Of a DNA stretch of 64,000 bases, positions 1 through 64,000 are shown piece by piece. The notes under the pieces are model-generated. The model made no database searches. It worked only from the letters and a program-made list of their open reading frames with translations, and was not told the origin of the DNA. Within the stretch, counting starts at the first letter, position 1, and every line of letters starts with the position of its first letter. The position numbers and the translations under genes are program-made. Origin of the DNA: Lysobacterales bacterium (lineage in GTDB: Bacteria; Pseudomonadota; Gammaproteobacteria; Xanthomonadales; Marinicellaceae); NCBI GenBank assembly GCA_026982315.1, contig JALSHI010000027.1, forward strand, positions 1 to 64,000, given 5' to 3'.

Positions 1-32
1 TCCCCGGTATTCCGGGTAAGTTTTTCCTTCTC

Positions 33-210
33 CGTCATTCCGGGCGAGCGGAGCGAGACCCGGAATCCATAGCCCCAGGTGGCACGGGGTAGCCAACAGA
101 CGCATAACCACCAGCTTCCAGAGCGTCGCCAACGGGTGCCGGGGCTTCTAGCGCTTTTGTGTCACTCTTTCCCATTGTGTGGCATGGATTCCCGCTTCCG
201 CGGGAATGAC
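33..210. repeat. Composite palindromic repeat, copy 1
   Basis: Three parts can be seen in order. A GC-rich palindrome at 33-70 pairs CATTCCGGG with CCCGGAAT around a GAGCGGAGCGAG centre. A middle segment of about 110 bases follows and includes TTTTGTGTCACTCTTTCCC. A second palindrome at 185-210 is of the ATTCCCGC-N-GCGGGAAT type. The same three-part arrangement recurs at 25871-26053 in the same orientation. The second palindrome resembles the short dRS3-type repeats of Neisseria and other genomes. No coding function is apparent, although one reverse frame stays open through it. The rest of 1-391 holds degenerate GGGAATGAC fragments and nothing else I can identify. Confidence 0.75.
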
Positions 211-391
211 GGGGAGTAGGCGGGAATGACAGGGGGTGCGGGGATTGCGGTGTGGGAGCGGGAATGACGAGAGAGTAGGTGGGAATGATGGGAGGTGCGG
301 GGCTGTGGAGCAGGCTCAGTCAACATGCTTTGGTGTGATGAAGGCGGTACAATAACGGGGTTTTCAATCAATCCAATAGCGGAGTTGTGTG

Positions 392-883
392 ATGAATGTA
401 TCCCCGGAAAAGGCTCGCCTGGGCGAGAAGGTCAAGGATTTTGAACTGTTACTGACAGGTAACAAACAGGCCCATCTATATGATTATTTGGGCGACCAGT
501 GGTTGGTTTTGTACTTTTATCCCCGGGCCAGTACGCCAGGTTGTACGCAGGAAGGTTTGGATTTCAGCGCTTTGTATGCGGATTTCCGTCAGGCCGGTAC
601 GGATATTCTGGGTTGTTCCCGGGATACGCTCAAGCGGCAGGAAAACTTTAAGGCCAAATACGGTTTTCCTTTTGATCTGATTGCCGATACCGAGGAGGTT
701 TTGTGCCGCTACTTTGATGTGATCAAGGAAAAAACCCTGTATGGAAAGAAGCATATGGGCATTGAACGCAGTACATTTCTGATTGATGCCGATGGCATAT
801 TGCGGCATGAGTGGCGCAAGGTGAAGGTCAAGGGGCATGCGCAAGACGTTCTGGACACGGTGCAGCGCTTGCAGCAGGATTAG
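392..883 (+). CDS. Peroxiredoxin of the BCP/PrxQ type
   Basis: The product is a thiol peroxidase that should reduce hydrogen peroxide and organic hydroperoxides in the cytoplasm, using reductant from thioredoxin or a similar donor. The 163-residue protein has one AhpC/TSA-like thioredoxin fold with the active-site stretch PRASTPGCTQE; Cys51 is the peroxidatic cysteine. In E. coli BCP the resolving cysteine sits five residues later, but here that position is Leu56. Cys75 is the next cysteine and may or may not substitute. ATG 392 is preferred over the in-frame GTG at 389 because GGAG at 381-384 is then well spaced. The gene converges with tgt, with only five bases between stop codons. Confidence 0.9.
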   Translation: MNVSPEKARLGEKVKDFELLLTGNKQAHLYDYLGDQWLVLYFYPRASTPGCTQEGLDFSALYADFRQAGTDILGCSRDTLKRQENFKAKYGFPFDLIADTEEVLCRYFDVIKEKTLYGKKHMGIERSTFLIDADGILRHEWRKVKVKGHAQDVLDTVQRLQQD

Positions 884-888
884 ATTTT

Positions 889-2007
<1,119 letters not shown>

Positions 2008-2961
2008 TTAGTTTCTGACCCGCAAGCGAAGTTCTCGGGGCAGGGCAAAAACCATGTTTTCCGGTTCGCCGTTGAGCTCTTCAACATCGCAGTCGTTGAG
2101 GTTTTTGCACAAAAAGCGAATGACTTCCTGCACCAGTTTTTCAGGTGCTGAGGCACCGGCGGTGACGCCCACTACCTGAATATTTTTAAGCCACTCCGGG
2201 CGAATGTCTTCAACGCCGTCAATCAGGTAGGCAGGCGTGCCCTGGCGTTCAGCCAGTTCACGCAAACGATTGGAGTTGGAGCTGTTGACACTGCCCACTA
2301 CCAGAACCAGGTCGGATTGTTTGGCGATGTCGCGCACAGCCATTTGACGGTTCTGGGTGGCGTAGCAAATATCGTCCCGGCGAGGCCCACGAATGGCCGG
2401 GAATCTGTCTTTGAGAATGCTGATAATCTCAGCAGTGTCATCCAGTGAAAGGGTGGTTTGCGTCACGAAGGCCAAGCGGTCGGGCTGGTCAACATTCAGG
2501 GTTTTGGCGTCTTGGCTCGATTCCACCAGATAAATCCGCCCGCGGCTGTTGGCTTTGTCCCACTGGCCCAGGGTGCCTTCTACTTCCGGATGGCCGGCGT
2601 GGCCAATCAGAATCAGGTCATCACCTTTTTTGCTGTGGCGGGAAACTTCCATATGCACTTTGGTGACCAGTGGGCAGGTGGCGTCAAAAACCGTGAGCCC
2701 GCGTTCACGCGCTCGTTCGCGCACTGACCGGGAGACACCGTGGGCTGAGAAAATCACCGTTTGTCCGTCCGGGATTTGGTCCAGCTCATCCACAAAAATT
2801 GCTCCCCGTTTACGCAGGTTATCGACCACATAGCGGTTATGCACCACTTCGTGGCGCACATAAATGGGGGCGCCAAACAAGTCCAGGGCGCGGTTGACAA
2901 TGTCGATGGCCCGGTCGACCCCGGCGCAAAACCCTCTTGGATTGGCCAGCAAAATCTTCAT
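2008..2961 (-). CDS. ispH: 4-hydroxy-3-methylbut-2-enyl diphosphate reductase
   Basis: This iron-sulfur enzyme makes IPP and DMAPP in the last step of the methylerythritol phosphate pathway. The three cluster cysteines are visible in RGFCAGV (Cys12), DATCPLV (about residue 96) and [10 protein letters not shown] (about residue 197). The Ser/Asn substrate motif NSSNSNRL follows. The 317-residue length matches the family. Its ATG overlaps the lspA TGA by four bases (ATGA), indicating translational coupling. In E. coli and many relatives an FKBP-type isomerase gene (fkpB) lies between lspA and ispH; it is absent here. Confidence 0.97.
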
Positions 2962-3503
2962 GCGCTTGTGTCCTTTTCAGCAGAAGGTTCCGGTTTGGGG
3001 CCAAACAGGGCGTCAATAACCAGGAGTATGGCCCCCAGAGTAATGGCCATGTCCGCCACATTGAAAGCCGGCCAGTACCAGGTTTTGTAGTGCCATTCGA
3101 TAAAGTCCACCACATAGCCTTTATGCAGGCGGTCAATGGTGTTGCCCAGGGCGCCGCCGATAATCAGGGCCAGGCCGATATTCAGCCAGCGGAAGTGGTA
3201 GGAGGTTTGTTTGAGCCATCGCATGAGCCAAAAAATGATGAGAATGGCCAATGCGCTCAGGAACCATCGCTGCCAGCCGGGTTGGTTGGCCAGAAAGCTA
3301 AAAGCCGCGCCTTCATTATGCATCAGGGTCCAGTTGAACCAACTGGTGACCGGTTGGCCCACATACAGTTCCAAGGATTGACTTGCGATGGACTTGGTCC
3401 ATTGGTCCAGCGCGACGACCAAGGCAGAAATCCAGAGCCACCACAGGCCAGAGCGACCGGTTTTTGGTGAGGCGTTGGGTGATTGGGGGGCTGGCTGAGT
3501 CAT
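2958..3503 (-). CDS. lspA: Lipoprotein signal peptidase (signal peptidase II)
   Basis: The protein is an inner-membrane aspartyl protease that removes signal peptides from diacylglyceryl-modified prolipoproteins. The 181-residue chain has four hydrophobic segments and both catalytic Asp motifs, [10 protein letters not shown] and VVDFIEWH. The start at ATG 3503 (MTQPAPQ) was chosen because the longer upstream reading runs back into ileS and gives a charged, non-homologous extension. The ileS stop lies four bases upstream, so the two are almost certainly co-transcribed. Substrates in this window would include LpoA, DolP and the parvulin lipoprotein at 62064. Confidence 0.96.
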
Positions 3504-3507
3504 GGTG

Positions 3508-6348
3508 TTACGCGAAAATTCGGGTTTCTCCAGGGCCTTCGATATTGATGATGCACCGCTGGCATAATTGCGGGTGTGTATCGTTTTGACCCACATCCGG
3601 GCGGATATGCCAGCAGCGGATGCATTTTTTCCCCTGGGCGGGCTTGACGGCGATGGCCGCGGACTGTCCGGCCACCTGAATTGGGTGAGCATCCGCCGGC
3701 AGGCTGCCCAGCGGTTTCAGCTCTGCGGCCGAGGTAATCAGCACAAAGCGCAATTCATCTTCAATGGCTTTCAGTTTGTGATACAGCTCCTCTGGCAGAT
3801 ACAGGCTGACAGCCGCATCCAGGGATGAGCCGATTTTGCCAGCCACGCGCAATTCTTCCAGGTGTTTTTTGGTGGCTTCACGGATTTCCTCAATCAATGC
3901 CCAATGGCTGTCTGACCACAGGCCGGATTCTGCTTCCGGCAGGCTGGGAAATTCATACCAGGTGGAAAACAGGATGTGCTTTTGTTCGGTGTCGCTACCG
4001 GCTGGCATGTTACGGCGAATTTCATCGGCGGTGAACGTCAGAATGGGCGCCATCCATCGCACCAAAGCCTGTAACACGTGATACAGGGCGGTTTGCGCCG
4101 AGCGTCTGGCTGTCCCGTCGGTGCGAGCGGTATATAGCCGGTCTTTTAATACATCCAGGTAGAAAGCGCCCATTTCCTGGGAGCAAAAGTGCAGCAGCTT
4201 TTGGTAAACCTGATGAAACTGATAGCGGTTATAAGCGTCTACAAGTTCGGTTTGCAGGGCACTGGCGCGGCGAATGGCCCATTGATCCAGGTGCGTCAGC
4301 TGCTCAACCGGCATCATGGTTTGCGGAGAAAAATCACTCAAGTTGCCCAGCAGAAAGCGTGCGGTGTTACGAATGCGGCGATAAGCGTCGGCAATCCGCC
4401 GGAGAATTTCGTCGGAAATGGTCATTTCGTTGCGGTAATCCGCAGAGGCCACCCACAAGCGCAAAATATCCGCGCCCATTTTGTCAATAATCTGTTGGGG
4501 TGCAATCACATTGCCCAGGGATTTGGACATTTTCCGGCCTTTGGCGTCCACCACAAAGCCATGGGTCAGCACCTGTTTATAGGGTGCGTGCCGGTTAATG
4601 GCCGATCCGGTCAGCAGGGAGGACTGAAACCAGCCGCGGTGCTGGTCAGAGCCTTCCAGGTACAGATCCGCCGGTTCATGGAGGTTGTCGCGGCGGTTGA
4701 GAACGGCAAAATGCGACACGCCGGAGTCAAACCAGACATCCAGTACATCGGTGATTTTGTCGTAGTGTTTGGCGTCTTCACCCAGCAGCTCGGCCGGATC
4801 CAGATCAAACCAGCTGTCCATGCCGTGTGTTTCCATGCGTTGGGCCACCTTTTCCATAAGTGCGGTGGTATCGGGGTGTAATTCCCCGGTTTCCTTGTGT
4901 ACAAACACGGTAATGGGAACGCCCCAGGTGCGCTGGCGTGAAATGCACCAGTCAGGGCGCCCGGCCACCATGCCATGTATCCGTTCCCTGCCCCATTCCG
5001 GAACCCACTGAACCCGCGTGATCTCTTCCAGCGCCTGTTGTCGCAGGCCGTTTTTATCCATGCTGATAAACCACTGGGGTGTGGTGCGGAAGGCGGTGGG
5101 CGTTTTGTGCCGCCAGCAATGGGGGTAACTGTGTTGAATTTTCTCGGCATGGAGCAAAGCATCGTGCTGCTTGAGGGTGTCAATGATGCTGTCGTTGGCT
5201 TTCCAGACGTGCTGTCCGGCAAATAGCGCCGTGCCCGGTACATAGACGCCGTTGCCGGCCACCGGGTTGTCCACCGGCAGGTTGTACCGGCGACCTGCCT
5301 GAAAGTCTTCCACACCATGCCCGGGTGCGGTATGGACAGCGCCGGTGCCGGAGTCGGTGGTGACATGCTGGCCCAGAATCACGGGGACCTGGCGGTCGTA
5401 AAAGGGGTGCTTCAGCATTATCCCTTCCAGCCGGTCGCCGGTGGTTTCGGCCAGAATTTCCGGGTTTTCGATGCCATACCGCTGGGTGGCCTGGCTGACC
5501 AGTTCCGAGGCGATGACCAGCGCTCCGTCAGGGTGGCCCTGTACCAGCGCATAGCTTAACTCCGGATGCAGCGCCACTGCCTGGTTGGCCGGCAGCGTCC
5601 ACGGTGTGGTGGTCCAGATGGGGATGGATACCGGCGTTTGGCGGCTTTCAAGGCCAAAAGCCTGCCAGACAGCGGCTGCATCAACGGCCTTGAAGGCCAC
5701 ATCAATGGATGGTGAGGTTTTGTCCTGATACTCAATTTCCGCCTCAGCCAGCGCAGAGCCGCAATCGAAACACCAGTTGACCGGTTTGACGCCTTTTTCC
5801 ACATGGCCGTTTTCAATGATTTTCGCCAGTGCGCGCACCATATCGGCTTCATACTGGAAGTCTTTGGTCAGGTAGGGATTGTCCCAGTCGCCAATCATTC
5901 CCAGGCGTTGAAACGCCTGTTTTTGCACACTCACCTGGCGGTCGGCATACTCACGGCATTTTTGCCGGAAGGTTTTGGCATCGACTTTTTGACCAACCTT
6001 GCCGACCTTTTTTTCCACCTGAATCTCGATGGGCAGTCCGTGGCAGTCCCAACCTGGTACATAGGGGGCCTGAAAGCCTGACAGCAGCTTGGACTTGACA
6101 ATTATGTCCTTGAGCACCTTGTTAACGGCATGTCCCATGTGGATAGCGCCGTTGGCGTACGGCGGGCCGTCATGGAGCACAAAGCGGGGTCTGTCGGCGC
6201 TGTGCTGCATTAACTGCTCGTAAAGCCGCTCCTGTTGCCACTGCTTCACCCATTGGGGTTCCCTTTGAGCCAAAGCGGCTTTCATACCGAAGCGGGTTTT
6301 CGGCAAGTTCAAGGTGTCTTTATAGTTTTTCTCACTGCTGTCGGTCAC
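3508..6348 (-). CDS. ileS: Isoleucyl-tRNA synthetase
   Basis: The class I aminoacyl-tRNA synthetase charges tRNA-Ile and edits mischarged valine. The 946-residue protein shows the HIGH-type motif as HMGH ([11 protein letters not shown]), the CP1 editing domain, and KMSKS in [12 protein letters not shown]-terminal zinc finger has the pattern CIRCW...CQRC. The start was placed at GTG 6348 because AGGAGG lies about seven bases upstream and the sequence then aligns with the E. coli N terminus ([11 protein letters not shown]). A longer reading to 6399 would overlap ribF more and lacks a ribosome binding site. The 5' end overlaps the 3' end of ribF by 17 bases. Confidence 0.97.
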
Positions 6349-7300
6349 CCGTGGCCTCCTGCGGCATCTGCTCAAGAATGGCCCTGGCAGCATCGGCATC
6401 GTGGTGCATCTGTGCTTTCAGGGCCGCTAAACCGTCAAATTTTACTTCATCTCTCAGCTTTTGCATAAACATTACTTCTACCGGCTGGCCATAAATATTG
6501 TCGCAAAAGTCAAACAAATGCGCTTCCAGGACATACTGGCGCTCACCGTTGTGGGCGATGGTTGGGTTGGTGCCCAGACTGGCCACGCCGGGAACCTGTG
6601 CGCCATTGGCCAGGGAAACGCGCACGGCAAACACACCCAGAACCGGCGGCTGTGGCGAGCGAACCGCCAAATTGATGGTGGGCATATCCAGTGTTCGTCC
6701 CAGCTGCCACCCGCGGCGAACGCGGCCAGTGATGGAAAAAGGGCGTCCCAGCATGGCATTGGCAGCAGGAATATCGCCGGCGCGCAGCCGTTGTCGGATC
6801 AGGGAACTGCTGACGCGCTGGCCGTGATGGGTCACGCTGGGAATGGACTCCACGGTAATTCCGCGGCCAGCGGCCATGTGTTTGAGAAATTCAAAGTTTC
6901 CCTGGCGATTTTTGCCAAAACGAAAATCATCGCCGACAACGATATGCCGGGCATTGAGGCTGTTAAATAAAATTTTCTCGGCGAAGTCAGTGGCGGAAAG
7001 CTCGGCCAGGCGACGGTTAAAGTTCAAAAAAACGCCGATATCAAGCCCCATGGCGGCCAGCAGGCGGTATTTCTGCTTGAATGGCGTCAGCAGCGTTAAG
7101 CGCTCTTTGCCGCCAAAATATTGGGCAGCCAAAGGCTGCATGGTCACAACAGCGGACGCGCATTGATGTGTGCTGGCCAATTGCCGCACCCGCTGAATTA
7201 ACGCCTGATGACCAATGTGGAGGCCATCAAAATTACCAATGGTAAGAGCGGTTTTGCAATCGCTGGCCATGCCGGGCTGTGGATAACGGATCAACTTCAT
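6332..7300 (-). CDS. ribF: Bifunctional riboflavin kinase / FAD synthetase
   Basis: The enzyme phosphorylates riboflavin to FMN and adenylates FMN to FAD. The N-terminal nucleotidyltransferase domain shows [12 protein letters not shown], and the C-terminal flavokinase domain shows the [19 protein letters not shown] region with its conserved Thr-Asn pair. The length of 322 residues is typical. The ATG overlaps the murJ TGA by four bases, and the 3' end overlaps ileS. The product supplies flavin to several proteins encoded here, including the FAD oxidase at 24206 and the WrbA-like flavodoxin at 60999. Confidence 0.96.
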
Positions 7301-8904
7301 GGTGATTTTTGTGGCTTGGTTGTGGCGCGGCGAGGCGTGGCCGGCTGAATCACCCGGCGCAGGTTAATGCCCAGCAGCCACAAGCCGGTGGCATAGCTGG
7401 CCGCGCCAGTCGCTATCAGCAGTAACAAAGTCCCCATTTTGGCAATTGCGGATTGATTATGCCAGTTCCAACCTGTGTTGGACAGAAACCACAGAGACAA
7501 CAGTAAAATCACGGCCATCAAGCCGCTGGCCAGAACAATCCGCCAGACATTATGCCAGGGAAAGAAGGGCGAGGTTACCAAGGCCTGACGGTGCAAAGCG
7601 CGGTACAGCAAGCGGGTTTGCAACCAGCCAGAAGCCGCTGACGCCAGGGCCAGGGCCACATGCAGGGCAGCAAAACCCAGCCACCACAAGACGGCGGTGA
7701 GCGTGATGTTTAGAAACATGTTGGCAAACAGGCTGGCGACGCCGATTTTTACCGGGGTGCGCGTATCCTTGCGCGAATAAAAAACCGGCAGTAGGACTTT
7801 GTTGAGGACAAATGCCGGCAGACCAAGCATATAGGCCATTAGGCTAAGGGCTGTCATCTGGCTGTTATCGGGGGTGAATCGGCCATACTCAAACAGACTG
7901 ATAACCACGGGTTTTGCCAGCGTGGCCAGGCCGACAGCGGCGGGCACGGCAATGAGTAGCGCCAAGGTCACGGCCCAGCGAATGGTTTGTGCGAATTCTC
8001 CTGAGCGCCCGGAGGCATGCTGGAATGACAGGGCCGGCAGAATAACCGTGGAAATGGCAATGCCAAAAACGCCCAAAGGAAACTCCAGCAGGCGGTCGGA
8101 GTAATACAGAAAGGACACACTGCCTGCCAGGGGTAGAAAAGTGGCAATGATGGTATCCAACAGCAAATTGACCTGGGCGATAGAGGAGCCAAACAGCGTG
8201 GGCGCCATCAGGCGCATCACTTTTTTAACCTGCGGGTTGGAAAAGCCCCAGCGTGGACGCGGTAACAGACCCATGCGCCACAAAGCCGGCAACTGCGCCA
8301 GCAATTGCACGACACCGGCGATCAGGACGCCAAAGGCCAGTGCCTTGACAGGTGGATTAAAGTGATTTTTCAGCCAGAAAGCCGCGGCAATCAGTGACAA
8401 ATTCAGCAACACGGGCGTGGCGGCAGGCAGGGCGAACCGCTGGTGGGAGTTGAGAATGCCGCCGGCAAAGGCCACCAGGGAAATCAGCGGCAGATAAGGC
8501 AGTGTCATGCGCAGCATGCTGATCGTCTCGCGATACACTGCCGGGTTGTCGAGATAGCCGGGCGCGAAAACCGCGATAACCGCTGGCGCAAAAATTTCCA
8601 TCAGCGCAAAAACAATCAGGGTGACAGCCAGCAGACTGCCGGCGATTCGATCCACAAAATCTTTAAGCGCCTGTTGGTCGCCGTTGGCCTTGATTTCGTT
8701 CAGCACCGGAATAAAGGCCAAAGAGAAGGAGCCTTCGGCAAACAGGCGACGCATAAAATTGGGGATCTTGAATGCGACAAAAAACGCATCAGTCCACAGG
8801 GTTGCGCCAAAAAAGCGTGCCACCACCATATCGCGAACAAAACCTGTCAGGCGCGATAACAAGGTGAAGAAACTCACAATAACGGTGGATTTAAACAAAT
8901 TCAT
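7297..8904 (-). CDS. murJ: Lipid II flippase
   Basis: The polytopic inner-membrane protein of the MVF/MOP superfamily flips lipid II across the membrane for peptidoglycan synthesis. The 535-residue chain is hydrophobic throughout, with about 14 predicted segments. It begins MNLFKSTVIVSFFTLLSRLTG and carries the conserved VARFFGA and FAEGSFSLAFIPVL stretches. It is the first gene of the minus-strand operon murJ-ribF-ileS-lspA-ispH-tgt and is divergent from rpsT. This murJ/rpsT divergence is common in gammaproteobacteria. I did not find a clear Shine-Dalgarno sequence before ATG 8904. Confidence 0.96.
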   Translation of the reverse strand: MNLFKSTVIVSFFTLLSRLTGFVRDMVVARFFGATLWTDAFFVAFKIPNFMRRLFAEGSFSLAFIPVLNEIKANGDQQALKDFVDRIAGSLLAVTLIVFALMEIFAPAVIAVFAPGYLDNPAVYRETISMLRMTLPYLPLISLVAFAGGILNSHQRFALPAATPVLLNLSLIAAAFWLKNHFNPPVKALAFGVLIAGVVQLLAQLPALWRMGLLPRPRWGFSNPQVKKVMRLMAPTLFGSSIAQVNLLLDTIIATFLPLAGSVSFLYYSDRLLEFPLGVFGIAISTVILPALSFQHASGRSGEFAQTIRWAVTLALLIAVPAAVGLATLAKPVVISLFEYGRFTPDNSQMTALSLMAYMLGLPAFVLNKVLLPVFYSRKDTRTPVKIGVASLFANMFLNITLTAVLWWLGFAALHVALALASAASGWLQTRLLYRALHRQALVTSPFFPWHNVWRIVLASGLMAVILLLSLWFLSNTGWNWHNQSAIAKMGTLLLLIATGAASYATGLWLLGINLRRVIQPATPRRATTKPQKSP

Positions 8905-9066
8905 GGGTGCTGGGAGGGCTTTAGCCGTTGACCTGTGGTGAATTTGATGGGAAAATTGACGGCTTGATTAGGAACCCGGGCTCGGATACATGGCCATGCG
9001 CTCGTGTTTTCAGCCTTGTTGCTGGTTCCTGGCATTATTAATTGAATGGTATTTTGGAGAAAAACC

Positions 9067-9333
9067 TTGGCTAATTCAGCTTCCGCTAAAAAACGCGTCC
9101 GTCAAGCGGCGAAACGACGCCAGCATAACATGAGCTTGCGTTCCAAAGCACGCACCTATATCAAAAAAGTGGTTGCGGCTATTGAAGAAGGCAACAAGGA
9201 GCTGGCCATGCAGCGGTACCGGGAAATGGTGCCGGTTGTGGACAGTATTGCCGATAAGGGTCTCTTCCACAAAAACAAAATGGCGCGCCATAAGAGTCGC
9301 CTGAATGCAAAAATCAAGAAGATGGCCTCTTGA
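9067..9333 (+). CDS. rpsT: Ribosomal protein S20
   Basis: S20 is a small basic protein that binds 16S rRNA early in 30S assembly. The start was set at TTG 9067, giving 88 residues beginning (M)ANSASAKKRVRQ. This matches E. coli S20 in length and in use of a TTG start. GGAGA lies about seven bases upstream. An alternative ATG at 9046 would add seven residues not seen in the family. In E. coli the weak UUG start is part of translational autoregulation by S20, so similar control is plausible but not shown. A strong terminator follows at 9395. Confidence 0.96.
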   Translation: MANSASAKKRVRQAAKRRQHNMSLRSKARTYIKKVVAAIEEGNKELAMQRYREMVPVVDSIADKGLFHKNKMARHKSRLNAKIKKMAS

Positions 9334-9394
9334 TATTGTACAAGAGTGCCTGATGTCGAAATAAAACGGTCATCAGGTTTCTGCCGTGTTCCAG

Positions 9395-9423
9395 AAAAAG
9401 CCGGTGCTAGCACCGGCTTTTTT
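9395..9423 (+). terminator. Rho-independent terminator of rpsT
   Basis: A perfect GCCGGTG / CACCGGC stem with a short CTAG centre is preceded by A5 and followed by a run of seven T. It ends the rpsT transcript before the HD-GYP gene. The A-run and T-run extend the stem, so it could also act on the other strand. Confidence 0.92.
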
Positions 9424-9595
9424 GCATCCACCCAAAATGACCCCTTGCGATTGAGTTGGCTAGCAAGTACGGGGCAAAATTTGAATTACATCGCAAAAAA
9501 CAGTCCTCCAGGCGCTAAACTGGCTTTATTTTGCCGGTGGCTGTGATATTATCAAACTCAGATAACCATATTTTTCTGAGAGGGGTTGACAATAA

Positions 9596-10909
9596 ATGTC
9601 ACTGGCAAAGCAAAAAATCAGCACGTCGGATTTAACCATTGGCATGTACGTGTGTCAGTTAGATCGTCCCTGGTTGGACACCCCCTTTCCTTTTCAGGGG
9701 TTTTATTTGCGCACCTGGCATGAAATCAAGGAAGTTCAGCGATTTTGTTCCTATGTGTATGTGGACGTGGAAAAAGGTGTTTCGCCTCGGCCCGTCGAAG
9801 AGAAAAAGACCGCCTCAGCCAATCGCCAGCAAGACAGGACATCGTCGATTGTTACGCGCGCAGACCTCAAGCGCATCGCCATTGATACCACGCGTTATGG
9901 CGAACCAAAGAAATCTTTTGGCCGGGAGCTGACCGAAGCAGCACCCTTGTTTTCCGAGCTGGCCAGTGTTGTCGAGGAAATTGGTTTCAATTTGCGTGTC
10001 GGCAAACGCATTGATATCAAGAAAACCAAACAAGCCGCGCGGGTGATGGTGGAAAGCGTTTTGCGTAATCCCAACGCCCTGGTGTGGCTCAGCCGCTTGA
10101 AAAACAAAGGTGAATACACCTACAACCATTCCCTGCGCAGTTCTGTGCTTGGCATTGTGGTGGGGCGTCATATCGGCCTGGATGAGCAGAGTCTGACAGA
10201 GCTGGCCACAGGCATCTTGCTGGCGGACATTGGCAAGACAAAAATCAAGCGCAGTTTGCTGGAAAAAACCGAAGCGCTGAGTGTTGATGAAAAACGCCTG
10301 CTACGCAGCCATGTGGAACTGGGAGTGGAAATCCTTGCGTCAATGCCGGAAACCGAGCACACCACTTTGGTGATTGTTGAAACACATCACGAAAGATATG
10401 ACGGCAGTGGCTACCCTTATGGTCTGGCTGGTAGTGAAATCCCGTATTTTGGTCAAATTGCCGGGCTGGTGGATACCTTTGACGCCATGACCAGCAAGCG
10501 CCCCTATGCCATACAGAAAACTCCGGCACAGGTCATGGACTGGCTGTATCAACAACGGGGGCACTTGTTTGACTCGGAATTGATTGACCATTTTATTCAG
10601 GCCGTTGGGCTCTATCCGGCCGGTACGGTGGTGGAACTGACCGATGGCTCAGTGGGTTTGGTGTTGTCCCATAACCGGGAAAAGCGGTTGCGTCCGGAAA
10701 TCCTGTTGCTGAAGGATAACCGGAAAAAACTGCTGGAAAACCCCAAAGTGGTGGATTTGTCACGCAAACCATTGTTTAGCAAAAAAGAACGCCCCATGGT
10801 AAACCGAGCTTTGTTGCCTGATCAGGCGGGTCTGGACGCGAATCGTGTTGCCGAACAACTGGCTGCCAGCAAAATTTTCGCCAAAGGTCTCCTGGCCAAG
10901 GTCAGTTAG
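9596..10909 (+). CDS. HD-GYP domain protein with degenerate HD dyad
   Basis: HD-GYP proteins usually hydrolyse cyclic di-GMP. Residues about 1-60 form a DUF3391-like N-terminal domain (TSDLTIGMYVCQLD), followed by a linker and an HD-GYP domain from about 160 to 340. His178, His239, HHERYDGSGYP (264-274) and DTFDAM are present. The position that normally reads HD in LLHDIGK reads AD (LLADIGK, Ala210-Asp211), so one metal-binding histidine is missing. The protein may therefore be a weak enzyme, a c-di-GMP sensor, or use an altered metal site. AGAGGGG precedes ATG 9596 at good spacing. The gene stands alone, without a response-regulator receiver domain. Confidence 0.88.
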   Translation: MSLAKQKISTSDLTIGMYVCQLDRPWLDTPFPFQGFYLRTWHEIKEVQRFCSYVYVDVEKGVSPRPVEEKKTASANRQQDRTSSIVTRADLKRIAIDTTRYGEPKKSFGRELTEAAPLFSELASVVEEIGFNLRVGKRIDIKKTKQAARVMVESVLRNPNALVWLSRLKNKGEYTYNHSLRSSVLGIVVGRHIGLDEQSLTELATGILLADIGKTKIKRSLLEKTEALSVDEKRLLRSHVELGVEILASMPETEHTTLVIVETHHERYDGSGYPYGLAGSEIPYFGQIAGLVDTFDAMTSKRPYAIQKTPAQVMDWLYQQRGHLFDSELIDHFIQAVGLYPAGTVVELTDGSVGLVLSHNREKRLRPEILLLKDNRKKLLENPKVVDLSRKPLFSKKERPMVNRALLPDQAGLDANRVAEQLAASKIFAKGLLAKVS

Positions 10910-11068
10910 CACCGCTTGACAATCTCACGCGTGGCTTTGGCGCCGGGGCATGGCCGAGCTTTTCTCTTTGTGAACCTTTATAGACAGCGCTTCTTGCTGG
11001 TGCATTCTGCCACTGCCCATCGTATAATCCCTGCTTAGCCTTATCTGCGCCGTAATGGCATGTCAATC

Positions 11069-11863
11069 ATGCACACATATTTGACCCTTCTGCAAAAACT
11101 GCTCACCGAAGGCGCGGTCAAAGAAGATCGCACCGGAACCGGCACGCGCAGTCTTTTTGGTTATCAGATGCGTTTTGATCTGAACCAGGGCTTTCCGCTG
11201 TTGACGACCAAGAAACTACATGTGAAATCCATTATTCATGAATTGCTCTGGTTTCTGGCCGGTGATACCAATATCCGTTATTTGCAAAACAACGGCGTGC
11301 GCATATGGGATGAATGGGCCGATGAAAATGGTGAGCTGGGGCCGGTATATGGTCGCCAGTGGCGTTCCTGGCCCTGTCCGGACGGCGGCAGCATCGACCA
11401 GATTGCCCAAGTGGTGGAGCAGATAAAGGCCAACCCGGACTCACGCCGCTTGCTGGTGAGCGCCTGGAACCCCTGTGAAGTCAACGACATGGCATTGCCC
11501 CCATGCCATTGTCTGTTTCAGTTTTATGTGGCCAATGGCCGCCTGTCCTGCCAGCTTTATCAGCGCAGCGCGGACGTGTTTCTGGGGGTGCCGTTTAATA
11601 TCGCCTCGTATGCCTTGCTGACCTTAATGGTGGCTCAGGTCACCGGACTGGAAGCCGGGGAATTTATACACACACTGGGTGATGCCCATTTGTACAGTAA
11701 TCACCTTCAGCAGGCGCGCGAGCAACTGCAACGCCAACCACGCACGTTGCCGCGCATGCGTCTGAATCCGGCAGTGAAAAACCTGTTTGAATTCCGCTTT
11801 GAAGATTTTTGCCTGGAAGGCTATCAGCCGCATCCGCATATTAGCGCACCGGTGGCCGTCTAG
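11069..11863 (+). CDS. thyA: Thymidylate synthase
   Basis: The enzyme methylates dUMP to dTMP with methylene-tetrahydrofolate, producing dihydrofolate. The 264-residue length equals that of E. coli ThyA when translation begins at ATG 11069 ([12 protein letters not shown]). An in-frame ATG at 11060 would add three residues, and neither has a strong ribosome binding site. Motifs include the [12 protein letters not shown] folate/phosphate loop, the catalytic Cys in [11 protein letters not shown], and DAHLYSNH. Its stop overlaps the folA start by one base. The pairing is logical because DHFR recycles the dihydrofolate made by ThyA. Confidence 0.96.
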
Positions 11864-12363
11864 TGTTTACCATCATTGCAGCCATGGACGAAAATGGTGT
11901 CATCGGGCGTAATAATGCCTTGCCCTGGCACCTGCCTGTGGATTTGCGGCACTTCAAGGCGGTGACCATGGGAAAGTCCATATTGATGGGCAGGAAAACC
12001 TGCGAGTCTTTGCCGTTCGCGCTACCCGGCCGGGAAAATCTGGTATTGACTCGCAATTCTGGCTTTGAACGACCGGGTTTTACACCTGTGGATATGTCGC
12101 AGTTACTGGCCAGAGCCGATAACGAAGACATGATGGTGATTGGCGGGGCCAGCATTTACGCCCAGTTTTTGCCACTGGCTTCCCGCATGCTGATCACCCA
12201 TATTCATCACCAGTTTCCCGGCGATACCTGGTTCCCGGACTGGGACAGGCAGCAGTGGAAAGCTGTGTCCCGAGTTCAGCACAACGCTGATGCGAAAAAT
12301 CCATGGGCTTGTGATATGGTGGAATACCACCGGGTGGACTCAGCGAGTCAGGCACGATGCTAA
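11863..12363 (+). CDS. folA: Dihydrofolate reductase
   Basis: The enzyme reduces dihydrofolate to tetrahydrofolate with NADPH. The 166-residue protein begins FTIIAAMDENGVIGRNNALPW, carries the substrate-binding Asp in the LPVDLRHFK region, the NADPH loop MGRKTCESL, and IGGASIYAQFLP. Translation starts at GTG 11863, whose first base is the last base of the thyA TAG stop, so the two are coupled. The 3' end overlaps the start of kdkA by seven bases. Confidence 0.94.
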   Translation: MFTIIAAMDENGVIGRNNALPWHLPVDLRHFKAVTMGKSILMGRKTCESLPFALPGRENLVLTRNSGFERPGFTPVDMSQLLARADNEDMMVIGGASIYAQFLPLASRMLITHIHHQFPGDTWFPDWDRQQWKAVSRVQHNADAKNPWACDMVEYHRVDSASQARC

Positions 12364-13172
12364 CGGAAGTCATTACCCAGCCGCGTCCGGGTGAATGGCT
12401 GATTCATGTGCCTGAACTGGCGCCCCGGACGGAGTGGTTTGATCACCAGTACTGGCTGAACCAGGGACGGGTGCTGGGGGCCAACGCCGGCCGCGGTTCG
12501 GCCTGGATGGTGAAATCTTCCGATGGAAAATGGATGCTGCGGCATTATTTTCGCGGCGGCATGCCGGCCCGAATCAATCGGGACAAATATCTGTGGCAGG
12601 GGTTGGACAAGAGCCGCGCCATTGCCGAATGGCGTTTATTGCGGCGCATGCGTGCCGAAGGCTTGCCCGTGCCTGCGCCAGTGGCGGCGCGTGTCCATAA
12701 AACCGGCTGGTTTTACCAGGCGGATATTCTCATGGAATACGTGCCCCATGAGCGCACATTCAGCCGTTTTTTGACCGGGAGTACGGCATTTCTGGATGGC
12801 GCTGTCTGGCGGCAGGTGGGTGAAGCGATTGGCCTGCTGCATGGCCATGGGTACTTTCATGCCGACCTGAATGCCCATAATATTTTACTCGCACCAGAGC
12901 AAGCCTGGTTAATCGATTTTGACCGCGGACGTTATATGCAGTCATTTTCCAGCAAGACTGGCAGCAGCGCACTCACAGCGTGGCAAAAAAAGAACCTGAA
13001 GCGCTTGCGGCGGTCCATAGACAAGGTCATGTCCAATAACGCAAAACACCCATCCGGGCAGACGGACACAGCCAACACCGAGCCAGGCGCCAGGTGGCGG
13101 GACTTGATGGATGGTTATGCCTCCGGCCGCCAGCAGGCGGCCCGGCGTTTATCAGAGCAGAAAAAGGCATGA
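12357..13172 (+). CDS. kdkA: 3-deoxy-D-manno-octulosonic acid kinase
   Basis: The protein belongs to the KdkA/WaaP family of small lipid A core kinases, which phosphorylate Kdo in the lipopolysaccharide inner core on the cytoplasmic face of the membrane. The 271-residue protein has protein-kinase-like motifs: the catalytic loop HADLNAHNILL and a metal-binding IDFDRGR near residues 170-190. It overlaps folA at its start and moaA at its end (ATGA), so it is embedded in an otherwise folate/molybdopterin operon. A more general WaaP-like kinase is the alternative, but the HGHGYFHADLNAHNI pattern fits KdkA better. Confidence 0.85.
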   Translation: MLTEVITQPRPGEWLIHVPELAPRTEWFDHQYWLNQGRVLGANAGRGSAWMVKSSDGKWMLRHYFRGGMPARINRDKYLWQGLDKSRAIAEWRLLRRMRAEGLPVPAPVAARVHKTGWFYQADILMEYVPHERTFSRFLTGSTAFLDGAVWRQVGEAIGLLHGHGYFHADLNAHNILLAPEQAWLIDFDRGRYMQSFSSKTGSSALTAWQKKNLKRLRRSIDKVMSNNAKHPSGQTDTANTEPGARWRDLMDGYASGRQQAARRLSEQKKA

Positions 13173-14215
13173 AACATTCCGGCGACGATTCACAATCGGT
13201 GCGTGACACATTGGGCCGTCCGGTGCGGGATTTGCGCATATCGGTGATGGACACCTGCAACTATCGCTGCCCGTATTGCATGCCCGCCGACAAGTTTGAC
13301 GAAAACTACCAGTTTTTGCGGCCGCATGAGCGTTTGAGTTTTGATGAAATTGTCATGGTGGCCGAGGCCTTCGCCGCGCATGGCGTGAATAAACTGCGTC
13401 TGACCGGTGGAGAGCCCTTGCTGCGCAAAAATCTGCCCGAGTTGGTGCGGCGCTTGGCAAGCATAGAGGGCATTGAAGACATTGCCCTGACCACCAACGG
13501 GTTGCTACTGGAAAAGCAACTGCCGGCACTGATTGAGGCAGGATTACAGCGCGTCACCATTAGCCTGGACTCCCTGGATGCCGAACAATATCGGCGGCTT
13601 TCAGGCAACAGGGGCGAATTGGCCGTGGTGCTTGGCGCAGTTGAACAGGCGGTGAGCAGTTCGCTGAAAGCGGTCAAGATAAACTGTGTGGTGCAGCGGG
13701 GGGTTAACGAGGACCAAATTATCCCGTTGCTGCAGCGGTTCCGGCACACACCGGTGGTGGTGCGTTTTATCGAATACATGGATGTGGGTAACAAAAACGA
13801 CTGGCAACCCGGGCAGGTGCTGAGCGCAGCAGACATTCTTGACAGGATTCAGCGCCACTGGCCCGTTCAGGCGCTAAAGCCTAATTACCGGGGTGAAGTG
13901 GCGGCGCGTTACGCCTATACCGACGGGGCTGGTGAAATCGGCTTTATCACCAGCATCAGCCAGCCATTTTGCGGCGATTGTTCGCGGGCCCGACTATCGG
14001 CGGACGGCCGGGTTTACACATGCCTGTTTTCCGAGCATGGCCATGACGTTCGCCCACTACTGCGTGCGGATATTCCGGTCGAAGAACGCCGCACTCAACT
14101 GCAGCACATCATTGCCGACATTTGGCGCCAGCGGAGCGACCGCTATAGTGAAAAGCGGGATGCTTTGCGGAAGCAGCGGGACAAAAAAATTGAAATGTAC
14201 GTCATCGGCGGATAA
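13169..14215 (+). CDS. moaA: GTP 3',8-cyclase (molybdenum cofactor synthesis)
   Basis: This radical SAM enzyme starts molybdopterin synthesis by converting GTP to 3',8-cyclo-GTP. The N-terminal cluster motif CNYRCPYC gives Cys30, Cys34 and Cys37. The C-terminal second cluster is CGDC followed 14 residues later by another Cys (CX2CX13C). The protein ends in Gly-Gly, as required of MoaA. ATG 13169 overlaps the kdkA stop as ATGA and gives 348 residues. A start further upstream would lie inside kdkA. The following moaC, moaD and moaE complete precursor Z and molybdopterin synthase. Confidence 0.96.
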
Positions 14216-14265
14216 GGCCGCCTAGACAATCTTTGATCGCATCTAACAGTCATTCAGGTATGCTT

Positions 14266-14760
14266 ATGAGCCAACTTACCCATGTGGATAAAGACAATCG
14301 GCCAGCCATGGTGGATGTGAGCGCCAAGGCCGTAACCCGGCGCAGCGCCACAGCGCAAAGCGTGGTGTTTCTGCCGCCTGCCGTGCGTAAGGCACTGGTC
14401 GATGGCGAGCTGATGACAGCCAAAGGGCCAGTGTTTCATACCGCCATCATCGCCGGGGTTATGGCCGCCAAGAAAACCCATCACCTGATTCCCTTTTGTC
14501 ATCCCCTGGGCATTGAAAACTGTAAAATCGCCATTGAACTGGATGACGAAGACAATGCCCGCATTACCTGTACAGTGACAGTAACCCATAAAACCGGCGT
14601 GGAAATGGAAGCCCTCACCGGCGCCAGCGTCGCGGCCCTGACCATCTATGACATGTGCAAGGCCCTGTCGCACGACATGGTCATTGGCCAGACCCGCTTG
14701 CTGGAAAAAACCGGAGGGAAAAGTGACATTCATCAGCAGGTGGAAGAAAGCGAGAAATGA
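14266..14760 (+). CDS. moaC: Cyclic pyranopterin monophosphate synthase
   Basis: MoaC turns the MoaA product into cyclic pyranopterin monophosphate. The start at ATG 14266 ([19 protein letters not shown]) aligns with the E. coli protein and gives 164 residues. Catalytic motifs [12 protein letters not shown] and [20 protein letters not shown] are intact. It follows moaA after a 50-base gap and overlaps moaD by four bases (ATGA). Confidence 0.96.
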
Positions 14761-15005
14761 AAACCATTACCGTGGAATTATTTGGCCGGCTCAAGGATCA
14801 ACTGGGATTTGTTCAGCGTCGTTACCAAACCGAATCGGCCACTGTGGCGGATTTGTGGCAGGAAATCGTCAGCCAGTCAGCGGTAAACGGCAAACTGGAG
14901 CAACACAGCATCCGGCCAGCGGTCAATGACGAGTTCGCCCGTTGGGATCAGCCAGTCAGCGAAGGTGACAGAATCGCCTTTTTGCCGCCGTCTGCAGGAG
15001 GATAG
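14757..15005 (+). CDS. moaD: Molybdopterin synthase small (sulfur carrier) subunit
   Basis: MoaD is a ubiquitin-like carrier whose C-terminal Gly-Gly is thiocarboxylated and donates sulfur to precursor Z together with MoaE. The 82-residue protein ends PPSAGG, has the beta-grasp length, and begins [17 protein letters not shown]. It overlaps moaC by four bases and sits two bases before moaE. No moaB is found in this operon. Confidence 0.95.
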
Positions 15006-15007
15006 CC

Positions 15008-15412
15008 ATGTTTGAGCTCAGTGAACAAGCAATTGACATTGCGGGTTTGCGGCACCGGCTGCAAGACCCGCGTGCCGGAGGTTTTGTCAGCTTTGAAGGT
15101 TGGGTGCGCGATCACAACCAGGGCAAAACCGTCATCGCGCTGGCCTATGAAGCCTATCCGGCGCTGGCGCGCCGCGAAGGCGCAAAAATCATTGATGAAG
15201 CCAAACAGCGGTTTGATATTCTGCATGCGGTCTGTGTGCATCGCGTGGGTCAATTGGCCATTGGCGACATGGCAGTTTGGGTGGGCGTATCCGCGGCGCA
15301 CCGGGATGCGGCCTTTGCGGCCTGCCGCTATATTCTGGATGAAGTGAAATCACGCGTACCTATCTGGAAAAATGAAAGCTGGAGCGATGGCCAGTCGGGT
15401 TGGGTTGAATAG
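15008..15412 (+). CDS. moaE: Molybdopterin synthase catalytic subunit
   Basis: MoaE forms the heterotetrameric molybdopterin synthase with MoaD. The 134-residue protein includes GGFVSFEGWVRDHN, HRVGQLAIGDMAVWVGVSAAHR and the catalytic lysine motif KSRVPIWKNE. GGAGG lies six bases before the ATG, inside the moaD stop region. The uvrC start follows ten bases after its stop. Confidence 0.96.
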   Translation: MFELSEQAIDIAGLRHRLQDPRAGGFVSFEGWVRDHNQGKTVIALAYEAYPALARREGAKIIDEAKQRFDILHAVCVHRVGQLAIGDMAVWVGVSAAHRDAAFAACRYILDEVKSRVPIWKNESWSDGQSGWVE

Positions 15413-15422
15413 GAATAAAACC

Positions 15423-17255
15423 ATGGCCGAGGCAGAAGCGTTTGACGGCAAGGCTTACGCTCGGTCACTGCCTCAACTGCCCGGTATCTACCAAATGCTC
15501 GATGGCCAGGGCGCGGTGATTTATATTGGCAAGGCGCGCAATCTGAAAAAGCGTGTCAGCAGCTACTTCAGCGGCAAAGCCAAAGACACCAAAACCATGC
15601 AGATGCTCCGCCAGGTGGCGGCCATGCGCCACAGCATCACCCGCACCGAGGCAGAAGCCCTGTTGCTGGAAAACCAGCTCATCAAGAAACACACGCCCCG
15701 CTACAACATTCTGCTCAAGGATGGCAAAAGCTATCCCTATATTTACCTGTCGGTGCACGAAGACGAATATCCGCGGCTGGAATTCCGCCGGGGCGCCAAA
15801 ACCGGCAAAGGGCGCTATTATGGCCCTTATCCCAACGCCCAGGCGGTGCGCCATACTCTCAACCATTTGCAAAAGTTGTTCCGCGTCCGCCAGTGCAATA
15901 ACCAGACTTTCCGTAACCGTTCACGGCCCTGCTTGCAGTACCAGATTGGCCGCTGCTCAGCGCCCTGTGTGGGCCTGATTACACCGGCTGCCTACCAACA
16001 ACAAATCGATTATACCGAGCAGTTTCTGCAGGGCAAAAGCCCGCGCATTATCCAGCAACTGGTGGCGGAAATGGAAAGCCATGCCGAACAGTTGCGCTTT
16101 GAACAAGCCGCCTGCGTGCGCGATCAAATTCGCGAGCTCAAACAAATGCAGTCGCAACAGCTTATGGAGGATCATCGATCGGTTAATCTCGATATCTTTT
16201 GCCTGTTGCAGGATTGCGGCATGACAGTGGTTACTCTGGGTTCGATTCGTCATGGCCAGATGTTGGGACACCGGAGTTTTTTCCCCACGGCGCCGGCCGG
16301 CAGTCCGCCAGCAGCCATTTTGCAGGCATTTTTAAGCCAGTATTATCTCGACAAACCCGTGCCTGAAACCCTGGTCAGCAATATCGCCGTCACAGAACCG
16401 GCGCTATTAAGCGAAATGCTGTCCCAGATGGCAGGGCGCAAAGTCAGCCTGGTGCACAAACCGCGGGGGCAGCGCCGACGCTGGCTGGAGCTGACCGAAA
16501 CCAATGCCCGCAATGCCTTGCAGCAGCGGCTGAGCAAAGTGGCCAACTGGCAGCAAAAATGGCAAACCTGGGAAAACCAACTGGGTCTTTCCGGGCCGGT
16601 GCAGCGGGTGGAATGTTTCGATATCAGCCATTCCCATGGGGAACAAACGCGGGCTTCCTGTGTGGTTTTTGACGTGAATGGGGCCAACAAAAAACAATAT
16701 CGCACCTACAAAATTAGCGGCATCACAGCCGGTGATGACTATGCGGCCATGCGGCAGGTGTTGCAAAAACGCCTGGACTCCCTGCACAAGCACGGCCTGG
16801 ACTTACCCGATGTGTGGTTAATCGACGGTGGCAAGGGCCAGGCTAACCAGGCACAACAGGTACTGCAGGAAAATGGAGTTAATGGTATTGAAGTCATTGG
16901 CATCGCCAAGGACGAAAACCGCACAGCCGGCGAGGAAAGACTGTTTGTGCTCAGCCAGAACCGGGTGGTCAAGCCCGACGCCCACTCTCTGCTCTCCCAC
17001 ATGGTGCAGTTTATTCGTGACGAGGCCCACCGCTGCGCCATTGGCAGTCACCGCAAGGCCCTGACCCGGAAACGGGCTACCTCACCCTTGGAAGGCATTG
17101 CTGGTGTGGGTGAAAAACGGCGCTTGCGCCTGCTCAAGCACTTTGGCGGCATGCAAGGGCTGGAACAAGCCGGCATTGAAGACATTGCCGCCATTCCCGG
17201 CATCAGCGCCACACTGGCTGAAAAAATTTACCAGCATTTGCATCGCGGCGGTTGA
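15423..17255 (+). CDS. uvrC: Excinuclease ABC subunit C
   Basis: UvrC makes both incisions in nucleotide excision repair after UvrAB damage recognition. From ATG 15423 the protein is 610 residues, the same length as E. coli UvrC. It has an N-terminal GIY-YIG nuclease (PGIYQML ... VIYIGKA), a central UVR motif, the RNase H-like C-terminal nuclease with the VECFDISH aspartate, and terminal helix-hairpin-helix repeats (GIAGVGEKRR, IPGISATLA). An AGGA ribosome binding site precedes the start. The upstream in-frame ATG at 15372 lies inside moaE. The neighbours pgsA and the tRNAs match E. coli order. Confidence 0.97.
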   Translation: MAEAEAFDGKAYARSLPQLPGIYQMLDGQGAVIYIGKARNLKKRVSSYFSGKAKDTKTMQMLRQVAAMRHSITRTEAEALLLENQLIKKHTPRYNILLKDGKSYPYIYLSVHEDEYPRLEFRRGAKTGKGRYYGPYPNAQAVRHTLNHLQKLFRVRQCNNQTFRNRSRPCLQYQIGRCSAPCVGLITPAAYQQQIDYTEQFLQGKSPRIIQQLVAEMESHAEQLRFEQAACVRDQIRELKQMQSQQLMEDHRSVNLDIFCLLQDCGMTVVTLGSIRHGQMLGHRSFFPTAPAGSPPAAILQAFLSQYYLDKPVPETLVSNIAVTEPALLSEMLSQMAGRKVSLVHKPRGQRRRWLELTETNARNALQQRLSKVANWQQKWQTWENQLGLSGPVQRVECFDISHSHGEQTRASCVVFDVNGANKKQYRTYKISGITAGDDYAAMRQVLQKRLDSLHKHGLDLPDVWLIDGGKGQANQAQQVLQENGVNGIEVIGIAKDENRTAGEERLFVLSQNRVVKPDAHSLLSHMVQFIRDEAHRCAIGSHRKALTRKRATSPLEGIAGVGEKRRLRLLKHFGGMQGLEQAGIEDIAAIPGISATLAEKIYQHLHRGG

Positions 17256-17306
17256 TTTTATGGGGCCAAATGGCTACTCTGCGCCTAATTTATTCCATAC
17301 CCGACC

Positions 17307-17918
17307 ATGACCAAGCACTTGCCCAATACTCTGACCATTTTGCGGATAGCGCTTATACCGGTCATGATGGTGTTTTTTTACCTGCCGGTTCCCTGGGGAC
17401 GACACGCCGCCACAGTGGTATTTGTGATCGCCAGCCTGACCGATTTTCTCGATGGCTATTTTGCGCGCAAGCACAAAACCTTTTCCCGTTTTGGGGCTTT
17501 TCTGGACCCGGTGGCCGATAAGCTCACCGTCTCCACGGCGTTGATTATGCTGTTGCAAAGTCATCCGACCATTTTGATGATGATTGCCACCCAGGTCATT
17601 ATTGGCCGGGAAATCACCGTATCGGCCTTGCGGGAATGGATGGCGGAACTGGGAGAACGCGCCGCGGTGAATGTGGCCACGGTGGGCAAGATAAAAACCG
17701 GTTTTCAAATGACCGCCATTGCGTTTTTGATGTACAAAACACCCCTGCTGGGTTTGCCGGTGTTTCGCCTGGGGCTGGTGCTGCTTTACGTGGCTGCCGG
17801 GTTGACCTTGTGGTCCATGTTTGTGTATCTGAAAGCCGCTTGGCCCATGATGCGGGCCAGCCATGCAGACGACGCAGACAAGGCCAGCATCGAAAAAAAA
17901 CCGGATAATTTGGGTTGA
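17307..17918 (+). CDS. pgsA: CDP-diacylglycerol-glycerol-3-phosphate 3-phosphatidyltransferase
   Basis: This inner-membrane enzyme makes phosphatidylglycerophosphate, the precursor of phosphatidylglycerol and cardiolipin. The 203-residue protein shows the complete CDP-alcohol phosphotransferase motif, DX2DGX2AR...GX3DX3D, as DFLDGYFAR and GAFLDPVADK. About four to six hydrophobic segments are present. The last codons overlap the promoter of the following tRNA operon. Phosphatidylglycerol is also the usual donor for LTA-synthase-like enzymes such as the one at 53307. Confidence 0.96.
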   Translation: MTKHLPNTLTILRIALIPVMMVFFYLPVPWGRHAATVVFVIASLTDFLDGYFARKHKTFSRFGAFLDPVADKLTVSTALIMLLQSHPTILMMIATQVIIGREITVSALREWMAELGERAAVNVATVGKIKTGFQMTAIAFLMYKTPLLGLPVFRLGLVLLYVAAGLTLWSMFVYLKAAWPMMRASHADDADKASIEKKPDNLG

Positions 17919-17942
17919 CAAAACCCGATTGCACGATAAAAT
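17915..17942 (+). promoter_or_regulatory. Sigma-70 promoter for tRNA genes
   Basis: A perfect TTGACA (17915-17920) is followed, after a 16-base spacer, by TAAAAT (17937-17942). The expected start of transcription is near 17949 and is followed by tRNA-Gly at 17956. The GC-rich bases between the -10 element and the start (GTGCGTCC) resemble the discriminators of stringently controlled stable RNA promoters. The -35 element overlaps the end of pgsA. Confidence 0.85.
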
Positions 17943-17955
17943 GTGCGTCCTCAAA

Positions 17956-18031
<76 letters not shown>

Positions 18032-18042
18032 GAATTCAGCTA

Positions 18043-18075
18043 AAAGGCCAGTCCCGCGACTGGCCTTTGTTTTTT
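18043..18075 (+). terminator. Hairpin with T-run after tRNA-Gly
   Basis: AAAGGCCAGT pairs with ACTGGCCTTT around CCCGCG and is followed by GTTTTTT. It has the form of an intrinsic terminator, yet it lies between tRNA-Gly and tRNA-Cys. The downstream tRNAs must depend on readthrough or on a second promoter. A second AT-rich hairpin (GGCCGGTAATAAAAA paired with TTTTTATCGGCC) spans 18087-18120. Confidence 0.8.
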
Positions 18076-18155
18076 CACCTGGATCTGGCCGGTAATAAAA
18101 AAGACTTGTTTTTATCGGCCAATGTAGGGAAAATTGCAGCCTCAAAGCAAAACAG

Positions 18156-18229
18156 GGCTGGATGGTAGAGTGGTTATACAGCGGCCTGCAAAGCCGTGTA
18201 CGCCGGTTCGATTCCGGCTCCAGCCTCCA
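18156..18229 (+). tRNA. tRNA-Cys (anticodon GCA)
   Basis: The 74-base gene has the acceptor stem GGCTGGA / TCCAGCC, anticodon GCA at 18188-18190, the short cysteine-type D arm with GTGGTTATACAGC, T loop GTTCGATTC and an encoded CCA. Confidence 0.96.
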
Positions 18230-18250
18230 ATCTTTTCGCTTCACCACCCC

Positions 18251-18337
18251 GCCCGGGTGGCGAAATTGGTAGACGCAAGGGACTTAAAATCCCTCGGTGG
18301 AAACACCGTGCCGGTTCGATTCCGGCCCCGGGCACCA
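18251..18337 (+). tRNA. tRNA-Leu (anticodon TAA)
   Basis: The 87-base gene has the long variable arm of class II tRNAs (CTCGGTGGAAACACCG), acceptor stem GCCCGGG / CCCGGGC, anticodon TAA at 18285-18287, T loop GTTCGATTC and an encoded CCA. It is the last of the three tRNA genes. The 212 bases up to the convergent ettA hold no gene I recognise. Confidence 0.96.
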
Positions 18338-18549
18338 TTGCTTTCATCTTTTCCGTTCACAGTCTTCCTTATCCATGTATTCCCGCAGGCCCGTCACAGC
18401 GGAAAATCACCGTTGTGTTTGCCGTGGGTCAATGGGATCATAAGCGTCTGCAGCCATATCTGCCATATAAAAGACAGGCAGCCAATGTCTGTGCGCCCCA
18501 TGTGAAGCCGTCACGGTGAACCGCGGCGGTTTTCCGGGTGGGTCTGAGG

Positions 18550-20220
18550 TTATTTTTTCAGGGGTTTATACTTGATCCGGGTGGGTTGGGGTTCACTGCC
18601 GTGACGGCGTTTGTAGTCGGCCTCATAATCACTATAGTTGCCTTCGATAAATTCTACGTGGGAGTCGCCCTCAAAGGCCAGGATATGGGTGGCGATGCGG
18701 TCCAGGAACCAGCGGTCATGGGAAATGACCATGGCCGACCCGGCAAAATTCAGCAGGGCTTCTTCCAGCGCGCGCAGGGTTTCCACGTCCAGATCGTTGG
18801 TAGGCTCGTCCAGCAATAGCACATTGCCGCCTTGTTTGAGTACCTTGGCCAGTTGCAGGCGGTTGCGCTCGCCGCCGGAGAGGTGCTTGACCAGTTTTTG
18901 CTGGTCTGAGCCCTTGAAATTGAACTTGCTCAGCCAGGCGCGGGTGGGGATGGTGAAATTTCCGACTTTGATGACTTCCTCGCCGTCCGCCACTTCTTGC
19001 CAGAGCTGTTTTTCTCCATGCAAATCTTCGCGGCTTTGGCTGACATGGGCCAGTTTGACGGTGGGGCCAATAATCACTTCGCCACTGTCTGGCTGTTCGT
19101 CGCCGGTAATCATTTTGAACAGAGTGGTTTTGCCCGCCCCGTTGGGGCCGATAATGCCGACAATGGCCCCTGGAGGCATTTTGAAACTTAAATCGTCGAT
19201 AAGCAGCCGGTCTTCGAAGGCCTTGCTGACATTTTTGAATTCAATGACCGTATCGCCCAGCCGGGGGCCTGGCGGGATGTAGATCTGCTGGGTTTCGTTG
19301 CGTTTTTGGAACTCTTTGGATTGCAGTTCCTCAAAAGCGGCCAGCCGGGCCTTGCTTTTGGCGCGCCGGCCCTTGGGGTTGGAACGCACCCATTCCAGCT
19401 CCTGCTTAATGGTGCGCATATGGGCCTGTTCGGCGCGTTTTTCCTGCTCCAGGCGTTTTTCCTTCTGCTCCAGCCAGGAGGAGTAATTGCCTTTCCAGGG
19501 AATGCCGTGGCCGCGATCCAGTTCCAGTATCCATTCGGCGGCATTGTCGAGAAAATAACGGTCGTGGGTGACGGCGACAATGGTGCCGGGAAAGTCTTTC
19601 AGATAACGCTCCAGCCAGGCCACGGTCTCGGCGTCCAGGTGGTTGGTGGGCTCGTCCAGCAGCAGCATGTCGGGGTTAGACAGCAGCAGCTTGCACAAGG
19701 CCACGCGGCGCTTTTCGCCGCCGGAAAGGTGTTTGACCGTGGCCTCCCACGGTGGCAGGCGCAGGGCTTCGGCGGCCATTTTCAGGGTGTGGTCCAGGTT
19801 CCAGCCGTTGGCCGCGTCGATTTTTTCCTGCAGTTCGGCCTGTTTGGCCAGCAGCTCATTCATTTCGTCATCGCCCATGGGTTCAGCGAAACGGTTGCTG
19901 ATTTCGTCAAACTCGCGCAGCCATTGTTTGACTTCGCCCATGCCTTGTTCCACGTTTTCGCGAACCGTTTTGTCCTCGTCCAGTTCCGGTTCCTGGGGCA
20001 GGTAGCCGATTTTGATGCCCGGTTGCGGGCGCGCTTCGCCAGAATATTCCTTGTCCACGCCCGCCATAATGCGCAGCACGGTGGACTTGCCCGCGCCATT
20101 GAGACCCAGCAGGCCTATTTTTGCGCCGGGGAAAAACGACAGGGAAATATCTTTGATGATTTCGCGATTGGGGGGAACGGTCTTGCTGACGCCGTTCATG
20201 GTGTAAATGAATTGGGCCAT
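18550..20220 (-). CDS. ettA: Energy-dependent translational throttle ABC-F protein
   Basis: EttA is a cytosolic ABC-F ATPase that binds the ribosomal E site and gates the first elongation step according to the ATP/ADP ratio. The 556-residue protein (E. coli 555) has two ABC domains. Walker A motifs are GLNGAGKST and GPNGAGKTT, signatures are LSGGEKRRVAL and LSGGERNRLQL, and the arm region lies in the first domain. ATG 20220 (MAQFIYTMNGVSK) was chosen because it matches the family N terminus. The longer frame to 20259 adds an unrelated 13-residue stretch. It converges with the tRNA cluster. Confidence 0.96.
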   Translation of the reverse strand: MAQFIYTMNGVSKTVPPNREIIKDISLSFFPGAKIGLLGLNGAGKSTVLRIMAGVDKEYSGEARPQPGIKIGYLPQEPELDEDKTVRENVEQGMGEVKQWLREFDEISNRFAEPMGDDEMNELLAKQAELQEKIDAANGWNLDHTLKMAAEALRLPPWEATVKHLSGGEKRRVALCKLLLSNPDMLLLDEPTNHLDAETVAWLERYLKDFPGTIVAVTHDRYFLDNAAEWILELDRGHGIPWKGNYSSWLEQKEKRLEQEKRAEQAHMRTIKQELEWVRSNPKGRRAKSKARLAAFEELQSKEFQKRNETQQIYIPPGPRLGDTVIEFKNVSKAFEDRLLIDDLSFKMPPGAIVGIIGPNGAGKTTLFKMITGDEQPDSGEVIIGPTVKLAHVSQSREDLHGEKQLWQEVADGEEVIKVGNFTIPTRAWLSKFNFKGSDQQKLVKHLSGGERNRLQLAKVLKQGGNVLLLDEPTNDLDVETLRALEEALLNFAGSAMVISHDRWFLDRIATHILAFEGDSHVEFIEGNYSDYEADYKRRHGSEPQPTRIKYKPLKK

Positions 20221-20299
20221 GATTTTTTCAGGTTGCAAACAAAGGCGTAATGATACCAAGAGTTTTCAGACTTGGGGGAGAAAGCGATGGCCTTTGCTG

Positions 20300-21160
20300 T
20301 CAGGTTTTTCGGGTTAGCCAGCGGTAAATGGCCCTGGCGTCGCCATTGTGGTGGGCCGCGGCCAGTTTGGCGGCTTTTTTTGGCGGTAGCTCTCCGGCAA
20401 GCAGGGCAGCCAGCTTTTGCTGTTCTGCGGTAATGCCTTGCGGGCTGGATGACGGGTTGCCAGCCACGGCAATGACAAATTCACCCTTGTGCTGATTGGT
20501 GTCAGCCGCGACAAAGTCCCGCAATTGCGCCAGGGTGCCGTGGTACACGGTTTCAAAGGTTTTTGTCAGCTCGCGCCCCAAGGTGGCCAGCCTGTCTGCG
20601 CCCAGTACTTCCACCAGGCTGTGCAGGCTGTCGCCAATGCGATGTGCAGACTCATAAAACACCAGTGTGGAGGGCGATTCCTTTAGTGCCGCCAGGCGTT
20701 TTTTGCGTTGTGAGGGTTTGGCCGGGAGAAAACCAACAAAGCGGAAATCATCTGTGGGCAGACCGCTGACACTGAGCAGAGCCGTGGCGGCCGATGGCCC
20801 GGGTATGGGGGAAACGGGAATTTTTTCCGCATGCGCCTGTCTGACCAGCGTGAACCCCGGATCGCTAATCAGCGGGGTGCCAGCATCAGAGACAATGGCG
20901 ATATTGGCGCCGGTATGCAGTTGGCGAATCAGCTCCGGGGCGGACTGATGCTCATTGTGCTGGTGGTGGCTGACCAGTGGCGTGTCAATGCCATAAGCCT
21001 GTAATAACCGGCGGCTGTGGCGGGTGTCTTCGCAGGCGATGACATCCACCTTTTTCAGTGTCTCGATGGCGCGGGCGGATATGTCGCCCAGATTGCCAAT
21101 GGGCGTGGCCACCACATACAGGGTGCCCGGGCTGTCAGGCTTTTTATTTTGCGCATTCAT
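20300..21160 (-). CDS. rsmI: 16S rRNA (cytidine1402-2'-O)-methyltransferase
   Basis: RsmI 2'-O-methylates C1402 of 16S rRNA at the decoding centre. From ATG 21160 the protein is 286 residues, equal to E. coli RsmI. It begins with the tetrapyrrole-methylase fold motif GTLYVVATPIGNLGDIS and continues with CEDTRHS, SDAGTPLISDPG and PGPSAATALLSVSGL. The longer frame to 21265 overlaps the lpoA start region and is not family-like. It is divergent from lpoA, the usual arrangement. Confidence 0.96.
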   Translation of the reverse strand: MNAQNKKPDSPGTLYVVATPIGNLGDISARAIETLKKVDVIACEDTRHSRRLLQAYGIDTPLVSHHQHNEHQSAPELIRQLHTGANIAIVSDAGTPLISDPGFTLVRQAHAEKIPVSPIPGPSAATALLSVSGLPTDDFRFVGFLPAKPSQRKKRLAALKESPSTLVFYESAHRIGDSLHSLVEVLGADRLATLGRELTKTFETVYHGTLAQLRDFVAADTNQHKGEFVIAVAGNPSSSPQGITAEQQKLAALLAGELPPKKAAKLAAAHHNGDARAIYRWLTRKT

Positions 21161-21253
21161 GGCAAACAGACTATCATTATTGCTTCTGGAACGAAACCCG
21201 AACGCGCACTTGTTTCCAGCATGGAAGCGATGTGCAGGAGAAGATACGCCCTC

Positions 21254-23209
21254 ATGGAAAGACATTGCGCCTTGACTGATCGTTATTCGCCGTTTTCCCC
21301 ACGCAGGGTATCCCTGGCCTTTCCTCCTGGCCGGTGGCTGCGCTGGTGCTTTTTGATAGTCTGGCTATTGCTGTTGACAGCCTGTGGCAGCGGTCCTGTG
21401 CGCCCGGGCAGTCATTCCCTGGAGCGGCAGGCGAGTGCCGCCTGGGAAAGCGGTGACTACTACCAGGCAGCGGCGTTGTACCGCCAGATTTTCCGGCAAA
21501 CGGCTCGCCCGGCGGATGCCCTGATGGCTGCCCGGGCAATGCTGGCCGCCGGTGAATATCCGGCGGCGCTAGCCTGGCTGACAGAGACCAGGCAGCCGGT
21601 TTCCGATATCGTCAGTGGCAGTGAGGCGGCGCAATGGAATCTGCTCCAGGCCGAAGCGCTGGCTGGTGTGGGGCGTTACCCTGAAGCCCTGGAGCTGTTG
21701 ACGGATTCTCCGGAAAATCTGCCAGATGAGGCGATGCGCCAGCAGGTTTACCGTCTGAAGAGCCAGTTGCAGCGAAAAACCGGTCAGTTATTACCAGCAG
21801 CATTGACTCAGATGAAATGGCTGGATTGGCTGCAGCAGCAGGGTGTGGAGGATGTCCGCTGGCAGGAAGTGGCCGACGAGTTGGTGGCGATTTTGTTCGC
21901 CATCCCTGAAGATGAGATAAAGGCCGCATTGGAAGATGAACCCCTGAACCCGACGCAACGGGGCTGGCTGGAAGCAGCGTATATTGGTTTTGGGATGAAC
22001 CATGACGAAGCCGGCCAGTGGATGCAGTACTGGCCGGAGCATCCGGCCCGACGCTATTTTCTTGGTGTTGCGGATAGTGTTCCCCGGCGCATTGCTGTGC
22101 TGCTGCCTTTAACTGGCCGTTATGCGGCCATTGCTCGCAGTATCCAGCAGGGGATGATCGCCGCTGCCTACGCTGGCCCGGCTAACCGCCAGTTGCGGTT
22201 TTTTGATACCGGCGACAAGGGTAAAGCCGTGGCCGATGCCTATTTTTCGGCCTTGGAAAGCGCACCGGATTTTATTGTTGGTCCCTTGAGCCGCACGGCT
22301 GTGCAGCAATTGGCGGCCATGCCTGCCCCCACCGCACCGGTGTTGGCATTGAATGAATTGCCCGAAAACACCCTCGGCAGCGGTTTTTACCAGTTTCCGC
22401 TCAGCGCCCGGGATGAGGCCGACGATGCCGCTTTAAGGATGCTGGCAGAAAAACACCACAAGGCCATTGTGGTGGTGCCGGAAACCGCTTGGGGGCAACG
22501 GGTGGGCAGAGCCTTTGCGGAAAACTATGCATTTAACGCCGGACGTGTCCTGGATACGGTGTTCTACGATGAAAAATCCAATGACCACAGTGCGCGCTTG
22601 CGCCGAGGATTGGGGCTGGATGCAAGCCGCGACAGGGCCCGTCAATTGCAAAGGCTCATCGGCCAGAAACTGGAAAGCGCGGAGCGCGTTGACCCGCGTA
22701 TCGAGGCGATTTTTCTGGCGGCGCGTCCCCGTCAGGCGCGCATGATAGTGCCGCAACTCAAATTTTTGCATGCCGGTCATGTGCCTGTTTATTCCACCTC
22801 GCACATTTACAGCGGCGTCAAAAACCCCGGTCAGGACAAAGACCTGGAAGGTGTCCGCTTTGCCGATGCACCCATTGTGGTGCATCCGCAGGCAGTGCAG
22901 GAACAAACGGGTCTGGACGTAAATGCTCTGGGCGCAGGCAAGCGTTATTTTGCTTTTGGCTATGATGCGCTGACGGTTCTTGACCGTTTGCAGTGGATGG
23001 ACACATTTGGCACAGGCCGTATTCGCGGGCTCAGTGGTGATTTGTCTTTACAGGGGAACCGGATTGGCCGGCGTCTGGATTGGGCCCGGTTTCATCGTGG
23101 GGTGCCTGAGCCCTTGCCGGATATCGCTTATGACGCCACATTGCTGTTTGATGAGCCCAAGCCGGCCGTTGAAAACGCGGTCCGGAGTCAACCGGTCACA
23201 CCGGACTAA
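21254..23209 (+). CDS. lpoA: Outer-membrane lipoprotein activator of penicillin-binding protein 1A
   Basis: LpoA reaches from the outer membrane through the periplasm to activate the transpeptidase PBP1A. The 651-residue protein has a signal peptide ending in the lipobox LLTAC, about residue 43. A TPR-like helical N-terminal domain covers roughly residues 50-270. A periplasmic-binding-protein-like C-terminal domain begins with RRIAVLLPLTGRYA. ATG 21254 is favoured; ATGs at 21221 and 21230 are in frame but give an even longer n-region. GGAG at 21237 lies 12-13 bases from 21254, so the start is not certain. yraN and dolP follow in the same operon. Confidence 0.93.
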   Translation: MERHCALTDRYSPFSPRRVSLAFPPGRWLRWCFLIVWLLLLTACGSGPVRPGSHSLERQASAAWESGDYYQAAALYRQIFRQTARPADALMAARAMLAAGEYPAALAWLTETRQPVSDIVSGSEAAQWNLLQAEALAGVGRYPEALELLTDSPENLPDEAMRQQVYRLKSQLQRKTGQLLPAALTQMKWLDWLQQQGVEDVRWQEVADELVAILFAIPEDEIKAALEDEPLNPTQRGWLEAAYIGFGMNHDEAGQWMQYWPEHPARRYFLGVADSVPRRIAVLLPLTGRYAAIARSIQQGMIAAAYAGPANRQLRFFDTGDKGKAVADAYFSALESAPDFIVGPLSRTAVQQLAAMPAPTAPVLALNELPENTLGSGFYQFPLSARDEADDAALRMLAEKHHKAIVVVPETAWGQRVGRAFAENYAFNAGRVLDTVFYDEKSNDHSARLRRGLGLDASRDRARQLQRLIGQKLESAERVDPRIEAIFLAARPRQARMIVPQLKFLHAGHVPVYSTSHIYSGVKNPGQDKDLEGVRFADAPIVVHPQAVQEQTGLDVNALGAGKRYFAFGYDALTVLDRLQWMDTFGTGRIRGLSGDLSLQGNRIGRRLDWARFHRGVPEPLPDIAYDATLLFDEPKPAVENAVRSQPVTPD

Positions 23210-23220
23210 AACCAGACAGC

Positions 23221-23595
23221 ATGCGCCGCCGGGGCAGTTATTGGGAAAAACAGGCCATGAAGTACTTGCGCCGTCAGGGTCTGAAGCTGATTTGCCGCAA
23301 TTACCTGTGCCCATTGGGGGAGGTGGATCTGATTATGCGGCATCATGACACGCTGGTTTTCGTTGAAGTGCGTTTTCGTGCCGCATCCGGCTGGGTGAGC
23401 GCCGCCGAGTCGGTGACGCTTGCCAAACAGCGCAAGGTGATTCGGGCCGCGGCGCATTATTTGCAGCGCCACCAACGTTATGCGAATATGCCATGCCGGT
23501 TTGACGTATTGGCCATTAGTCAATCGGCTGCGGGAACGGACAAGCCTGCTTTTGACTGGATACCGGCCGCTTTTGACGCTTCTTTTTATGATTGA
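23221..23595 (+). CDS. yraN: UPF0102 family protein YraN
   Basis: The 124-residue protein has the UPF0102 hallmarks: an N-terminal YWEKQAMKYLRRQG helix and the restriction-endonuclease-like core GEVDLIMRHHDTLVFVEVR, where Glu/Asp/Glu would bind metal. The cellular role of the family is not well settled; DNA processing is suspected. It starts 11 bases after lpoA. In Pseudomonas and E. coli diaA lies between yraN and dolP; here it is missing and dolP follows directly. Confidence 0.92.
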   Translation: MRRRGSYWEKQAMKYLRRQGLKLICRNYLCPLGEVDLIMRHHDTLVFVEVRFRAASGWVSAAESVTLAKQRKVIRAAAHYLQRHQRYANMPCRFDVLAISQSAAGTDKPAFDWIPAAFDASFYD

Positions 23596-23627
23596 GGCAA
23601 TTTCGATCTCTCTTGAGGACTCATCGT

Positions 23628-24203
23628 ATGCGTAACAAATATCTTTTTGCCGTGTTTATGGTGCCTTTCTGGTTAAATGCCTGCACGCCATTGGTTGTGG
23701 GCGGGGCGGTGGTGACTGCCATTACCGTGGCCCATGACCGGCGCTCTCCAGGCCGGGTGGTGGACGATAAAATTATTCAGGCCAAGTCTCAGAAGGCGAT
23801 TCACGACACCCTGAAGGATAGCAAGCATGTCAAGGTGGATGTTTATAATGGCGTGGTGCTGTTAACCGGCGAAGTGCTAACGGCCGAAGACCGGCGTCGC
23901 GCCGAGGATGCCGCCGCCAGTGTGGCGGGGGTGCGCAAAGTGGTCAATGAGCTGCGTATCGGCTACCCTACCCGGGTGAACCAGCGCCTCAAGGATGCGG
24001 CCGTGACCAGCCGCGTTAAAACCGCTCTGTTGAAAGTGGATTTACCGGACTTTGACCCCACGCGAGTCAAAGTGACCACCGTGAATGGTACGGTTTATCT
24101 AATGGGGTTGGTGACACGTAAAGAGGCCGCCAAAGTCACGCAGCGGGTACGACGGATCAAAGGGGTGAAGAAAGTGGTCACGGTATTTGAGTACCTGGAT
24201 TAG
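23628..24203 (+). CDS. dolP: Division/outer-membrane stress-associated lipoprotein with two BON domains
   Basis: DolP (YraP) is an outer-membrane lipoprotein that supports envelope integrity and binds phosphatidylglycerol through BON domains in E. coli. The 191-residue protein matches the E. coli length. The signal peptide ends at the lipobox LNAC. Two BON domains follow at about 45-110 and 125-190, each with the VDVYNGVVLLTGEV or VTTVNGTVYLMG strand pattern. GAGGA lies about ten bases before ATG 23628. It is the third gene after lpoA and yraN, and the FAD oxidase begins two bases later. Confidence 0.93.
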   Translation: MRNKYLFAVFMVPFWLNACTPLVVGGAVVTAITVAHDRRSPGRVVDDKIIQAKSQKAIHDTLKDSKHVKVDVYNGVVLLTGEVLTAEDRRRAEDAAASVAGVRKVVNELRIGYPTRVNQRLKDAAVTSRVKTALLKVDLPDFDPTRVKVTTVNGTVYLMGLVTRKEAAKVTQRVRRIKGVKKVVTVFEYLD

Positions 24204-24205
24204 CC

Positions 24206-25600
24206 GTGACACCAGACCGACTTGAAAAACGGCTGGCGGAGATTTTGCCGCCGGACGCTTTTAGCACCGATGTGGCTGAGTGCCTGGCCTATGGCGTGGA
24301 TAATTCCAAGCGTTCTGGTCAGGCCGCGGCGGTGGTGTTCCCGCGCAACACCGAAGACGTGGTGCAGGTGGTGCGATTGTGCAATCGGCACAATATTGCC
24401 CTGATTCCCAGAGGCCGGGGGACAGGCACGGCCGCGGCGGTGGTGCCTCAGGGCGGTGAAATCGTCTTGTGCACCTCGCGCATGAACCGCATCGTCAGCA
24501 TCGACACCGCCAACCGGTTGGTGGTGTGTCAACCGGGCGTGCTCAACCAACAGTTACAGGATGCCTTGGCGGAACATGGCTTTTTTTGGCCGCCGGACCC
24601 CACTTCGGCCGCCATTTGCAGTATTGGCGGTAATCTTGCGGTTAATTCCGCCGGACCGCGGGCGGTCAAATACGGTACGCCCCGGGAAAATACACTGGGG
24701 TTAACGGCTGTGACTGGAGCCGGAGAAATCATTCACACTGGTACGCGCACCACCAAAGGTGTGGTCGGTTATGATCTGACGCGTTTGCTCATTGGTTCCG
24801 AGGGCACTTTGGCGATCATTACCGAGGCTACATTGAAACTCACGCCCAAGCCTGAGGCGGTGATGACTTTTCGAGCTTTATATCGCAGCGAGGCCGCCGC
24901 CACTGAAGCCATCGTCGCCGTGATGCAGCATGCCGAAATCCCGTCGGCGCTGGAATTTATGGATGCCCGGGCTGTTCAATTGGCCAACGAATATGGCGCA
25001 TTGGGTTTGCCTGCGGATACCCAGGCCATGCTCATGGTGGAATTTGATGGCTCTGGCACGGTGCTGGACGCCTTGCAGCCATTGCTTTCCGGTCGATTCC
25101 CGGTGGATGGCTTGCTTGACTTGCAAGTGGCCAAGACCGGGGTAGAAAAGCACAAATTATGGGCAGCCCGCAAAGCGCTATCCCCTTGTTTGCGTAGTCT
25201 GGCGCCAGGAAAAATCAATGAAGACGTGGTGGTACCGGTGTCACGCTTGCCGGAATTGCTGGCGGCACTACGGGCCATCAGTCAGCGCTTTGATATCCCC
25301 ATTGTAAATTTTGGCCATGCAGGCAACGGCAATATCCATGTCAATATTCTTTACCATCCAGAAAACCCGGCGCATGCCAGTGTGATTGATGACTGTTTGG
25401 CGGCCATGTTTGATGCCGTTTTGCAACTGGGTGGCACGTTGTCTGGTGAGCATGGCATTGGTTTGGTCAAGCGTGATTTTTTGCCGCTGGAACTCAGCCC
25501 GGTGGTGCTGGGATTGATGCGAAAGATCAAGCAGCAGTTTGACCCCAAGAATATCCTGAACCCCGGAAAGGCCATTCCCCCGGAATTCGTTGGCGGCTAA
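24206..25600 (+). CDS. FAD-linked oxidase, GlcD / D-lactate dehydrogenase family
   Basis: The 464-residue protein is a VAO-type flavoenzyme likely to oxidise a 2-hydroxy acid such as glycolate or D-lactate. The N-terminal FAD-binding domain carries IPRGRGTGTAAAVVP and the SIGGNLAVNSAGP loop. The C-terminal substrate domain carries NFGHAGNGNIHVNIL and the family signature GEHGIGLVKR. The start is GTG 24206, two bases after dolP. No GlcE or GlcF partner, nor an iron-sulfur subunit, is next to it, so the electron acceptor cannot be predicted. The exact substrate is unknown. Confidence 0.88.
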   Translation: MTPDRLEKRLAEILPPDAFSTDVAECLAYGVDNSKRSGQAAAVVFPRNTEDVVQVVRLCNRHNIALIPRGRGTGTAAAVVPQGGEIVLCTSRMNRIVSIDTANRLVVCQPGVLNQQLQDALAEHGFFWPPDPTSAAICSIGGNLAVNSAGPRAVKYGTPRENTLGLTAVTGAGEIIHTGTRTTKGVVGYDLTRLLIGSEGTLAIITEATLKLTPKPEAVMTFRALYRSEAAATEAIVAVMQHAEIPSALEFMDARAVQLANEYGALGLPADTQAMLMVEFDGSGTVLDALQPLLSGRFPVDGLLDLQVAKTGVEKHKLWAARKALSPCLRSLAPGKINEDVVVPVSRLPELLAALRAISQRFDIPIVNFGHAGNGNIHVNILYHPENPAHASVIDDCLAAMFDAVLQLGGTLSGEHGIGLVKRDFLPLELSPVVLGLMRKIKQQFDPKNILNPGKAIPPEFVGG

Positions 25601-25684
25601 ACCAGCCCAGGAAAGAGTCGGCTTGCAGGGTGCGGCGAAGGCATGTGGCCGCCTGATGCACGCTCCTTTGCATAATGCGCGACA

Positions 25685-26098
25685 TGGATTCCCGCGTTCT
25701 CGGGAATGACGGGGAAGTGGTGGGAATGACGGGGAATATGGGAATAACAGGCAGGATGCGGAATGGCGGGATGGCTGGTGAGTGTGGATTCCCACGTTCG
25801 CGGGAATGACAGAGGTAGGCCGTCATTCTGGCCGGTTTGCCTTTGCCCGTCATTCCGGGCGAGCTCCCCCCGTCATTCCGGGCGAGCGGAGCGAGACCCG
25901 GAATCCATGGCTCTGGTGGCTCGGAGCAGCCAACAGGCGTAAAACCGCAGGCTTTCAGCGTGCCGCCAAAAAGTACTGAGCCTCCGAAGTCCTTGGGTTT
26001 TGTGTCACTCTTTCCCTGTGTGTTGTATGGATTCCCGCTTTCGCGGGAATGACGGGGCACTGTCATTCCGGGCGAGCGGAACGAGACCCGGAATCCAT
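25685..26098. repeat. Palindromic repeat cluster with composite copy 2
   Basis: Units of the ATTCCCGC-N-GCGGGAAT palindrome occur at 25685-25710, 25785-25810 and 26028-26053. Units of the CATTCCGGG...CCCGGAAT palindrome occur at 25871-25908 and 26061-26098, with a broken unit near 25847-25866. The stretch 25871-26053 repeats the three-part layout seen at 33-210, including TTTTGTGTCACTCTTTCCC in the middle. Units are irregularly spaced and the sequences between them are not spacers of constant length. The remaining bases of 25601-26261 hold nothing I can assign. Confidence 0.85.
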
Positions 26099-26261
26099 TA
26101 TATCGGCGGTACGGCATGGCCAAGGGTGTTGCTGGTTATGGAAACCCGGAAAATCAGCTTGTCTTCCATTTCAATGGCAGGGGCTTTCCTGTCTCTGTTT
26201 GCAGGTCTTGGCACAAGTTTGATAGCAGTGGCACAAAAGCTGCTGCCGGAAAGGTTGTCGA

Positions 26262-26900
26262 TCAGCTTTTTCCCAGACGGATCTTGACCCGCTGGCGCAA
26301 GGGTGAATTTTTGGGAAAGTGGTTCAGCAAAAACTCCATTTGGTCAGCGATGATATGCCGGCCCTGAAGATAAATGTATTCCGCGTAATTGGGCACAAAG
26401 GGAATGGCCAGCAATTTCATGTTGGCTTCTTCCGGGGTGCGGTCGGCCTTGTGGTTGTTGCACCGCTTGCAGGCGGTGACCACGTTTTTCCAGTGGTCGC
26501 GCCCACCCTGGGACAAAGGACGAACATGATCGCGTGACAGTTGTTGTTTGGGATATTGTTTGCCACAGTAAAGGCACAGATTTTCGTCGCGCCGGAACAA
26601 GGTATTATTGCTGAGCGGCGGGATAAACCGTCCCTTGTCATATTCGCGGTTGCGGCCACGGGTGACCAGAATAGCGTTGATATCGAGAGTGCTTTGTTGC
26701 TGGCTGAAGGCGTTAATGCCGCCATGAAGCCGGGTGACAATACGGCCAAAGGCGTATTGAACCATATCCAGGGAAATCAGCCGGGCGGCTTCTTGATGGC
26801 CAATCCATTCCAGCGGTATGCCGGTGGAGTCAGTACGGAGAATTTGTGGTATCAGTTCAGGCACATTACTCACGTCTTCGGGTTTGTGCAAACATAACAC
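26262..26900 (-). CDS. HNH endonuclease family protein
   Basis: The 212-residue protein has an HNH domain from about residue 105 to 165: CLYCGK, the catalytic RDHVRPLSQGG, a conserved Asn in HWKNVVTAC, and a second zinc pair CKRCN followed by KADRTPEEA. This is the McrA/CRISPR-type HNH layout with two CxxC knuckles. Similar stand-alone HNH proteins are common in gammaproteobacteria, and their role is uncertain. ATG 26900 is the longest start; GTG 26873 (about residue 10) is equally possible because conserved family sequence begins around ELIPQILRTD. The gene is bracketed on both sides by palindromic repeat clusters. No methyltransferase partner is adjacent. Confidence 0.85.
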   Translation of the reverse strand: MLCLHKPEDVSNVPELIPQILRTDSTGIPLEWIGHQEAARLISLDMVQYAFGRIVTRLHGGINAFSQQQSTLDINAILVTRGRNREYDKGRFIPPLSNNTLFRRDENLCLYCGKQYPKQQLSRDHVRPLSQGGRDHWKNVVTACKRCNNHKADRTPEEANMKLLAIPFVPNYAEYIYLQGRHIIADQMEFLLNHFPKNSPLRQRVKIRLGKS

Positions 26901-27018
26901 GATTTAACAGAAATGCAAAGGTGCAAAAGGGCGCGTGAGGAGCATTTATCCAAAGATGGCGGCTGGGTGGTGATTATCCATCCGGAGGGCATGACAGGAT
27001 TAGAAGAGCTCCCACCTT

Positions 27019-27180
27019 TGTCATTCCGGGCGAGCGGAGCGAGACCCGGAATCCAGAAGCTTCGGGAGTGGGTGTGGCATGGATTCCCGCTTTCGCGGGA
27101 ATGACGGAGGTAAGCCGTCATTCCGGGCGGTCTTCCTTTCTCCGTCATTCCGGGCGAGCAGAGCGAGACCCGGAATCCAT
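27019..27180. repeat. Palindromic repeat cluster 3
   Basis: CATTCCGGG...CCCGGAAT units are at 27019-27055 and 27143-27180, an ATTCCCGC-N-GCGGGAAT unit is at 27080-27105, and a truncated unit lies around 27115-27130. The cluster lies in the 370-base gap between the HNH gene and the S9 peptidase terminator. It matches the units at 33-210 and 25685-26098. No gene is seen in this gap. Confidence 0.85.
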
Positions 27181-27222
27181 CGTCCGCAGGCTAAGAAATA
27201 AATGGCTATGATTGCATGACAC

Positions 27223-27246
27223 AAAAAAGGGCGCGGAATCGCGCCC
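27223..27246 (-). terminator. Terminator of the S9 peptidase gene
   Basis: On the minus strand GGGCGCG pairs with CGCGCCC around a four-base loop and is followed by six T. It lies 24 bases after the S9 peptidase stop. Confidence 0.9.
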
Positions 27247-27270
27247 TGCCTAAAGGGTTGAGGGTGGTTA

Positions 27271-29211
27271 CTATTGGGCTTTATCGCCAATATTTTCGTC
27301 AAGGAATTTCAGTGCGGCGCTGTAAAAGTCGGTACGGTTTTTGGGGTTGTGATAGCCGTGGCCTTCATCCCGGGTCATGACAAAATAGTCCTTGCCTTCA
27401 ACTTTTCCGGATTTTTTCAACCCCTTGACCATTTGCTTGAGCTGGCACATGGGGACACGGACATCGTCCTCGCCATGGGCCAGAAATACCTTGGCTTTGA
27501 TGCGGTCGGCATTTTTCGCCGGTGAGTTGGCTTTCAGTTCGTCGGCATCTTTCCCAATCACCCTGTTGAGGAATGCTTTTCCATAGTGGCCACGGGTGGC
27601 GATATCACCACAGGATCGCAGGGTTTCCAGGTCGTAGACACCCACATAGCCTATGCCGCATTTGTACAAATCGGGTTCTCGTACCAGTCCCTGCAAGGTG
27701 GCATAACCGCCATAGGACCCGCCATACAGGCAAATGCGGTTTTTATCGGCAATGCCTTGCTCTACGGCCCACAAGGTGGTGTCTGTGACGTCGTCCTGCA
27801 TCTCCCGGCCCCATTTGCGATAACCGGCTTGCTGGAAATCCCGCCCATAGCCGCCAGAACCGCGGAAATTGACCTGGAGCACGGCATAGCCGCGATTGGC
27901 CAGCAGTTGGGTTTCCGGATTGAACTGCCAGTAATCACGAGGACCGTGGGGGCCGCCATGGGGGTTGACCAGCAGCGGCAGGTTTTTGGGTTCTTTGCCT
28001 GGTGGCAGCGTGAGGTAGCCATGCAGCTCCAGGCCATCGCGGGCTTTCAGGGTGATGGGCTTGACTTCAGCAAGTTGTTCGGGCTTGAGCCAGCCGCGGG
28101 CGGAAACCAGTTTGGCGACTTTGTTGTTGTGCAGGTTGAGCAGATAGAAGTCTCCCGGATATTTGTCGCCATTGGCCAGGAACACCAGTTTTTTGCCATC
28201 GTTGGTGTGGTTGTAGATGACAATGTTGCGCCCAGGTAAGGCCTGCATAAGTCCCTGATAGGTGACAGCGATGGGGTCCTTGGGCTCCACCCAGAACACC
28301 TGCGGGTAATCGGGGTTCAAGCGAAAGCCGATGACTTCTTTGTTGAGATTGAAAATAGGCTGTTCTACGTCCACACGGGGGTTCCGGTAGATTTTCTTGA
28401 GCTCCCCGGTACGTAGATTGAGTGAGAAAACGCCGATGGTGGAGGCATCGTGGTTGGATAATAAATAAACAGTGTCCGGTTGGGTGGAGGAGCCGGCAAA
28501 AGTGGTTGTGACTTCACTTTTGCCTTGAGAAAGGTCCAGTTTTTTCCACTCGGTATTGGGGGCATCAGGCAGTTTGTAGTACAGGTAACTGGAAGCAGTT
28601 TTGGGATTGTATGCCAGGCTGACAACGGCTTTTTTGTTTTTGTCCAGTCTGGGCACGCCAGCATACTGATCGGCTGGTTTGCCGAATTTTCTCTCCGTCC
28701 CGGTGCGCAGGTTGTATTTAACCAGGCGTGGCAGGTTAGCCCCAGAATTGGATGTCACGACAATGGCGTGTCGGGGATCTTCCGGTAAGGTATCGACAAT
28801 ATAGGCCCCATTGGAATTGCCGCGGTTAAAAAGCTCTTTTTTATTTTTGCCCTTGGCGTCCATGTAGAACATGGCTTCCCATTTGCCCTTGCGGTCCAGA
28901 AAGCCGACGGTTTTATTGATATCCAGCAGCAGGTGATTGTTGTCGTTCCAGCCATAGGTGGCGATTTTCCGGTTCTCACCAAAGGCGATGGCTGACAGGG
29001 GCTTCATTTTTTTCAGGTCAATCACGGCGATTTTATGGCTGCCGTTTTCGTCCACAATGCCCGCCAGTTTGTCCCCGTCGGGGGAAATTTTGACCGAAAC
29101 GAACTCAGCGGTCTTGATAAAGTCCTGCAGGGGTATGGTGTGGCTGTCAGTGGTTTTTGCTTGTAGATGCGCCGTAAAAAGCAATGCGGCGAGTAGAACA
29201 AGTTTTTTCAT
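27271..29211 (-). CDS. S9 family (prolyl oligopeptidase-like) serine peptidase, exported
   Basis: The 646-residue protein has a signal peptide (MKKLVLLAALLFTAHLQAK), a beta-propeller-like N-terminal half to about residue 400, and a C-terminal alpha/beta-hydrolase domain. The catalytic serine is Ser499 in GGSYGGY. The acid is in HGEDDVRVP and the histidine is in DEGHGY. Such enzymes cleave short peptides and are probably periplasmic here. The neighbourhood contains a NupC transporter and a large TonB-dependent receptor, which suggests nutrient scavenging. A TATAAT at 29252-29247 on the minus strand could be its -10 element, although no good -35 is visible. Confidence 0.93.
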   Translation of the reverse strand: MKKLVLLAALLFTAHLQAKTTDSHTIPLQDFIKTAEFVSVKISPDGDKLAGIVDENGSHKIAVIDLKKMKPLSAIAFGENRKIATYGWNDNNHLLLDINKTVGFLDRKGKWEAMFYMDAKGKNKKELFNRGNSNGAYIVDTLPEDPRHAIVVTSNSGANLPRLVKYNLRTGTERKFGKPADQYAGVPRLDKNKKAVVSLAYNPKTASSYLYYKLPDAPNTEWKKLDLSQGKSEVTTTFAGSSTQPDTVYLLSNHDASTIGVFSLNLRTGELKKIYRNPRVDVEQPIFNLNKEVIGFRLNPDYPQVFWVEPKDPIAVTYQGLMQALPGRNIVIYNHTNDGKKLVFLANGDKYPGDFYLLNLHNNKVAKLVSARGWLKPEQLAEVKPITLKARDGLELHGYLTLPPGKEPKNLPLLVNPHGGPHGPRDYWQFNPETQLLANRGYAVLQVNFRGSGGYGRDFQQAGYRKWGREMQDDVTDTTLWAVEQGIADKNRICLYGGSYGGYATLQGLVREPDLYKCGIGYVGVYDLETLRSCGDIATRGHYGKAFLNRVIGKDADELKANSPAKNADRIKAKVFLAHGEDDVRVPMCQLKQMVKGLKKSGKVEGKDYFVMTRDEGHGYHNPKNRTDFYSAALKFLDENIGDKAQ

Positions 29212-29256
29212 GGATGGCTCCTTGGGATAGGCCTGTAACGGATTGGATTATATAGC

Positions 29257-29287
29257 ACTTTCAGGAGGCCGCATACCTCCTGAAAGT
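29257..29287 (-). other. Perfect 12-bp inverted repeat upstream of the S9 peptidase
   Basis: ACTTTCAGGAGG (29257-29268) is exactly complementary to CCTCCTGAAAGT (29276-29287), with a seven-base loop. It lies between the nupC stop and the S9 peptidase start. On the minus strand it sits immediately upstream of TATAAT (29252-29247), so it covers the spacer and -35 region. There is no T-run, which argues against a simple terminator. It could be an operator or an mRNA-end hairpin of nupC. Confidence 0.7.
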
Positions 29288-29314
29288 CACGGTTTAAAGC
29301 GATTTTGATCGTGG

Positions 29315-30643
29315 CTAACCCAATAACATGCCAGCAATGGTGGCCGAGAGCAGACTGGCCAGAGTGCCGCCAATCAATGCCTTGATGCCCAGTTCCGACA
29401 GGGTGGTGCGCTGATTTGGAGCCAGAGAACCAATGCCGCCAACCTGAATGCCGATAGAGGCGAAATTGGCAAAGCCACAGAGCATGTAGGTAGCCATGAT
29501 GACGGACTTGGCGTGGTGCAGATGCAAGGGGTTTTGTGGGTTTTTGAAATCCGCCAGCAAATCATAGGCGACAAATTCACTGGCGATCAACTTAACCCCC
29601 AGCAGTTGTCCCATGAGAACAATATCGTCCCTGATAACACCGATTAGCCACATGAGTGGCGCAAAGGTGTAGCCCAGCAAAAAGCCCAGGGAGAGTTTGT
29701 CGTAAATGGTATGGGCCTGAATCCACTCGTTCAGGTGAGTGATGCCGCCAATCCAGCCAAGAATATGGTCAAACATGGCAATAAAGGCGAAAAACACCAA
29801 CAGCATCGCCCCCACATTCATGGCCAGTTTCAACCCCTCGGTGGTGCCGGTGGCAATGGAGTCAATCACGTTGATGCCCACTTCCTGTTTGCTGACATCA
29901 GTGTTGCTGTTGATGGGTTCGGTTTGTGGCATCAGGATTTTTGCCACCACGATGGCGCCAGGGGCGGCCATCACCGATGCGGCCAGCAGGTGTTTGGCGA
30001 AAAAGAGCCGTTGAGTCGGATCGTCACCGCCGAGAAACGCCACATAGGCGGCCAGTACACCACCGGCCACAGTGGCCATGCCGCCGACCATGACCAGAAA
30101 GATTTCCGATCGATTCATTTTTTTTAGATATTTTTTAATCATCAGCGGGGCTTCAGTCTGGCCCAGAAAAATATTACCAGCCACAGCCAAGGCTTCCGCA
30201 CCGGATATGCCCAGGGACTTGGTTAACAGCCAGGCCAACCCTTTGACTATCTTTTGAATAATCCCAAGAAAGAAAAGCACCGAGGTGAGTGCTGAAAAGA
30301 ATACGATGGTGGGCAAAATCATGATGGCGAAATTCACCATTGGCGGTTCCAACTTACCGCTGACAAAAGACCGGAATAAAAATTCCACTCCCGCTTTGGT
30401 GAAGTCCATGATTTTGACAAAAATACCGCCGACGAACTCAAAGAAATGTTGCACGAACGGTACGTAGAGCACGCCGATGGCCAGAATAATTTGCATGGTG
30501 ATGCCAACCATGACGACCCGCCATTGTATGTCTTTTCTATCAGCGCTTAAGGTCCAGGCAATAGCAGTTAACACCAGCATGCCAAGCAGGCCGCGGAAAA
30601 GGGATTCCAGGGAAAAGCCCTGATGGGTGAGGAGCGTGTCCAT
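29315..30643 (-). CDS. NupC/CNT family nucleoside transporter
   Basis: The 442-residue inner-membrane protein belongs to the concentrative nucleoside transporters, which import nucleosides with H+ or Na+. It has about ten hydrophobic segments. Conserved family stretches include GNIFLGQTEAPLMIKKYL, MVGGMATVAGGVLAAYV, and a C-terminal CGFANFASIGIQVGG. The Na+/H+ choice cannot be read from the sequence. A near-consensus promoter lies just upstream at 30676-30704. The S9 peptidase gene is 103 bases downstream on the same strand. Confidence 0.94.
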   Translation of the reverse strand: MDTLLTHQGFSLESLFRGLLGMLVLTAIAWTLSADRKDIQWRVVMVGITMQIILAIGVLYVPFVQHFFEFVGGIFVKIMDFTKAGVEFLFRSFVSGKLEPPMVNFAIMILPTIVFFSALTSVLFFLGIIQKIVKGLAWLLTKSLGISGAEALAVAGNIFLGQTEAPLMIKKYLKKMNRSEIFLVMVGGMATVAGGVLAAYVAFLGGDDPTQRLFFAKHLLAASVMAAPGAIVVAKILMPQTEPINSNTDVSKQEVGINVIDSIATGTTEGLKLAMNVGAMLLVFFAFIAMFDHILGWIGGITHLNEWIQAHTIYDKLSLGFLLGYTFAPLMWLIGVIRDDIVLMGQLLGVKLIASEFVAYDLLADFKNPQNPLHLHHAKSVIMATYMLCGFANFASIGIQVGGIGSLAPNQRTTLSELGIKALIGGTLASLLSATIAGMLLG

Positions 30644-30957
30644 GAAGAAAATCCTGGTGATAAAAGACCGCTGGGATTATAGGGGGCGCTCTCGACCCAG
30701 TCAAACCAGAGGCTGATAGCGCGACACAGGGCGGAAGGTTTTTCTGCTGATGCATGCCGGATATGGGTTGGCGGTTTTTTGTCTTGATGGCAAAGCCGGA
30801 TGCAGTTATGCTTTCTGGCGCATTTGTGAAAAACTGTGGAGTATAGCTGGCGCGGGGTTCTGTTTTTGTAAGAGCGCTGAGGCGGGAATGCTTGCTCCAT
30901 AGTTTTTCACTTTTTGGCACCACACCACACTGAAACAAGGCAACAAGGGAGAAAATC
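30644..30957. other. Divergent intergenic region between nupC and the TonB receptor
   Basis: This 314-base region holds the nupC promoter described separately and the ribosome binding site GGGAG at about 30947 for the receptor. I see no tRNA, small RNA or convincing plus-strand -35/-10 pair. Open frames here are short and not family-like. Confidence 0.6.
30676..30704 (-). promoter_or_regulatory. Sigma-70 promoter of nupC
   Basis: On the minus strand TTGACT (30704-30699) is followed after exactly 17 bases by a perfect TATAAT (30681-30676). Transcription would begin near 30669, giving a short leader of about 26 bases before the nupC ATG. Confidence 0.75.
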
Positions 30958-33900
30958 ATGAAACCACGACAGAAACGTTTAAGCCTGTTGATTTCTGCCG
31001 TATTGGGAACGGCCCTGGCCGGCTGGCCACTGGCCTCCATGGCGCAAAAGCAGGAAGACAGTACTGAAAACTCGGTCAATCTGGACAAGGTGCAGGTCAC
31101 CGGATCGCGCATCAAGCAGGCCGGCATTGAAGGCATTCAGCCACTGCAGGTACTGGATCGTGAAGACATTGAGCGCACAGGATTGACCTCGGTGGGCGAT
31201 ATTCTGCAGCAACTGACCTTGTCCGGTTCGGCTATCAATACCCGCTTTAACAGCTCTGGCAATTTTGGTTTTCCTCCCAATGGTGGTGGCATCGGCGCTG
31301 GCGCTACACGGGTGGATATGCGCCATTTGGGTTCCGGCCGCGTGCTGGTGCTGGTGGACGGCTTGCGCTGGGTTCCCGGCAGTTCGGGCAGTGGCGTTAG
31401 CAATGCGGTAGACATGAATACAATACCCGTGGGGATTATTGAGCGGATTGAAATCCTGAAAGACGGAGCTTCTGCCATTTATGGTGCTGATGCCATTGCC
31501 GGTGTCATTAACATCATCACTAAGAAGGACTTTACCGGTGGTGAGGGCATGGTCTATGGCGGCATGTTCGATGCGGGAGATGGCGAGACCGGGCAGGTGG
31601 ATCTGACGTTTGGCCAGTCCAGCGACCGCATGAACGTGGTTTTGAATATCGGTTACACCAATCAGGAGCCTGTGAGTGCGGCGGATCGAAAATTATCCGC
31701 TTTTCCCAAGCCTTACACCGGTGTTACTCGGGGTTCCTCGGGAACGCCCCAAGGCCGTTTTTTGTTTAATACGCCTGGTGGTACAACGGTCAACTGCACC
31801 ATCAATAATGGGGTGACAGGCATTCCGTCTTTTGACCCGAATAATCCGTGTTCCGGTGATGACTTTCATCCGTTCACGAATGATGATCGCTTCAATTATG
31901 CCAGCTACAACCTGTATGTGACTCCGTCGGAGCGCATGAACATTTATGGAGCGGTCACCATGCAACTGACAGACAAGCTGAGCTGGCATACCAAAGTCCT
32001 GTATAACAATCGCCAGTCCACCAATCAGGCAGCGCCTGAGCCGATTTTTATCGGGCCGTTTGCCGAGGCCGGGCAAATTGCCGACAACATTATCGTTTCC
32101 GCCAATAATCCCTACAATCCCTTTGGACAGGATTTATTCACAGACGGGTTTGGTTTTATCGGTCGGCGGCCATTGGAGGCTGGCCCACGGGTTTTTAATC
32201 AGGATGTGGATACCATTTATGCGGCCAGCCAGCTCCAGGGCGCATTTGATGGCATGAATCACACCTGGTACTGGGAACTGGCTGGCGCCTATGGTCGTAA
32301 CCGGGCGGACCAGTTAAAAGATGGCGCTTTGAATATCCGCCATATCGCTGATGCCTTAGGCGACCCGGATGCCTGTGCAGCCTTGCCCGGCTGTGTTCCC
32401 TTGAATCTGTTTGGCGGTCAGGGTGACGGCAGTGGCACCATCACCCAGGAAATGCTGGACTATATTTCTTTTGTCCAGCATGACACCAGTCAGCAAGAGT
32501 TGACCACGTTCAATGCCAATATCAGCAGCGACTTGTTTGAATTGCCCGCCGGCCCGCTGGGGTTTGCCGCCGGCTATGAATACCGCAAGCACCGGGGCTT
32601 TTTCCAGCCCGATGCGGTGGTGGTGGCCGGAGAGTCCAATGGTGTTCCGGCCAGCCCCACCAAGGGCGAATATGATGTCAATGCTTTTTACGCGGAAGCC
32701 GTGCTCCCCATCCTGGCCGATCAGCCCGGTGCCGATTTGCTGGATGTGTCTCTGGCGGTTCGCTCTGAGGATTACAGCACTTCAGGCTCGGCCACCACCG
32801 GCAAATTTGGTGTTCGTTACATGCCGAATGAAGAGCTGCTGATCCGAGCCACTTATGCCGAGGGTCTGAGAGCGCCCAGTATTGGCGAATTGTTTGGGAA
32901 TCAGGCCCGTTTTGATGCGGTGCTGGATGACCCTTGCAATTCCATTGATACCGATAATGACGGTGTGCCGGATACCACGCCGGATTTGCCGGGATGTGCC
33001 GGAGTTCCTGACGGCTATCAACAAACCAACCCGCAAATTCCGCTGGTGACAGGGGGCAACCCCAACTTGCAGCCGGAGGAGTCCACCAGCTATACCGCCG
33101 GTGTGGTATATAGCCCCAACTGGGCGGAAAACCTGAGCTGGGCGCCCCGGCTGGATTTTGAATGGACTTACTATGACATTTCTCTGGAAAAAGCCATTCA
33201 GGCGGTGGATGCCGCCACCATTCTGGAAACCTGTGCAGTGAATCCGGCAGAGGCGGTGTGTGACTCATTTTCTCGTGACGCCTTTGGCAATATTGAGCGC
33301 TTTGAAAATACGCTCACCAATATTGGCGGAATCGATACTTCTGGCTGGGATCTGAATGTGCACTGGACTTCGCCTGACACCGACTGGGGACAATTCGCCG
33401 TCTCCTGGTATAACTCGGTGGTCAAAGACTATGTGGAAATCAATCCGTCTTCATCCAGCCCCACAGGCTTTGTCGAGCGGCATCTGGAAGGGCTGGAACA
33501 AAGTGATTCCGCTATTCCGCGCTGGAAATCCAATTTGGTCACGACCTGGGGCATTAACCAGTGGAAAGTGACCTGGAGCATGCGATTTGTCAGTCGGGTG
33601 ACGGAGAAATGTAGTGACTTCCTGGATGGCACACCTAACAGCTTGACGCAGCTGGGTTTGTGTTCTGATCCCAATTTTGACGACGAGTCAAAAAGCCTGA
33701 ACTCGCTGGGGGGAACCACTTATCATGACTTGCAGGTGAGTTTGCCGAACTGGCACAAGCTGGAAATTCAACTTGGTGTTAATAACATCTTTGACCGCGA
33801 TCCGCCGGCTTGCTTCAGTTGCTCGCTCAATGGCTATGATCCTTCCACTTATGACCCTGAAGGCCGTTTTCTCTATGGCCGGGTTAAATTCCGTTTTTGA
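30958..33900 (+). CDS. TonB-dependent outer-membrane receptor
   Basis: The 980-residue protein has a signal peptide ending near ASMAQ. A plug domain spans about 40-190 (VQVTGSRIKQ, DREDIERTG, RVLVLVDG, ERIEILKDGASAIYGADAIAGVINIITK). A long 22-strand barrel follows and ends in aromatic FRF. No STN signalling domain is present. Extracellular loops contain cysteine pairs and a calcium-loop-like DTDNDGVPDTTPD at 32947-32985. The family imports large nutrients, and this Asn/Gly-rich type is often linked to peptides or glycans in Xanthomonadales and Alteromonadales. The ligand is unknown. GGGAG precedes the ATG, and a terminator follows. Confidence 0.93.
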   Translation: MKPRQKRLSLLISAVLGTALAGWPLASMAQKQEDSTENSVNLDKVQVTGSRIKQAGIEGIQPLQVLDREDIERTGLTSVGDILQQLTLSGSAINTRFNSSGNFGFPPNGGGIGAGATRVDMRHLGSGRVLVLVDGLRWVPGSSGSGVSNAVDMNTIPVGIIERIEILKDGASAIYGADAIAGVINIITKKDFTGGEGMVYGGMFDAGDGETGQVDLTFGQSSDRMNVVLNIGYTNQEPVSAADRKLSAFPKPYTGVTRGSSGTPQGRFLFNTPGGTTVNCTINNGVTGIPSFDPNNPCSGDDFHPFTNDDRFNYASYNLYVTPSERMNIYGAVTMQLTDKLSWHTKVLYNNRQSTNQAAPEPIFIGPFAEAGQIADNIIVSANNPYNPFGQDLFTDGFGFIGRRPLEAGPRVFNQDVDTIYAASQLQGAFDGMNHTWYWELAGAYGRNRADQLKDGALNIRHIADALGDPDACAALPGCVPLNLFGGQGDGSGTITQEMLDYISFVQHDTSQQELTTFNANISSDLFELPAGPLGFAAGYEYRKHRGFFQPDAVVVAGESNGVPASPTKGEYDVNAFYAEAVLPILADQPGADLLDVSLAVRSEDYSTSGSATTGKFGVRYMPNEELLIRATYAEGLRAPSIGELFGNQARFDAVLDDPCNSIDTDNDGVPDTTPDLPGCAGVPDGYQQTNPQIPLVTGGNPNLQPEESTSYTAGVVYSPNWAENLSWAPRLDFEWTYYDISLEKAIQAVDAATILETCAVNPAEAVCDSFSRDAFGNIERFENTLTNIGGIDTSGWDLNVHWTSPDTDWGQFAVSWYNSVVKDYVEINPSSSSPTGFVERHLEGLEQSDSAIPRWKSNLVTTWGINQWKVTWSMRFVSRVTEKCSDFLDGTPNSLTQLGLCSDPNFDDESKSLNSLGGTTYHDLQVSLPNWHKLEIQLGVNNIFDRDPPACFSCSLNGYDPSTYDPEGRFLYGRVKFRF

Positions 33901-33927
33901 TTTTAAAGTGGATTCGACATAAGTTTG

Positions 33928-33959
33928 AAAAAGGCCCCGTGTTTCAGGGGCTTTTTTTG
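33928..33959 (+). terminator. Terminator of the TonB receptor gene
   Basis: AAAAAGGCCCC pairs with GGGGCTTTTTTT around GTGTTTCA, about 30 bases after the stop. The A and T runs make it potentially bidirectional. Confidence 0.88.
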
Positions 33960-34005
33960 TTCCACTGAGTCGGCATTGTCAGTCATGATGGAGCATAAAG
34001 GCTGT

Positions 34006-34029
34006 AAACAGGGAAAAAGCCTGTTTTTT
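34006..34029 (+). terminator. Second terminator-like hairpin before the cox cluster
   Basis: AAACAGG pairs with CCTGTTT around GAAAAAG and is followed by a T-run (34024-34029). It could reinforce the receptor terminator. It lies upstream of the likely cox promoter, so attenuation of cox transcription is less likely. Confidence 0.55.
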
Positions 34030-34041
34030 GAAAAAAGCCTT

Positions 34042-34069
34042 TTGCTTCCGCTGTGGAGTTGTTTATCAT
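34042..34069 (+). promoter_or_regulatory. Possible promoter of the cox cluster
   Basis: TTGCTT (34042-34047) and TATCAT (34064-34069) are separated by 16 bases. The -10 matches five of six consensus bases, but the -35 is weak. The first gene of the cluster starts at 34094. Confidence 0.35.
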
Positions 34070-34093
34070 ATAAGGTTTTAAGGCGTCTCCATC

Positions 34094-34624
34094 ATGGTAG
34101 AAGTGCAACGGAACGGAGTTATTCAGCATGTACTGATTCACCCTAATCAGTCGCTGACACCGGTTCAGTTCTGGCTGGCTTTTGCGGCCTTGGCTTTTAT
34201 CACTCTGATGTTGGCTGTGCTTCTGGCTTTTCTCGGCTTTTGGCTGGTGGTGCCTGTGGCGCTTTTACACTTGGGAATCGTTTGGTCCGGTTTTTACCTG
34301 GCCTGGAAGCGCAGTGAAAGAATAGAGTTTGTGCGCTTTGAGGAAGGGCGGGTGATTGTAGGTAACTCGCAAGCCGGCCCTCAGGCTGAATTTAACCGCC
34401 ATTGGCTGCGGGTTGTGGAGAGATCCGGTACAACCATGGAGTCTGTGCGTGTTTTTCTGGGGTCGCATGGCCGCCAGCTGGAAATCGGGCGGGATATCAA
34501 TGCTGAAGAACGGCGCGGACTAAAACAGATTCTACAAACTTTTTTGCATGCGGAAACGGCGTCAGAGGCGGAGGTTCCCGCAGCAGATAGCACAACAATA
34601 ACAAACACAATTCGACAAGGGTAA
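34094..34624 (+). CDS. DUF2244 family membrane protein
   Basis: The 176-residue protein has two adjacent hydrophobic segments at about residues 28-80 followed by a soluble domain with ERIEFVRFEEGRVIV and a GSHGRQLEIGRDINAEER stretch. This is the DUF2244 pattern, whose members sit next to cytochrome c oxidase genes in many proteobacteria. The function is unknown. A role in oxidase assembly or stability is inferred only from position. It starts the cox cluster, and coxB begins four bases after its stop. Confidence 0.85.
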   Translation: MVEVQRNGVIQHVLIHPNQSLTPVQFWLAFAALAFITLMLAVLLAFLGFWLVVPVALLHLGIVWSGFYLAWKRSERIEFVRFEEGRVIVGNSQAGPQAEFNRHWLRVVERSGTTMESVRVFLGSHGRQLEIGRDINAEERRGLKQILQTFLHAETASEAEVPAADSTTITNTIRQG

Positions 34625-34628
34625 TACT

Positions 34629-35771
34629 ATGACAACACACCGAATTCGATCGGCCTTTTACTTCCTGATTTTTCTCATGGCGGTATGGCTGCCAGCGGCC
34701 CAGGCGGAGCTGGCATTGAATTTATCTGAGGGCGTGACAGAATTCAGCCGCGATGTTTATCAGTTACACATGATCGTGTTATGGATTTGTGTCGCCATTG
34801 GGGTGGTGGTTTTTGGCGCCATGATTTATTCCATTGCCAAACATCGCAAGTCCAAGGGCAACAAACCGGCTCAGTTCAGTCACAGCACCAAGGCCGAGGT
34901 TATCTGGACGATAATCCCCATTATCATTTTGATCGTGATGGCGTTTCCCGCGACCCGGGTGCTGATCAAAATGGAAGATCCCAAAGACATGGACATGACC
35001 ATCAAGATTACCGGCTATCAATGGAAATGGCGGTATGATTACCTGGATGAAGGCTTTGGATTTTTGAGCACACTGGATCGCAAAAGCAATCTGGCCCGTC
35101 AGCCGGATAGCGGCATTGACCCAGAAACAGTGCCCAATTATTTGCTGGATGTGGATAACCCGCTGGTTGTGCCGGTGAACACCAAAATTCGTTTTCTATT
35201 GACAGCCGACGATGTGATCCATTCCTGGTGGGTGCCAGCATTGGGCTGGAAGCGGGATGCCATCCCCGGTTTTATCAATCAGGCCTGGACGGAAATTCTG
35301 AAGCCGGGGGTTTATCGTGGCCAGTGCGCGGAGTTATGTGGTAAAGACCACGGATTCATGCCAGTGGTGGTCAAGGCGGTGAGCAAGGAAGAATACCGGC
35401 AATGGGTCGCCCAGATGAAAGGTGAGCAGGTTCAGCAGGCAAAAATGGACCAGAAGACCTGGTCAAAAGCGGACTTGATGGCCAAGGGCCAGGAAATTTT
35501 TGAAACCCAGTGCGCCAGTTGCCACCAGAAAAATGGTCAGGGCATGCCGCCGGCTTTTCCGTCGCTGGTGGATAGTGCCACGGTTAAAGGCTCGCTTGAG
35601 GGTTTGATCCATACGGTTAAGTTTGGTCGACCGGGAACGGCCATGAGCGCTTTTGGTAACATTTTGACAGACAGTGATCTGGCGGCTGTTGTGACTTATG
35701 TGCGCAACGCATTCGGGCAGCGGGATGATACCGTTCAGCCACAAGATGTTGCCGCAGTGACACAATCATAA
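34629..35771 (+). CDS. coxB: Cytochrome c oxidase subunit II with fused cytochrome c domain
   Basis: Subunit II accepts electrons from cytochrome c at its CuA centre. The 380-residue protein has a signal peptide, two transmembrane helices (about 35-115), and the periplasmic cupredoxin domain. The CuA ligands are in IHSWWVPALG and GQCAELCGKDHGFM. A C-terminal cytochrome c domain has the heme motif CASCH near residue 300 and the likely Met axial ligand in GTAMSAFG. The fused heme domain identifies a caa3-type oxidase. GGGTAA precedes the ATG at close range. Confidence 0.96.
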   Translation: MTTHRIRSAFYFLIFLMAVWLPAAQAELALNLSEGVTEFSRDVYQLHMIVLWICVAIGVVVFGAMIYSIAKHRKSKGNKPAQFSHSTKAEVIWTIIPIIILIVMAFPATRVLIKMEDPKDMDMTIKITGYQWKWRYDYLDEGFGFLSTLDRKSNLARQPDSGIDPETVPNYLLDVDNPLVVPVNTKIRFLLTADDVIHSWWVPALGWKRDAIPGFINQAWTEILKPGVYRGQCAELCGKDHGFMPVVVKAVSKEEYRQWVAQMKGEQVQQAKMDQKTWSKADLMAKGQEIFETQCASCHQKNGQGMPPAFPSLVDSATVKGSLEGLIHTVKFGRPGTAMSAFGNILTDSDLAAVVTYVRNAFGQRDDTVQPQDVAAVTQS

Positions 35772-35825
35772 AACCATTCGCTCGGAATGTATTTGACGTA
35801 TTGATAAAGGAACGGGAGCATAACC

Positions 35826-37436
35826 ATGAGCCATGCAACAACACATGAACACGACCACCACGACGAAAAACCCAAGGGTTTCGTCAAGCGCTGGTTGTTG
35901 ACAACCAACCATAAAGATATTGGCACGCTGTACCTGATATTTGCCCTGATTATGTTTTTTATCGGGGGCGCCATGGCGCTGATCATCCGTCTGGAGCTAT
36001 TTCAGCCCGGCTTGCAATTTGTGCAACCGGATTTTTTTAATCAGCTGACAACGGTTCATGCCCTGGCCATGATTTTTGGTGCGGTGATGCCGGCTTTTGT
36101 GGGCCTGGCCAACTGGATGATTCCCATGATGATTGGCGCTCCGGATATGGCTTTGCCGCGTATGAACAACTGGAGCTTCTGGATTATGCCATTTGCCTTT
36201 GCGATTCTGCTATCCACCTTCTTTATGGATGGTGGTGCGCCGGCGGCGGGGTGGACCATGTATCCACCGCTGGTTTTGCAAGGCGGCAAAAATGTGGCTT
36301 TCATGGTGTTCGCCATCCATTTGATGGGTATTTCCTCCATTATGGGGGCCATCAATATTATTGCCACGGTTTTGAATATGCGCGCGCCGGGCATGGATTT
36401 TCTGAAAATGCCACTGTTCGTCTGGACCTGGCTGATTACCGCCTTTTTGCTGATTGCTGTCATGCCTGTTTTGGCAGGTGCGGTCACCATGATTCTGACC
36501 GATCATTATTTTGGCACCAGCTTCTTTAACGCCGCCGGTGGTGGTGACCCGGTGCTGTATCAGCATATCTTCTGGTTTTTTGGCCACCCCGAGGTTTATA
36601 TCCTGATTTTGCCGGCCTTTGGCGTGATTTCGGAAATTATTCCCGCTTTTGCCCGTAAGCCTTTGTTTGGCTATACGGCCATGGTGTATGCCACCGCTTC
36701 CATTGCGTTTCTTTCCTTTATTGTGTGGGCGCACCACATGTTTACAGTCGGCATGCCCCTGGGTGGTGAGTTGTTCTTTATGTATGCCACCATGCTGATT
36801 GCCATTCCTACCGGCGTCAAAATCTTTAACTGGGTATCCACTATGTGGCAAGGCGCCATGACTTTTGAAGCGCCCATGCTGTGGGCGATTGCTTTTGTGG
36901 TGCTGTTTACCATTGGTGGTTTTTCCGGAATCATGCTGGCCATTGCTCCGGCAGACTTCCAGTACCACGACACCTACTTTGTGGTCGCGCATTTCCACTA
37001 TGTGCTGGTCACCGGTGCGGTATTCGCCATTATTGCGGCGGTTTACTACTGGCTGCCTAAGTGGACAGGCCACATGTACGATGAAAAGCTGGCCAAATGG
37101 CACTTCTGGTTGTCAGTCATTTCTGTCAATGTGTTGTTTTTTCCGCAGCATTTTCTCGGTTTGGCAGGGATGCCCCGGCGAATCCCGGATTACGCCACCC
37201 AGTTTGTTGAGTTCAATATGATTTCCAGTATTGGCGCTTTTGTGTTTGGCTTCTCACAACTGCTGTTTGTCTACCTGGTGTGGAAAACCGCCAAAGGCGG
37301 CGAAAAAGCCAGCAGCCGTGTATGGAAAGGCGCCAAGGGGCTGGAATGGACTGTGCCATCTCCGGCGCCGCATCACACTTTCCAGGACAACGCACCGGTT
37401 AATGATGCCGACTTGGCTCATGGCAGTGCTCACTAG
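35826..37436 (+). CDS. coxA: Cytochrome c oxidase subunit I
   Basis: Subunit I holds low-spin heme, the heme-CuB oxygen-reduction site and proton channels. The 536-residue protein has 12 hydrophobic helices. Recognisable motifs are the first heme histidine in [12 protein letters not shown], the HPEVY stretch of the His-Tyr crosslink region, and WAHHMFTVG with the CuB histidines. Further in come the K-channel/PTG region [11 protein letters not shown] and HYDTY-like [17 protein letters not shown] with heme ligands. It is 54 bases after coxB. A D-channel Asp-like region lies near the start. Confidence 0.97.
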
Positions 37437-37451
37437 AGGGTGACCAAAACG

Positions 37452-37565
37452 GTGGATAAAAAGCAGTACAAGGCAGTCCGGCGCACCGCCGCTGGACTGT
37501 TCTTGCTGGCCTTTTTGGTGTTTGCCGGCTTTATTGCGGCTAATGTTGTGGCCAGCTATCGCTAA
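37452..37565 (+). CDS. Small single-helix protein between coxA and ctaG
   Basis: A 37-codon frame from GTG 37452 encodes a basic N terminus (DKKQYKAVRRTAAG) and one hydrophobic helix (LFLLAFLVFAGFIAANVVA). AGAGGG at 37435-37440 lies about 11 bases upstream. An in-frame GTG at 37440 would give 41 residues but lies directly against that site. Small single-helix proteins occur at this position in many proteobacterial cox operons and may help copper delivery or assembly. It is too short for ordinary gene callers. I cannot assign a function. Confidence 0.65.
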   Translation: MDKKQYKAVRRTAAGLFLLAFLVFAGFIAANVVASYR

Positions 37566-37579
37566 ATGCAGGTGTGGTG

Positions 37580-38167
37580 ATGAGTCAGCGTCATGTCGAT
37601 AAAAAAGCCCGAAAGACAATAGGCGTCACCCTGGGTGTGACGGTTTTGATGTTTGGCTTTGCCTTTGCGCTGGTGCCGCTGTATAACGTCTTTTGTGAAA
37701 TCACCGGTATTAACGGGAAAACAGGGCGGGTGTCTGCCAGTGAAGTCAATCAACGAGACTTTGACCCCAACCGGACTGTGGTGGTGCAATTTGATGGCAC
37801 GGTCAACAGTGCGCTACCGTGGCAGTTTCATCCTCGTCAAGTGTCCATGGAAGTGGTGCCTGGTAAACTTTACACCACAGAGTTTTTTGCCAAGAACCTG
37901 GCTGATCGGCCAGTCGTTGGGCAGGCAGTGCCCAGTGTGGCGCCAGGGGAGGCTTCTCTCTACTTTAACAAAACTGAATGTTTTTGTTTTACGGAGCAAA
38001 CGCTGCAACCACATGAAGAAGTGTGGATGCCGGTCACGTTTCGAGTGAGCCCGGATTTGCCGGAAGACGTCCATGTCATGACCTTGTCCTATACCTTTTT
38101 TAATAAAGGTGGGCTGACTCCGGCGCAAGAAAAGGCCGGACAAGGTAGCCATGCAACAGGCAGATAG
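37580..38167 (+). CDS. ctaG: Cytochrome c oxidase assembly protein CtaG/Cox11
   Basis: CtaG is a membrane-anchored copper chaperone that inserts CuB into subunit I. The 195-residue protein has one N-terminal helix (TLGVTVLMFGFAFALVPLYNVFCEITG) and a periplasmic domain with the copper motif KTECFCFTEQTL, where the two cysteines bind Cu(I). VPLYNVFC carries the third conserved cysteine. ATG 37580 was chosen, since an in-frame GTG lies two codons upstream. It starts 14 bases after the small ORF. Confidence 0.94.
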   Translation: MSQRHVDKKARKTIGVTLGVTVLMFGFAFALVPLYNVFCEITGINGKTGRVSASEVNQRDFDPNRTVVVQFDGTVNSALPWQFHPRQVSMEVVPGKLYTTEFFAKNLADRPVVGQAVPSVAPGEASLYFNKTECFCFTEQTLQPHEEVWMPVTFRVSPDLPEDVHVMTLSYTFFNKGGLTPAQEKAGQGSHATGR

Positions 38168-38279
38168 TTAAACAATGCACTGATGTGCAGGCGATCAGCG
38201 ATTCGCGATGTTGTAAACATAAGAGCTTAAGGGGTCCGGTGAATCTCACCGGAAAACACAACAATAACGAGGCAATACA

Positions 38280-39146
38280 ATGTCCCAAGCAACTGAAAGT
38301 ACATATTATGTCCCGCATTTGGCCAAGTGGCCCATTGTGGGGAGTGTGGGTTTGACCTTGGCGGCCGTGGGTGGCGCCCTTTACCTTAATGGTGATACCG
38401 GTCCATGGCTGCTGTATGCCGGACTGGCTGTTATTGTTTATATGATGTTTGGCTGGTTTGGGGAAGTCATCGCCGAAAGTGAAGGCGGCATGTATAACCA
38501 GCGGGTGGACACTTCTTTCCGCATGGGGATGATCTGGTTTATTTTTTCCGAGGTGATGTTTTTTGCCGTATTTTTCGGCGCCCTGTTTTATGCCCGTATG
38601 TTTTCTGTTCCCTGGCTGGGAGGTGAAGGCACCGGCTATGCCACCGGCGCCTTGCTGTGGCAGGGTTACGAAGGTGTCTGGCCCACAAATGGCCCGGCCA
38701 ATCTGGGTGGAGAATTTGAAACCATCCCGGCTTTTGGTTTGCCCTTGATCAACACCTTGATCCTGTTGACATCGGGTTTGACCGTGACTTTGGCGCACCA
38801 TGCCTTGAAAAAAAGTAACCGGCGGGCGCTGGTTGGCTGGTTACTGGCCACGGTGGTATTGGGCTTTACTTTTGTTTATCTGCAAGCCACGGAATATATT
38901 GAGGCGTACCATGAGTTGAATCTGACCCTGGGCAGTGGCATTTATGGCTCCACTTTCTTCATGTTGACCGGGTTTCATGGTCTACACGTGACTTTGGGCG
39001 CTATTATGTTGCTGGTCATCGCCATTCGCGCCATGCGTGGGCACTTTACACCGGAACATCACTTTGCTTTTGAGGCGGTGGCCTGGTATTGGCATTTTGT
39101 GGACGTGGTATGGTTGGCGTTGTTTATCTTTGTCTACATTCTGTAA
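38280..39146 (+). CDS. coxC: Cytochrome c oxidase subunit III
   Basis: Subunit III stabilises the oxidase and protects it from turnover damage. The 288-residue protein has about seven hydrophobic helices. Family stretches include MIWFIFSEVMFFAVFFGALFY, LTSGLTVTLAHHAL, FMLTGFHGLHVTLGA and the C-terminal HFVDVVWLALFIFVYIL. A 112-base gap separates it from ctaG, and a terminator follows 17 bases after its stop. Confidence 0.96.
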   Translation: MSQATESTYYVPHLAKWPIVGSVGLTLAAVGGALYLNGDTGPWLLYAGLAVIVYMMFGWFGEVIAESEGGMYNQRVDTSFRMGMIWFIFSEVMFFAVFFGALFYARMFSVPWLGGEGTGYATGALLWQGYEGVWPTNGPANLGGEFETIPAFGLPLINTLILLTSGLTVTLAHHALKKSNRRALVGWLLATVVLGFTFVYLQATEYIEAYHELNLTLGSGIYGSTFFMLTGFHGLHVTLGAIMLLVIAIRAMRGHFTPEHHFAFEAVAWYWHFVDVVWLALFIFVYIL

Positions 39147-39162
39147 GAACCCCGCCTTGCAT

Positions 39163-39190
39163 AAAGCGCCCCGTTTTCGGGGCGTTTTTT
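39163..39190 (+). terminator. Terminator after coxC
   Basis: CGCCCCG pairs with CGGGGCG around TTTT and is followed by six T. It separates the coxB-coxC operon from the oxygenase genes. Confidence 0.92.
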
Positions 39191-39257
39191 ATGCCTGATG
39201 AATAAATGTCTGTGGCTGGAGTAAAATAGGGGTCAATGTGATCGCCATTAAGAATAC

Positions 39258-40418
39258 ATGAATGACCGTATGCCGGAAGCAGGTTACCGCCAGGCATTGT
39301 CTTTGCTGCGGCAAGGACAATGGGATGCAGCCCGGGAGACCCTTCTGCACGTTGCTGGAACCGGGTTCACGCCTGCCATCAAGGAGCTTGGCATACTGGA
39401 ACTGCATGGAATTGGCTGCCAGGCCGATGTCGGTAGCGCTGTTAGTCGCTTTCAACAATCACTGGACGAACCGGAGTCCCAGTTTGAATTAAGCCGCTGC
39501 CTGTATTTTGGTTATGGCCTTGGCCGTGATCAGAGCGCGGCTTTGCACTGGCTAAAACAGGCCGCCAAACAGGGGTTTGCCGAGGCTTTGCGGGTCATGG
39601 CCATGTTGGCTGAATATGTGGACAAGGAAAAAGCGCACACCTCTGCTGCGGACAATCATGCCCAGCGACTCATGTGGAAAGCGGCACAGGCCGGTGACAA
39701 TTTTGCGCGCTATCTGTATAAAAGTGGCTTGGTATCAGCCATTAAGATCAGTCCTGAAGACATGGACACCTTCATTGACGCGATGATATGGCCGCGACAC
39801 ACGGTGCGAACCGGTATGCCATTGCACCAGCAGCCGGGGGTGACCTTGTTTGATGGCGCACTAAGCCGCTGGCAATGTGAATATATTCGTTTCCGCGGCG
39901 CACCGCATTTGCGGCCCTCCATGGTGCTGGATCCAGCCACGGGAAAACGCATCCAGGACCCGGTGCGAAAAAGTGATTCTGCCGGATTTGACTGGTTTCT
40001 TGAAGACATTGTGGTGCGCCAGATTATGCAGGCAGCGACGGCTTTGGTGGGTATTGATGTGGCACGCAGTGAACCGTTGCACCTGCTTCGTTACGGTGTT
40101 GGCCAGGAATACAAACCCCATTATGATTTTGTTGGCGGCCTTGAATATACCGGACGGTTTGCGGATCAACAACGAACAGATACGTTATGCCTGTATCTGA
40201 ACGATGTTCCTGCAGGTGGAGAAACCGCTTTCCCCCGCCTGAACCTGTCAATCCCGCCCAAAGCCGGACAAATGCTTCACTTTCAGAATGTCGATGCAAT
40301 GGGACGGCCTTTTGTTGACTCGCTGCATTGCGGCAAACCGGTCCATCGTGGAGAAAAATGGTTGGCAACTTTGTGGATACGAAAAACCAATACGGGTAGA
40401 GGTTTGACGAATGAATGA
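39258..40418 (+). CDS. Sel1/TPR-like repeat protein with 2-oxoglutarate/Fe(II) prolyl-4-hydroxylase domain
   Basis: The 386-residue protein has helical Sel1/TPR-like repeats to about residue 165 (QFELSRCLYFGYGLGRDQSAALHWLKQAA) and a P4Hc-type oxygenase domain at about 195-380. The iron ligands His288, Asp290 (KPHYDF) and His357 (LHCGKPV) are present, with Lys367 in GEKWLATLWIR for 2-oxoglutarate. It should therefore be catalytically competent for hydroxylation of a protein side chain, possibly proline. The substrate is unknown. It has no signal peptide. It overlaps the next oxygenase by eight bases. Insertion of such genes inside the cox cluster is unusual. Confidence 0.87.
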   Translation: MNDRMPEAGYRQALSLLRQGQWDAARETLLHVAGTGFTPAIKELGILELHGIGCQADVGSAVSRFQQSLDEPESQFELSRCLYFGYGLGRDQSAALHWLKQAAKQGFAEALRVMAMLAEYVDKEKAHTSAADNHAQRLMWKAAQAGDNFARYLYKSGLVSAIKISPEDMDTFIDAMIWPRHTVRTGMPLHQQPGVTLFDGALSRWQCEYIRFRGAPHLRPSMVLDPATGKRIQDPVRKSDSAGFDWFLEDIVVRQIMQAATALVGIDVARSEPLHLLRYGVGQEYKPHYDFVGGLEYTGRFADQQRTDTLCLYLNDVPAGGETAFPRLNLSIPPKAGQMLHFQNVDAMGRPFVDSLHCGKPVHRGEKWLATLWIRKTNTGRGLTNE

Positions 40419-40983
40419 TACAGAAAAACGGTTAACACCCACGCGTAGCGCCCAGGTAGATGGCCGGCCAGTGTATGTGTTTGATGATCTGGTGGATAAA
40501 AAAGTGATTGACGAAATCTACCACGCTCTGACCAAGGCGCCGTTCACACGGACGGAAATGGCGCGCCCGGAAACCGCCGCCCACCGCCATTGGGCCTATA
40601 ACATGCCGCTGGATAAAGCGTGTTTGCTGCCCATTGCCCGGATGGCGCAAAAGGCCATAGACAGCTTGTTTGAGGAACGCTACCGCATGTACCGTTGCTA
40701 TTGCAACGTGGCCAGTTTCGGCGACATGCTGTTCACGCACACAGACTGCCAGCCCAATGCCCGGGAAATGACAGCCTTGTGGTTTGTACAGAAAGACTGG
40801 AACCACGAATGGGGTGGGGAAACACTGTTCTATAACCAGAACAAGGACGCCGAGTTCGTGGTTTCACCCAAACCGGGGCGGTTAGCGATTTTTGATGGCG
40901 CGATTTTGCATGCAGGCCGCCCGCCCAACAAAATCTGCACTGAGCCGCGTTACACATTCGCCATGAAATTTGAAAAGTACTAA
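40411..40983 (+). CDS. Second 2-oxoglutarate/Fe(II)-dependent oxygenase
   Basis: The 190-residue protein is a single small double-stranded beta-helix oxygenase. Ligands are His110 and Asp112 (FTHTDCQ), His167 (ILHAGRPP) and the 2-oxoglutarate arginine Arg180 (EPRYTFAMKF). The WGGETLFYNQ strand between them is typical. It has no leader or membrane segment. The start overlaps the upstream P4H-like gene, so both are translated together. Two different oxygenases may act in sequence on one substrate, or one may act on a partner protein. The family is close to prolyl-hydroxylase-like proteins, and the substrate cannot be predicted. Confidence 0.85.
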   Translation: MNDTEKRLTPTRSAQVDGRPVYVFDDLVDKKVIDEIYHALTKAPFTRTEMARPETAAHRHWAYNMPLDKACLLPIARMAQKAIDSLFEERYRMYRCYCNVASFGDMLFTHTDCQPNAREMTALWFVQKDWNHEWGGETLFYNQNKDAEFVVSPKPGRLAIFDGAILHAGRPPNKICTEPRYTFAMKFEKY

Positions 40984-41017
40984 GGCCCTTGCCGCCAGTC
41001 ATCGGCTAGACTGGCCT

Positions 41018-41236
41018 TCAGGGTTTGATGGGCTGCATAAAGATGCCGTGGGGTTGTATCCAGCCCATTTTGATGGCGACCATAATCAGGGCAAAAAGAA
41101 ACAGGCTGACAATAATGCGGACGGTCAAAAATCGTACTGTGTTGATGCCTTGACCTTTTTCGCGGATAAGATGATACATGGCCAGGCCCAGTGAATAAAT
41201 GATAAACAGCAGGATAAGCAGGATGAGTATTTTCAT
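41018..41236 (-). CDS. DUF2909 family twin-helix membrane protein
   Basis: The 72-residue protein from ATG 41236 has two hydrophobic helices (ILILLILLFIIYSLGLAMYHL and VRFLTVRIIVSLFLFALIMVAI) joined by a short polar loop. This matches DUF2909, which is regularly found between coxC and the SURF1 gene. Function is unknown, and oxidase assembly is inferred from context. It is inverted with respect to all other cox genes and converges with the second oxygenase. The longer frame to 41680 runs antisense through SURF1 and is not real. Confidence 0.8.
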   Translation of the reverse strand: MKILILLILLFIIYSLGLAMYHLIREKGQGINTVRFLTVRIIVSLFLFALIMVAIKMGWIQPHGIFMQPIKP

Positions 41237-41347
41237 GTGGGCAATCCAGAAAAACGGGTGGCTATTGTATCGTGCCCAACCGGATGGGGGCACTGCCGGA
41301 AGCATAAAAAATCTGAATGAGTTTTTTCGGGGCAGGCAGGCTTGCCC

Positions 41348-42097
41348 ATGAGTGCTGGAGAAAAACCACTCAAGACTGGCGCTGGTGTCACCTCCATCCC
41401 TGGCTGGCCACTGGCTTTGGTGCTGTTTTTTACCGGGGTCATGGTGTGGCTGGGTTTTTGGCAGTTGCAGCGCGCCGAAGAAAAACGCCAGTTGCTGGCT
41501 TTGCTGGCCAGCGGTCAGAACATGACGGTGGCCAGTGCTGAGGGATTGCAGTCCGTGCCCCGCTATGCCTATGTGCAGGTGACCGGCCGGTTTTTGGATA
41601 GTCCACAGTTTGTGCTGGAAAATAAGGTGCGCCACAAGCGTTTGGGCTATGCCATTTTTACCCCGCTGGTGATTCCGCAATGGCGTGCCACGATCATGGT
41701 AAATCGCGGCTGGATAGATGCGCGGGAATTTGACATGGCGGCATTGCAGCCGGATACTCGCTTACGGTCCTGGCGCTTGCGAATTGACAAACCACCCAAA
41801 ACCGGTGTTGAGCTGGGAGAGGTTCAGCTGGAACCAGAGGCGCCGGTGCAGAAAATGGTTTATTACACACCGGAGAAAATTTCCGCGGTTATCAGGTATC
41901 AGCGCCCAGATGCGCCTCCAGTGCTGGAAGAGCGGGTATTCTTGCTTGAAGCAGACCAGCCTGCGGGTTTTGATCGGCAGTGGAAACCTGTTATCATTCC
42001 GCCTTCGCGCCATATTGGCTACGCAGTTCAATGGTTTGGGCTGACACTGACATTATGGATTCTGTTCATCTTTTGGCTAAGAAAACAACGTGACTGA
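41348..42097 (+). CDS. SURF1 family oxidase assembly protein
   Basis: SURF1 helps place heme a in subunit I. The 249-residue protein has the typical two-helix topology: LALVLFFTGVMVWLGFWQL near residue 25 and IGYAVQWFGLTLTLWILFIF at the C terminus, with a periplasmic domain between them. Family motifs GFWQLQRAEEK and VNRGWIDA are clear. ATG 41348 was used; an upstream TTG adds two residues. It is the first gene of the second cox half and overlaps the next gene by eight bases. Confidence 0.92.
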   Translation: MSAGEKPLKTGAGVTSIPGWPLALVLFFTGVMVWLGFWQLQRAEEKRQLLALLASGQNMTVASAEGLQSVPRYAYVQVTGRFLDSPQFVLENKVRHKRLGYAIFTPLVIPQWRATIMVNRGWIDAREFDMAALQPDTRLRSWRLRIDKPPKTGVELGEVQLEPEAPVQKMVYYTPEKISAVIRYQRPDAPPVLEERVFLLEADQPAGFDRQWKPVIIPPSRHIGYAVQWFGLTLTLWILFIFWLRKQRD

Positions 42098-42674
42098 CTC
42101 TCGCCGAAACAAACTGATTCTGTTGGCCTTGTTCGCCCTGTTTTTTATACCTGTGTTAGTGGCCTATCTGATGAATGCGGGTGTGATTCATTATCGGGCG
42201 ACGCCTTCCAAAAATCACGGTGATCTGGTAACCCCGCCGGTGGAAATGCGCCGCTATACCCGTCACGCGGCGCTGGCGCAAGCCGATGACCGCTGGAAAC
42301 TGGTGTATGTGACAGCGAAACAGGACTGTGATGAGGATTGTCAAAAGATGCTGGATGCGATTTATCGCATCTATCTGGCCAGCGGACGTCATCAGCCCAA
42401 GGTTCAGCCAGTGGTGGTCGGGCTTTCCGGCGCTGTTGAACTGACTGCACAGCTGGCGCCTGTTTTTCAGTCGGTTTCTTTACAGGGGGAACCCTCGGCG
42501 CGTGAACTGTTTTTCAAGTTAAGCCAGCAATCCATGGGCGGAAAAGCGGGCACTGGCGAAGGGTTTTACATTATCGCCCCGGAGGGTTTTTTAATGATGT
42601 CTTATCCGCAAGGGTTTAATCCTTCAGGCACAATCAAAGACATGAATATCTTGCTCAGACGTAAGGACGGGTAG
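42090..42674 (+). CDS. Membrane-anchored CxxxC protein of the cox cluster
   Basis: The 194-residue protein starts at GTG 42090. It has one N-terminal helix (LILLALFALFFIPVLVAYL) and a thioredoxin-like periplasmic domain (LVYVTAKQDCDEDC). Cys80 and Cys84 form a CxxxC pair, as in Sco copper chaperones. The Sco proline after CxxxC and the distal histidine are not evident, so it is not a standard SenC/Sco1. Its place between SURF1 and ctaA suggests oxidase or heme a assembly. A copper-delivery or redox role is inference. Confidence 0.72.
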   Translation: MTDSRRNKLILLALFALFFIPVLVAYLMNAGVIHYRATPSKNHGDLVTPPVEMRRYTRHAALAQADDRWKLVYVTAKQDCDEDCQKMLDAIYRIYLASGRHQPKVQPVVVGLSGAVELTAQLAPVFQSVSLQGEPSARELFFKLSQQSMGGKAGTGEGFYIIAPEGFLMMSYPQGFNPSGTIKDMNILLRRKDG

Positions 42675-42678
42675 TGCT

Positions 42679-43689
42679 ATGAAATATCACCAGGTGGCCT
42701 GGCTGGCCGTTTGTTTGGCGCTTGGGGTGGTTGTCCTGGGGGCTTTTGTGCGTCTGTCTGATGCGGGTTTGGGTTGTCCGGACTGGCCCGGCTGCTATGG
42801 TCATATGGATTGGCCCGTCCATGAAACCGAAATACAGCAAGCCAATGCCCGTTTCCCCGATCGGCCGGTGGAACCGCACAAGGCCTGGCGCGAGATGGTT
42901 CACCGCTATTTTGCCGGTACGCTGGGCTTGCTGGTGTTGGCGCTGTTTGTCTGGGCGTGGCGCCGCCGTAACACGGACATCAGTGGACAGGATTCGCCAG
43001 TGGGGTTGGCGTCTTTCTTGCTGCTGGTCATTATTGCCCAGGCTGCTTTGGGCATGTGGACGGTGACGCTAAAGCTAAAACCGGTGATTGTCATGCTGCA
43101 CCTGCTTGGCGGCCTGACCACACTGGCGCTATTGCTCTGGCTGGCCTTACGTACCACGCCGGGTTTACAGCCTTACCGGTATGCCGGGCATATTCGGCCT
43201 TGGATGGTGGGTTTGGGCTTGGCGTTGCTGGTGGGACAAATTGCTTTGGGAGGTTGGACCAGTGCCAATTATGCTGCCTTGGCGTGTCCTGATTTCCCCA
43301 CCTGCCAGGGTAGCTGGTGGCCGAAGATGGATTTTTCCGAGGCCTTTATCTTGTGGCGTGGCATCGGCCCCAATTATGAGTTTGGCGTGTTGGACATGCC
43401 TGCGCGCACAGCCATTCACCTGATGCATCGTATCGGTTTTCTGCTACTCAGCCTGTATCTGATTTGGCTGGCCACCCGTTTGATGAAAAATCGTGAGTTA
43501 TTGCCCTGGGGACTGGGGTTGCTGGGGCTGTTGATTTTGCAAATCGGCTTGGGAATTTCCAATGTGCTGTTTTCCTTGCCCTTGCCGGTAGCCACTTTGC
43601 ATAACATGGGGGCGGCCCTGCTGCTCTTGTTTATGGTGGCTTTGTTGTATAAAACCCGTTCTTCCCGGCGTAACGGGGGCAGTGGATAG
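42679..43689 (+). CDS. ctaA: Heme A synthase (COX15/CtaA)
   Basis: CtaA oxidises the methyl group of heme O to make heme A. The 336-residue protein has eight hydrophobic helices. Hallmarks are [18 protein letters not shown] near residue 30, the [10 protein letters not shown] histidine, [23 protein letters not shown] and the late [10 protein letters not shown] histidine. These conserved histidines are heme ligands. It is followed two bases later by cyoE. Confidence 0.95.
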
Positions 43690-43691
43690 TC

Positions 43692-44669
43692 ATGATGGGG
43701 AAAAGCAGCGAACAGGCAGTCGTAGCTCGTGAGGAAAACAGCGGGGTTGTGCGCTGTTTTAACTCGTATCTGGAACTGTGCAAACCACGCGTGGTGTTGC
43801 TGATTGTATTCACCGCTTTGGTGGGCATGCTGCTTGCGGTGCCCGGCTTGCCGCCGGTGGACAAACTGGTTTACGGCTTGCTGGGCATTGGTCTGGCAGC
43901 CGCTGCGGCAGCGGCCATTAACCACTGGGCAGACCAAAAGGCAGATGCCATTATGCTGCGTACCCGTCACCGTCCCTTGCCCAGCGGGGAGTTAAAAGAT
44001 TATCAGGTCCTGCTGTTTGCTTTGGTGATGACGGTGATTGCGATGGCGACACTGGTCTGGAAGGTAAATACCTTGACCGCCATTCTGACTTTTGCCTCAT
44101 TGATTGGTTATGCCTTCATTTACACCTTTTTTCTCAAACGCATCACGCCACAGAATATTGTCATTGGCGGTGCAGCCGGGGCCGCTCCGCCGGTTTTGGG
44201 GTGGGCCGCGGTGACCGGGCAGGTCACACCCGAATCCTTACTGCTGTTCCTGATTATTTTCGCCTGGACACCACCGCACTTCTGGGCGCTGGCGATTCAC
44301 CGCAAGGAGGATTACGCCAAAGCCGGAATCCCCATGCTGCCGGTCACCCATGGCGTCAAGGTAACCCAGCTGCATATTCTGCTGTATACCATCATCCTGT
44401 TTCTGGTGAGCCTGCTGCCATATCTGATTGGTCTAAGCGGCCTGATTTATCTGGCTGGCGCCGTGATTCTGGGCCTGTGGTTTCTGGCTTATGCTGTGCG
44501 CTTGCCGCGTTCCCAAGACCCGATGTTGCCATGGAAAATGTTCAAGTTTTCCATCTGGTACTTGATGCTGCTGTTTGCTGTGCTGTTGATCGATCACTAT
44601 GCGCCGGGTCATCATCTCAACCCCAGGGTGCCGCAGACGCCGATTTTGAGTGGGGCTGATGGCATATAG
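43692..44669 (+). CDS. cyoE: Protoheme IX farnesyltransferase (heme O synthase)
   Basis: The enzyme adds the farnesyl tail to heme B, forming heme O for CtaA. The 325-residue protein is of the UbiA prenyltransferase family with about nine helices. It shows the first Asp motif [12 protein letters not shown] followed by [10 protein letters not shown] and a later [18 protein letters not shown] second ATG lies immediately after the first (43692 and 43695). The gene could also be called ctaB because of its cox context. Confidence 0.95.
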
Positions 44670-44716
44670 TCCATGTCGTTGTATTTATCGTACTCGTCTA
44701 AACTATTAGCCATTGC

Positions 44717-45493
44717 ATGATTGACTCGCATATCCACCTGGATGATCCACGTTTTGACGGGCAGCGTCAGCGTGTTGTGCAGCAAGCCCGTGATGTGGGC
44801 GTGGATCAGTTTGTGGTGCCAGCCACCACCAGCGCCGGTTTCGATAAGGTTGCCAGCCTGCCCCAGCAATTTGCGGGTGTCTATGTGGCGTATGGCCTGC
44901 ATCCGTATTTTATTGACCAGCATACCGATGAAGACTTGCAGGCTGTGGCGGCCAGATTGAAAACCCGTCATTGCGTGGCGGTGGGAGAGTGCGGGTTGGA
45001 CTTTTACGTGCCAGCATTGAAACAGCAGCGCCAGCGGCAGGAAACACTTTTTTTAGCTCAAATCGAGCTGGCCAAACAATATGACATGCCCCTGATTATT
45101 CATGCCCGCAAGGCGGTTGGCCGGGTGTTGGCCTGTTTGCAGGAAGTGGGTTATTGGCAGGGGGTGATTCATTCTTATCATGCTTCCCTGGAACAGACCC
45201 GGCAGGTGCTGGACAAAGGGCTGCGGGTTGGCTTTGGCGGCGCGGCGACTCGGCCCAATGCACACAAATTGCGACAGGTGGTGGCCTATGTGCCGGATAC
45301 GGCTTTGTTGCTGGAAACAGATGCGCCAGATCAACCGCCCTGGTCACACCGGGGCGAAATTAACAAACCGGCGTATTTGTCGGAGATTGCCGAGTGTATT
45401 GCGGCGATTCGCCAGCAGCCGGTCGTCACGCTGGTCAAACAGACCGACGCCAACGCCAGAGCATTATTTGCCTTGCCCCCGGCAGGCGGGTAA
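44717..45493 (+). CDS. TatD family hydrolase
   Basis: TatD proteins are metal-dependent DNases of the amidohydrolase fold. The 258-residue protein contains IDSHIHLDDPRF, GLHPYF, GECGLDF, HARKA, VIHSYH and the metal Asp in ETDAPDQPPW. All expected metal ligands are visible. The nearest subgroup may be YjjV, but that cannot be settled by eye. It is 47 bases after cyoE and followed by tcdA. Confidence 0.92.
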   Translation: MIDSHIHLDDPRFDGQRQRVVQQARDVGVDQFVVPATTSAGFDKVASLPQQFAGVYVAYGLHPYFIDQHTDEDLQAVAARLKTRHCVAVGECGLDFYVPALKQQRQRQETLFLAQIELAKQYDMPLIIHARKAVGRVLACLQEVGYWQGVIHSYHASLEQTRQVLDKGLRVGFGGAATRPNAHKLRQVVAYVPDTALLLETDAPDQPPWSHRGEINKPAYLSEIAECIAAIRQQPVVTLVKQTDANARALFALPPAGG

Positions 45494-45527
45494 AATCACC
45501 AGCCCACTGCATTCTGACTGATCGTTT

Positions 45528-46349
45528 ATGCCCAAAAAAACAGCTTCACCATCAGCCAGCCAGACCGGCTCCGATCTGGTGGCCGGGGAGTCTTGTCAGC
45601 CTGTCAAGCACCGCTTTGGCGGTGTGCAACGCCTGTATGGCGATGAGGGGTTTGCGCGTGTGCGTGCAGCACATGTTTGTGTGGTTGGTATTGGTGGCGT
45701 GGGCTCCTGGGCGGCTGAAGCCCTGGCGCGCAGCGGTGTTGGGCGGATCACTCTGATTGATGCGGACGATATTTGTGAAACCAATATCAATCGCCAGTGT
45801 CACGCACTCAGTAGCACCATTGGCCTACCCAAGGTCGAAGCCATGGCGCGCCGGATTGCGGAAATCAACCCGGCGGCGCAGGTGCGGGCCGAGGCGCGCT
45901 TCCTGCTGGCGGGCAACGTTGCCGAGTTGTTGGCCGACAAACCGGATTTTGTTATTGACGCCATTGATACAGTCAAGAACAAATGTGTGTTGATCGCCCA
46001 TTGTCGGGATCACGATATCCCCGTGATTACGGTTGGGGCCGCAGGCGGCAAGACCGACCCGGGGCACGTGACCATTGCTGACCTGGGACGCGCCCATGGC
46101 GACCGCTTGCTGGCCAAGCTGCGTGTTAACCTGCGTCGGCACTGGGGGTTTCCGCGCTATGAAGGGCGCAAATTTCACGTGGCCTGTGTGTATTCTCCAC
46201 AACCGGCCCGCTTGCCCCAGGCAGGAGAGCCCGGCTATGGACTCAGACTCGATTGCGCCAGTGGTTTTGGTACGGTATGCCATATGACTTCGGTATTTGG
46301 CATGCAGGCCGCCGGCCATGTGCTCAATGCCCTTGCTTCACAGACATAA
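45528..46349 (+). CDS. tcdA: tRNA threonylcarbamoyladenosine dehydratase
   Basis: TcdA (CsdL) is an E1-like ATP-dependent enzyme that cyclises the t6A base at position 37 of ANN-decoding tRNAs. The 273-residue protein has the E. coli core RFGGVQRLYG, nucleotide loop VVGIGGVGSWAAEALARSG, LIDADDICETNINRQ and VTVGAAGGKTDPG. The N-terminal 25 residues are rich in Ser/Thr/Pro and not conserved, so a downstream start is possible. No csdA/csdE partner is adjacent. Confidence 0.93.
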   Translation: MPKKTASPSASQTGSDLVAGESCQPVKHRFGGVQRLYGDEGFARVRAAHVCVVGIGGVGSWAAEALARSGVGRITLIDADDICETNINRQCHALSSTIGLPKVEAMARRIAEINPAAQVRAEARFLLAGNVAELLADKPDFVIDAIDTVKNKCVLIAHCRDHDIPVITVGAAGGKTDPGHVTIADLGRAHGDRLLAKLRVNLRRHWGFPRYEGRKFHVACVYSPQPARLPQAGEPGYGLRLDCASGFGTVCHMTSVFGMQAAGHVLNALASQT

Positions 46350-46553
46350 CAAACCGCACCTGTTGCAGGCAAAAAGCCTCTCTGACCGGTGACAATATTT
46401 GACGGTTTTAACAGCCGTTGACCAAATCTTTTGCTGCCAAAGCCAAAACTTTCTGTAAAAGCGCGGAATGTCTTGCCATTGGGTAATGTTTGGCTTTAAT
46501 CTGAAGAATAACCTAGACAGTTGTGGGTAAAAAGTGGTGGTAAAGGCTAAAAA

Positions 46554-49500
46554 ATGAAAGAAAAATGGGTGTTTTCTGCCTTCTGGTGCGTTGCGGCCCT
46601 TCTGCTGTCGAGTATGGCCATCGGCGGCGGGCACCTGTTGCCCGTCAAAGCCTATGGTAATGCGTCTCCAACCTCTTTTGGCGGCTATACCGTCTCTGCC
46701 GCCGGGCTTAACCAATACTATGTTATTGGCATAGAAGTCCCACCAGGGGCCAGCCAGTTAGTGATTGACATTTTCGATGCGGACCTGGGCGCAGGGGGCG
46801 CGGCGGACATCAGTGGCGACCGAGATAATCAAAGCGGCGGGGCATGGGACTCCTATTATCTCTACATACTATACGACGAACAGCTGAATTTGGTGCCGGT
46901 TGCGAACTACAATTATTTTTATGGTAGCGCCACCTTACCGGCTGGCAGTGATAATGCCTGGACCACTTTTTACAGCACCGCCAACCCGGCGCCGGGTCAC
47001 TGGGTCATGGTGGTTTATCCTTATCCTTCCACCGCTGCCGGCGGCGGTGGTGCCTCGGATGACCTGAATGCGTTCGGGGTGCGCGCCCACGATGGCGACC
47101 CAGGCCCCGGGGGGGTCGAATTCAACACCTATATGATCTCCCCCATTCCCATTGGCACCAATGGCATTCCCGGTCCCACCCAAAGCTCAGCGCGGTATCA
47201 GGTATACCCCTATGTGACTTCGGGTTGCCAGCTGAATACCCATGATTTTGACTCTGATGTGCCTAATCTGCCAGCCGGAACACCGCCGCTGGAAACGCAA
47301 ATACAGCTTGCCAACCGGACTGGCGCTTATTCCCATACCGTGACCCAGGCGACCATGAGCGGCCAGGACACATGGGTCAATAATACCATTGGCCCGGTGG
47401 CCGGAGTCGAACCATCAGGCACCGATTATTTCCGTGATGGCATGGGAATCTGGAACGCCTTGCTGGTTGTGAATGAACAAGGCACTGGTGGCGCCACAGC
47501 CGGGGCCAATTACAATGAAGTGATTATCGCCAATTTCAATAACCCCACGCCAGTGCCAACCAATGCCATTGAAGCAGATACTTTTCGCTGGTACTTGCCC
47601 ACCGATGCCGGTGGCGCGCCGGTAAAAACCTATATGACCCAGCGGGTTAACTTCTGGAGCGGGCCCAATCCACCTGTGGTGGGGCAGGCCACGGAAGTGG
47701 AAGTGGAAATCACCGTTTACAATCCCACGGCAAGTCCTGTCACATTTTCAGCGGCAAACAATGATCTGGTTCGAAGTGCCATACCCGCGGTGCCGGAACT
47801 GGCGTTTGTGGCAGGTTCTGTCAATGTGACCCAGGGCACAGCACCAGGTGTGGCTGGTTTGGCGATTCCACCTGCCGGTGGCACCGGTTCCCTGGAATGG
47901 GATCCGGGGATTATTGCACCGGGTTCCAGCGCGCAGCTTTCCTACCGCATGACGGTCACCCCATCTGCCGCCGGCCAGCGTATTGTGGTGACCGGCACGC
48001 CTGCCAGTGTGGGCACCACAGCCGACTATGTGGATCATACCGGTAATCCCAATTCGCCATTTGCCAATGTGACATTTGGTCCCTTGTGCGAATTGGCTGT
48101 CACCGAGGCCCAACCGGTTCCCACACCGGTTTATCTCAGTTATGTGCGGCTTGAAGGCCAGCCCGGTAACTATCATTTGCGGTGGCACACCGCCTTTGAG
48201 GCTGGCAATGTGGCCTTTCGTGTCTTTGATGCGCGCGAGGATTCGCCTGAGCACCGTTTGGCGGAGGTGCCGGTGACCAAAGCCGGCCACCTGGGCGAGG
48301 CCAGTTATTCAGTGGATTTGCCAGTGGCGCATTTGCAATCCGTCTGGATACAGGATGTGGCCCTGGATGGAAGCACAAGCTGGCATGGGCCGTTTCACCT
48401 GAATCAGACTTTTGGCGTAGCGGGTGTTGAACGCGTGCGGCGTGCGTCCCGGAGTAACCCGGAGATTATCGATGATTTTGCCCGCCGGGCGCAGTGGCAA
48501 CGCCAGCAAAGGGTTCCCGAGCTGGACCTGATGACAAATGACGCCGGAGTTTACCGGGTGAGCTTCGATGCCTTGTCCGCACAGGGCTATGATTTTATCG
48601 GGCTTTCCTCCGATGAAGTGCGCTTGCTGCAAGATGGTCACGGGATTCCGGTGATTTACAATCCGGAACACACGGGCATTATTCAGCCGGGAGACTATTT
48701 CGAGTTTATCGCCAGTGAGCGAAAAACCTTGTATGGCACGCGCAATGCCTACCGGTTAACGGCCGGCCGGCCGCTGAAGGGCCAGGATTGGGAGAGTGTG
48801 CCGGTGTCAGCCATGCCGACAGGGTCTGGAGATTTTGCCGCCTGGCGGCGAATGGATTTTGAGCAACAAGCGGCTTACTCCTTTTCCTCGCCGGATGCCG
48901 ACAACGACCCCTGGTACTGGCAATCCTATCTGGTTCGCAATACGCCCTTGGCCGCTTCCGTGCCTTTTTCTATGGACAGTGTGGATGCCGGTCAGGCGTA
49001 CACGCTGCATGTGGGATTGTGGACCATGACAGACTGGCCTGGCGTGGTTAACGATCATCATGTCAAATTGGCGGTTAACGGGGTGCCCGTGGGGGACTTT
49101 TTAGCTGCCGGACAGGGGCAGCAAAACCTGTTGGCGCATATTCCCCCAGGCGTGCTGCAATCCGGCGAAAATACTTTGGAACTGACCTTTCCGGCGGACA
49201 CGGGTGTGGCTTACGAGCTGAACTATCTGGATGACTTTGGTATCAGCGGATTTTTCCGGGCCAGCGGCCGTGCAAACGCCCAACTGCATTATCCGCGCAA
49301 TACCCGCCATGACAGCCAGCCCCTGGTCAATGATGTAATTCTGCGACATTCTTTCGATAACGCCCAGCACCATGTGTGCCAGATTGGCCCGTGTGCGACT
49401 TTGACTGTGGATGCGAACACGCCGGTTTGGGCTTATCAACGCAGTGGAGACCAGCTATGGCGGATACAGGCGGTGGCCGAAGGCGCTGCGCAAACGCTCA

Positions 49501-50654
49501 CAGTGGTTCCGCAAAGTCTGGTGGACACTTGGGTTGTCTTTGGCGACACGCGCTTATCGCCTGATATTCAGCCGGCGGCTACCGGAAATGTGCAATTGTC
49601 GGCCAATACCGACCTGTTGGTGATAGCACCGGCGGCCTGGGTGCCCACCTTACAACCCTGGATCAGCGCCCGGGAAAAACAGGGTCATGTGGTCAGCGTG
49701 GTTGCCGCCGAGGATGTTTACCATCACTTCAGTCATGGATTGATGGATGGACAGGCGCTGGCGGATTTTATTGCTCAGGCCAGTCAAGTGCAGCCGTCAC
49801 TGGCGAATGTGCTGCTGGTGGGTGCAGGCAGCTATGACTATCTTGATTATCTTGGCAGCGGCCAAACGGCGGTTCTGCCGGGCCTGTATGCCCCCACAGG
49901 CCCTTATGTGCGGTATGCGCCGGTGGATGCCGCCATGGGTGATGTGGATGCCGACGGTGTGCCGGATATCGCCATTGGTCGCTGGCCAGCGCAAGATATC
50001 ACCGAACTACAAACATTGGTGAACAAAACCCTGGCTTTTGAGCAGAAAATGTCCCAAAAGCCAGCCGCGGAGGCTGTTATGTTGTTGGATGCGGATGATG
50101 GTTCCGTGCGTTTTTCTGATCTGCTGGCGCAGCAATCACCATCGGTTTTCCCCAGCATGTGGAATGAAACCATTGTGGATGGCAACCAACCCGGGGCGAA
50201 GCAGCTGTTTTTGCAGCAATTGACAAGTAATCCTTTTCTGATTGAGTATCTGGGGCACTCCAGCCCCACACAATGGTCGGCCAGTGCCCTGTTGACCAGT
50301 TCCGATGCCCTGGCATTGGGTAACGACGGCCTGGCCATGTGGTTCCAGTGGGGTTGCTGGAATAACTATGCCGTGTCGCCGACGTTTGTGTCTTTGTCCG
50401 AGGCATTGCTTGCGTCCGATCATCGGGGCGCGGTCTTGACCCTGGGCGCCACGGCCATTGCCGATGCCAGCGTCGAGCTGGCGTTGCGGCGTCACTTTTT
50501 GCCCTTGTTAATGAAGGGACGCACGGTGGGCGAGGCATTGGTGGAAGCCAAGGCCGCCGTATTGCGGGAATCCGGCAAAGACGCGCAACACTTGCAAGAT
50601 GTGCTGGCGGGCATTACCATCCTTGGAGACCCGAGCCTGCGTCTGGTGTATTAA
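46554..50654 (+). CDS. Large exported protein with C-terminal gingipain-type (C25) peptidase domain
   Basis: The 1,366-residue protein begins with a signal peptide (FSAFWCVAALLLSSMAIGGG). Its N-terminal half has beta-rich modules, including a DUF11-like stretch at about 365-490. The C-terminal ~350 residues match the caspase-like C25 fold: LVGAGSYDYLDYL, DVDADGVPDIAIGRWP, His1235 in EYLGHSSP and Cys1268 in QWGCWNNY. The His-Cys spacing of 33 residues equals that of gingipain R. The usual HGS is HSS. No C-terminal type IX sorting domain is present, and the chain ends at LRLVY, directly after the peptidase domain. Substrate and secretion route are unknown. Confidence 0.82.
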   Translation: MKEKWVFSAFWCVAALLLSSMAIGGGHLLPVKAYGNASPTSFGGYTVSAAGLNQYYVIGIEVPPGASQLVIDIFDADLGAGGAADISGDRDNQSGGAWDSYYLYILYDEQLNLVPVANYNYFYGSATLPAGSDNAWTTFYSTANPAPGHWVMVVYPYPSTAAGGGGASDDLNAFGVRAHDGDPGPGGVEFNTYMISPIPIGTNGIPGPTQSSARYQVYPYVTSGCQLNTHDFDSDVPNLPAGTPPLETQIQLANRTGAYSHTVTQATMSGQDTWVNNTIGPVAGVEPSGTDYFRDGMGIWNALLVVNEQGTGGATAGANYNEVIIANFNNPTPVPTNAIEADTFRWYLPTDAGGAPVKTYMTQRVNFWSGPNPPVVGQATEVEVEITVYNPTASPVTFSAANNDLVRSAIPAVPELAFVAGSVNVTQGTAPGVAGLAIPPAGGTGSLEWDPGIIAPGSSAQLSYRMTVTPSAAGQRIVVTGTPASVGTTADYVDHTGNPNSPFANVTFGPLCELAVTEAQPVPTPVYLSYVRLEGQPGNYHLRWHTAFEAGNVAFRVFDAREDSPEHRLAEVPVTKAGHLGEASYSVDLPVAHLQSVWIQDVALDGSTSWHGPFHLNQTFGVAGVERVRRASRSNPEIIDDFARRAQWQRQQRVPELDLMTNDAGVYRVSFDALSAQGYDFIGLSSDEVRLLQDGHGIPVIYNPEHTGIIQPGDYFEFIASERKTLYGTRNAYRLTAGRPLKGQDWESVPVSAMPTGSGDFAAWRRMDFEQQAAYSFSSPDADNDPWYWQSYLVRNTPLAASVPFSMDSVDAGQAYTLHVGLWTMTDWPGVVNDHHVKLAVNGVPVGDFLAAGQGQQNLLAHIPPGVLQSGENTLELTFPADTGVAYELNYLDDFGISGFFRASGRANAQLHYPRNTRHDSQPLVNDVILRHSFDNAQHHVCQIGPCATLTVDANTPVWAYQRSGDQLWRIQAVAEGAAQTLTVVPQSLVDTWVVFGDTRLSPDIQPAATGNVQLSANTDLLVIAPAAWVPTLQPWISAREKQGHVVSVVAAEDVYHHFSHGLMDGQALADFIAQASQVQPSLANVLLVGAGSYDYLDYLGSGQTAVLPGLYAPTGPYVRYAPVDAAMGDVDADGVPDIAIGRWPAQDITELQTLVNKTLAFEQKMSQKPAAEAVMLLDADDGSVRFSDLLAQQSPSVFPSMWNETIVDGNQPGAKQLFLQQLTSNPFLIEYLGHSSPTQWSASALLTSSDALALGNDGLAMWFQWGCWNNYAVSPTFVSLSEALLASDHRGAVLTLGATAIADASVELALRRHFLPLLMKGRTVGEALVEAKAAVLRESGKDAQHLQDVLAGITILGDPSLRLVY

Positions 50655-50697
50655 GCCCGGCAGCCACGGCTGGTTACTGAATATCACTGGAGCGTCC

Positions 50698-51864
50698 ATG
50701 ACAGCCTTTTCTGAAAGCGCCGATCCACATCGGCAGCACGAGCGTTGTGTGACCATTGATTTGGGATCGCGCAGTTACCCGGTGATTCTTTCTGATGCCT
50801 GGGATAGCGGGCAGCCCCAAAACCTCTTGCAGCAGCATGTGAAGGACCGGCCAGTGGCCATTGTCAGCAACGACACCGTCTGGCCCCTGTATGGCGAAAC
50901 GCTTTTGCAGGCTGTGAAAAAAGCCGGTCCGTCGCACTGTTCCTGGCATGTGTTGCCGGATGGAGAGAACCATAAAACGCCGGCGCAATGGCTGGCGATT
51001 TTAGATCATCTGGCGAACAATGGCCTGACCCGGGACGGTGTCTTGCTGGCGCTTGGCGGCGGTGTGGTCTGTGATATGACCGGCTTTGCCGCGGCCAGTT
51101 GGATGCGTGGTATTCCGTTTATTCAGGTACCCACCACGTTACTGGCGCAAGTGGACGCATCGGTGGGCGGAAAAACCGGCATCAACCATCTAGCGGGGAA
51201 AAACCTCATTGGCGCCTTTCATCAGCCTGTGGCCGTGCTGGTGAATACCCGGGTGTTAACCACCTTGCCTGAACGCGAATTTCGTAGTGGATTGGCCGAG
51301 GCGGTCAAATATGGTTTGATTCAGTCCGCGCCGTTTGTGGACTGGATGCTGCGCAACCGGCGCAATCTTTTGCATCGGGAGCCGGGTGTCCTGAATCAAT
51401 TGGTGCAGCAATGTTGTCAGTTCAAGGCGCATATTGTGCGTGAAGATGAAACCGAGCAAGGCCGGCGTGCGGTGCTTAATCTGGGCCACACCTTTGGTCA
51501 TGCCATTGAAAACCTGGGGCATTACCGGACACTGCTGCATGGCGAAGCTGTGGCCATTGGCATGGTGATGGCGGCGACCTTGTCCGAACATTTGGGCCTT
51601 GCCCGGCCCGGCCTTGGGAAAAAGGTGGCTGGTATCATGCAGGCGCTGGGCTTGCCGAGTGACTTTTCATCGCTGCCTGCTGGCATTGATATCGAGGCAG
51701 ACGAATATACACCGGAGGCCCTCATCCAACGCATGCGTTTGGACAAAAAAGTCAGCCACGGGCGGCATCGGCTGATATTGCTCAAGGAATTAGGGCAAGC
51801 GGATATGGTCGATGGCGTAACGGAAGCGGATCTGCGGACGGTCTTGCAAGCATTCTGCGCCTAG
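50698..51864 (+). CDS. aroB: 3-dehydroquinate synthase
   Basis: AroB converts DAHP to 3-dehydroquinate in the shikimate pathway, using NAD and zinc. The 388-residue protein from ATG 50698 shows GGGVVCDMTGFAAASWMRG, PTTLLAQVDASVGGKTGINH, EAVKYGLI and LNLGHTFGHAIE with zinc ligands. GGAG lies nine bases before the ATG. The N-terminal ~15 residues are an extension relative to E. coli. It converges with aroK, whereas in most relatives aroK and aroB form one operon after pilMNOPQ. Confidence 0.96.
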   Translation: MTAFSESADPHRQHERCVTIDLGSRSYPVILSDAWDSGQPQNLLQQHVKDRPVAIVSNDTVWPLYGETLLQAVKKAGPSHCSWHVLPDGENHKTPAQWLAILDHLANNGLTRDGVLLALGGGVVCDMTGFAAASWMRGIPFIQVPTTLLAQVDASVGGKTGINHLAGKNLIGAFHQPVAVLVNTRVLTTLPEREFRSGLAEAVKYGLIQSAPFVDWMLRNRRNLLHREPGVLNQLVQQCCQFKAHIVREDETEQGRRAVLNLGHTFGHAIENLGHYRTLLHGEAVAIGMVMAATLSEHLGLARPGLGKKVAGIMQALGLPSDFSSLPAGIDIEADEYTPEALIQRMRLDKKVSHGRHRLILLKELGQADMVDGVTEADLRTVLQAFCA

Positions 51865-51885
51865 TCGCTGTCTGCTTACTTCTCG

Positions 51886-52485
51886 TTATTCCGGGTTCCG
51901 CTCGGGCGGTTGCCATGTGGCCAGAAAGGATTGCAGTTGCCGGTAGACTGTGCGTGCCATGTGATAAGGGTTGTCTTGCCCTGTGGGGACGGTGAGGTCG
52001 CTCATGGCGTCATACAGTGGATTGCGTACAGCCGCCATGTCGTGCAAGCGTTGTTCCCGGTCTGGCACTTGCAGCAGCGGCCGGCGCTTGTCGTGACTTA
52101 AACGTTCCAGTTGTCGTTCCACCGTGGTTTTCAGATACACCACAACAGTGTTGGCCTGTTGTAATTGTTGGCGATTTTCCTCGTTGACCACGATGCCTGC
52201 ACCAGTGGCGATCACCGCAGCGGGGCCAGCGAGCAGTTGGGCCAGCATCCGGCTTTCACGAAGCCGGAAGCCGGCTTCCTTTTCAATTTCAAAAATCAGA
52301 TTAACGCTGACGCCGGTGGCGGCTTCCAGCGACTCGTCCACATCGTAAAAGGGCATGCGGAGAAACCCAGCCAGCCGCCGTCCCACAGTGGTTTTGCCGG
52401 CGCCGGTGGGGCCAATAAGCACCACATGCGGGTGCTTGTTGGCTGGCCGGTGCTGGTGGCTTTGTGTGTTCTCTGAGTGTTTCAC
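51886..52485 (-). CDS. aroK: Shikimate kinase
   Basis: The enzyme phosphorylates shikimate at O3. The 199-residue protein has Walker A GPTGAGKTT, the shikimate-binding DVDESLE, FRLRES, a GAGIVV loop (usually GGG) and the lid RRPLLQ. A polar N-terminal extension of about 18 residues (SENTQSHQHRPANKH) precedes the core, so a later start is possible. It faces away from pilA and towards aroB, with 20 bases between the aro genes. Confidence 0.92.
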   Translation of the reverse strand: MKHSENTQSHQHRPANKHPHVVLIGPTGAGKTTVGRRLAGFLRMPFYDVDESLEAATGVSVNLIFEIEKEAGFRLRESRMLAQLLAGPAAVIATGAGIVVNEENRQQLQQANTVVVYLKTTVERQLERLSHDKRRPLLQVPDREQRLHDMAAVRNPLYDAMSDLTVPTGQDNPYHMARTVYRQLQSFLATWQPPERNPE

Positions 52486-52794
52486 GTTTCAATTCACGGT
52501 GATGTGCGCTGAATCTTAACAAACTGGTCTTTTTTTCCCAGTCCCATGTGAAAAACCTTCGGAAGGTTGACAAAAATTGTCAGCCCTGAAGGTGAATAGG
52601 GGGGTGTTAGGCCTGTCAATCACGATTCGCGGACCGTTCAACCGCCCAAATGGGCTTTTTATGGCCAAGTTAACATTTAGTGACAACTTCTGTTTGCATC
52701 TGGCAATACCCCCGGCTATTCTTGTCAGCAATGGAAGGTTGCTTACGGATGAGCGCCCCAGAAACCGATTTTTTTTAAACAGAGGTAATTTCAC
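52486..52794. other. aroK-pilin intergenic region
   Basis: The region of 309 bases separates divergent aroK and the first pilin. It contains the TGACAA...TTGTCA palindrome at 52568-52582 and further TGTC elements at 52614-52617 and about 52723. A TGGCAA at 52701-52706 resembles a sigma-54 -24 element, but the matching GC is 11 instead of 10 bases away. A GG-N10-GC arrangement occurs at 52652-52665. AGAGG at 52781 is the pilin ribosome binding site. A start of transcription cannot be assigned. Confidence 0.5.
52568..52582. promoter_or_regulatory. Perfect TGACAA-N3-TTGTCA palindrome
   Basis: The 15-base palindrome lies between aroK and the first pilin gene, about 215 bases before the pilin ATG. 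It contains two inverted TGTC half-sites. It may be an operator, and PilR-like binding is one option since PilR sites in Pseudomonas contain TGTC. Confidence 0.4.
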
Positions 52795-53211
52795 ATGACC
52801 ATGCAAAGAAAACAACAAGGCTTTACTTTGATCGAACTGATGATCGTTATCGCGATTATCGCCATTCTGATGAGCTTCGCGATTCCGGCTTATCGTGACT
52901 ACACCATTCGTACCAAAGTGGGCGAAGGCATTCAGCTGGCCGCCGCTGCCAAGCAGGCTGTTACTGAAACCTACATGAGCTCCAACACCTGGCCTGGCAC
53001 CAACTCTGCTGCGGGTCTGAACTCCACGATTTCCGGCGAATACACTTCTGCCGTTACCGTTGGCGCTAATGGTGTGATCACAATTTCTTACAAGTCCACT
53101 GTTGGCGTGAGCGGTAATGTACAATTGCAGCCGAACGACGCCACTGGCAGCGTGGAATGGGCTTGCACATCAACCATTGCTGACAAATATGTGCCTTCTG
53201 AGTGCCGTTAA
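52795..53211 (+). CDS. pilA: Type IV major pilin-like protein, first copy
   Basis: The 138-residue prepilin has a nine-residue basic leader (MTMQRKQQG), cleavage before Phe10, the Glu5 of mature pilin, and a hydrophobic N-terminal helix. A pilin globular domain follows. A C-terminal Cys pair ([15 protein letters not shown]) forms the usual disulfide loop. Its product would be assembled into type IV pili for twitching, adhesion or DNA uptake. AGAGGT precedes ATG 52795; ATG 52801 is also possible. The mature N terminus is identical over 24 residues to the pilin at 55393. A strong terminator follows. No pil assembly gene is nearby. Confidence 0.95.
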
Positions 53212-53248
53212 TCGCGCATAAAGAAACCGCATAAACTGATTTATCAGG

Positions 53249-53278
53249 AAAAGGCCATTGCTCGCAATGGCCTTTTTT
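53249..53278 (+). terminator. Terminator of the first pilin gene
   Basis: AAAAGGCCATTG pairs with CAATGGCCTTTTTT around CTCG. The T-run ends just before the possible ATG at 53280. Most pilin transcripts should stop here, with limited readthrough into the phosphotransferase gene, as expected for an abundant pilin. Confidence 0.92.
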
Positions 53279-53306
53279 AATGGCTTTGAATAATCCAGTG
53301 TTGTCA

Positions 53307-55166
53307 ATGAACATGAAACACATACCGGACATGAATTGCCGTCAGCCATGGTTGCGATGGGGGTTGGCCATGGTGTTGGCCGCGGCGGTCATCATGGCGC
53401 TTGTGCACGGGGTGTACCCGGCCGGCATTATGGCTTATATGCACCTTAACCTGCCCACAAACTACCCCATGACCTATAGCTACTGGTTTGAAATAGCCAG
53501 TTGGTACCTGTTGTGGATGCTATTGTTTTTTCTATCAAAACGGTTCTGGTTTTCTTTGGCGGTGGTGTTGCTGTTGTTTGTGGGGTTTGTGTTGGGCAAT
53601 ATGGAAAAAATGCGATTGCTGCATGCCCCGCTGATGCTGTCAGACTTTGCAGCCATTAAGGAACTGGCCTTGCAGAAAAACATGTTTTTCAAGTATTTGG
53701 GCTATGTGGCGGGTTTTTTTGTGCTGCTGGCGGTGGTGGGTTTTTTCCTGTGGCGCAAGTCTTTCGCATGCAAAGTGGTGTCCCGGCATCAGGGCACTTT
53801 TATTTTGCTATGGACCCTGGTGCTGGTGCTGGTGCTGGCGAATCGCTATGCCATCAGCGACTATTTGCGAAAGCGGGATTTGTTCTTTAACAAGGTTAAT
53901 CCCGTTTTGTCCGTATTCCAGTATGGGGGCTTAACGACTTTGTTGCAAGCGGCCTTGTTTACGCCGCCATACAAGGAATTGACCAATTATAACAAGCAGG
54001 CTGTGGCGGATGTGATTCGGCGCTATGGGCTGGCGAGCCCGGCCACTGTTGATGCGCCGGATGATCCGGTCAATGTGGTGCTTGTGTTAACAGAAGCCTT
54101 TACTGACCCACAGGAAATGGGCTGGGAAACCACGACTGATGCTGTGCCAACATTTCATGCAGCGCGGCAGGCGCAAAGCGGCCGCTTGCTGTCGCCGGTG
54201 CTGGGTGGACGCTCAGCCAATGCGGAGTTCGAGCTATTGACTGGATTTTCCTTGCGGTTCGCTCCGGCCAATTCCATTCCTTACACGGATCTGATCAAAC
54301 GGGAAATTCCTTCTCTGGCCCGGTTTCTTAACCAGGCCGGTTACTTGACCATGGCCATTCATGTGGCCAGCCTGGATTTTTTCAACTACAAGGATGTCTA
54401 CAAAAAACTTGGATTTGGCATGTTTACCACCTTGTGGGACAAGGCGCCGAAGGCCGACCCCATGGGCATGCATGCCTCCAGGCAGGACTTTTTTTCCCTG
54501 CTGGCCAAAGCCAGTGAGTTCCATAAACCGTTTTTTATCTTTACGTTTCCCAACTATACGCATGGCGACTGGCGATATGATAGCTTTAATGATTCCACGC
54601 TGGATGTGATTGATCCGGACGGCCTGCTCCAGGGGGAAGAAAAAAAACGGGTCAAAACCTATATCAACGCCCTCAACTATACCGATAAACTGTTTCAGGA
54701 TCTGATTGCCTATTTCTCCCGTCAACCCGATAAAACCATGGTGGTGATGCTGGGCGACCATCAGCCGTTTCTGGAAGGCTATCGACAAAAAGTGTGGCAG
54801 CAGGCTGTGGCCAAATATGGCAAGAACGAATTGGCCAAGGTTCAGGCAAATTACTGGGTGCCGGTGGCCATTTGGCGAAACTATACCCCGGCCCGGCCAC
54901 CGGAAGACTTCGAATTCAGCATGAACTTCATGCCCAGTTATCTGATTCAGCAGTTGGGTTTGCAGCCCACGGGTTTTTATCGGTTTAATCAGATTCTGCG
55001 CGACAAAATCGGTGTGCTGTCCTGGATTATCAAAGGGCCTGATGGCGATTACAGTTTTCAGGTGCCACCGGCGTACCGGCAGTACATCAAGGACTATGAA
55101 TTGATTCAGTATGATGTGCTTCAGGGAAAAAACTATTTTGGGCAGCTATTGCAGCCGAAACACTAG
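53307..55166 (+). CDS. LTA-synthase-like membrane phosphotransferase (sulfatase fold) between two pilins
   Basis: The protein of about 619 residues has five hydrophobic helices in its first ~220 residues and an alkaline-phosphatase/sulfatase-type domain after them. This is the layout of lipoteichoic acid synthase and OpgB, which move phosphoglycerol from phosphatidylglycerol. Metal and catalytic positions are Glu263 (LTEAF), Ser303 (GRSANAEFELLTG, where LtaS has Thr) and Asp484-His485 (GDHQPF). Numbering uses ATG 53307; 53280 lies in the pilin terminator, and no start has a good ribosome site. A Gram-negative cell has no LTA, so osmoregulated glucan or pilin are better substrates. Its position between two pilins favours pilin. 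Confidence 0.85.
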   Translation: MNMKHIPDMNCRQPWLRWGLAMVLAAAVIMALVHGVYPAGIMAYMHLNLPTNYPMTYSYWFEIASWYLLWMLLFFLSKRFWFSLAVVLLLFVGFVLGNMEKMRLLHAPLMLSDFAAIKELALQKNMFFKYLGYVAGFFVLLAVVGFFLWRKSFACKVVSRHQGTFILLWTLVLVLVLANRYAISDYLRKRDLFFNKVNPVLSVFQYGGLTTLLQAALFTPPYKELTNYNKQAVADVIRRYGLASPATVDAPDDPVNVVLVLTEAFTDPQEMGWETTTDAVPTFHAARQAQSGRLLSPVLGGRSANAEFELLTGFSLRFAPANSIPYTDLIKREIPSLARFLNQAGYLTMAIHVASLDFFNYKDVYKKLGFGMFTTLWDKAPKADPMGMHASRQDFFSLLAKASEFHKPFFIFTFPNYTHGDWRYDSFNDSTLDVIDPDGLLQGEEKKRVKTYINALNYTDKLFQDLIAYFSRQPDKTMVVMLGDHQPFLEGYRQKVWQQAVAKYGKNELAKVQANYWVPVAIWRNYTPARPPEDFEFSMNFMPSYLIQQLGLQPTGFYRFNQILRDKIGVLSWIIKGPDGDYSFQVPPAYRQYIKDYELIQYDVLQGKNYFGQLLQPKH

Positions 55167-55178
55167 CCAGGCGCGGTT

Positions 55179-55213
55179 TGTCAAAAAGCTGTCAAAAAAT
55201 GTCACATCAGGTC
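55179..55213 (+). promoter_or_regulatory. Four tandem TGTC-like boxes upstream of the second pilin
   Basis: TGTC, TGTC, TGTC and GGTC begin at 55179, 55190, 55200 and 55210, that is at 11, 10 and 10 bases. They face one side of the helix. Repeated (C/G)TGTC elements are the described binding pattern of the pilin activator PilR in Pseudomonas aeruginosa. PilR itself is not encoded in the window. Confidence 0.45.
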
Positions 55214-55304
55214 ACTAACGGCATGCAAATGCCGGAAAAATGCTGGTAAGTTCACGTTTTAGCGCAAAGATTATGCCAATGGCTTCCCTAGCCTTGTGAG
55301 TGAG

Positions 55305-55322
55305 CCGGATTCCACTATGCTT
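55305..55322 (+). promoter_or_regulatory. Possible sigma-54 promoter of the second pilin
   Basis: GG at 55307-55308 and GC at 55319-55320 are separated by exactly ten bases, as in -24/-12 elements, and the downstream part reads ATGCTT. The flanking match to TGGCAC is poor. It lies about 95 bases after the TGTC boxes and 70 bases before the ATG. Confidence 0.35.
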
Positions 55323-55392
55323 AATACAGGTTTTGGATTTTAGCCGGGTTAATCGGCAGGTAGTTTCGCATGAAAATGAATGAGTCAGTTTT

Positions 55393-55842
55393 ATGACAGC
55401 GTCTTTTCGTTCAAATCAGTCAGGCTTTACCCTGATTGAGTTAATGATTGTCATTGCCATTATTGCGATTCTGATGTCTTTTGCGATTCCCGCCTATCAG
55501 AACTATGTGGCCCGAACCAAAGCCGCCGAAGGCGTCTCCCTGGCCAGCAGTTTACGCCAATATGTTTCGCAGGCCTGGGTGAACAGCGAAGATATCAGCA
55601 CCCTGAATAATGGCAGTAATGGCATTGGCGCGGCCAGTGACTATCAGGGGGAATGGGTGCAAGGCATTCAGGTCACCGGTGGGGTCTTGCAGGTGAATTT
55701 CAACAATAAATCACCTCTGCTGGCAGGTAACTCAGTGACGTTAACGCCAATTGAGCCAGGTTCCGGCGGCAATACCGGCAGCAGCCTTTTGTGGTCATGC
55801 TCCACGACGTTGCCGGCGCAACTGGACCCCTGTCCCAAGTAA
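55393..55842 (+). CDS. Type IV major pilin-like protein, second copy
   Basis: The 149-residue prepilin has an 11-residue leader ([11 protein letters not shown]), cleavage before Phe12, Glu5 of the mature chain, and the same hydrophobic N-terminal helix as the first pilin. After about residue 45 the sequences diverge strongly. The C-terminal disulfide loop is [12 protein letters not shown]. It may be an alternative major pilin or a minor subunit. The start lacks a strong ribosome binding site. The gene is 226 bases after the phosphotransferase and has its own candidate regulatory boxes. It converges with hrpA. Confidence 0.93.
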
Positions 55843-55892
55843 CAGGCATCATTATCTAGCCCTGCAGGGGCGTGACTCTTGTTTCTCCTGGC

Positions 55893-58800
55893 TCAAGCAA
55901 ACAATCTTTGGGCCAGCGCATGCAGTTTTTTTGCGGATATTTTTTGAAAGGGTTTGATGCCCGGGGCAAAAACGGTCAAGCGATAGTCTTCAATGGCGCT
56001 GTGATAGGTTTGTACGGTTTCGGCTTTATCAGCGCAATGCCAGTGTGCGGCCAGTATTTCCACGTGTTCCGTGACTAATTGTTGCTTTTCCATGTCTTTG
56101 CCTGGGTTGTGTTGCGCTTGTTGCAGACGAAAATCCAGGCCTTTCAGCCAGCGTGGATAACAGCGCAATTTTTCCAGGGAGATTTCTGGCAGAAAACCCG
56201 GGTAAATCAGGTAATCCAGTTGGGCAATCATGTCCGTATAGGTAGTTTCCGTCAACTGGTCGGCGGACTGTTCAATGGTTTGCCAGCTGTGGTACCAGTG
56301 ACTGAGAGCTTTGTCGGCAACCACGGCATATTCTGAAACGCGCCGGAATAACCCGGAGCGAACTTGAGCGAGCAGATCGTTAAAGGCTTTTTCATTGCGT
56401 GGCGGCGCTGCCTTGATGAAAGCATCGAGGCCAGCGTCCACAATGGCGGCGTTGAGACTGGCGTTTTCGTCCAGCGCTTTCCAAGCCGCTTCGGCTGCCA
56501 GGCTGATGGGCAGTTTGCGTTGGGTCTGGCGCAAGAATCCGCATAGCTGCATCTGGAGCAAGCGCTTTAATCCTTGATGATGGTTGCAGATGGCCTCATG
56601 CGGGTTATCAAAAAAGCGCAATCCCACGGCGGTTTTCTGGTCCACCAGCCCGGGCCATGCGGGCAGGCCGTTGGGCAGGGTGATTTTTTCCGGCAGGTCG
56701 CCGAATACCCATGTTGTGGCGCCGTTGATGTGGCGCATACTTTCGCTATGCTGGCGAAAATGGCGCCGGGCGCGCTGGCTGAACCGGGATTTGAGTGCTT
56801 CGAGGTCCCGGCCGGTGGCTATTATCTGCTGATTGTCGCCCTGGATCACAAAGCGGAACCGCAGATGATCCGGCAAGGCGATGTTGTGCCATTGTTCCGG
56901 GTCAATGTGCAAACCACTCATACGGGACACATGCTGGCTGAGTGTTGCATAAAAACGGCACTCGGGATCTTGTTGGCGGTCGTCCAGCATGGCCTCGGCC
57001 AGGGCTTGGGCGTACTCGGCGGCGGGAATGAGCAAGCGGCGCTTGGGCTTGGGCAGGCCGCGAATCAGGTGTTCGATTTTCTCGGCCAGCAAACCGGGCA
57101 CCAACCATTCGAATGTATCCGCGACAAGCGCGTTGAGCCAGGGTAGTTCCAGTTGGGCGGTGACGCCATCATTTTCAGCCCCGGGATCGAAGTGATACTG
57201 CAGAGGAATGTGTAGCCCGTGAATATCCAGATGCTCGGGAAACTGTTCGGCTTCGGGTCGGCAGGCGCCATCCCGAAGCAGTTCCTCACGGCTTAGACAC
57301 AGGGTTTCATCCGGTTGCTGCCGCAGCCAGTCGCGCAAGGTTTTCTCACTGTACACGCCTTCAGGCACACGCTGCTGGTACCATGTTTCCAGCCGCTGGG
57401 GATCAATAATCAAGTCCTGACGGCGGGCCCGGTGTTCTTCGGCTTCCAGCTCCCGGAAAATTCTTTCATTGTGGGCATAGAAGCGCGCACGCGTCGCCAG
57501 TTGGCGGCCAGCCAGGGCATCGCGGATAAATATCTCGCGCGCTTGTACCGGGTCTTGAGTGCCAAAATGCACCGGACGTTTGTTGACCACAGGCAAGCCA
57601 AACAGGGCCAAGCGCTCATAAGCCATGACAGCGCCGCGTTTTTTCGACCAGAAGGGATCGAATATCTGGCGCTTGAGCAGGCTTGGGGCCACTGCTTCAA
57701 TCCATTCCGGTTCAATCCGGGCCACAGTTCGGGCGAATACCCGCGAGGTTTGCACAATGGCGGCGGCCACCACCCAACGCGGCGGCGTTTTGCGGCGAGC
57801 CAGGGCAGAGCCGGGGAATAAATGGAATGTCCGGTTACGCGCGCCAGTGTATTCTCCATTTTCCTTGTGTACGCCCACATGCGAGATGAAGCCGGATAAT
57901 ATGGCTTTATGCAGACCAGCATAGTCGATCTTGTCTTCGTCGGGGACGGTTATATCAGGGCACTTGAGCAACTGCTTCAACTGCCGGTGAATGTCTTGCC
58001 ATTCCTGAATCCGCCGCCAGGAAAGAAAATGCGCCTTGCACCAGCGGCGGAATGGATTGCGCCCCAGCTGTTTTTGTTTTTCTTCAATGGTTCGCCACAA
58101 ATTGATAAAGGCGATAAAATCCGAGTCAGGGTGAGCAAAGGCTTTATGGGCCGCATCTGCGGCGGCGGCTTTTTCCAGTGGCCGCTCCCGGGGGTCTTGC
58201 ACGGACAAGGCCGAGGCAACCACCAGCGCCTCGGGCAGGCAGGCGTATTTTTCCGCCGCCAGCAGAATGCGCGCCAGTTGCACGTCGATGGGCAGATGCG
58301 CCATGCGCCGGCCGATGGCCGTCAGGTGTTTTTTATCATCAATGGCGCCCAGTTCCCTTAATTGCTGGTAGCCGTCGGCAATCTGGCGCTGATCGGGCGG
58401 GTCGATAAAGGGAAAGTCATCCACATGACCCAGACGCAGGTTTTCTGTTTGCAGAATGACCGCAGCCAGGGATGTGCGGCGGATTTCCGGGTCGGTGTGT
58501 CGGGGGCGGGCGAGGAAGTCGTCTTCTGCATACAGTCGGACGCACATGCCTGGCCCCAGTCGGCCGCAACGGCCTGCGCGTTGGTTGGCGCTGGCCTGGG
58601 AGATCGGTTCAGTCAGAAGGCCCTGGATTTTGCTGCGGGGATTGTAACGGCTGATGCGCGCCAGACCGGAGTCGATCACATAACCAATGCGAGGGACAGT
58701 TAATGAAGTTTCGGCGATATTGGTGGCCAGAATCACCCGGCGTTGCCGCCCGGGGTGAAAGATTTTTTGTTGCTGTGGCCCGGTCAGGCGGGCATAAAGC

Positions 58801-59759
58801 GGTAGAATTTCGGTGTTGGGCCATTTTTTTTTCTGCAAAAAATCCAGCGCATCATGAATTTCGCGCTCTCCAGGTAAAAAAACCAGAATGTCATTGCCTG
58901 CCGGCTTGAGCGGTTGCCGGAATATTTCTTCCAGGGCGTGGCTGATGCCGGTATTCAGATCGGGGTCATCGTCTTCTGCCAGCTGGTACTCGATATCCAC
59001 CGGGTAACTGCGGCCTTCCACGGTGATGACTGGCGCATTTTCAAAGTGGGTGGAGAATCGTTCGGTATCAATGGTGGCCGAGGTGATAATGATTTTCAGA
59101 TCGGGACGCTTGGCGCTGAGTTGCTTCAAATACCCTAGCAGAAAATCGATATTCAGACTGCGTTCGTGGGCTTCATCAATAATGATGGCGTCATAGGCGT
59201 TCAGCCAGCGGTCGGTACGCATTTCCTGCAGCAGCAGTCCGTCGGTCATGAATCGGATCCAGCCGTTATGATGGCTGCGGTCATCAAAACGCACGGCGTA
59301 CCCCACTGACTGGCCCAAAGGTTCGCCCAATTCCTCAGCCACCCGGGCGGCCATGGAAATGGCGGCCAGTCGGCGTGGCTGGGTGCAGGCGATCAGACCG
59401 GTGTCACCCAGCCCGGCCTGCAAACAAATTTTTGGCAACTGGGTGGTTTTGCCCGATCCGGTTTCACCCGCTACGATGACCACCGGGTTATCACGAATGG
59501 CCTGGGCAATGGTGTCGGCATGCCGGCTGACCGGCAGGGATTCGGGAAAACGCACCTGTGGTCGGCTTTGTTGCCGGGCGTTAAATCGCTGCCGGGCTTG
59601 CTGCAAACGCTGCGCCAGCGTACGGGATTTATCCGGCGGTTGCGCCTGACGCCGAACCGAACGCAGCAAAGCGTAAAAGTCTTGCCGCATCAGGGTGTTT
59701 TTTGCGGCCAGAATGTCCCTGCGGCCTGGTGGTGTGAACGGATTTTTTTTCTCAGGCAC
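55893..59759 (-). CDS. hrpA: ATP-dependent RNA helicase HrpA
   Basis: HrpA is a DEAH-box helicase that acts on mRNA or stalled ribosomes. The 1,288-residue protein (E. coli 1,300) has Walker A GETGSGKTTQ, DEAHERS, SATIDTERF and QRAGRCGRLGPG in the helicase core at residues 80-440. It also has the helicase-associated and OB-fold regions and the long HrpA-specific C-terminal domain. It is the last gene of the minus-strand arsC-wrbA-mscS-hrpA group, starting five bases after mscS. Confidence 0.96.
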   Translation of the reverse strand: MPEKKNPFTPPGRRDILAAKNTLMRQDFYALLRSVRRQAQPPDKSRTLAQRLQQARQRFNARQQSRPQVRFPESLPVSRHADTIAQAIRDNPVVIVAGETGSGKTTQLPKICLQAGLGDTGLIACTQPRRLAAISMAARVAEELGEPLGQSVGYAVRFDDRSHHNGWIRFMTDGLLLQEMRTDRWLNAYDAIIIDEAHERSLNIDFLLGYLKQLSAKRPDLKIIITSATIDTERFSTHFENAPVITVEGRSYPVDIEYQLAEDDDPDLNTGISHALEEIFRQPLKPAGNDILVFLPGEREIHDALDFLQKKKWPNTEILPLYARLTGPQQQKIFHPGRQRRVILATNIAETSLTVPRIGYVIDSGLARISRYNPRSKIQGLLTEPISQASANQRAGRCGRLGPGMCVRLYAEDDFLARPRHTDPEIRRTSLAAVILQTENLRLGHVDDFPFIDPPDQRQIADGYQQLRELGAIDDKKHLTAIGRRMAHLPIDVQLARILLAAEKYACLPEALVVASALSVQDPRERPLEKAAAADAAHKAFAHPDSDFIAFINLWRTIEEKQKQLGRNPFRRWCKAHFLSWRRIQEWQDIHRQLKQLLKCPDITVPDEDKIDYAGLHKAILSGFISHVGVHKENGEYTGARNRTFHLFPGSALARRKTPPRWVVAAAIVQTSRVFARTVARIEPEWIEAVAPSLLKRQIFDPFWSKKRGAVMAYERLALFGLPVVNKRPVHFGTQDPVQAREIFIRDALAGRQLATRARFYAHNERIFRELEAEEHRARRQDLIIDPQRLETWYQQRVPEGVYSEKTLRDWLRQQPDETLCLSREELLRDGACRPEAEQFPEHLDIHGLHIPLQYHFDPGAENDGVTAQLELPWLNALVADTFEWLVPGLLAEKIEHLIRGLPKPKRRLLIPAAEYAQALAEAMLDDRQQDPECRFYATLSQHVSRMSGLHIDPEQWHNIALPDHLRFRFVIQGDNQQIIATGRDLEALKSRFSQRARRHFRQHSESMRHINGATTWVFGDLPEKITLPNGLPAWPGLVDQKTAVGLRFFDNPHEAICNHHQGLKRLLQMQLCGFLRQTQRKLPISLAAEAAWKALDENASLNAAIVDAGLDAFIKAAPPRNEKAFNDLLAQVRSGLFRRVSEYAVVADKALSHWYHSWQTIEQSADQLTETTYTDMIAQLDYLIYPGFLPEISLEKLRCYPRWLKGLDFRLQQAQHNPGKDMEKQQLVTEHVEILAAHWHCADKAETVQTYHSAIEDYRLTVFAPGIKPFQKISAKKLHALAQRLFA

Positions 59760-59764
59760 GATTT

Positions 59765-60979
59765 TCAGGGTTTGTGGCTGTCGATGGTGGTATTGGCCAT
59801 GGTGGGAATGCCCGGGGTTGTTGGCATTTCCTTGATATAAATGTCACGTTTGGCATAGGGGATCTCAATGCCTTCGGCACCAAAGCGCTTATAAATATTC
59901 ATGTACAGGCTGTGCAGGATACGTCCGCGCAGCACCGGCTCGCTAATCCAGCCCAATAACTCGAAGTCCAGACTGGACTCGCCAAAGCCACGCATACGCA
60001 CCCGGGGCTCGGGGCTTTCACAAATCCCGTCAGTATGATGGGCAATGTCCAGCAGTACCTCACAGACCTGATCCACATCCGAGCCATAGGCCACGCCGAC
60101 TTTGGCGCGGATGCGCTCTTTTTCCCAGCGGCCGCCGTTTTCATTGATGATTTTGGAGTTGGCCATAATGGCATTGGGCACGGTGATTTCAATGTCATCG
60201 CGTGACAAAATGCGCGTGGAGCGCAGACCGATTTGGGTCACCATGCCGCGCTCGCCACTGCCCAGCTGGACAAAATCACCCACTTTGTAAGGCGCATCCG
60301 CAATCACGAAAATGCCGCCAAACAGGTTGGCCAGGGAATCCTTGGCGGCAAAGCCCACGGCCATGCCGATGATTCCGGCCGAGGCCAGCCAGGCCGTGGG
60401 GTTAATCCCCCACACCAGCATCAATGCATAGGCGCTGACAGCCACGACAATGATTTTGCCCACCAGTTCGAACAAGGGCAGCGTTTTCCGGGTAATGATG
60501 CGATATTTGTGGCGGTAACGGCTCAGGGTTTCCAGCAGGATATGCAGCAGACCAAAGGCGGCGCCGGTCCAGATAAGAATGACCAGACTGAGCAGAATTT
60601 TCAGGACTATCTGCTCTGCGGAATCGGGCATGTTCAGGCTTTTGCTGGCCAGCGCCGCAAAAAACAGGAAGACGCTGGAAAAAATCGGCCTTTTAAGGAT
60701 GGCGATAATTTTGTCGTCCACCTGGGTGCGGGTATGGCGGGTCAGGCTGCCCAAAGAGCGGCTCACCAGCCATTGGGTCAATATGGCAAAGAGCCAGCCG
60801 ATGCCTACAAGCAATAATGGTGCCAGCCCGGGAATGGACTGAATGGCGTCCCACCAGCCCTGCCAGTTTTCCGGCAGCCAGTCGCGGGCGTGACTCATCC
60901 AGTTCCACTCGGTGAGCATTGACAGGGCCTGCTGGTTTTTTTCGGTTTGAAGGAAAAAGGTGGGTGTTGGCAGGTTCAT
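59765..60979 (-). CDS. MscS-family mechanosensitive channel
   Basis: The 404-residue membrane protein has about five N-terminal hydrophobic helices and the MscS beta domain. Core motifs are WLASAGIIGMAVGFAAKDSLANLFGG (pore-lining helix and following segment) and FVIADAPYKVGDFV, followed by MVTQIGLRSTRILSRDDIEITVPN. It should release solutes on hypo-osmotic shock. AGGAG lies about seven bases before ATG 60979. It is co-oriented with hrpA and wrbA at short distances. Confidence 0.92.
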   Translation of the reverse strand: MNLPTPTFFLQTEKNQQALSMLTEWNWMSHARDWLPENWQGWWDAIQSIPGLAPLLLVGIGWLFAILTQWLVSRSLGSLTRHTRTQVDDKIIAILKRPIFSSVFLFFAALASKSLNMPDSAEQIVLKILLSLVILIWTGAAFGLLHILLETLSRYRHKYRIITRKTLPLFELVGKIIVVAVSAYALMLVWGINPTAWLASAGIIGMAVGFAAKDSLANLFGGIFVIADAPYKVGDFVQLGSGERGMVTQIGLRSTRILSRDDIEITVPNAIMANSKIINENGGRWEKERIRAKVGVAYGSDVDQVCEVLLDIAHHTDGICESPEPRVRMRGFGESSLDFELLGWISEPVLRGRILHSLYMNIYKRFGAEGIEIPYAKRDIYIKEMPTTPGIPTMANTTIDSHKP

Positions 60980-60998
60980 GGGCGGACTCCTATCGGGT

Positions 60999-61936
<938 letters not shown>

Positions 61937-62063
61937 GATGGCTCCTTGGTTTGTTATGGATTTCTGCCCTATTTTAATCCACCTGAGCCGGGTAACGGCA
62001 GTGGATTCCCGTATAATGACGCTGCGTCAAACAAAACACCCAATTTTCTCAAGGAATCTGTTC

Positions 62064-62873
62064 ATGAAAGTATTGATTGTATCCATGCTGGTTTTGAGTC
62101 TTGTGGCCTGTCAAAAAGATTCGGCCAATCCGGCGACCCCGGCACAAACCGGTGAAGTCATTGCGATCGTCAATGACGAGCCGGTGACCTCCGATTTGCT
62201 CAAGGCCTATTTGCAGGCCAATGGCATTACCCAAACGAATGAGGTGACGCTTAACAAGGCTTTGGAAGGGCTGATTGCCGAAATGGCCATGGCGCGTGAG
62301 GCCCAAAAGAAAAAATTGCCCTTGACGCCCGAACAGCTGAATACGCTGCAATATCTGCACGTGCGAGCCATGGCCGCCAATGCCATGAGTGATTATCTCA
62401 AGTCCCATCCGCTGGAGGAGAAGGACTTGCGGGCCGAGTACAACAAAATCGTTAAAAATACCGGCGGTCAGGAATATCATGTACACCATCTATTGTTTGC
62501 CGATGAAGTCGAAGCGCAGAAACTGGCGGCTGATATCAAGTCTGGGGACATCACTTTTGCCGAAGCGGAAAAGCGTTATCTGGCAGAAAATAGCAACCGC
62601 CGCAATGTGGGCGATCTGGGGTGGGTGAACCTCAGCCAGTTGCCAAAAAGTTTCCGGAAAATCCTGCCAAGCATGAAACCTGGAGAAGTGTATCCACAAG
62701 CCGTGGCCAGCAAATATGGCGCCCATGTGGTTTTTCTGGAGGACACCCGAAAGCTGACCGCACCGCCTTTTGACGAAGTCAAGGCTGGAATCGAGCGCAG
62801 TTTGCGGCAAAAGCAACTGGACAAATATCGACAACTGGCCCGGGCCAAGGCGCGTGTGGCGATCAAAGAATAG
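62064..62873 (+). CDS. Parvulin-type peptidylprolyl isomerase lipoprotein
   Basis: The 269-residue protein has a short signal peptide with lipobox LVAC (Cys16), a SurA-N-like helical region and a parvulin domain. EYHVHHLLFADEVEA, NRRNVGDLGWVNLSQLPKSF and KYGAHVVFLED are typical isomerase strands. It likely assists folding of secreted proteins at the periplasm or outer membrane. It resembles EpsD/PpiC-like lipoproteins. AAGGA precedes ATG 62064; the longer reading to 61935 has no signal peptide. The next gene begins five bases after its stop. Confidence 0.9.
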   Translation: MKVLIVSMLVLSLVACQKDSANPATPAQTGEVIAIVNDEPVTSDLLKAYLQANGITQTNEVTLNKALEGLIAEMAMAREAQKKKLPLTPEQLNTLQYLHVRAMAANAMSDYLKSHPLEEKDLRAEYNKIVKNTGGQEYHVHHLLFADEVEAQKLAADIKSGDITFAEAEKRYLAENSNRRNVGDLGWVNLSQLPKSFRKILPSMKPGEVYPQAVASKYGAHVVFLEDTRKLTAPPFDEVKAGIERSLRQKQLDKYRQLARAKARVAIKE

Positions 62874-62878
62874 CAGCG

Positions 62879-63307
62879 ATGGATTTTTTGCGCCAATGGT
62901 TCGGCCAGCCCGTGGACTGGTGGCATCTGGGCTTGTGGCTGACAGTGATTTCCTACGGGCTTGGCCTGGTTTTGATGTATGTGGTGATTATCTGGCTGCC
63001 TGAAGACTATCTCTGTGATGAATCGCGCTGGTATCAGCGCTTGCGGCGCCATCATCCGCTGGTTTACTGGCTGATTTTTCTGCTGAAAAACGCTCTGGGG
63101 CTGATGCTGGTCGCCGCTGGCGTGGTGATGTTGTTTTTGCCAGGTCAGGGTGTTTTGACGCTGACTTTGGGCATTTTATTGCTAGATTTTCCTGGCAAGC
63201 ATGCCGTGGTGTCACGGATGCTGTCGCGCCCAAGTGTGCTCAGATTGATTAACCGCATTCGCCAGTGGGCCGGCAGGCCGCCTTTGAGGCTGCCGCAGAG
63301 AAAATAA
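62879..63307 (+). CDS. PGPGW-family membrane protein
   Basis: The 142-residue protein has two to three hydrophobic helices. One is DWWHLGLWLTVISYGLGLVL and another is a stretch with LFLPGQGVLTLTLGILLLDFPGK, which is the PGPGW family signature. Function is unknown. It is five bases after the parvulin gene, so the two are probably co-transcribed. Confidence 0.85.
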   Translation: MDFLRQWFGQPVDWWHLGLWLTVISYGLGLVLMYVVIIWLPEDYLCDESRWYQRLRRHHPLVYWLIFLLKNALGLMLVAAGVVMLFLPGQGVLTLTLGILLLDFPGKHAVVSRMLSRPSVLRLINRIRQWAGRPPLRLPQRK

Positions 63308-63336
63308 GGCGCATATGACGTGCGTAGCCATGAGCG

Positions 63337-63374
63337 AAAATAAAACGGAGCCTGCTGACGCTCCGTTTTATTTT
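63337..63374. terminator. Bidirectional terminator
   Basis: AAAATAAAACGGAG pairs with CTCCGTTTTATTTT around CCTGCTGACG. The A- and T-runs on both sides suit termination of the PGPGW gene and of the convergent gcvPA. Confidence 0.93.
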
Positions 63375-63393
63375 CTGGTTATGTGGCTGCAGA

Positions 63394-64000
63394 CTACGCG
63401 TCGCTCAGGGCTTTCTCCAGTGCCTGGGCGAAATGCGCCAGATCTTCGTCGGTTTTGGTCTCGGTAGCACATAGTAGCAGGGCGTTGCCCAGTTCCTGGT
63501 GGCTGTGGCTGATGTCAACGCCGCCGACAATGTTTTCTTTGGCCAGTTTTTTCAGAACGGGCGCCACCGGCTGGCTCAGACGCACAACAAATTCGTGAAA
63601 GCCCGGCGTCTCAAAAACGCTTTCCACGCCAGGTATTTGCAGCAATTTTTCACGCAGTCGCGCAGCGGTATCCATGCTGGCCAGCGCCACGTTTTTCAGC
63701 CCCTGGGGGCCGAGCAATGCCATATAGATTATGGCGGCAGAGACCATCAAGCCCTGGTTGGTACAAATATTGGATGTGGCTTTGGCCCGGCGTATGTGCT
63801 GCTCGCGGGCTTGAAAAGTCAAGGTGTAGCCGATATTCCCGTCCATATCCGAGGTCTGGCCGACAATGCGGCCAGGCATTTGGCGGATAAACTGCTTGCG
63901 GGTGGTCATGAATCCGAAATAAGGGCCGCCTGAAGACAGGGGGATGCCCAGGGGCTGGCCTTCGCCAACACAAATATCCGCGCCTGTTTTTCCCCACTGC
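63394..64000 (-). CDS. gcvPA: Glycine dehydrogenase (decarboxylating) subunit 1, C-terminal part
   Basis: The reading frame runs off the right edge, so the N-terminal part is missing; 202 codons are visible from the edge to the stop. The visible part carries [20 protein letters not shown] and [27 protein letters not shown], typical of the two-subunit glycine decarboxylase. It ends with the P-protein fold and no GcvPB sequence. The enzyme decarboxylates glycine in the cleavage system. ATG 63909 inside the frame is not the true start, because coding sequence continues upstream of it. Confidence 0.93.

Follow-up and report, generated by a model that had tools for sequence, protein, structure and literature searches.

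An overlapping pair of 2-oxoglutarate oxygenase genes behind coxC is probably a displaced part of a TonB receptor-associated module

The gene pair and its place in the oxidase cluster

The window analysed here is a stretch of 64,000 nucleotides from the genome of a Lysobacterales bacterium (G000 in our set). It carries the cytochrome oxidase genes coxB-coxA-ctaG-coxC (34629–39146, + strand), which were recognised by the Pfam families COX2, CtaG_Cox11 and COX3, with coxA identified from its own sequence and from its 77–97% conservation in cox loci. Behind coxC lies an intrinsic terminator (~39159–39194, + strand), a hairpin of −23.5 kcal/mol (z −4.8) with a U tract. It is followed by ORF1 (39258–40418, + strand, 386 aa), which combines Sel1/TPR-like helical repeats with a P4H-type 2-oxoglutarate (2OG)-Fe(II) oxygenase domain, and by ORF2 (40411–40983, + strand, 190 aa), a small 2OG-Fe(II) oxygenase with a predicted PHD2/PPHD-like fold. 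The stop of ORF1 and the start of ORF2 overlap by 8 bp (ATGAATGA, 40411–40418, + strand). The right border of the inserted pair is a DUF2909 gene (PF11137; 41018–41236, − strand), behind which Pfam places the remaining oxidase assembly cluster, with SURF1, a 194-aa gene, COX15/CtaA and CtaB of the UbiA family (41342–44669, + strand). The initial annotation had described two oxygenase genes with an eight-base overlap that interrupt the cox cluster directly after the coxC terminator; the coordinates and the length of the overlap proved exact, and the hairpin was confirmed.

The hairpin was found at the same place in all six pair-bearing genomes that were folded (the window's own, G002, G005, G007, G009 and G025). 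Between coxC and the pair, a scan for promoters gave no consensus site; the same pattern scan also missed the coxC terminator that was found by folding. As far as the sequence can tell, transcription of coxC should stop short of the pair, which is probably an independent transcription unit. The overlap of ORF1 and ORF2 is likewise 8 bp in the congener G002, and an overlap of 8 bp between a Sel1-P4H gene and a small oxygenase gene was also seen in G047, at a locus away from cox. Because it recurs in these two genomes, we do not regard it as a chance overlap of reading frames, and translational coupling of the two genes is probable.

A TonB receptor gene (30958–33897) stands in the window between a nupC-like gene and DUF2244-coxB; other genera of the family have orthologues with 65–70% identity, located elsewhere. 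This receptor was considered as a local partner of the pair and was rejected: its closest relatives (65–70% identity) belong to pair-less genomes, and the congener G002 lacks a receptor at the corresponding position. Shortly behind the cox cluster, positions 46554–50654 encode a protein of 1366 aa whose C-terminal domain is a peptidase C25 domain of the gingipain type. Two 39-nt repeat families, of the types GTCATTCCGGGCGAGCGGAGCGAGACCCGGAATCCA and ATGGATTCCCGCTTTCGCGGGAATGACGG and with four copies each, are interleaved in an apparently gene-poor stretch at 25670–27180.

Both genes encode catalytically complete oxygenases

Both proteins matched the Pfam family 2OG-FeII_Oxy_3 (PF13640) above its cut-off of 27 bits, ORF1 with 50.7 bits and ORF2, which is a bare domain, with 42.2 bits. 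ORF1 also contains a Sel1 repeat (PF08238); its Sel1/TPR-like helices span approximately residues 6–155 and its P4H-type domain residues 187–376. The iron- and 2OG-binding residues were located by alignment. In ORF1, these are H288, D290, H357 and K367, the first two being invariant among 27 homologues and the last two conserved in at least 90% of them, and in ORF2 they are H110, D112, H167 and R180, all invariant among 64 homologues. These full sets bear out the initial annotation, according to which both enzymes keep all of these residues.

A phmmer search of the PDB with ORF1 found the P4H of B. anthracis (3.2e-26) and that of Chlamydomonas (2.6e-20), both matching the catalytic domain. The AF2 model of ORF1 (pLDDT 91.4) has an all-helical arm followed by a P4H-like domain, and Foldseek matched it to the algal and B. 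anthracis P4H. The solved folds nearest to the model of ORF2 (pLDDT 92.8) were those of HIF PHD2 (Z 17.5) and P. putida P4H (Z 17.3 for 4j25 and 17.2 for 4iw3), and the fold matches also included PolD, an enzyme that acts on a free amino acid. The search of the PDB with the ORF2 sequence at E 0.1 gave no match, PPHD included. ORF2 has a PHD-type fold with an arginine as the 2OG anchor, R180 being equated with the PHD2 arginine from sequence. Judged by their residues and by the double-stranded beta-helix fold of the models, ORF1 and ORF2 are members of the 2OG-Fe(II) oxygenase superfamily, and the catalytic domain of ORF1 is, by homology, a true prolyl 4-hydroxylase domain.

A comparison of the congeners G001 and G002 gave a dN/dS of ~0.14 (ORF1) and ~0.06 (ORF2); when the window is compared with G002, the synonymous sites are near saturation and pN is still low. 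The low dN/dS and the presence of the catalytic residues therefore indicate that both ORFs are functional, constrained genes under purifying selection. A defence role for the pair was also considered. Its sole hint, a generic CRISPR-associated 2OG profile matching both ORFs, was judged uninformative.

Linkage to cox genes within the family

All 33 genomes of the family contain coxC. The small oxygenase is present in nine of them and absent from 24, and its carriers belong to two genera only, g1 (3/3) and g4 (6/11). Wherever the contig reaches, the pair lies right after coxC (G000, G002, G005, G007, G009, G013 and G025); the contigs of G001 and G023 begin close to the pair. Gene orientation was compared across 30 cox loci from the family. 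Nearly all loci of genus g3 have coxC, DUF2909 and SURF1 co-directional and no pair. The site is empty in G011, G015 and G021 of genus g4, where coxC faces an inverted DUF2909 with nothing recognised between them. With or without the oxygenase pair, genera g1 and g4 have DUF2909 in the opposite direction to that in g3. Since genomes of the family keep an intact oxidase without the pair, some of them with an empty site, the oxidase does not need it.

The cox-linked members group into one clade in the ORF2 tree (SH-aLRT 99), which fits a single relocation. The order of coxC and the pair has been kept despite the divergence of ORF1 to ~40% identity and the rearrangement of the downstream genes. 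As this order persists across two diverged genera, some benefit of the place is possible, and there is a small chance that the site after coxC matters functionally.

Homologues outside the family

When 84,980 species genomes were scanned with the ORF2 alignment, at least 73 loci were obtained. Among the matches listed, 52 gammaproteobacterial loci lie outside the family, in Lysobacter, Rhodanobacter, Alteromonas, Arsukibacterium, Kangiella and MAGs. Cox genes were found near the small oxygenase at none of these 52 listed loci. A TonB-dependent receptor was present at 33 of them, another 2OG oxygenase or TPR-sulfotransferase family at 40 and at least three module parts at 31; no module part was seen at 11, and some contigs are short. 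In a sample of the order comprising 299 genomes, 24 contain ORF2 homologues, and 15 of these lie outside the family. No linkage to coxC was found in these 15 whole genomes, coxC being ~700 kb off or on another contig. Co-location with cox genes that is conserved beyond close relatives, as would be expected of a component of the aa3 cluster, was thus not observed.

Eight Alteromonadaceae loci among the matches listed also carry a TonB/ExbB set. At these loci, the genes for the receptor, the Sel1-P4H, an AspH-type oxygenase and a TPR-Oxy_5 protein are co-directional and the small oxygenase is convergent; the gap between the receptor and Sel1-P4H genes was 45–92 bp in seven of the eight Alteromonadales loci measured. 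A Sel1-P4H/small-oxygenase pair, overlapping or adjacent, occurs away from cox genes in G041, G047, G056 and L081. The initial annotation knew of no such pair; the same overlapping pair does exist elsewhere, in multi-oxygenase clusters, but we found no paper describing it. Some distant homologues sit in unrelated places. Two distant ORF2-like oxygenases (L127 and L132) have contig neighbours that resemble T4-type phage genes.

Module parts in the genome of the window

Parts of the same set were found on other contigs of the window's genome. On contig C20, a fragment of a TonB receptor is accompanied by a 2OG-FeII_Oxy_4 enzyme and by the beginning of a TPR protein; contig C18 has the final part of a TPR-Oxy_5 protein together with a TPR-sulfotransferase. 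Contigs C50 and C62 have one further Oxy_5 gene each. The sole match to PF05118 (AspH-type) lies on contig C25, away from the set on C18 and C20. The Oxy_5 (PF13759) gene of C50 (L193, 9709–10380) stands alone near two large 2-oxo acid dehydrogenase-like genes, and such a neighbourhood was also seen in G009 (L187) and G025 (L190).

At least two PF13759 oxygenases were present in 12 of the 15 genomes with the small oxygenase and in 3 of the 46 without it, with a Fisher p of 1e-7 that ignores phylogeny, the independent events being fewer. Within genus g4, PF13759 occurred in 6/6 pair-bearing and 2/5 pair-less genomes. The co-occurrence of PF05118 was not discriminating. When the TonB receptors of the module were compared with non-module receptors, of which there were only seven sequences, no target motif with Pro, Asp, Asn or Tyr stood out.

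Discussion

We consider it probable, at about 0.6, that the pair encodes two cytosolic hydroxylases which are a displaced part of a modular, TonB receptor-associated hydroxylation/sulfation system. That the pair stands next to the oxidase probably reflects a relocation specific to this family and not a role in sensing oxygen for the oxidase. The module would consist of several 2OG oxygenases and TPR-sulfotransferases, sometimes with a TonB2 energy system, and the insertion of the pair behind the coxC terminator and in front of DUF2909 would date from the common ancestor of the two genera. The Sel1 repeats of ORF1 would hold the substrate protein while the P4H domain hydroxylates a proline; ORF2, started from the overlapping start codon, would hydroxylate the same or a partner protein through its PHD-like site. 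The overlap of start and stop codons would give a matched output of both enzymes. The likeliest substrate would be an exported protein of the module, either the TonB receptor or what the receptor handles, modified in the cytosol before export.

Protein hydroxylation appears to be the likeliest chemistry, given the true P4H domain of ORF1 and the PHD2/PPHD-like fold of ORF2. The homology of ORF1 and the fold of ORF2 also point to proline as the target, and we infer that the two enzymes may act jointly. From the gene order, the TonB receptor itself can be proposed as the target tentatively, with the odds clearly against it. Similarly doubtful, in our opinion, is the full picture in which Sel1-P4H, PHD-like, AspH-like and Oxy_5 hydroxylases together with a TPR-sulfotransferase modify a TonB receptor or an exported partner and make outer-membrane uptake depend on oxygen, iron and 2-oxoglutarate, with the genes for two of these enzymes transferred, in this lineage, to the tail of the cytochrome oxidase operon.

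The TPR and Sel1 arms of these proteins bear on one alternative, namely that the enzymes act on no protein and instead tailor a small molecule, or a peptide of ribosomal origin, handled by a TonB receptor. Such arms usually bind proteins, and no recurrent precursor-peptide, NRPS or PKS gene was seen in the loci read by eye. The sulfotransferases of the module, the presence of PolD among the fold matches and the relations of ORF2 to FlmC (below the cut-off) and, by a weak match of a distant homologue, to YhhC are in favour of a non-protein substrate, which we nevertheless regard as quite unlikely. The elongation factor EF-Tu is a serious rival target, because PPHD and, according to the title of PDB entry 5v7y, the B. 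anthracis P4H related to ORF1 (3e-26) act on it; EF-Tu is the target of PPHD in Pseudomonas (PMC5701443, PMC4543633). By this analogy, ORF2 or ORF1 would be a prolyl hydroxylase of EF-Tu or another translation factor and the pair a general oxygen-dependent regulator of translation, and the model of ORF2 is indeed nearest to PHD2 and the P. putida P4H (Z ~17). However, ORF2 has no sequence match to PPHD or any other PDB chain, and its sporadic distribution (24/299 genomes of the order) and the module context suggest an accessory substrate, so that we hold a role in translation to be unlikely.

The initial annotation had taken the pair as a hint of oxygen sensing or of hydroxylation of a respiratory or ribosomal protein. 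Centred on the aa3 oxidase, this reading holds that the enzymes hydroxylate one of its subunits or assembly factors, or act as its oxygen sensor, and that the genes stay next to coxC for this reason. It gains from the position directly behind coxC in two genera, which has survived deep divergence and differing downstream genes, and from the fold that ORF2 shares with the oxygen-sensing PHD enzymes. But the link to cox is that of two genera of one family with one origin and a conserved terminator between coxC and the pair. The co-occurrence with aa3 clusters that the initial annotation had proposed to look for was absent at all 52 listed loci and in all 15 genomes outside the family, and the pair was found there scattered at unrelated loci, the pattern that the annotation itself had named as speaking against its idea. 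Moreover, 24 of the 33 family genomes have coxC and lack the small oxygenase, and three of them (G011, G015 and G021) have empty sites. Of that interpretation, the catalytic integrity of the two 2OG oxygenases is supported, with protein hydroxylation as the likeliest chemistry; what it draws from the cox neighbourhood is not supported, and a function of the pair for the oxidase, very unlikely in our judgement, is the weakest reading on the evidence.

Each enzyme belongs to a known superfamily, and the relocation beside coxC is a quirk of the lineage. The recurring set, in which a receptor and a TonB system are joined by TPR-sulfotransferases and as many as four or five kinds of 2OG oxygenase, seems to be undescribed, as no description of a module with a TonB receptor, 2OG oxygenases and sulfotransferases was found in the open-access literature searched. 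The interest of the locus rests on this module and not on the oxidase. If outer-membrane proteins are indeed modified by it, nutrient uptake would be under an unusual form of post-translational control that depends on oxygen, which could be tested in culturable Alteromonas or Lysobacter. The window also teaches caution, as a neighbourhood within one family may mislead on function.

Comparison with known systems

Searches for FlmC in the literature returned unrelated uses only, and those for YhhC, a peptide oxygenase, and cyclophanes returned chemistry papers only. ORF2 aligns over nearly the whole NCBIfam model NF052475 (FlmC family 2OG-Fe(II) oxygenase; 1.1e-45), with a score below the curated cut-off of that family (155.9 vs 240 bits). 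With HIF PHD2/EGLN1 and Pseudomonas PPHD it shares the fold (Z ~17) and the HxD...H...R site, but the identity is 12–18%, there is no significant sequence match and the gene neighbourhood is another one. The catalytic domain of ORF1 is homologous to Chlamydomonas P4H-1 and B. anthracis P4H, with the same fold and the HxD...H...K site; unlike these enzymes, ORF1 has an N-terminal Sel1/TPR arm and sits in a gene pair. The TonB-receptor oxygenase/sulfotransferase clusters of Lysobacterales and Alteromonadales share the Sel1-P4H, small-oxygenase and partner families with the genome of the window, whose two genes, in contrast to those clusters, stand apart from the receptor set, after coxC.
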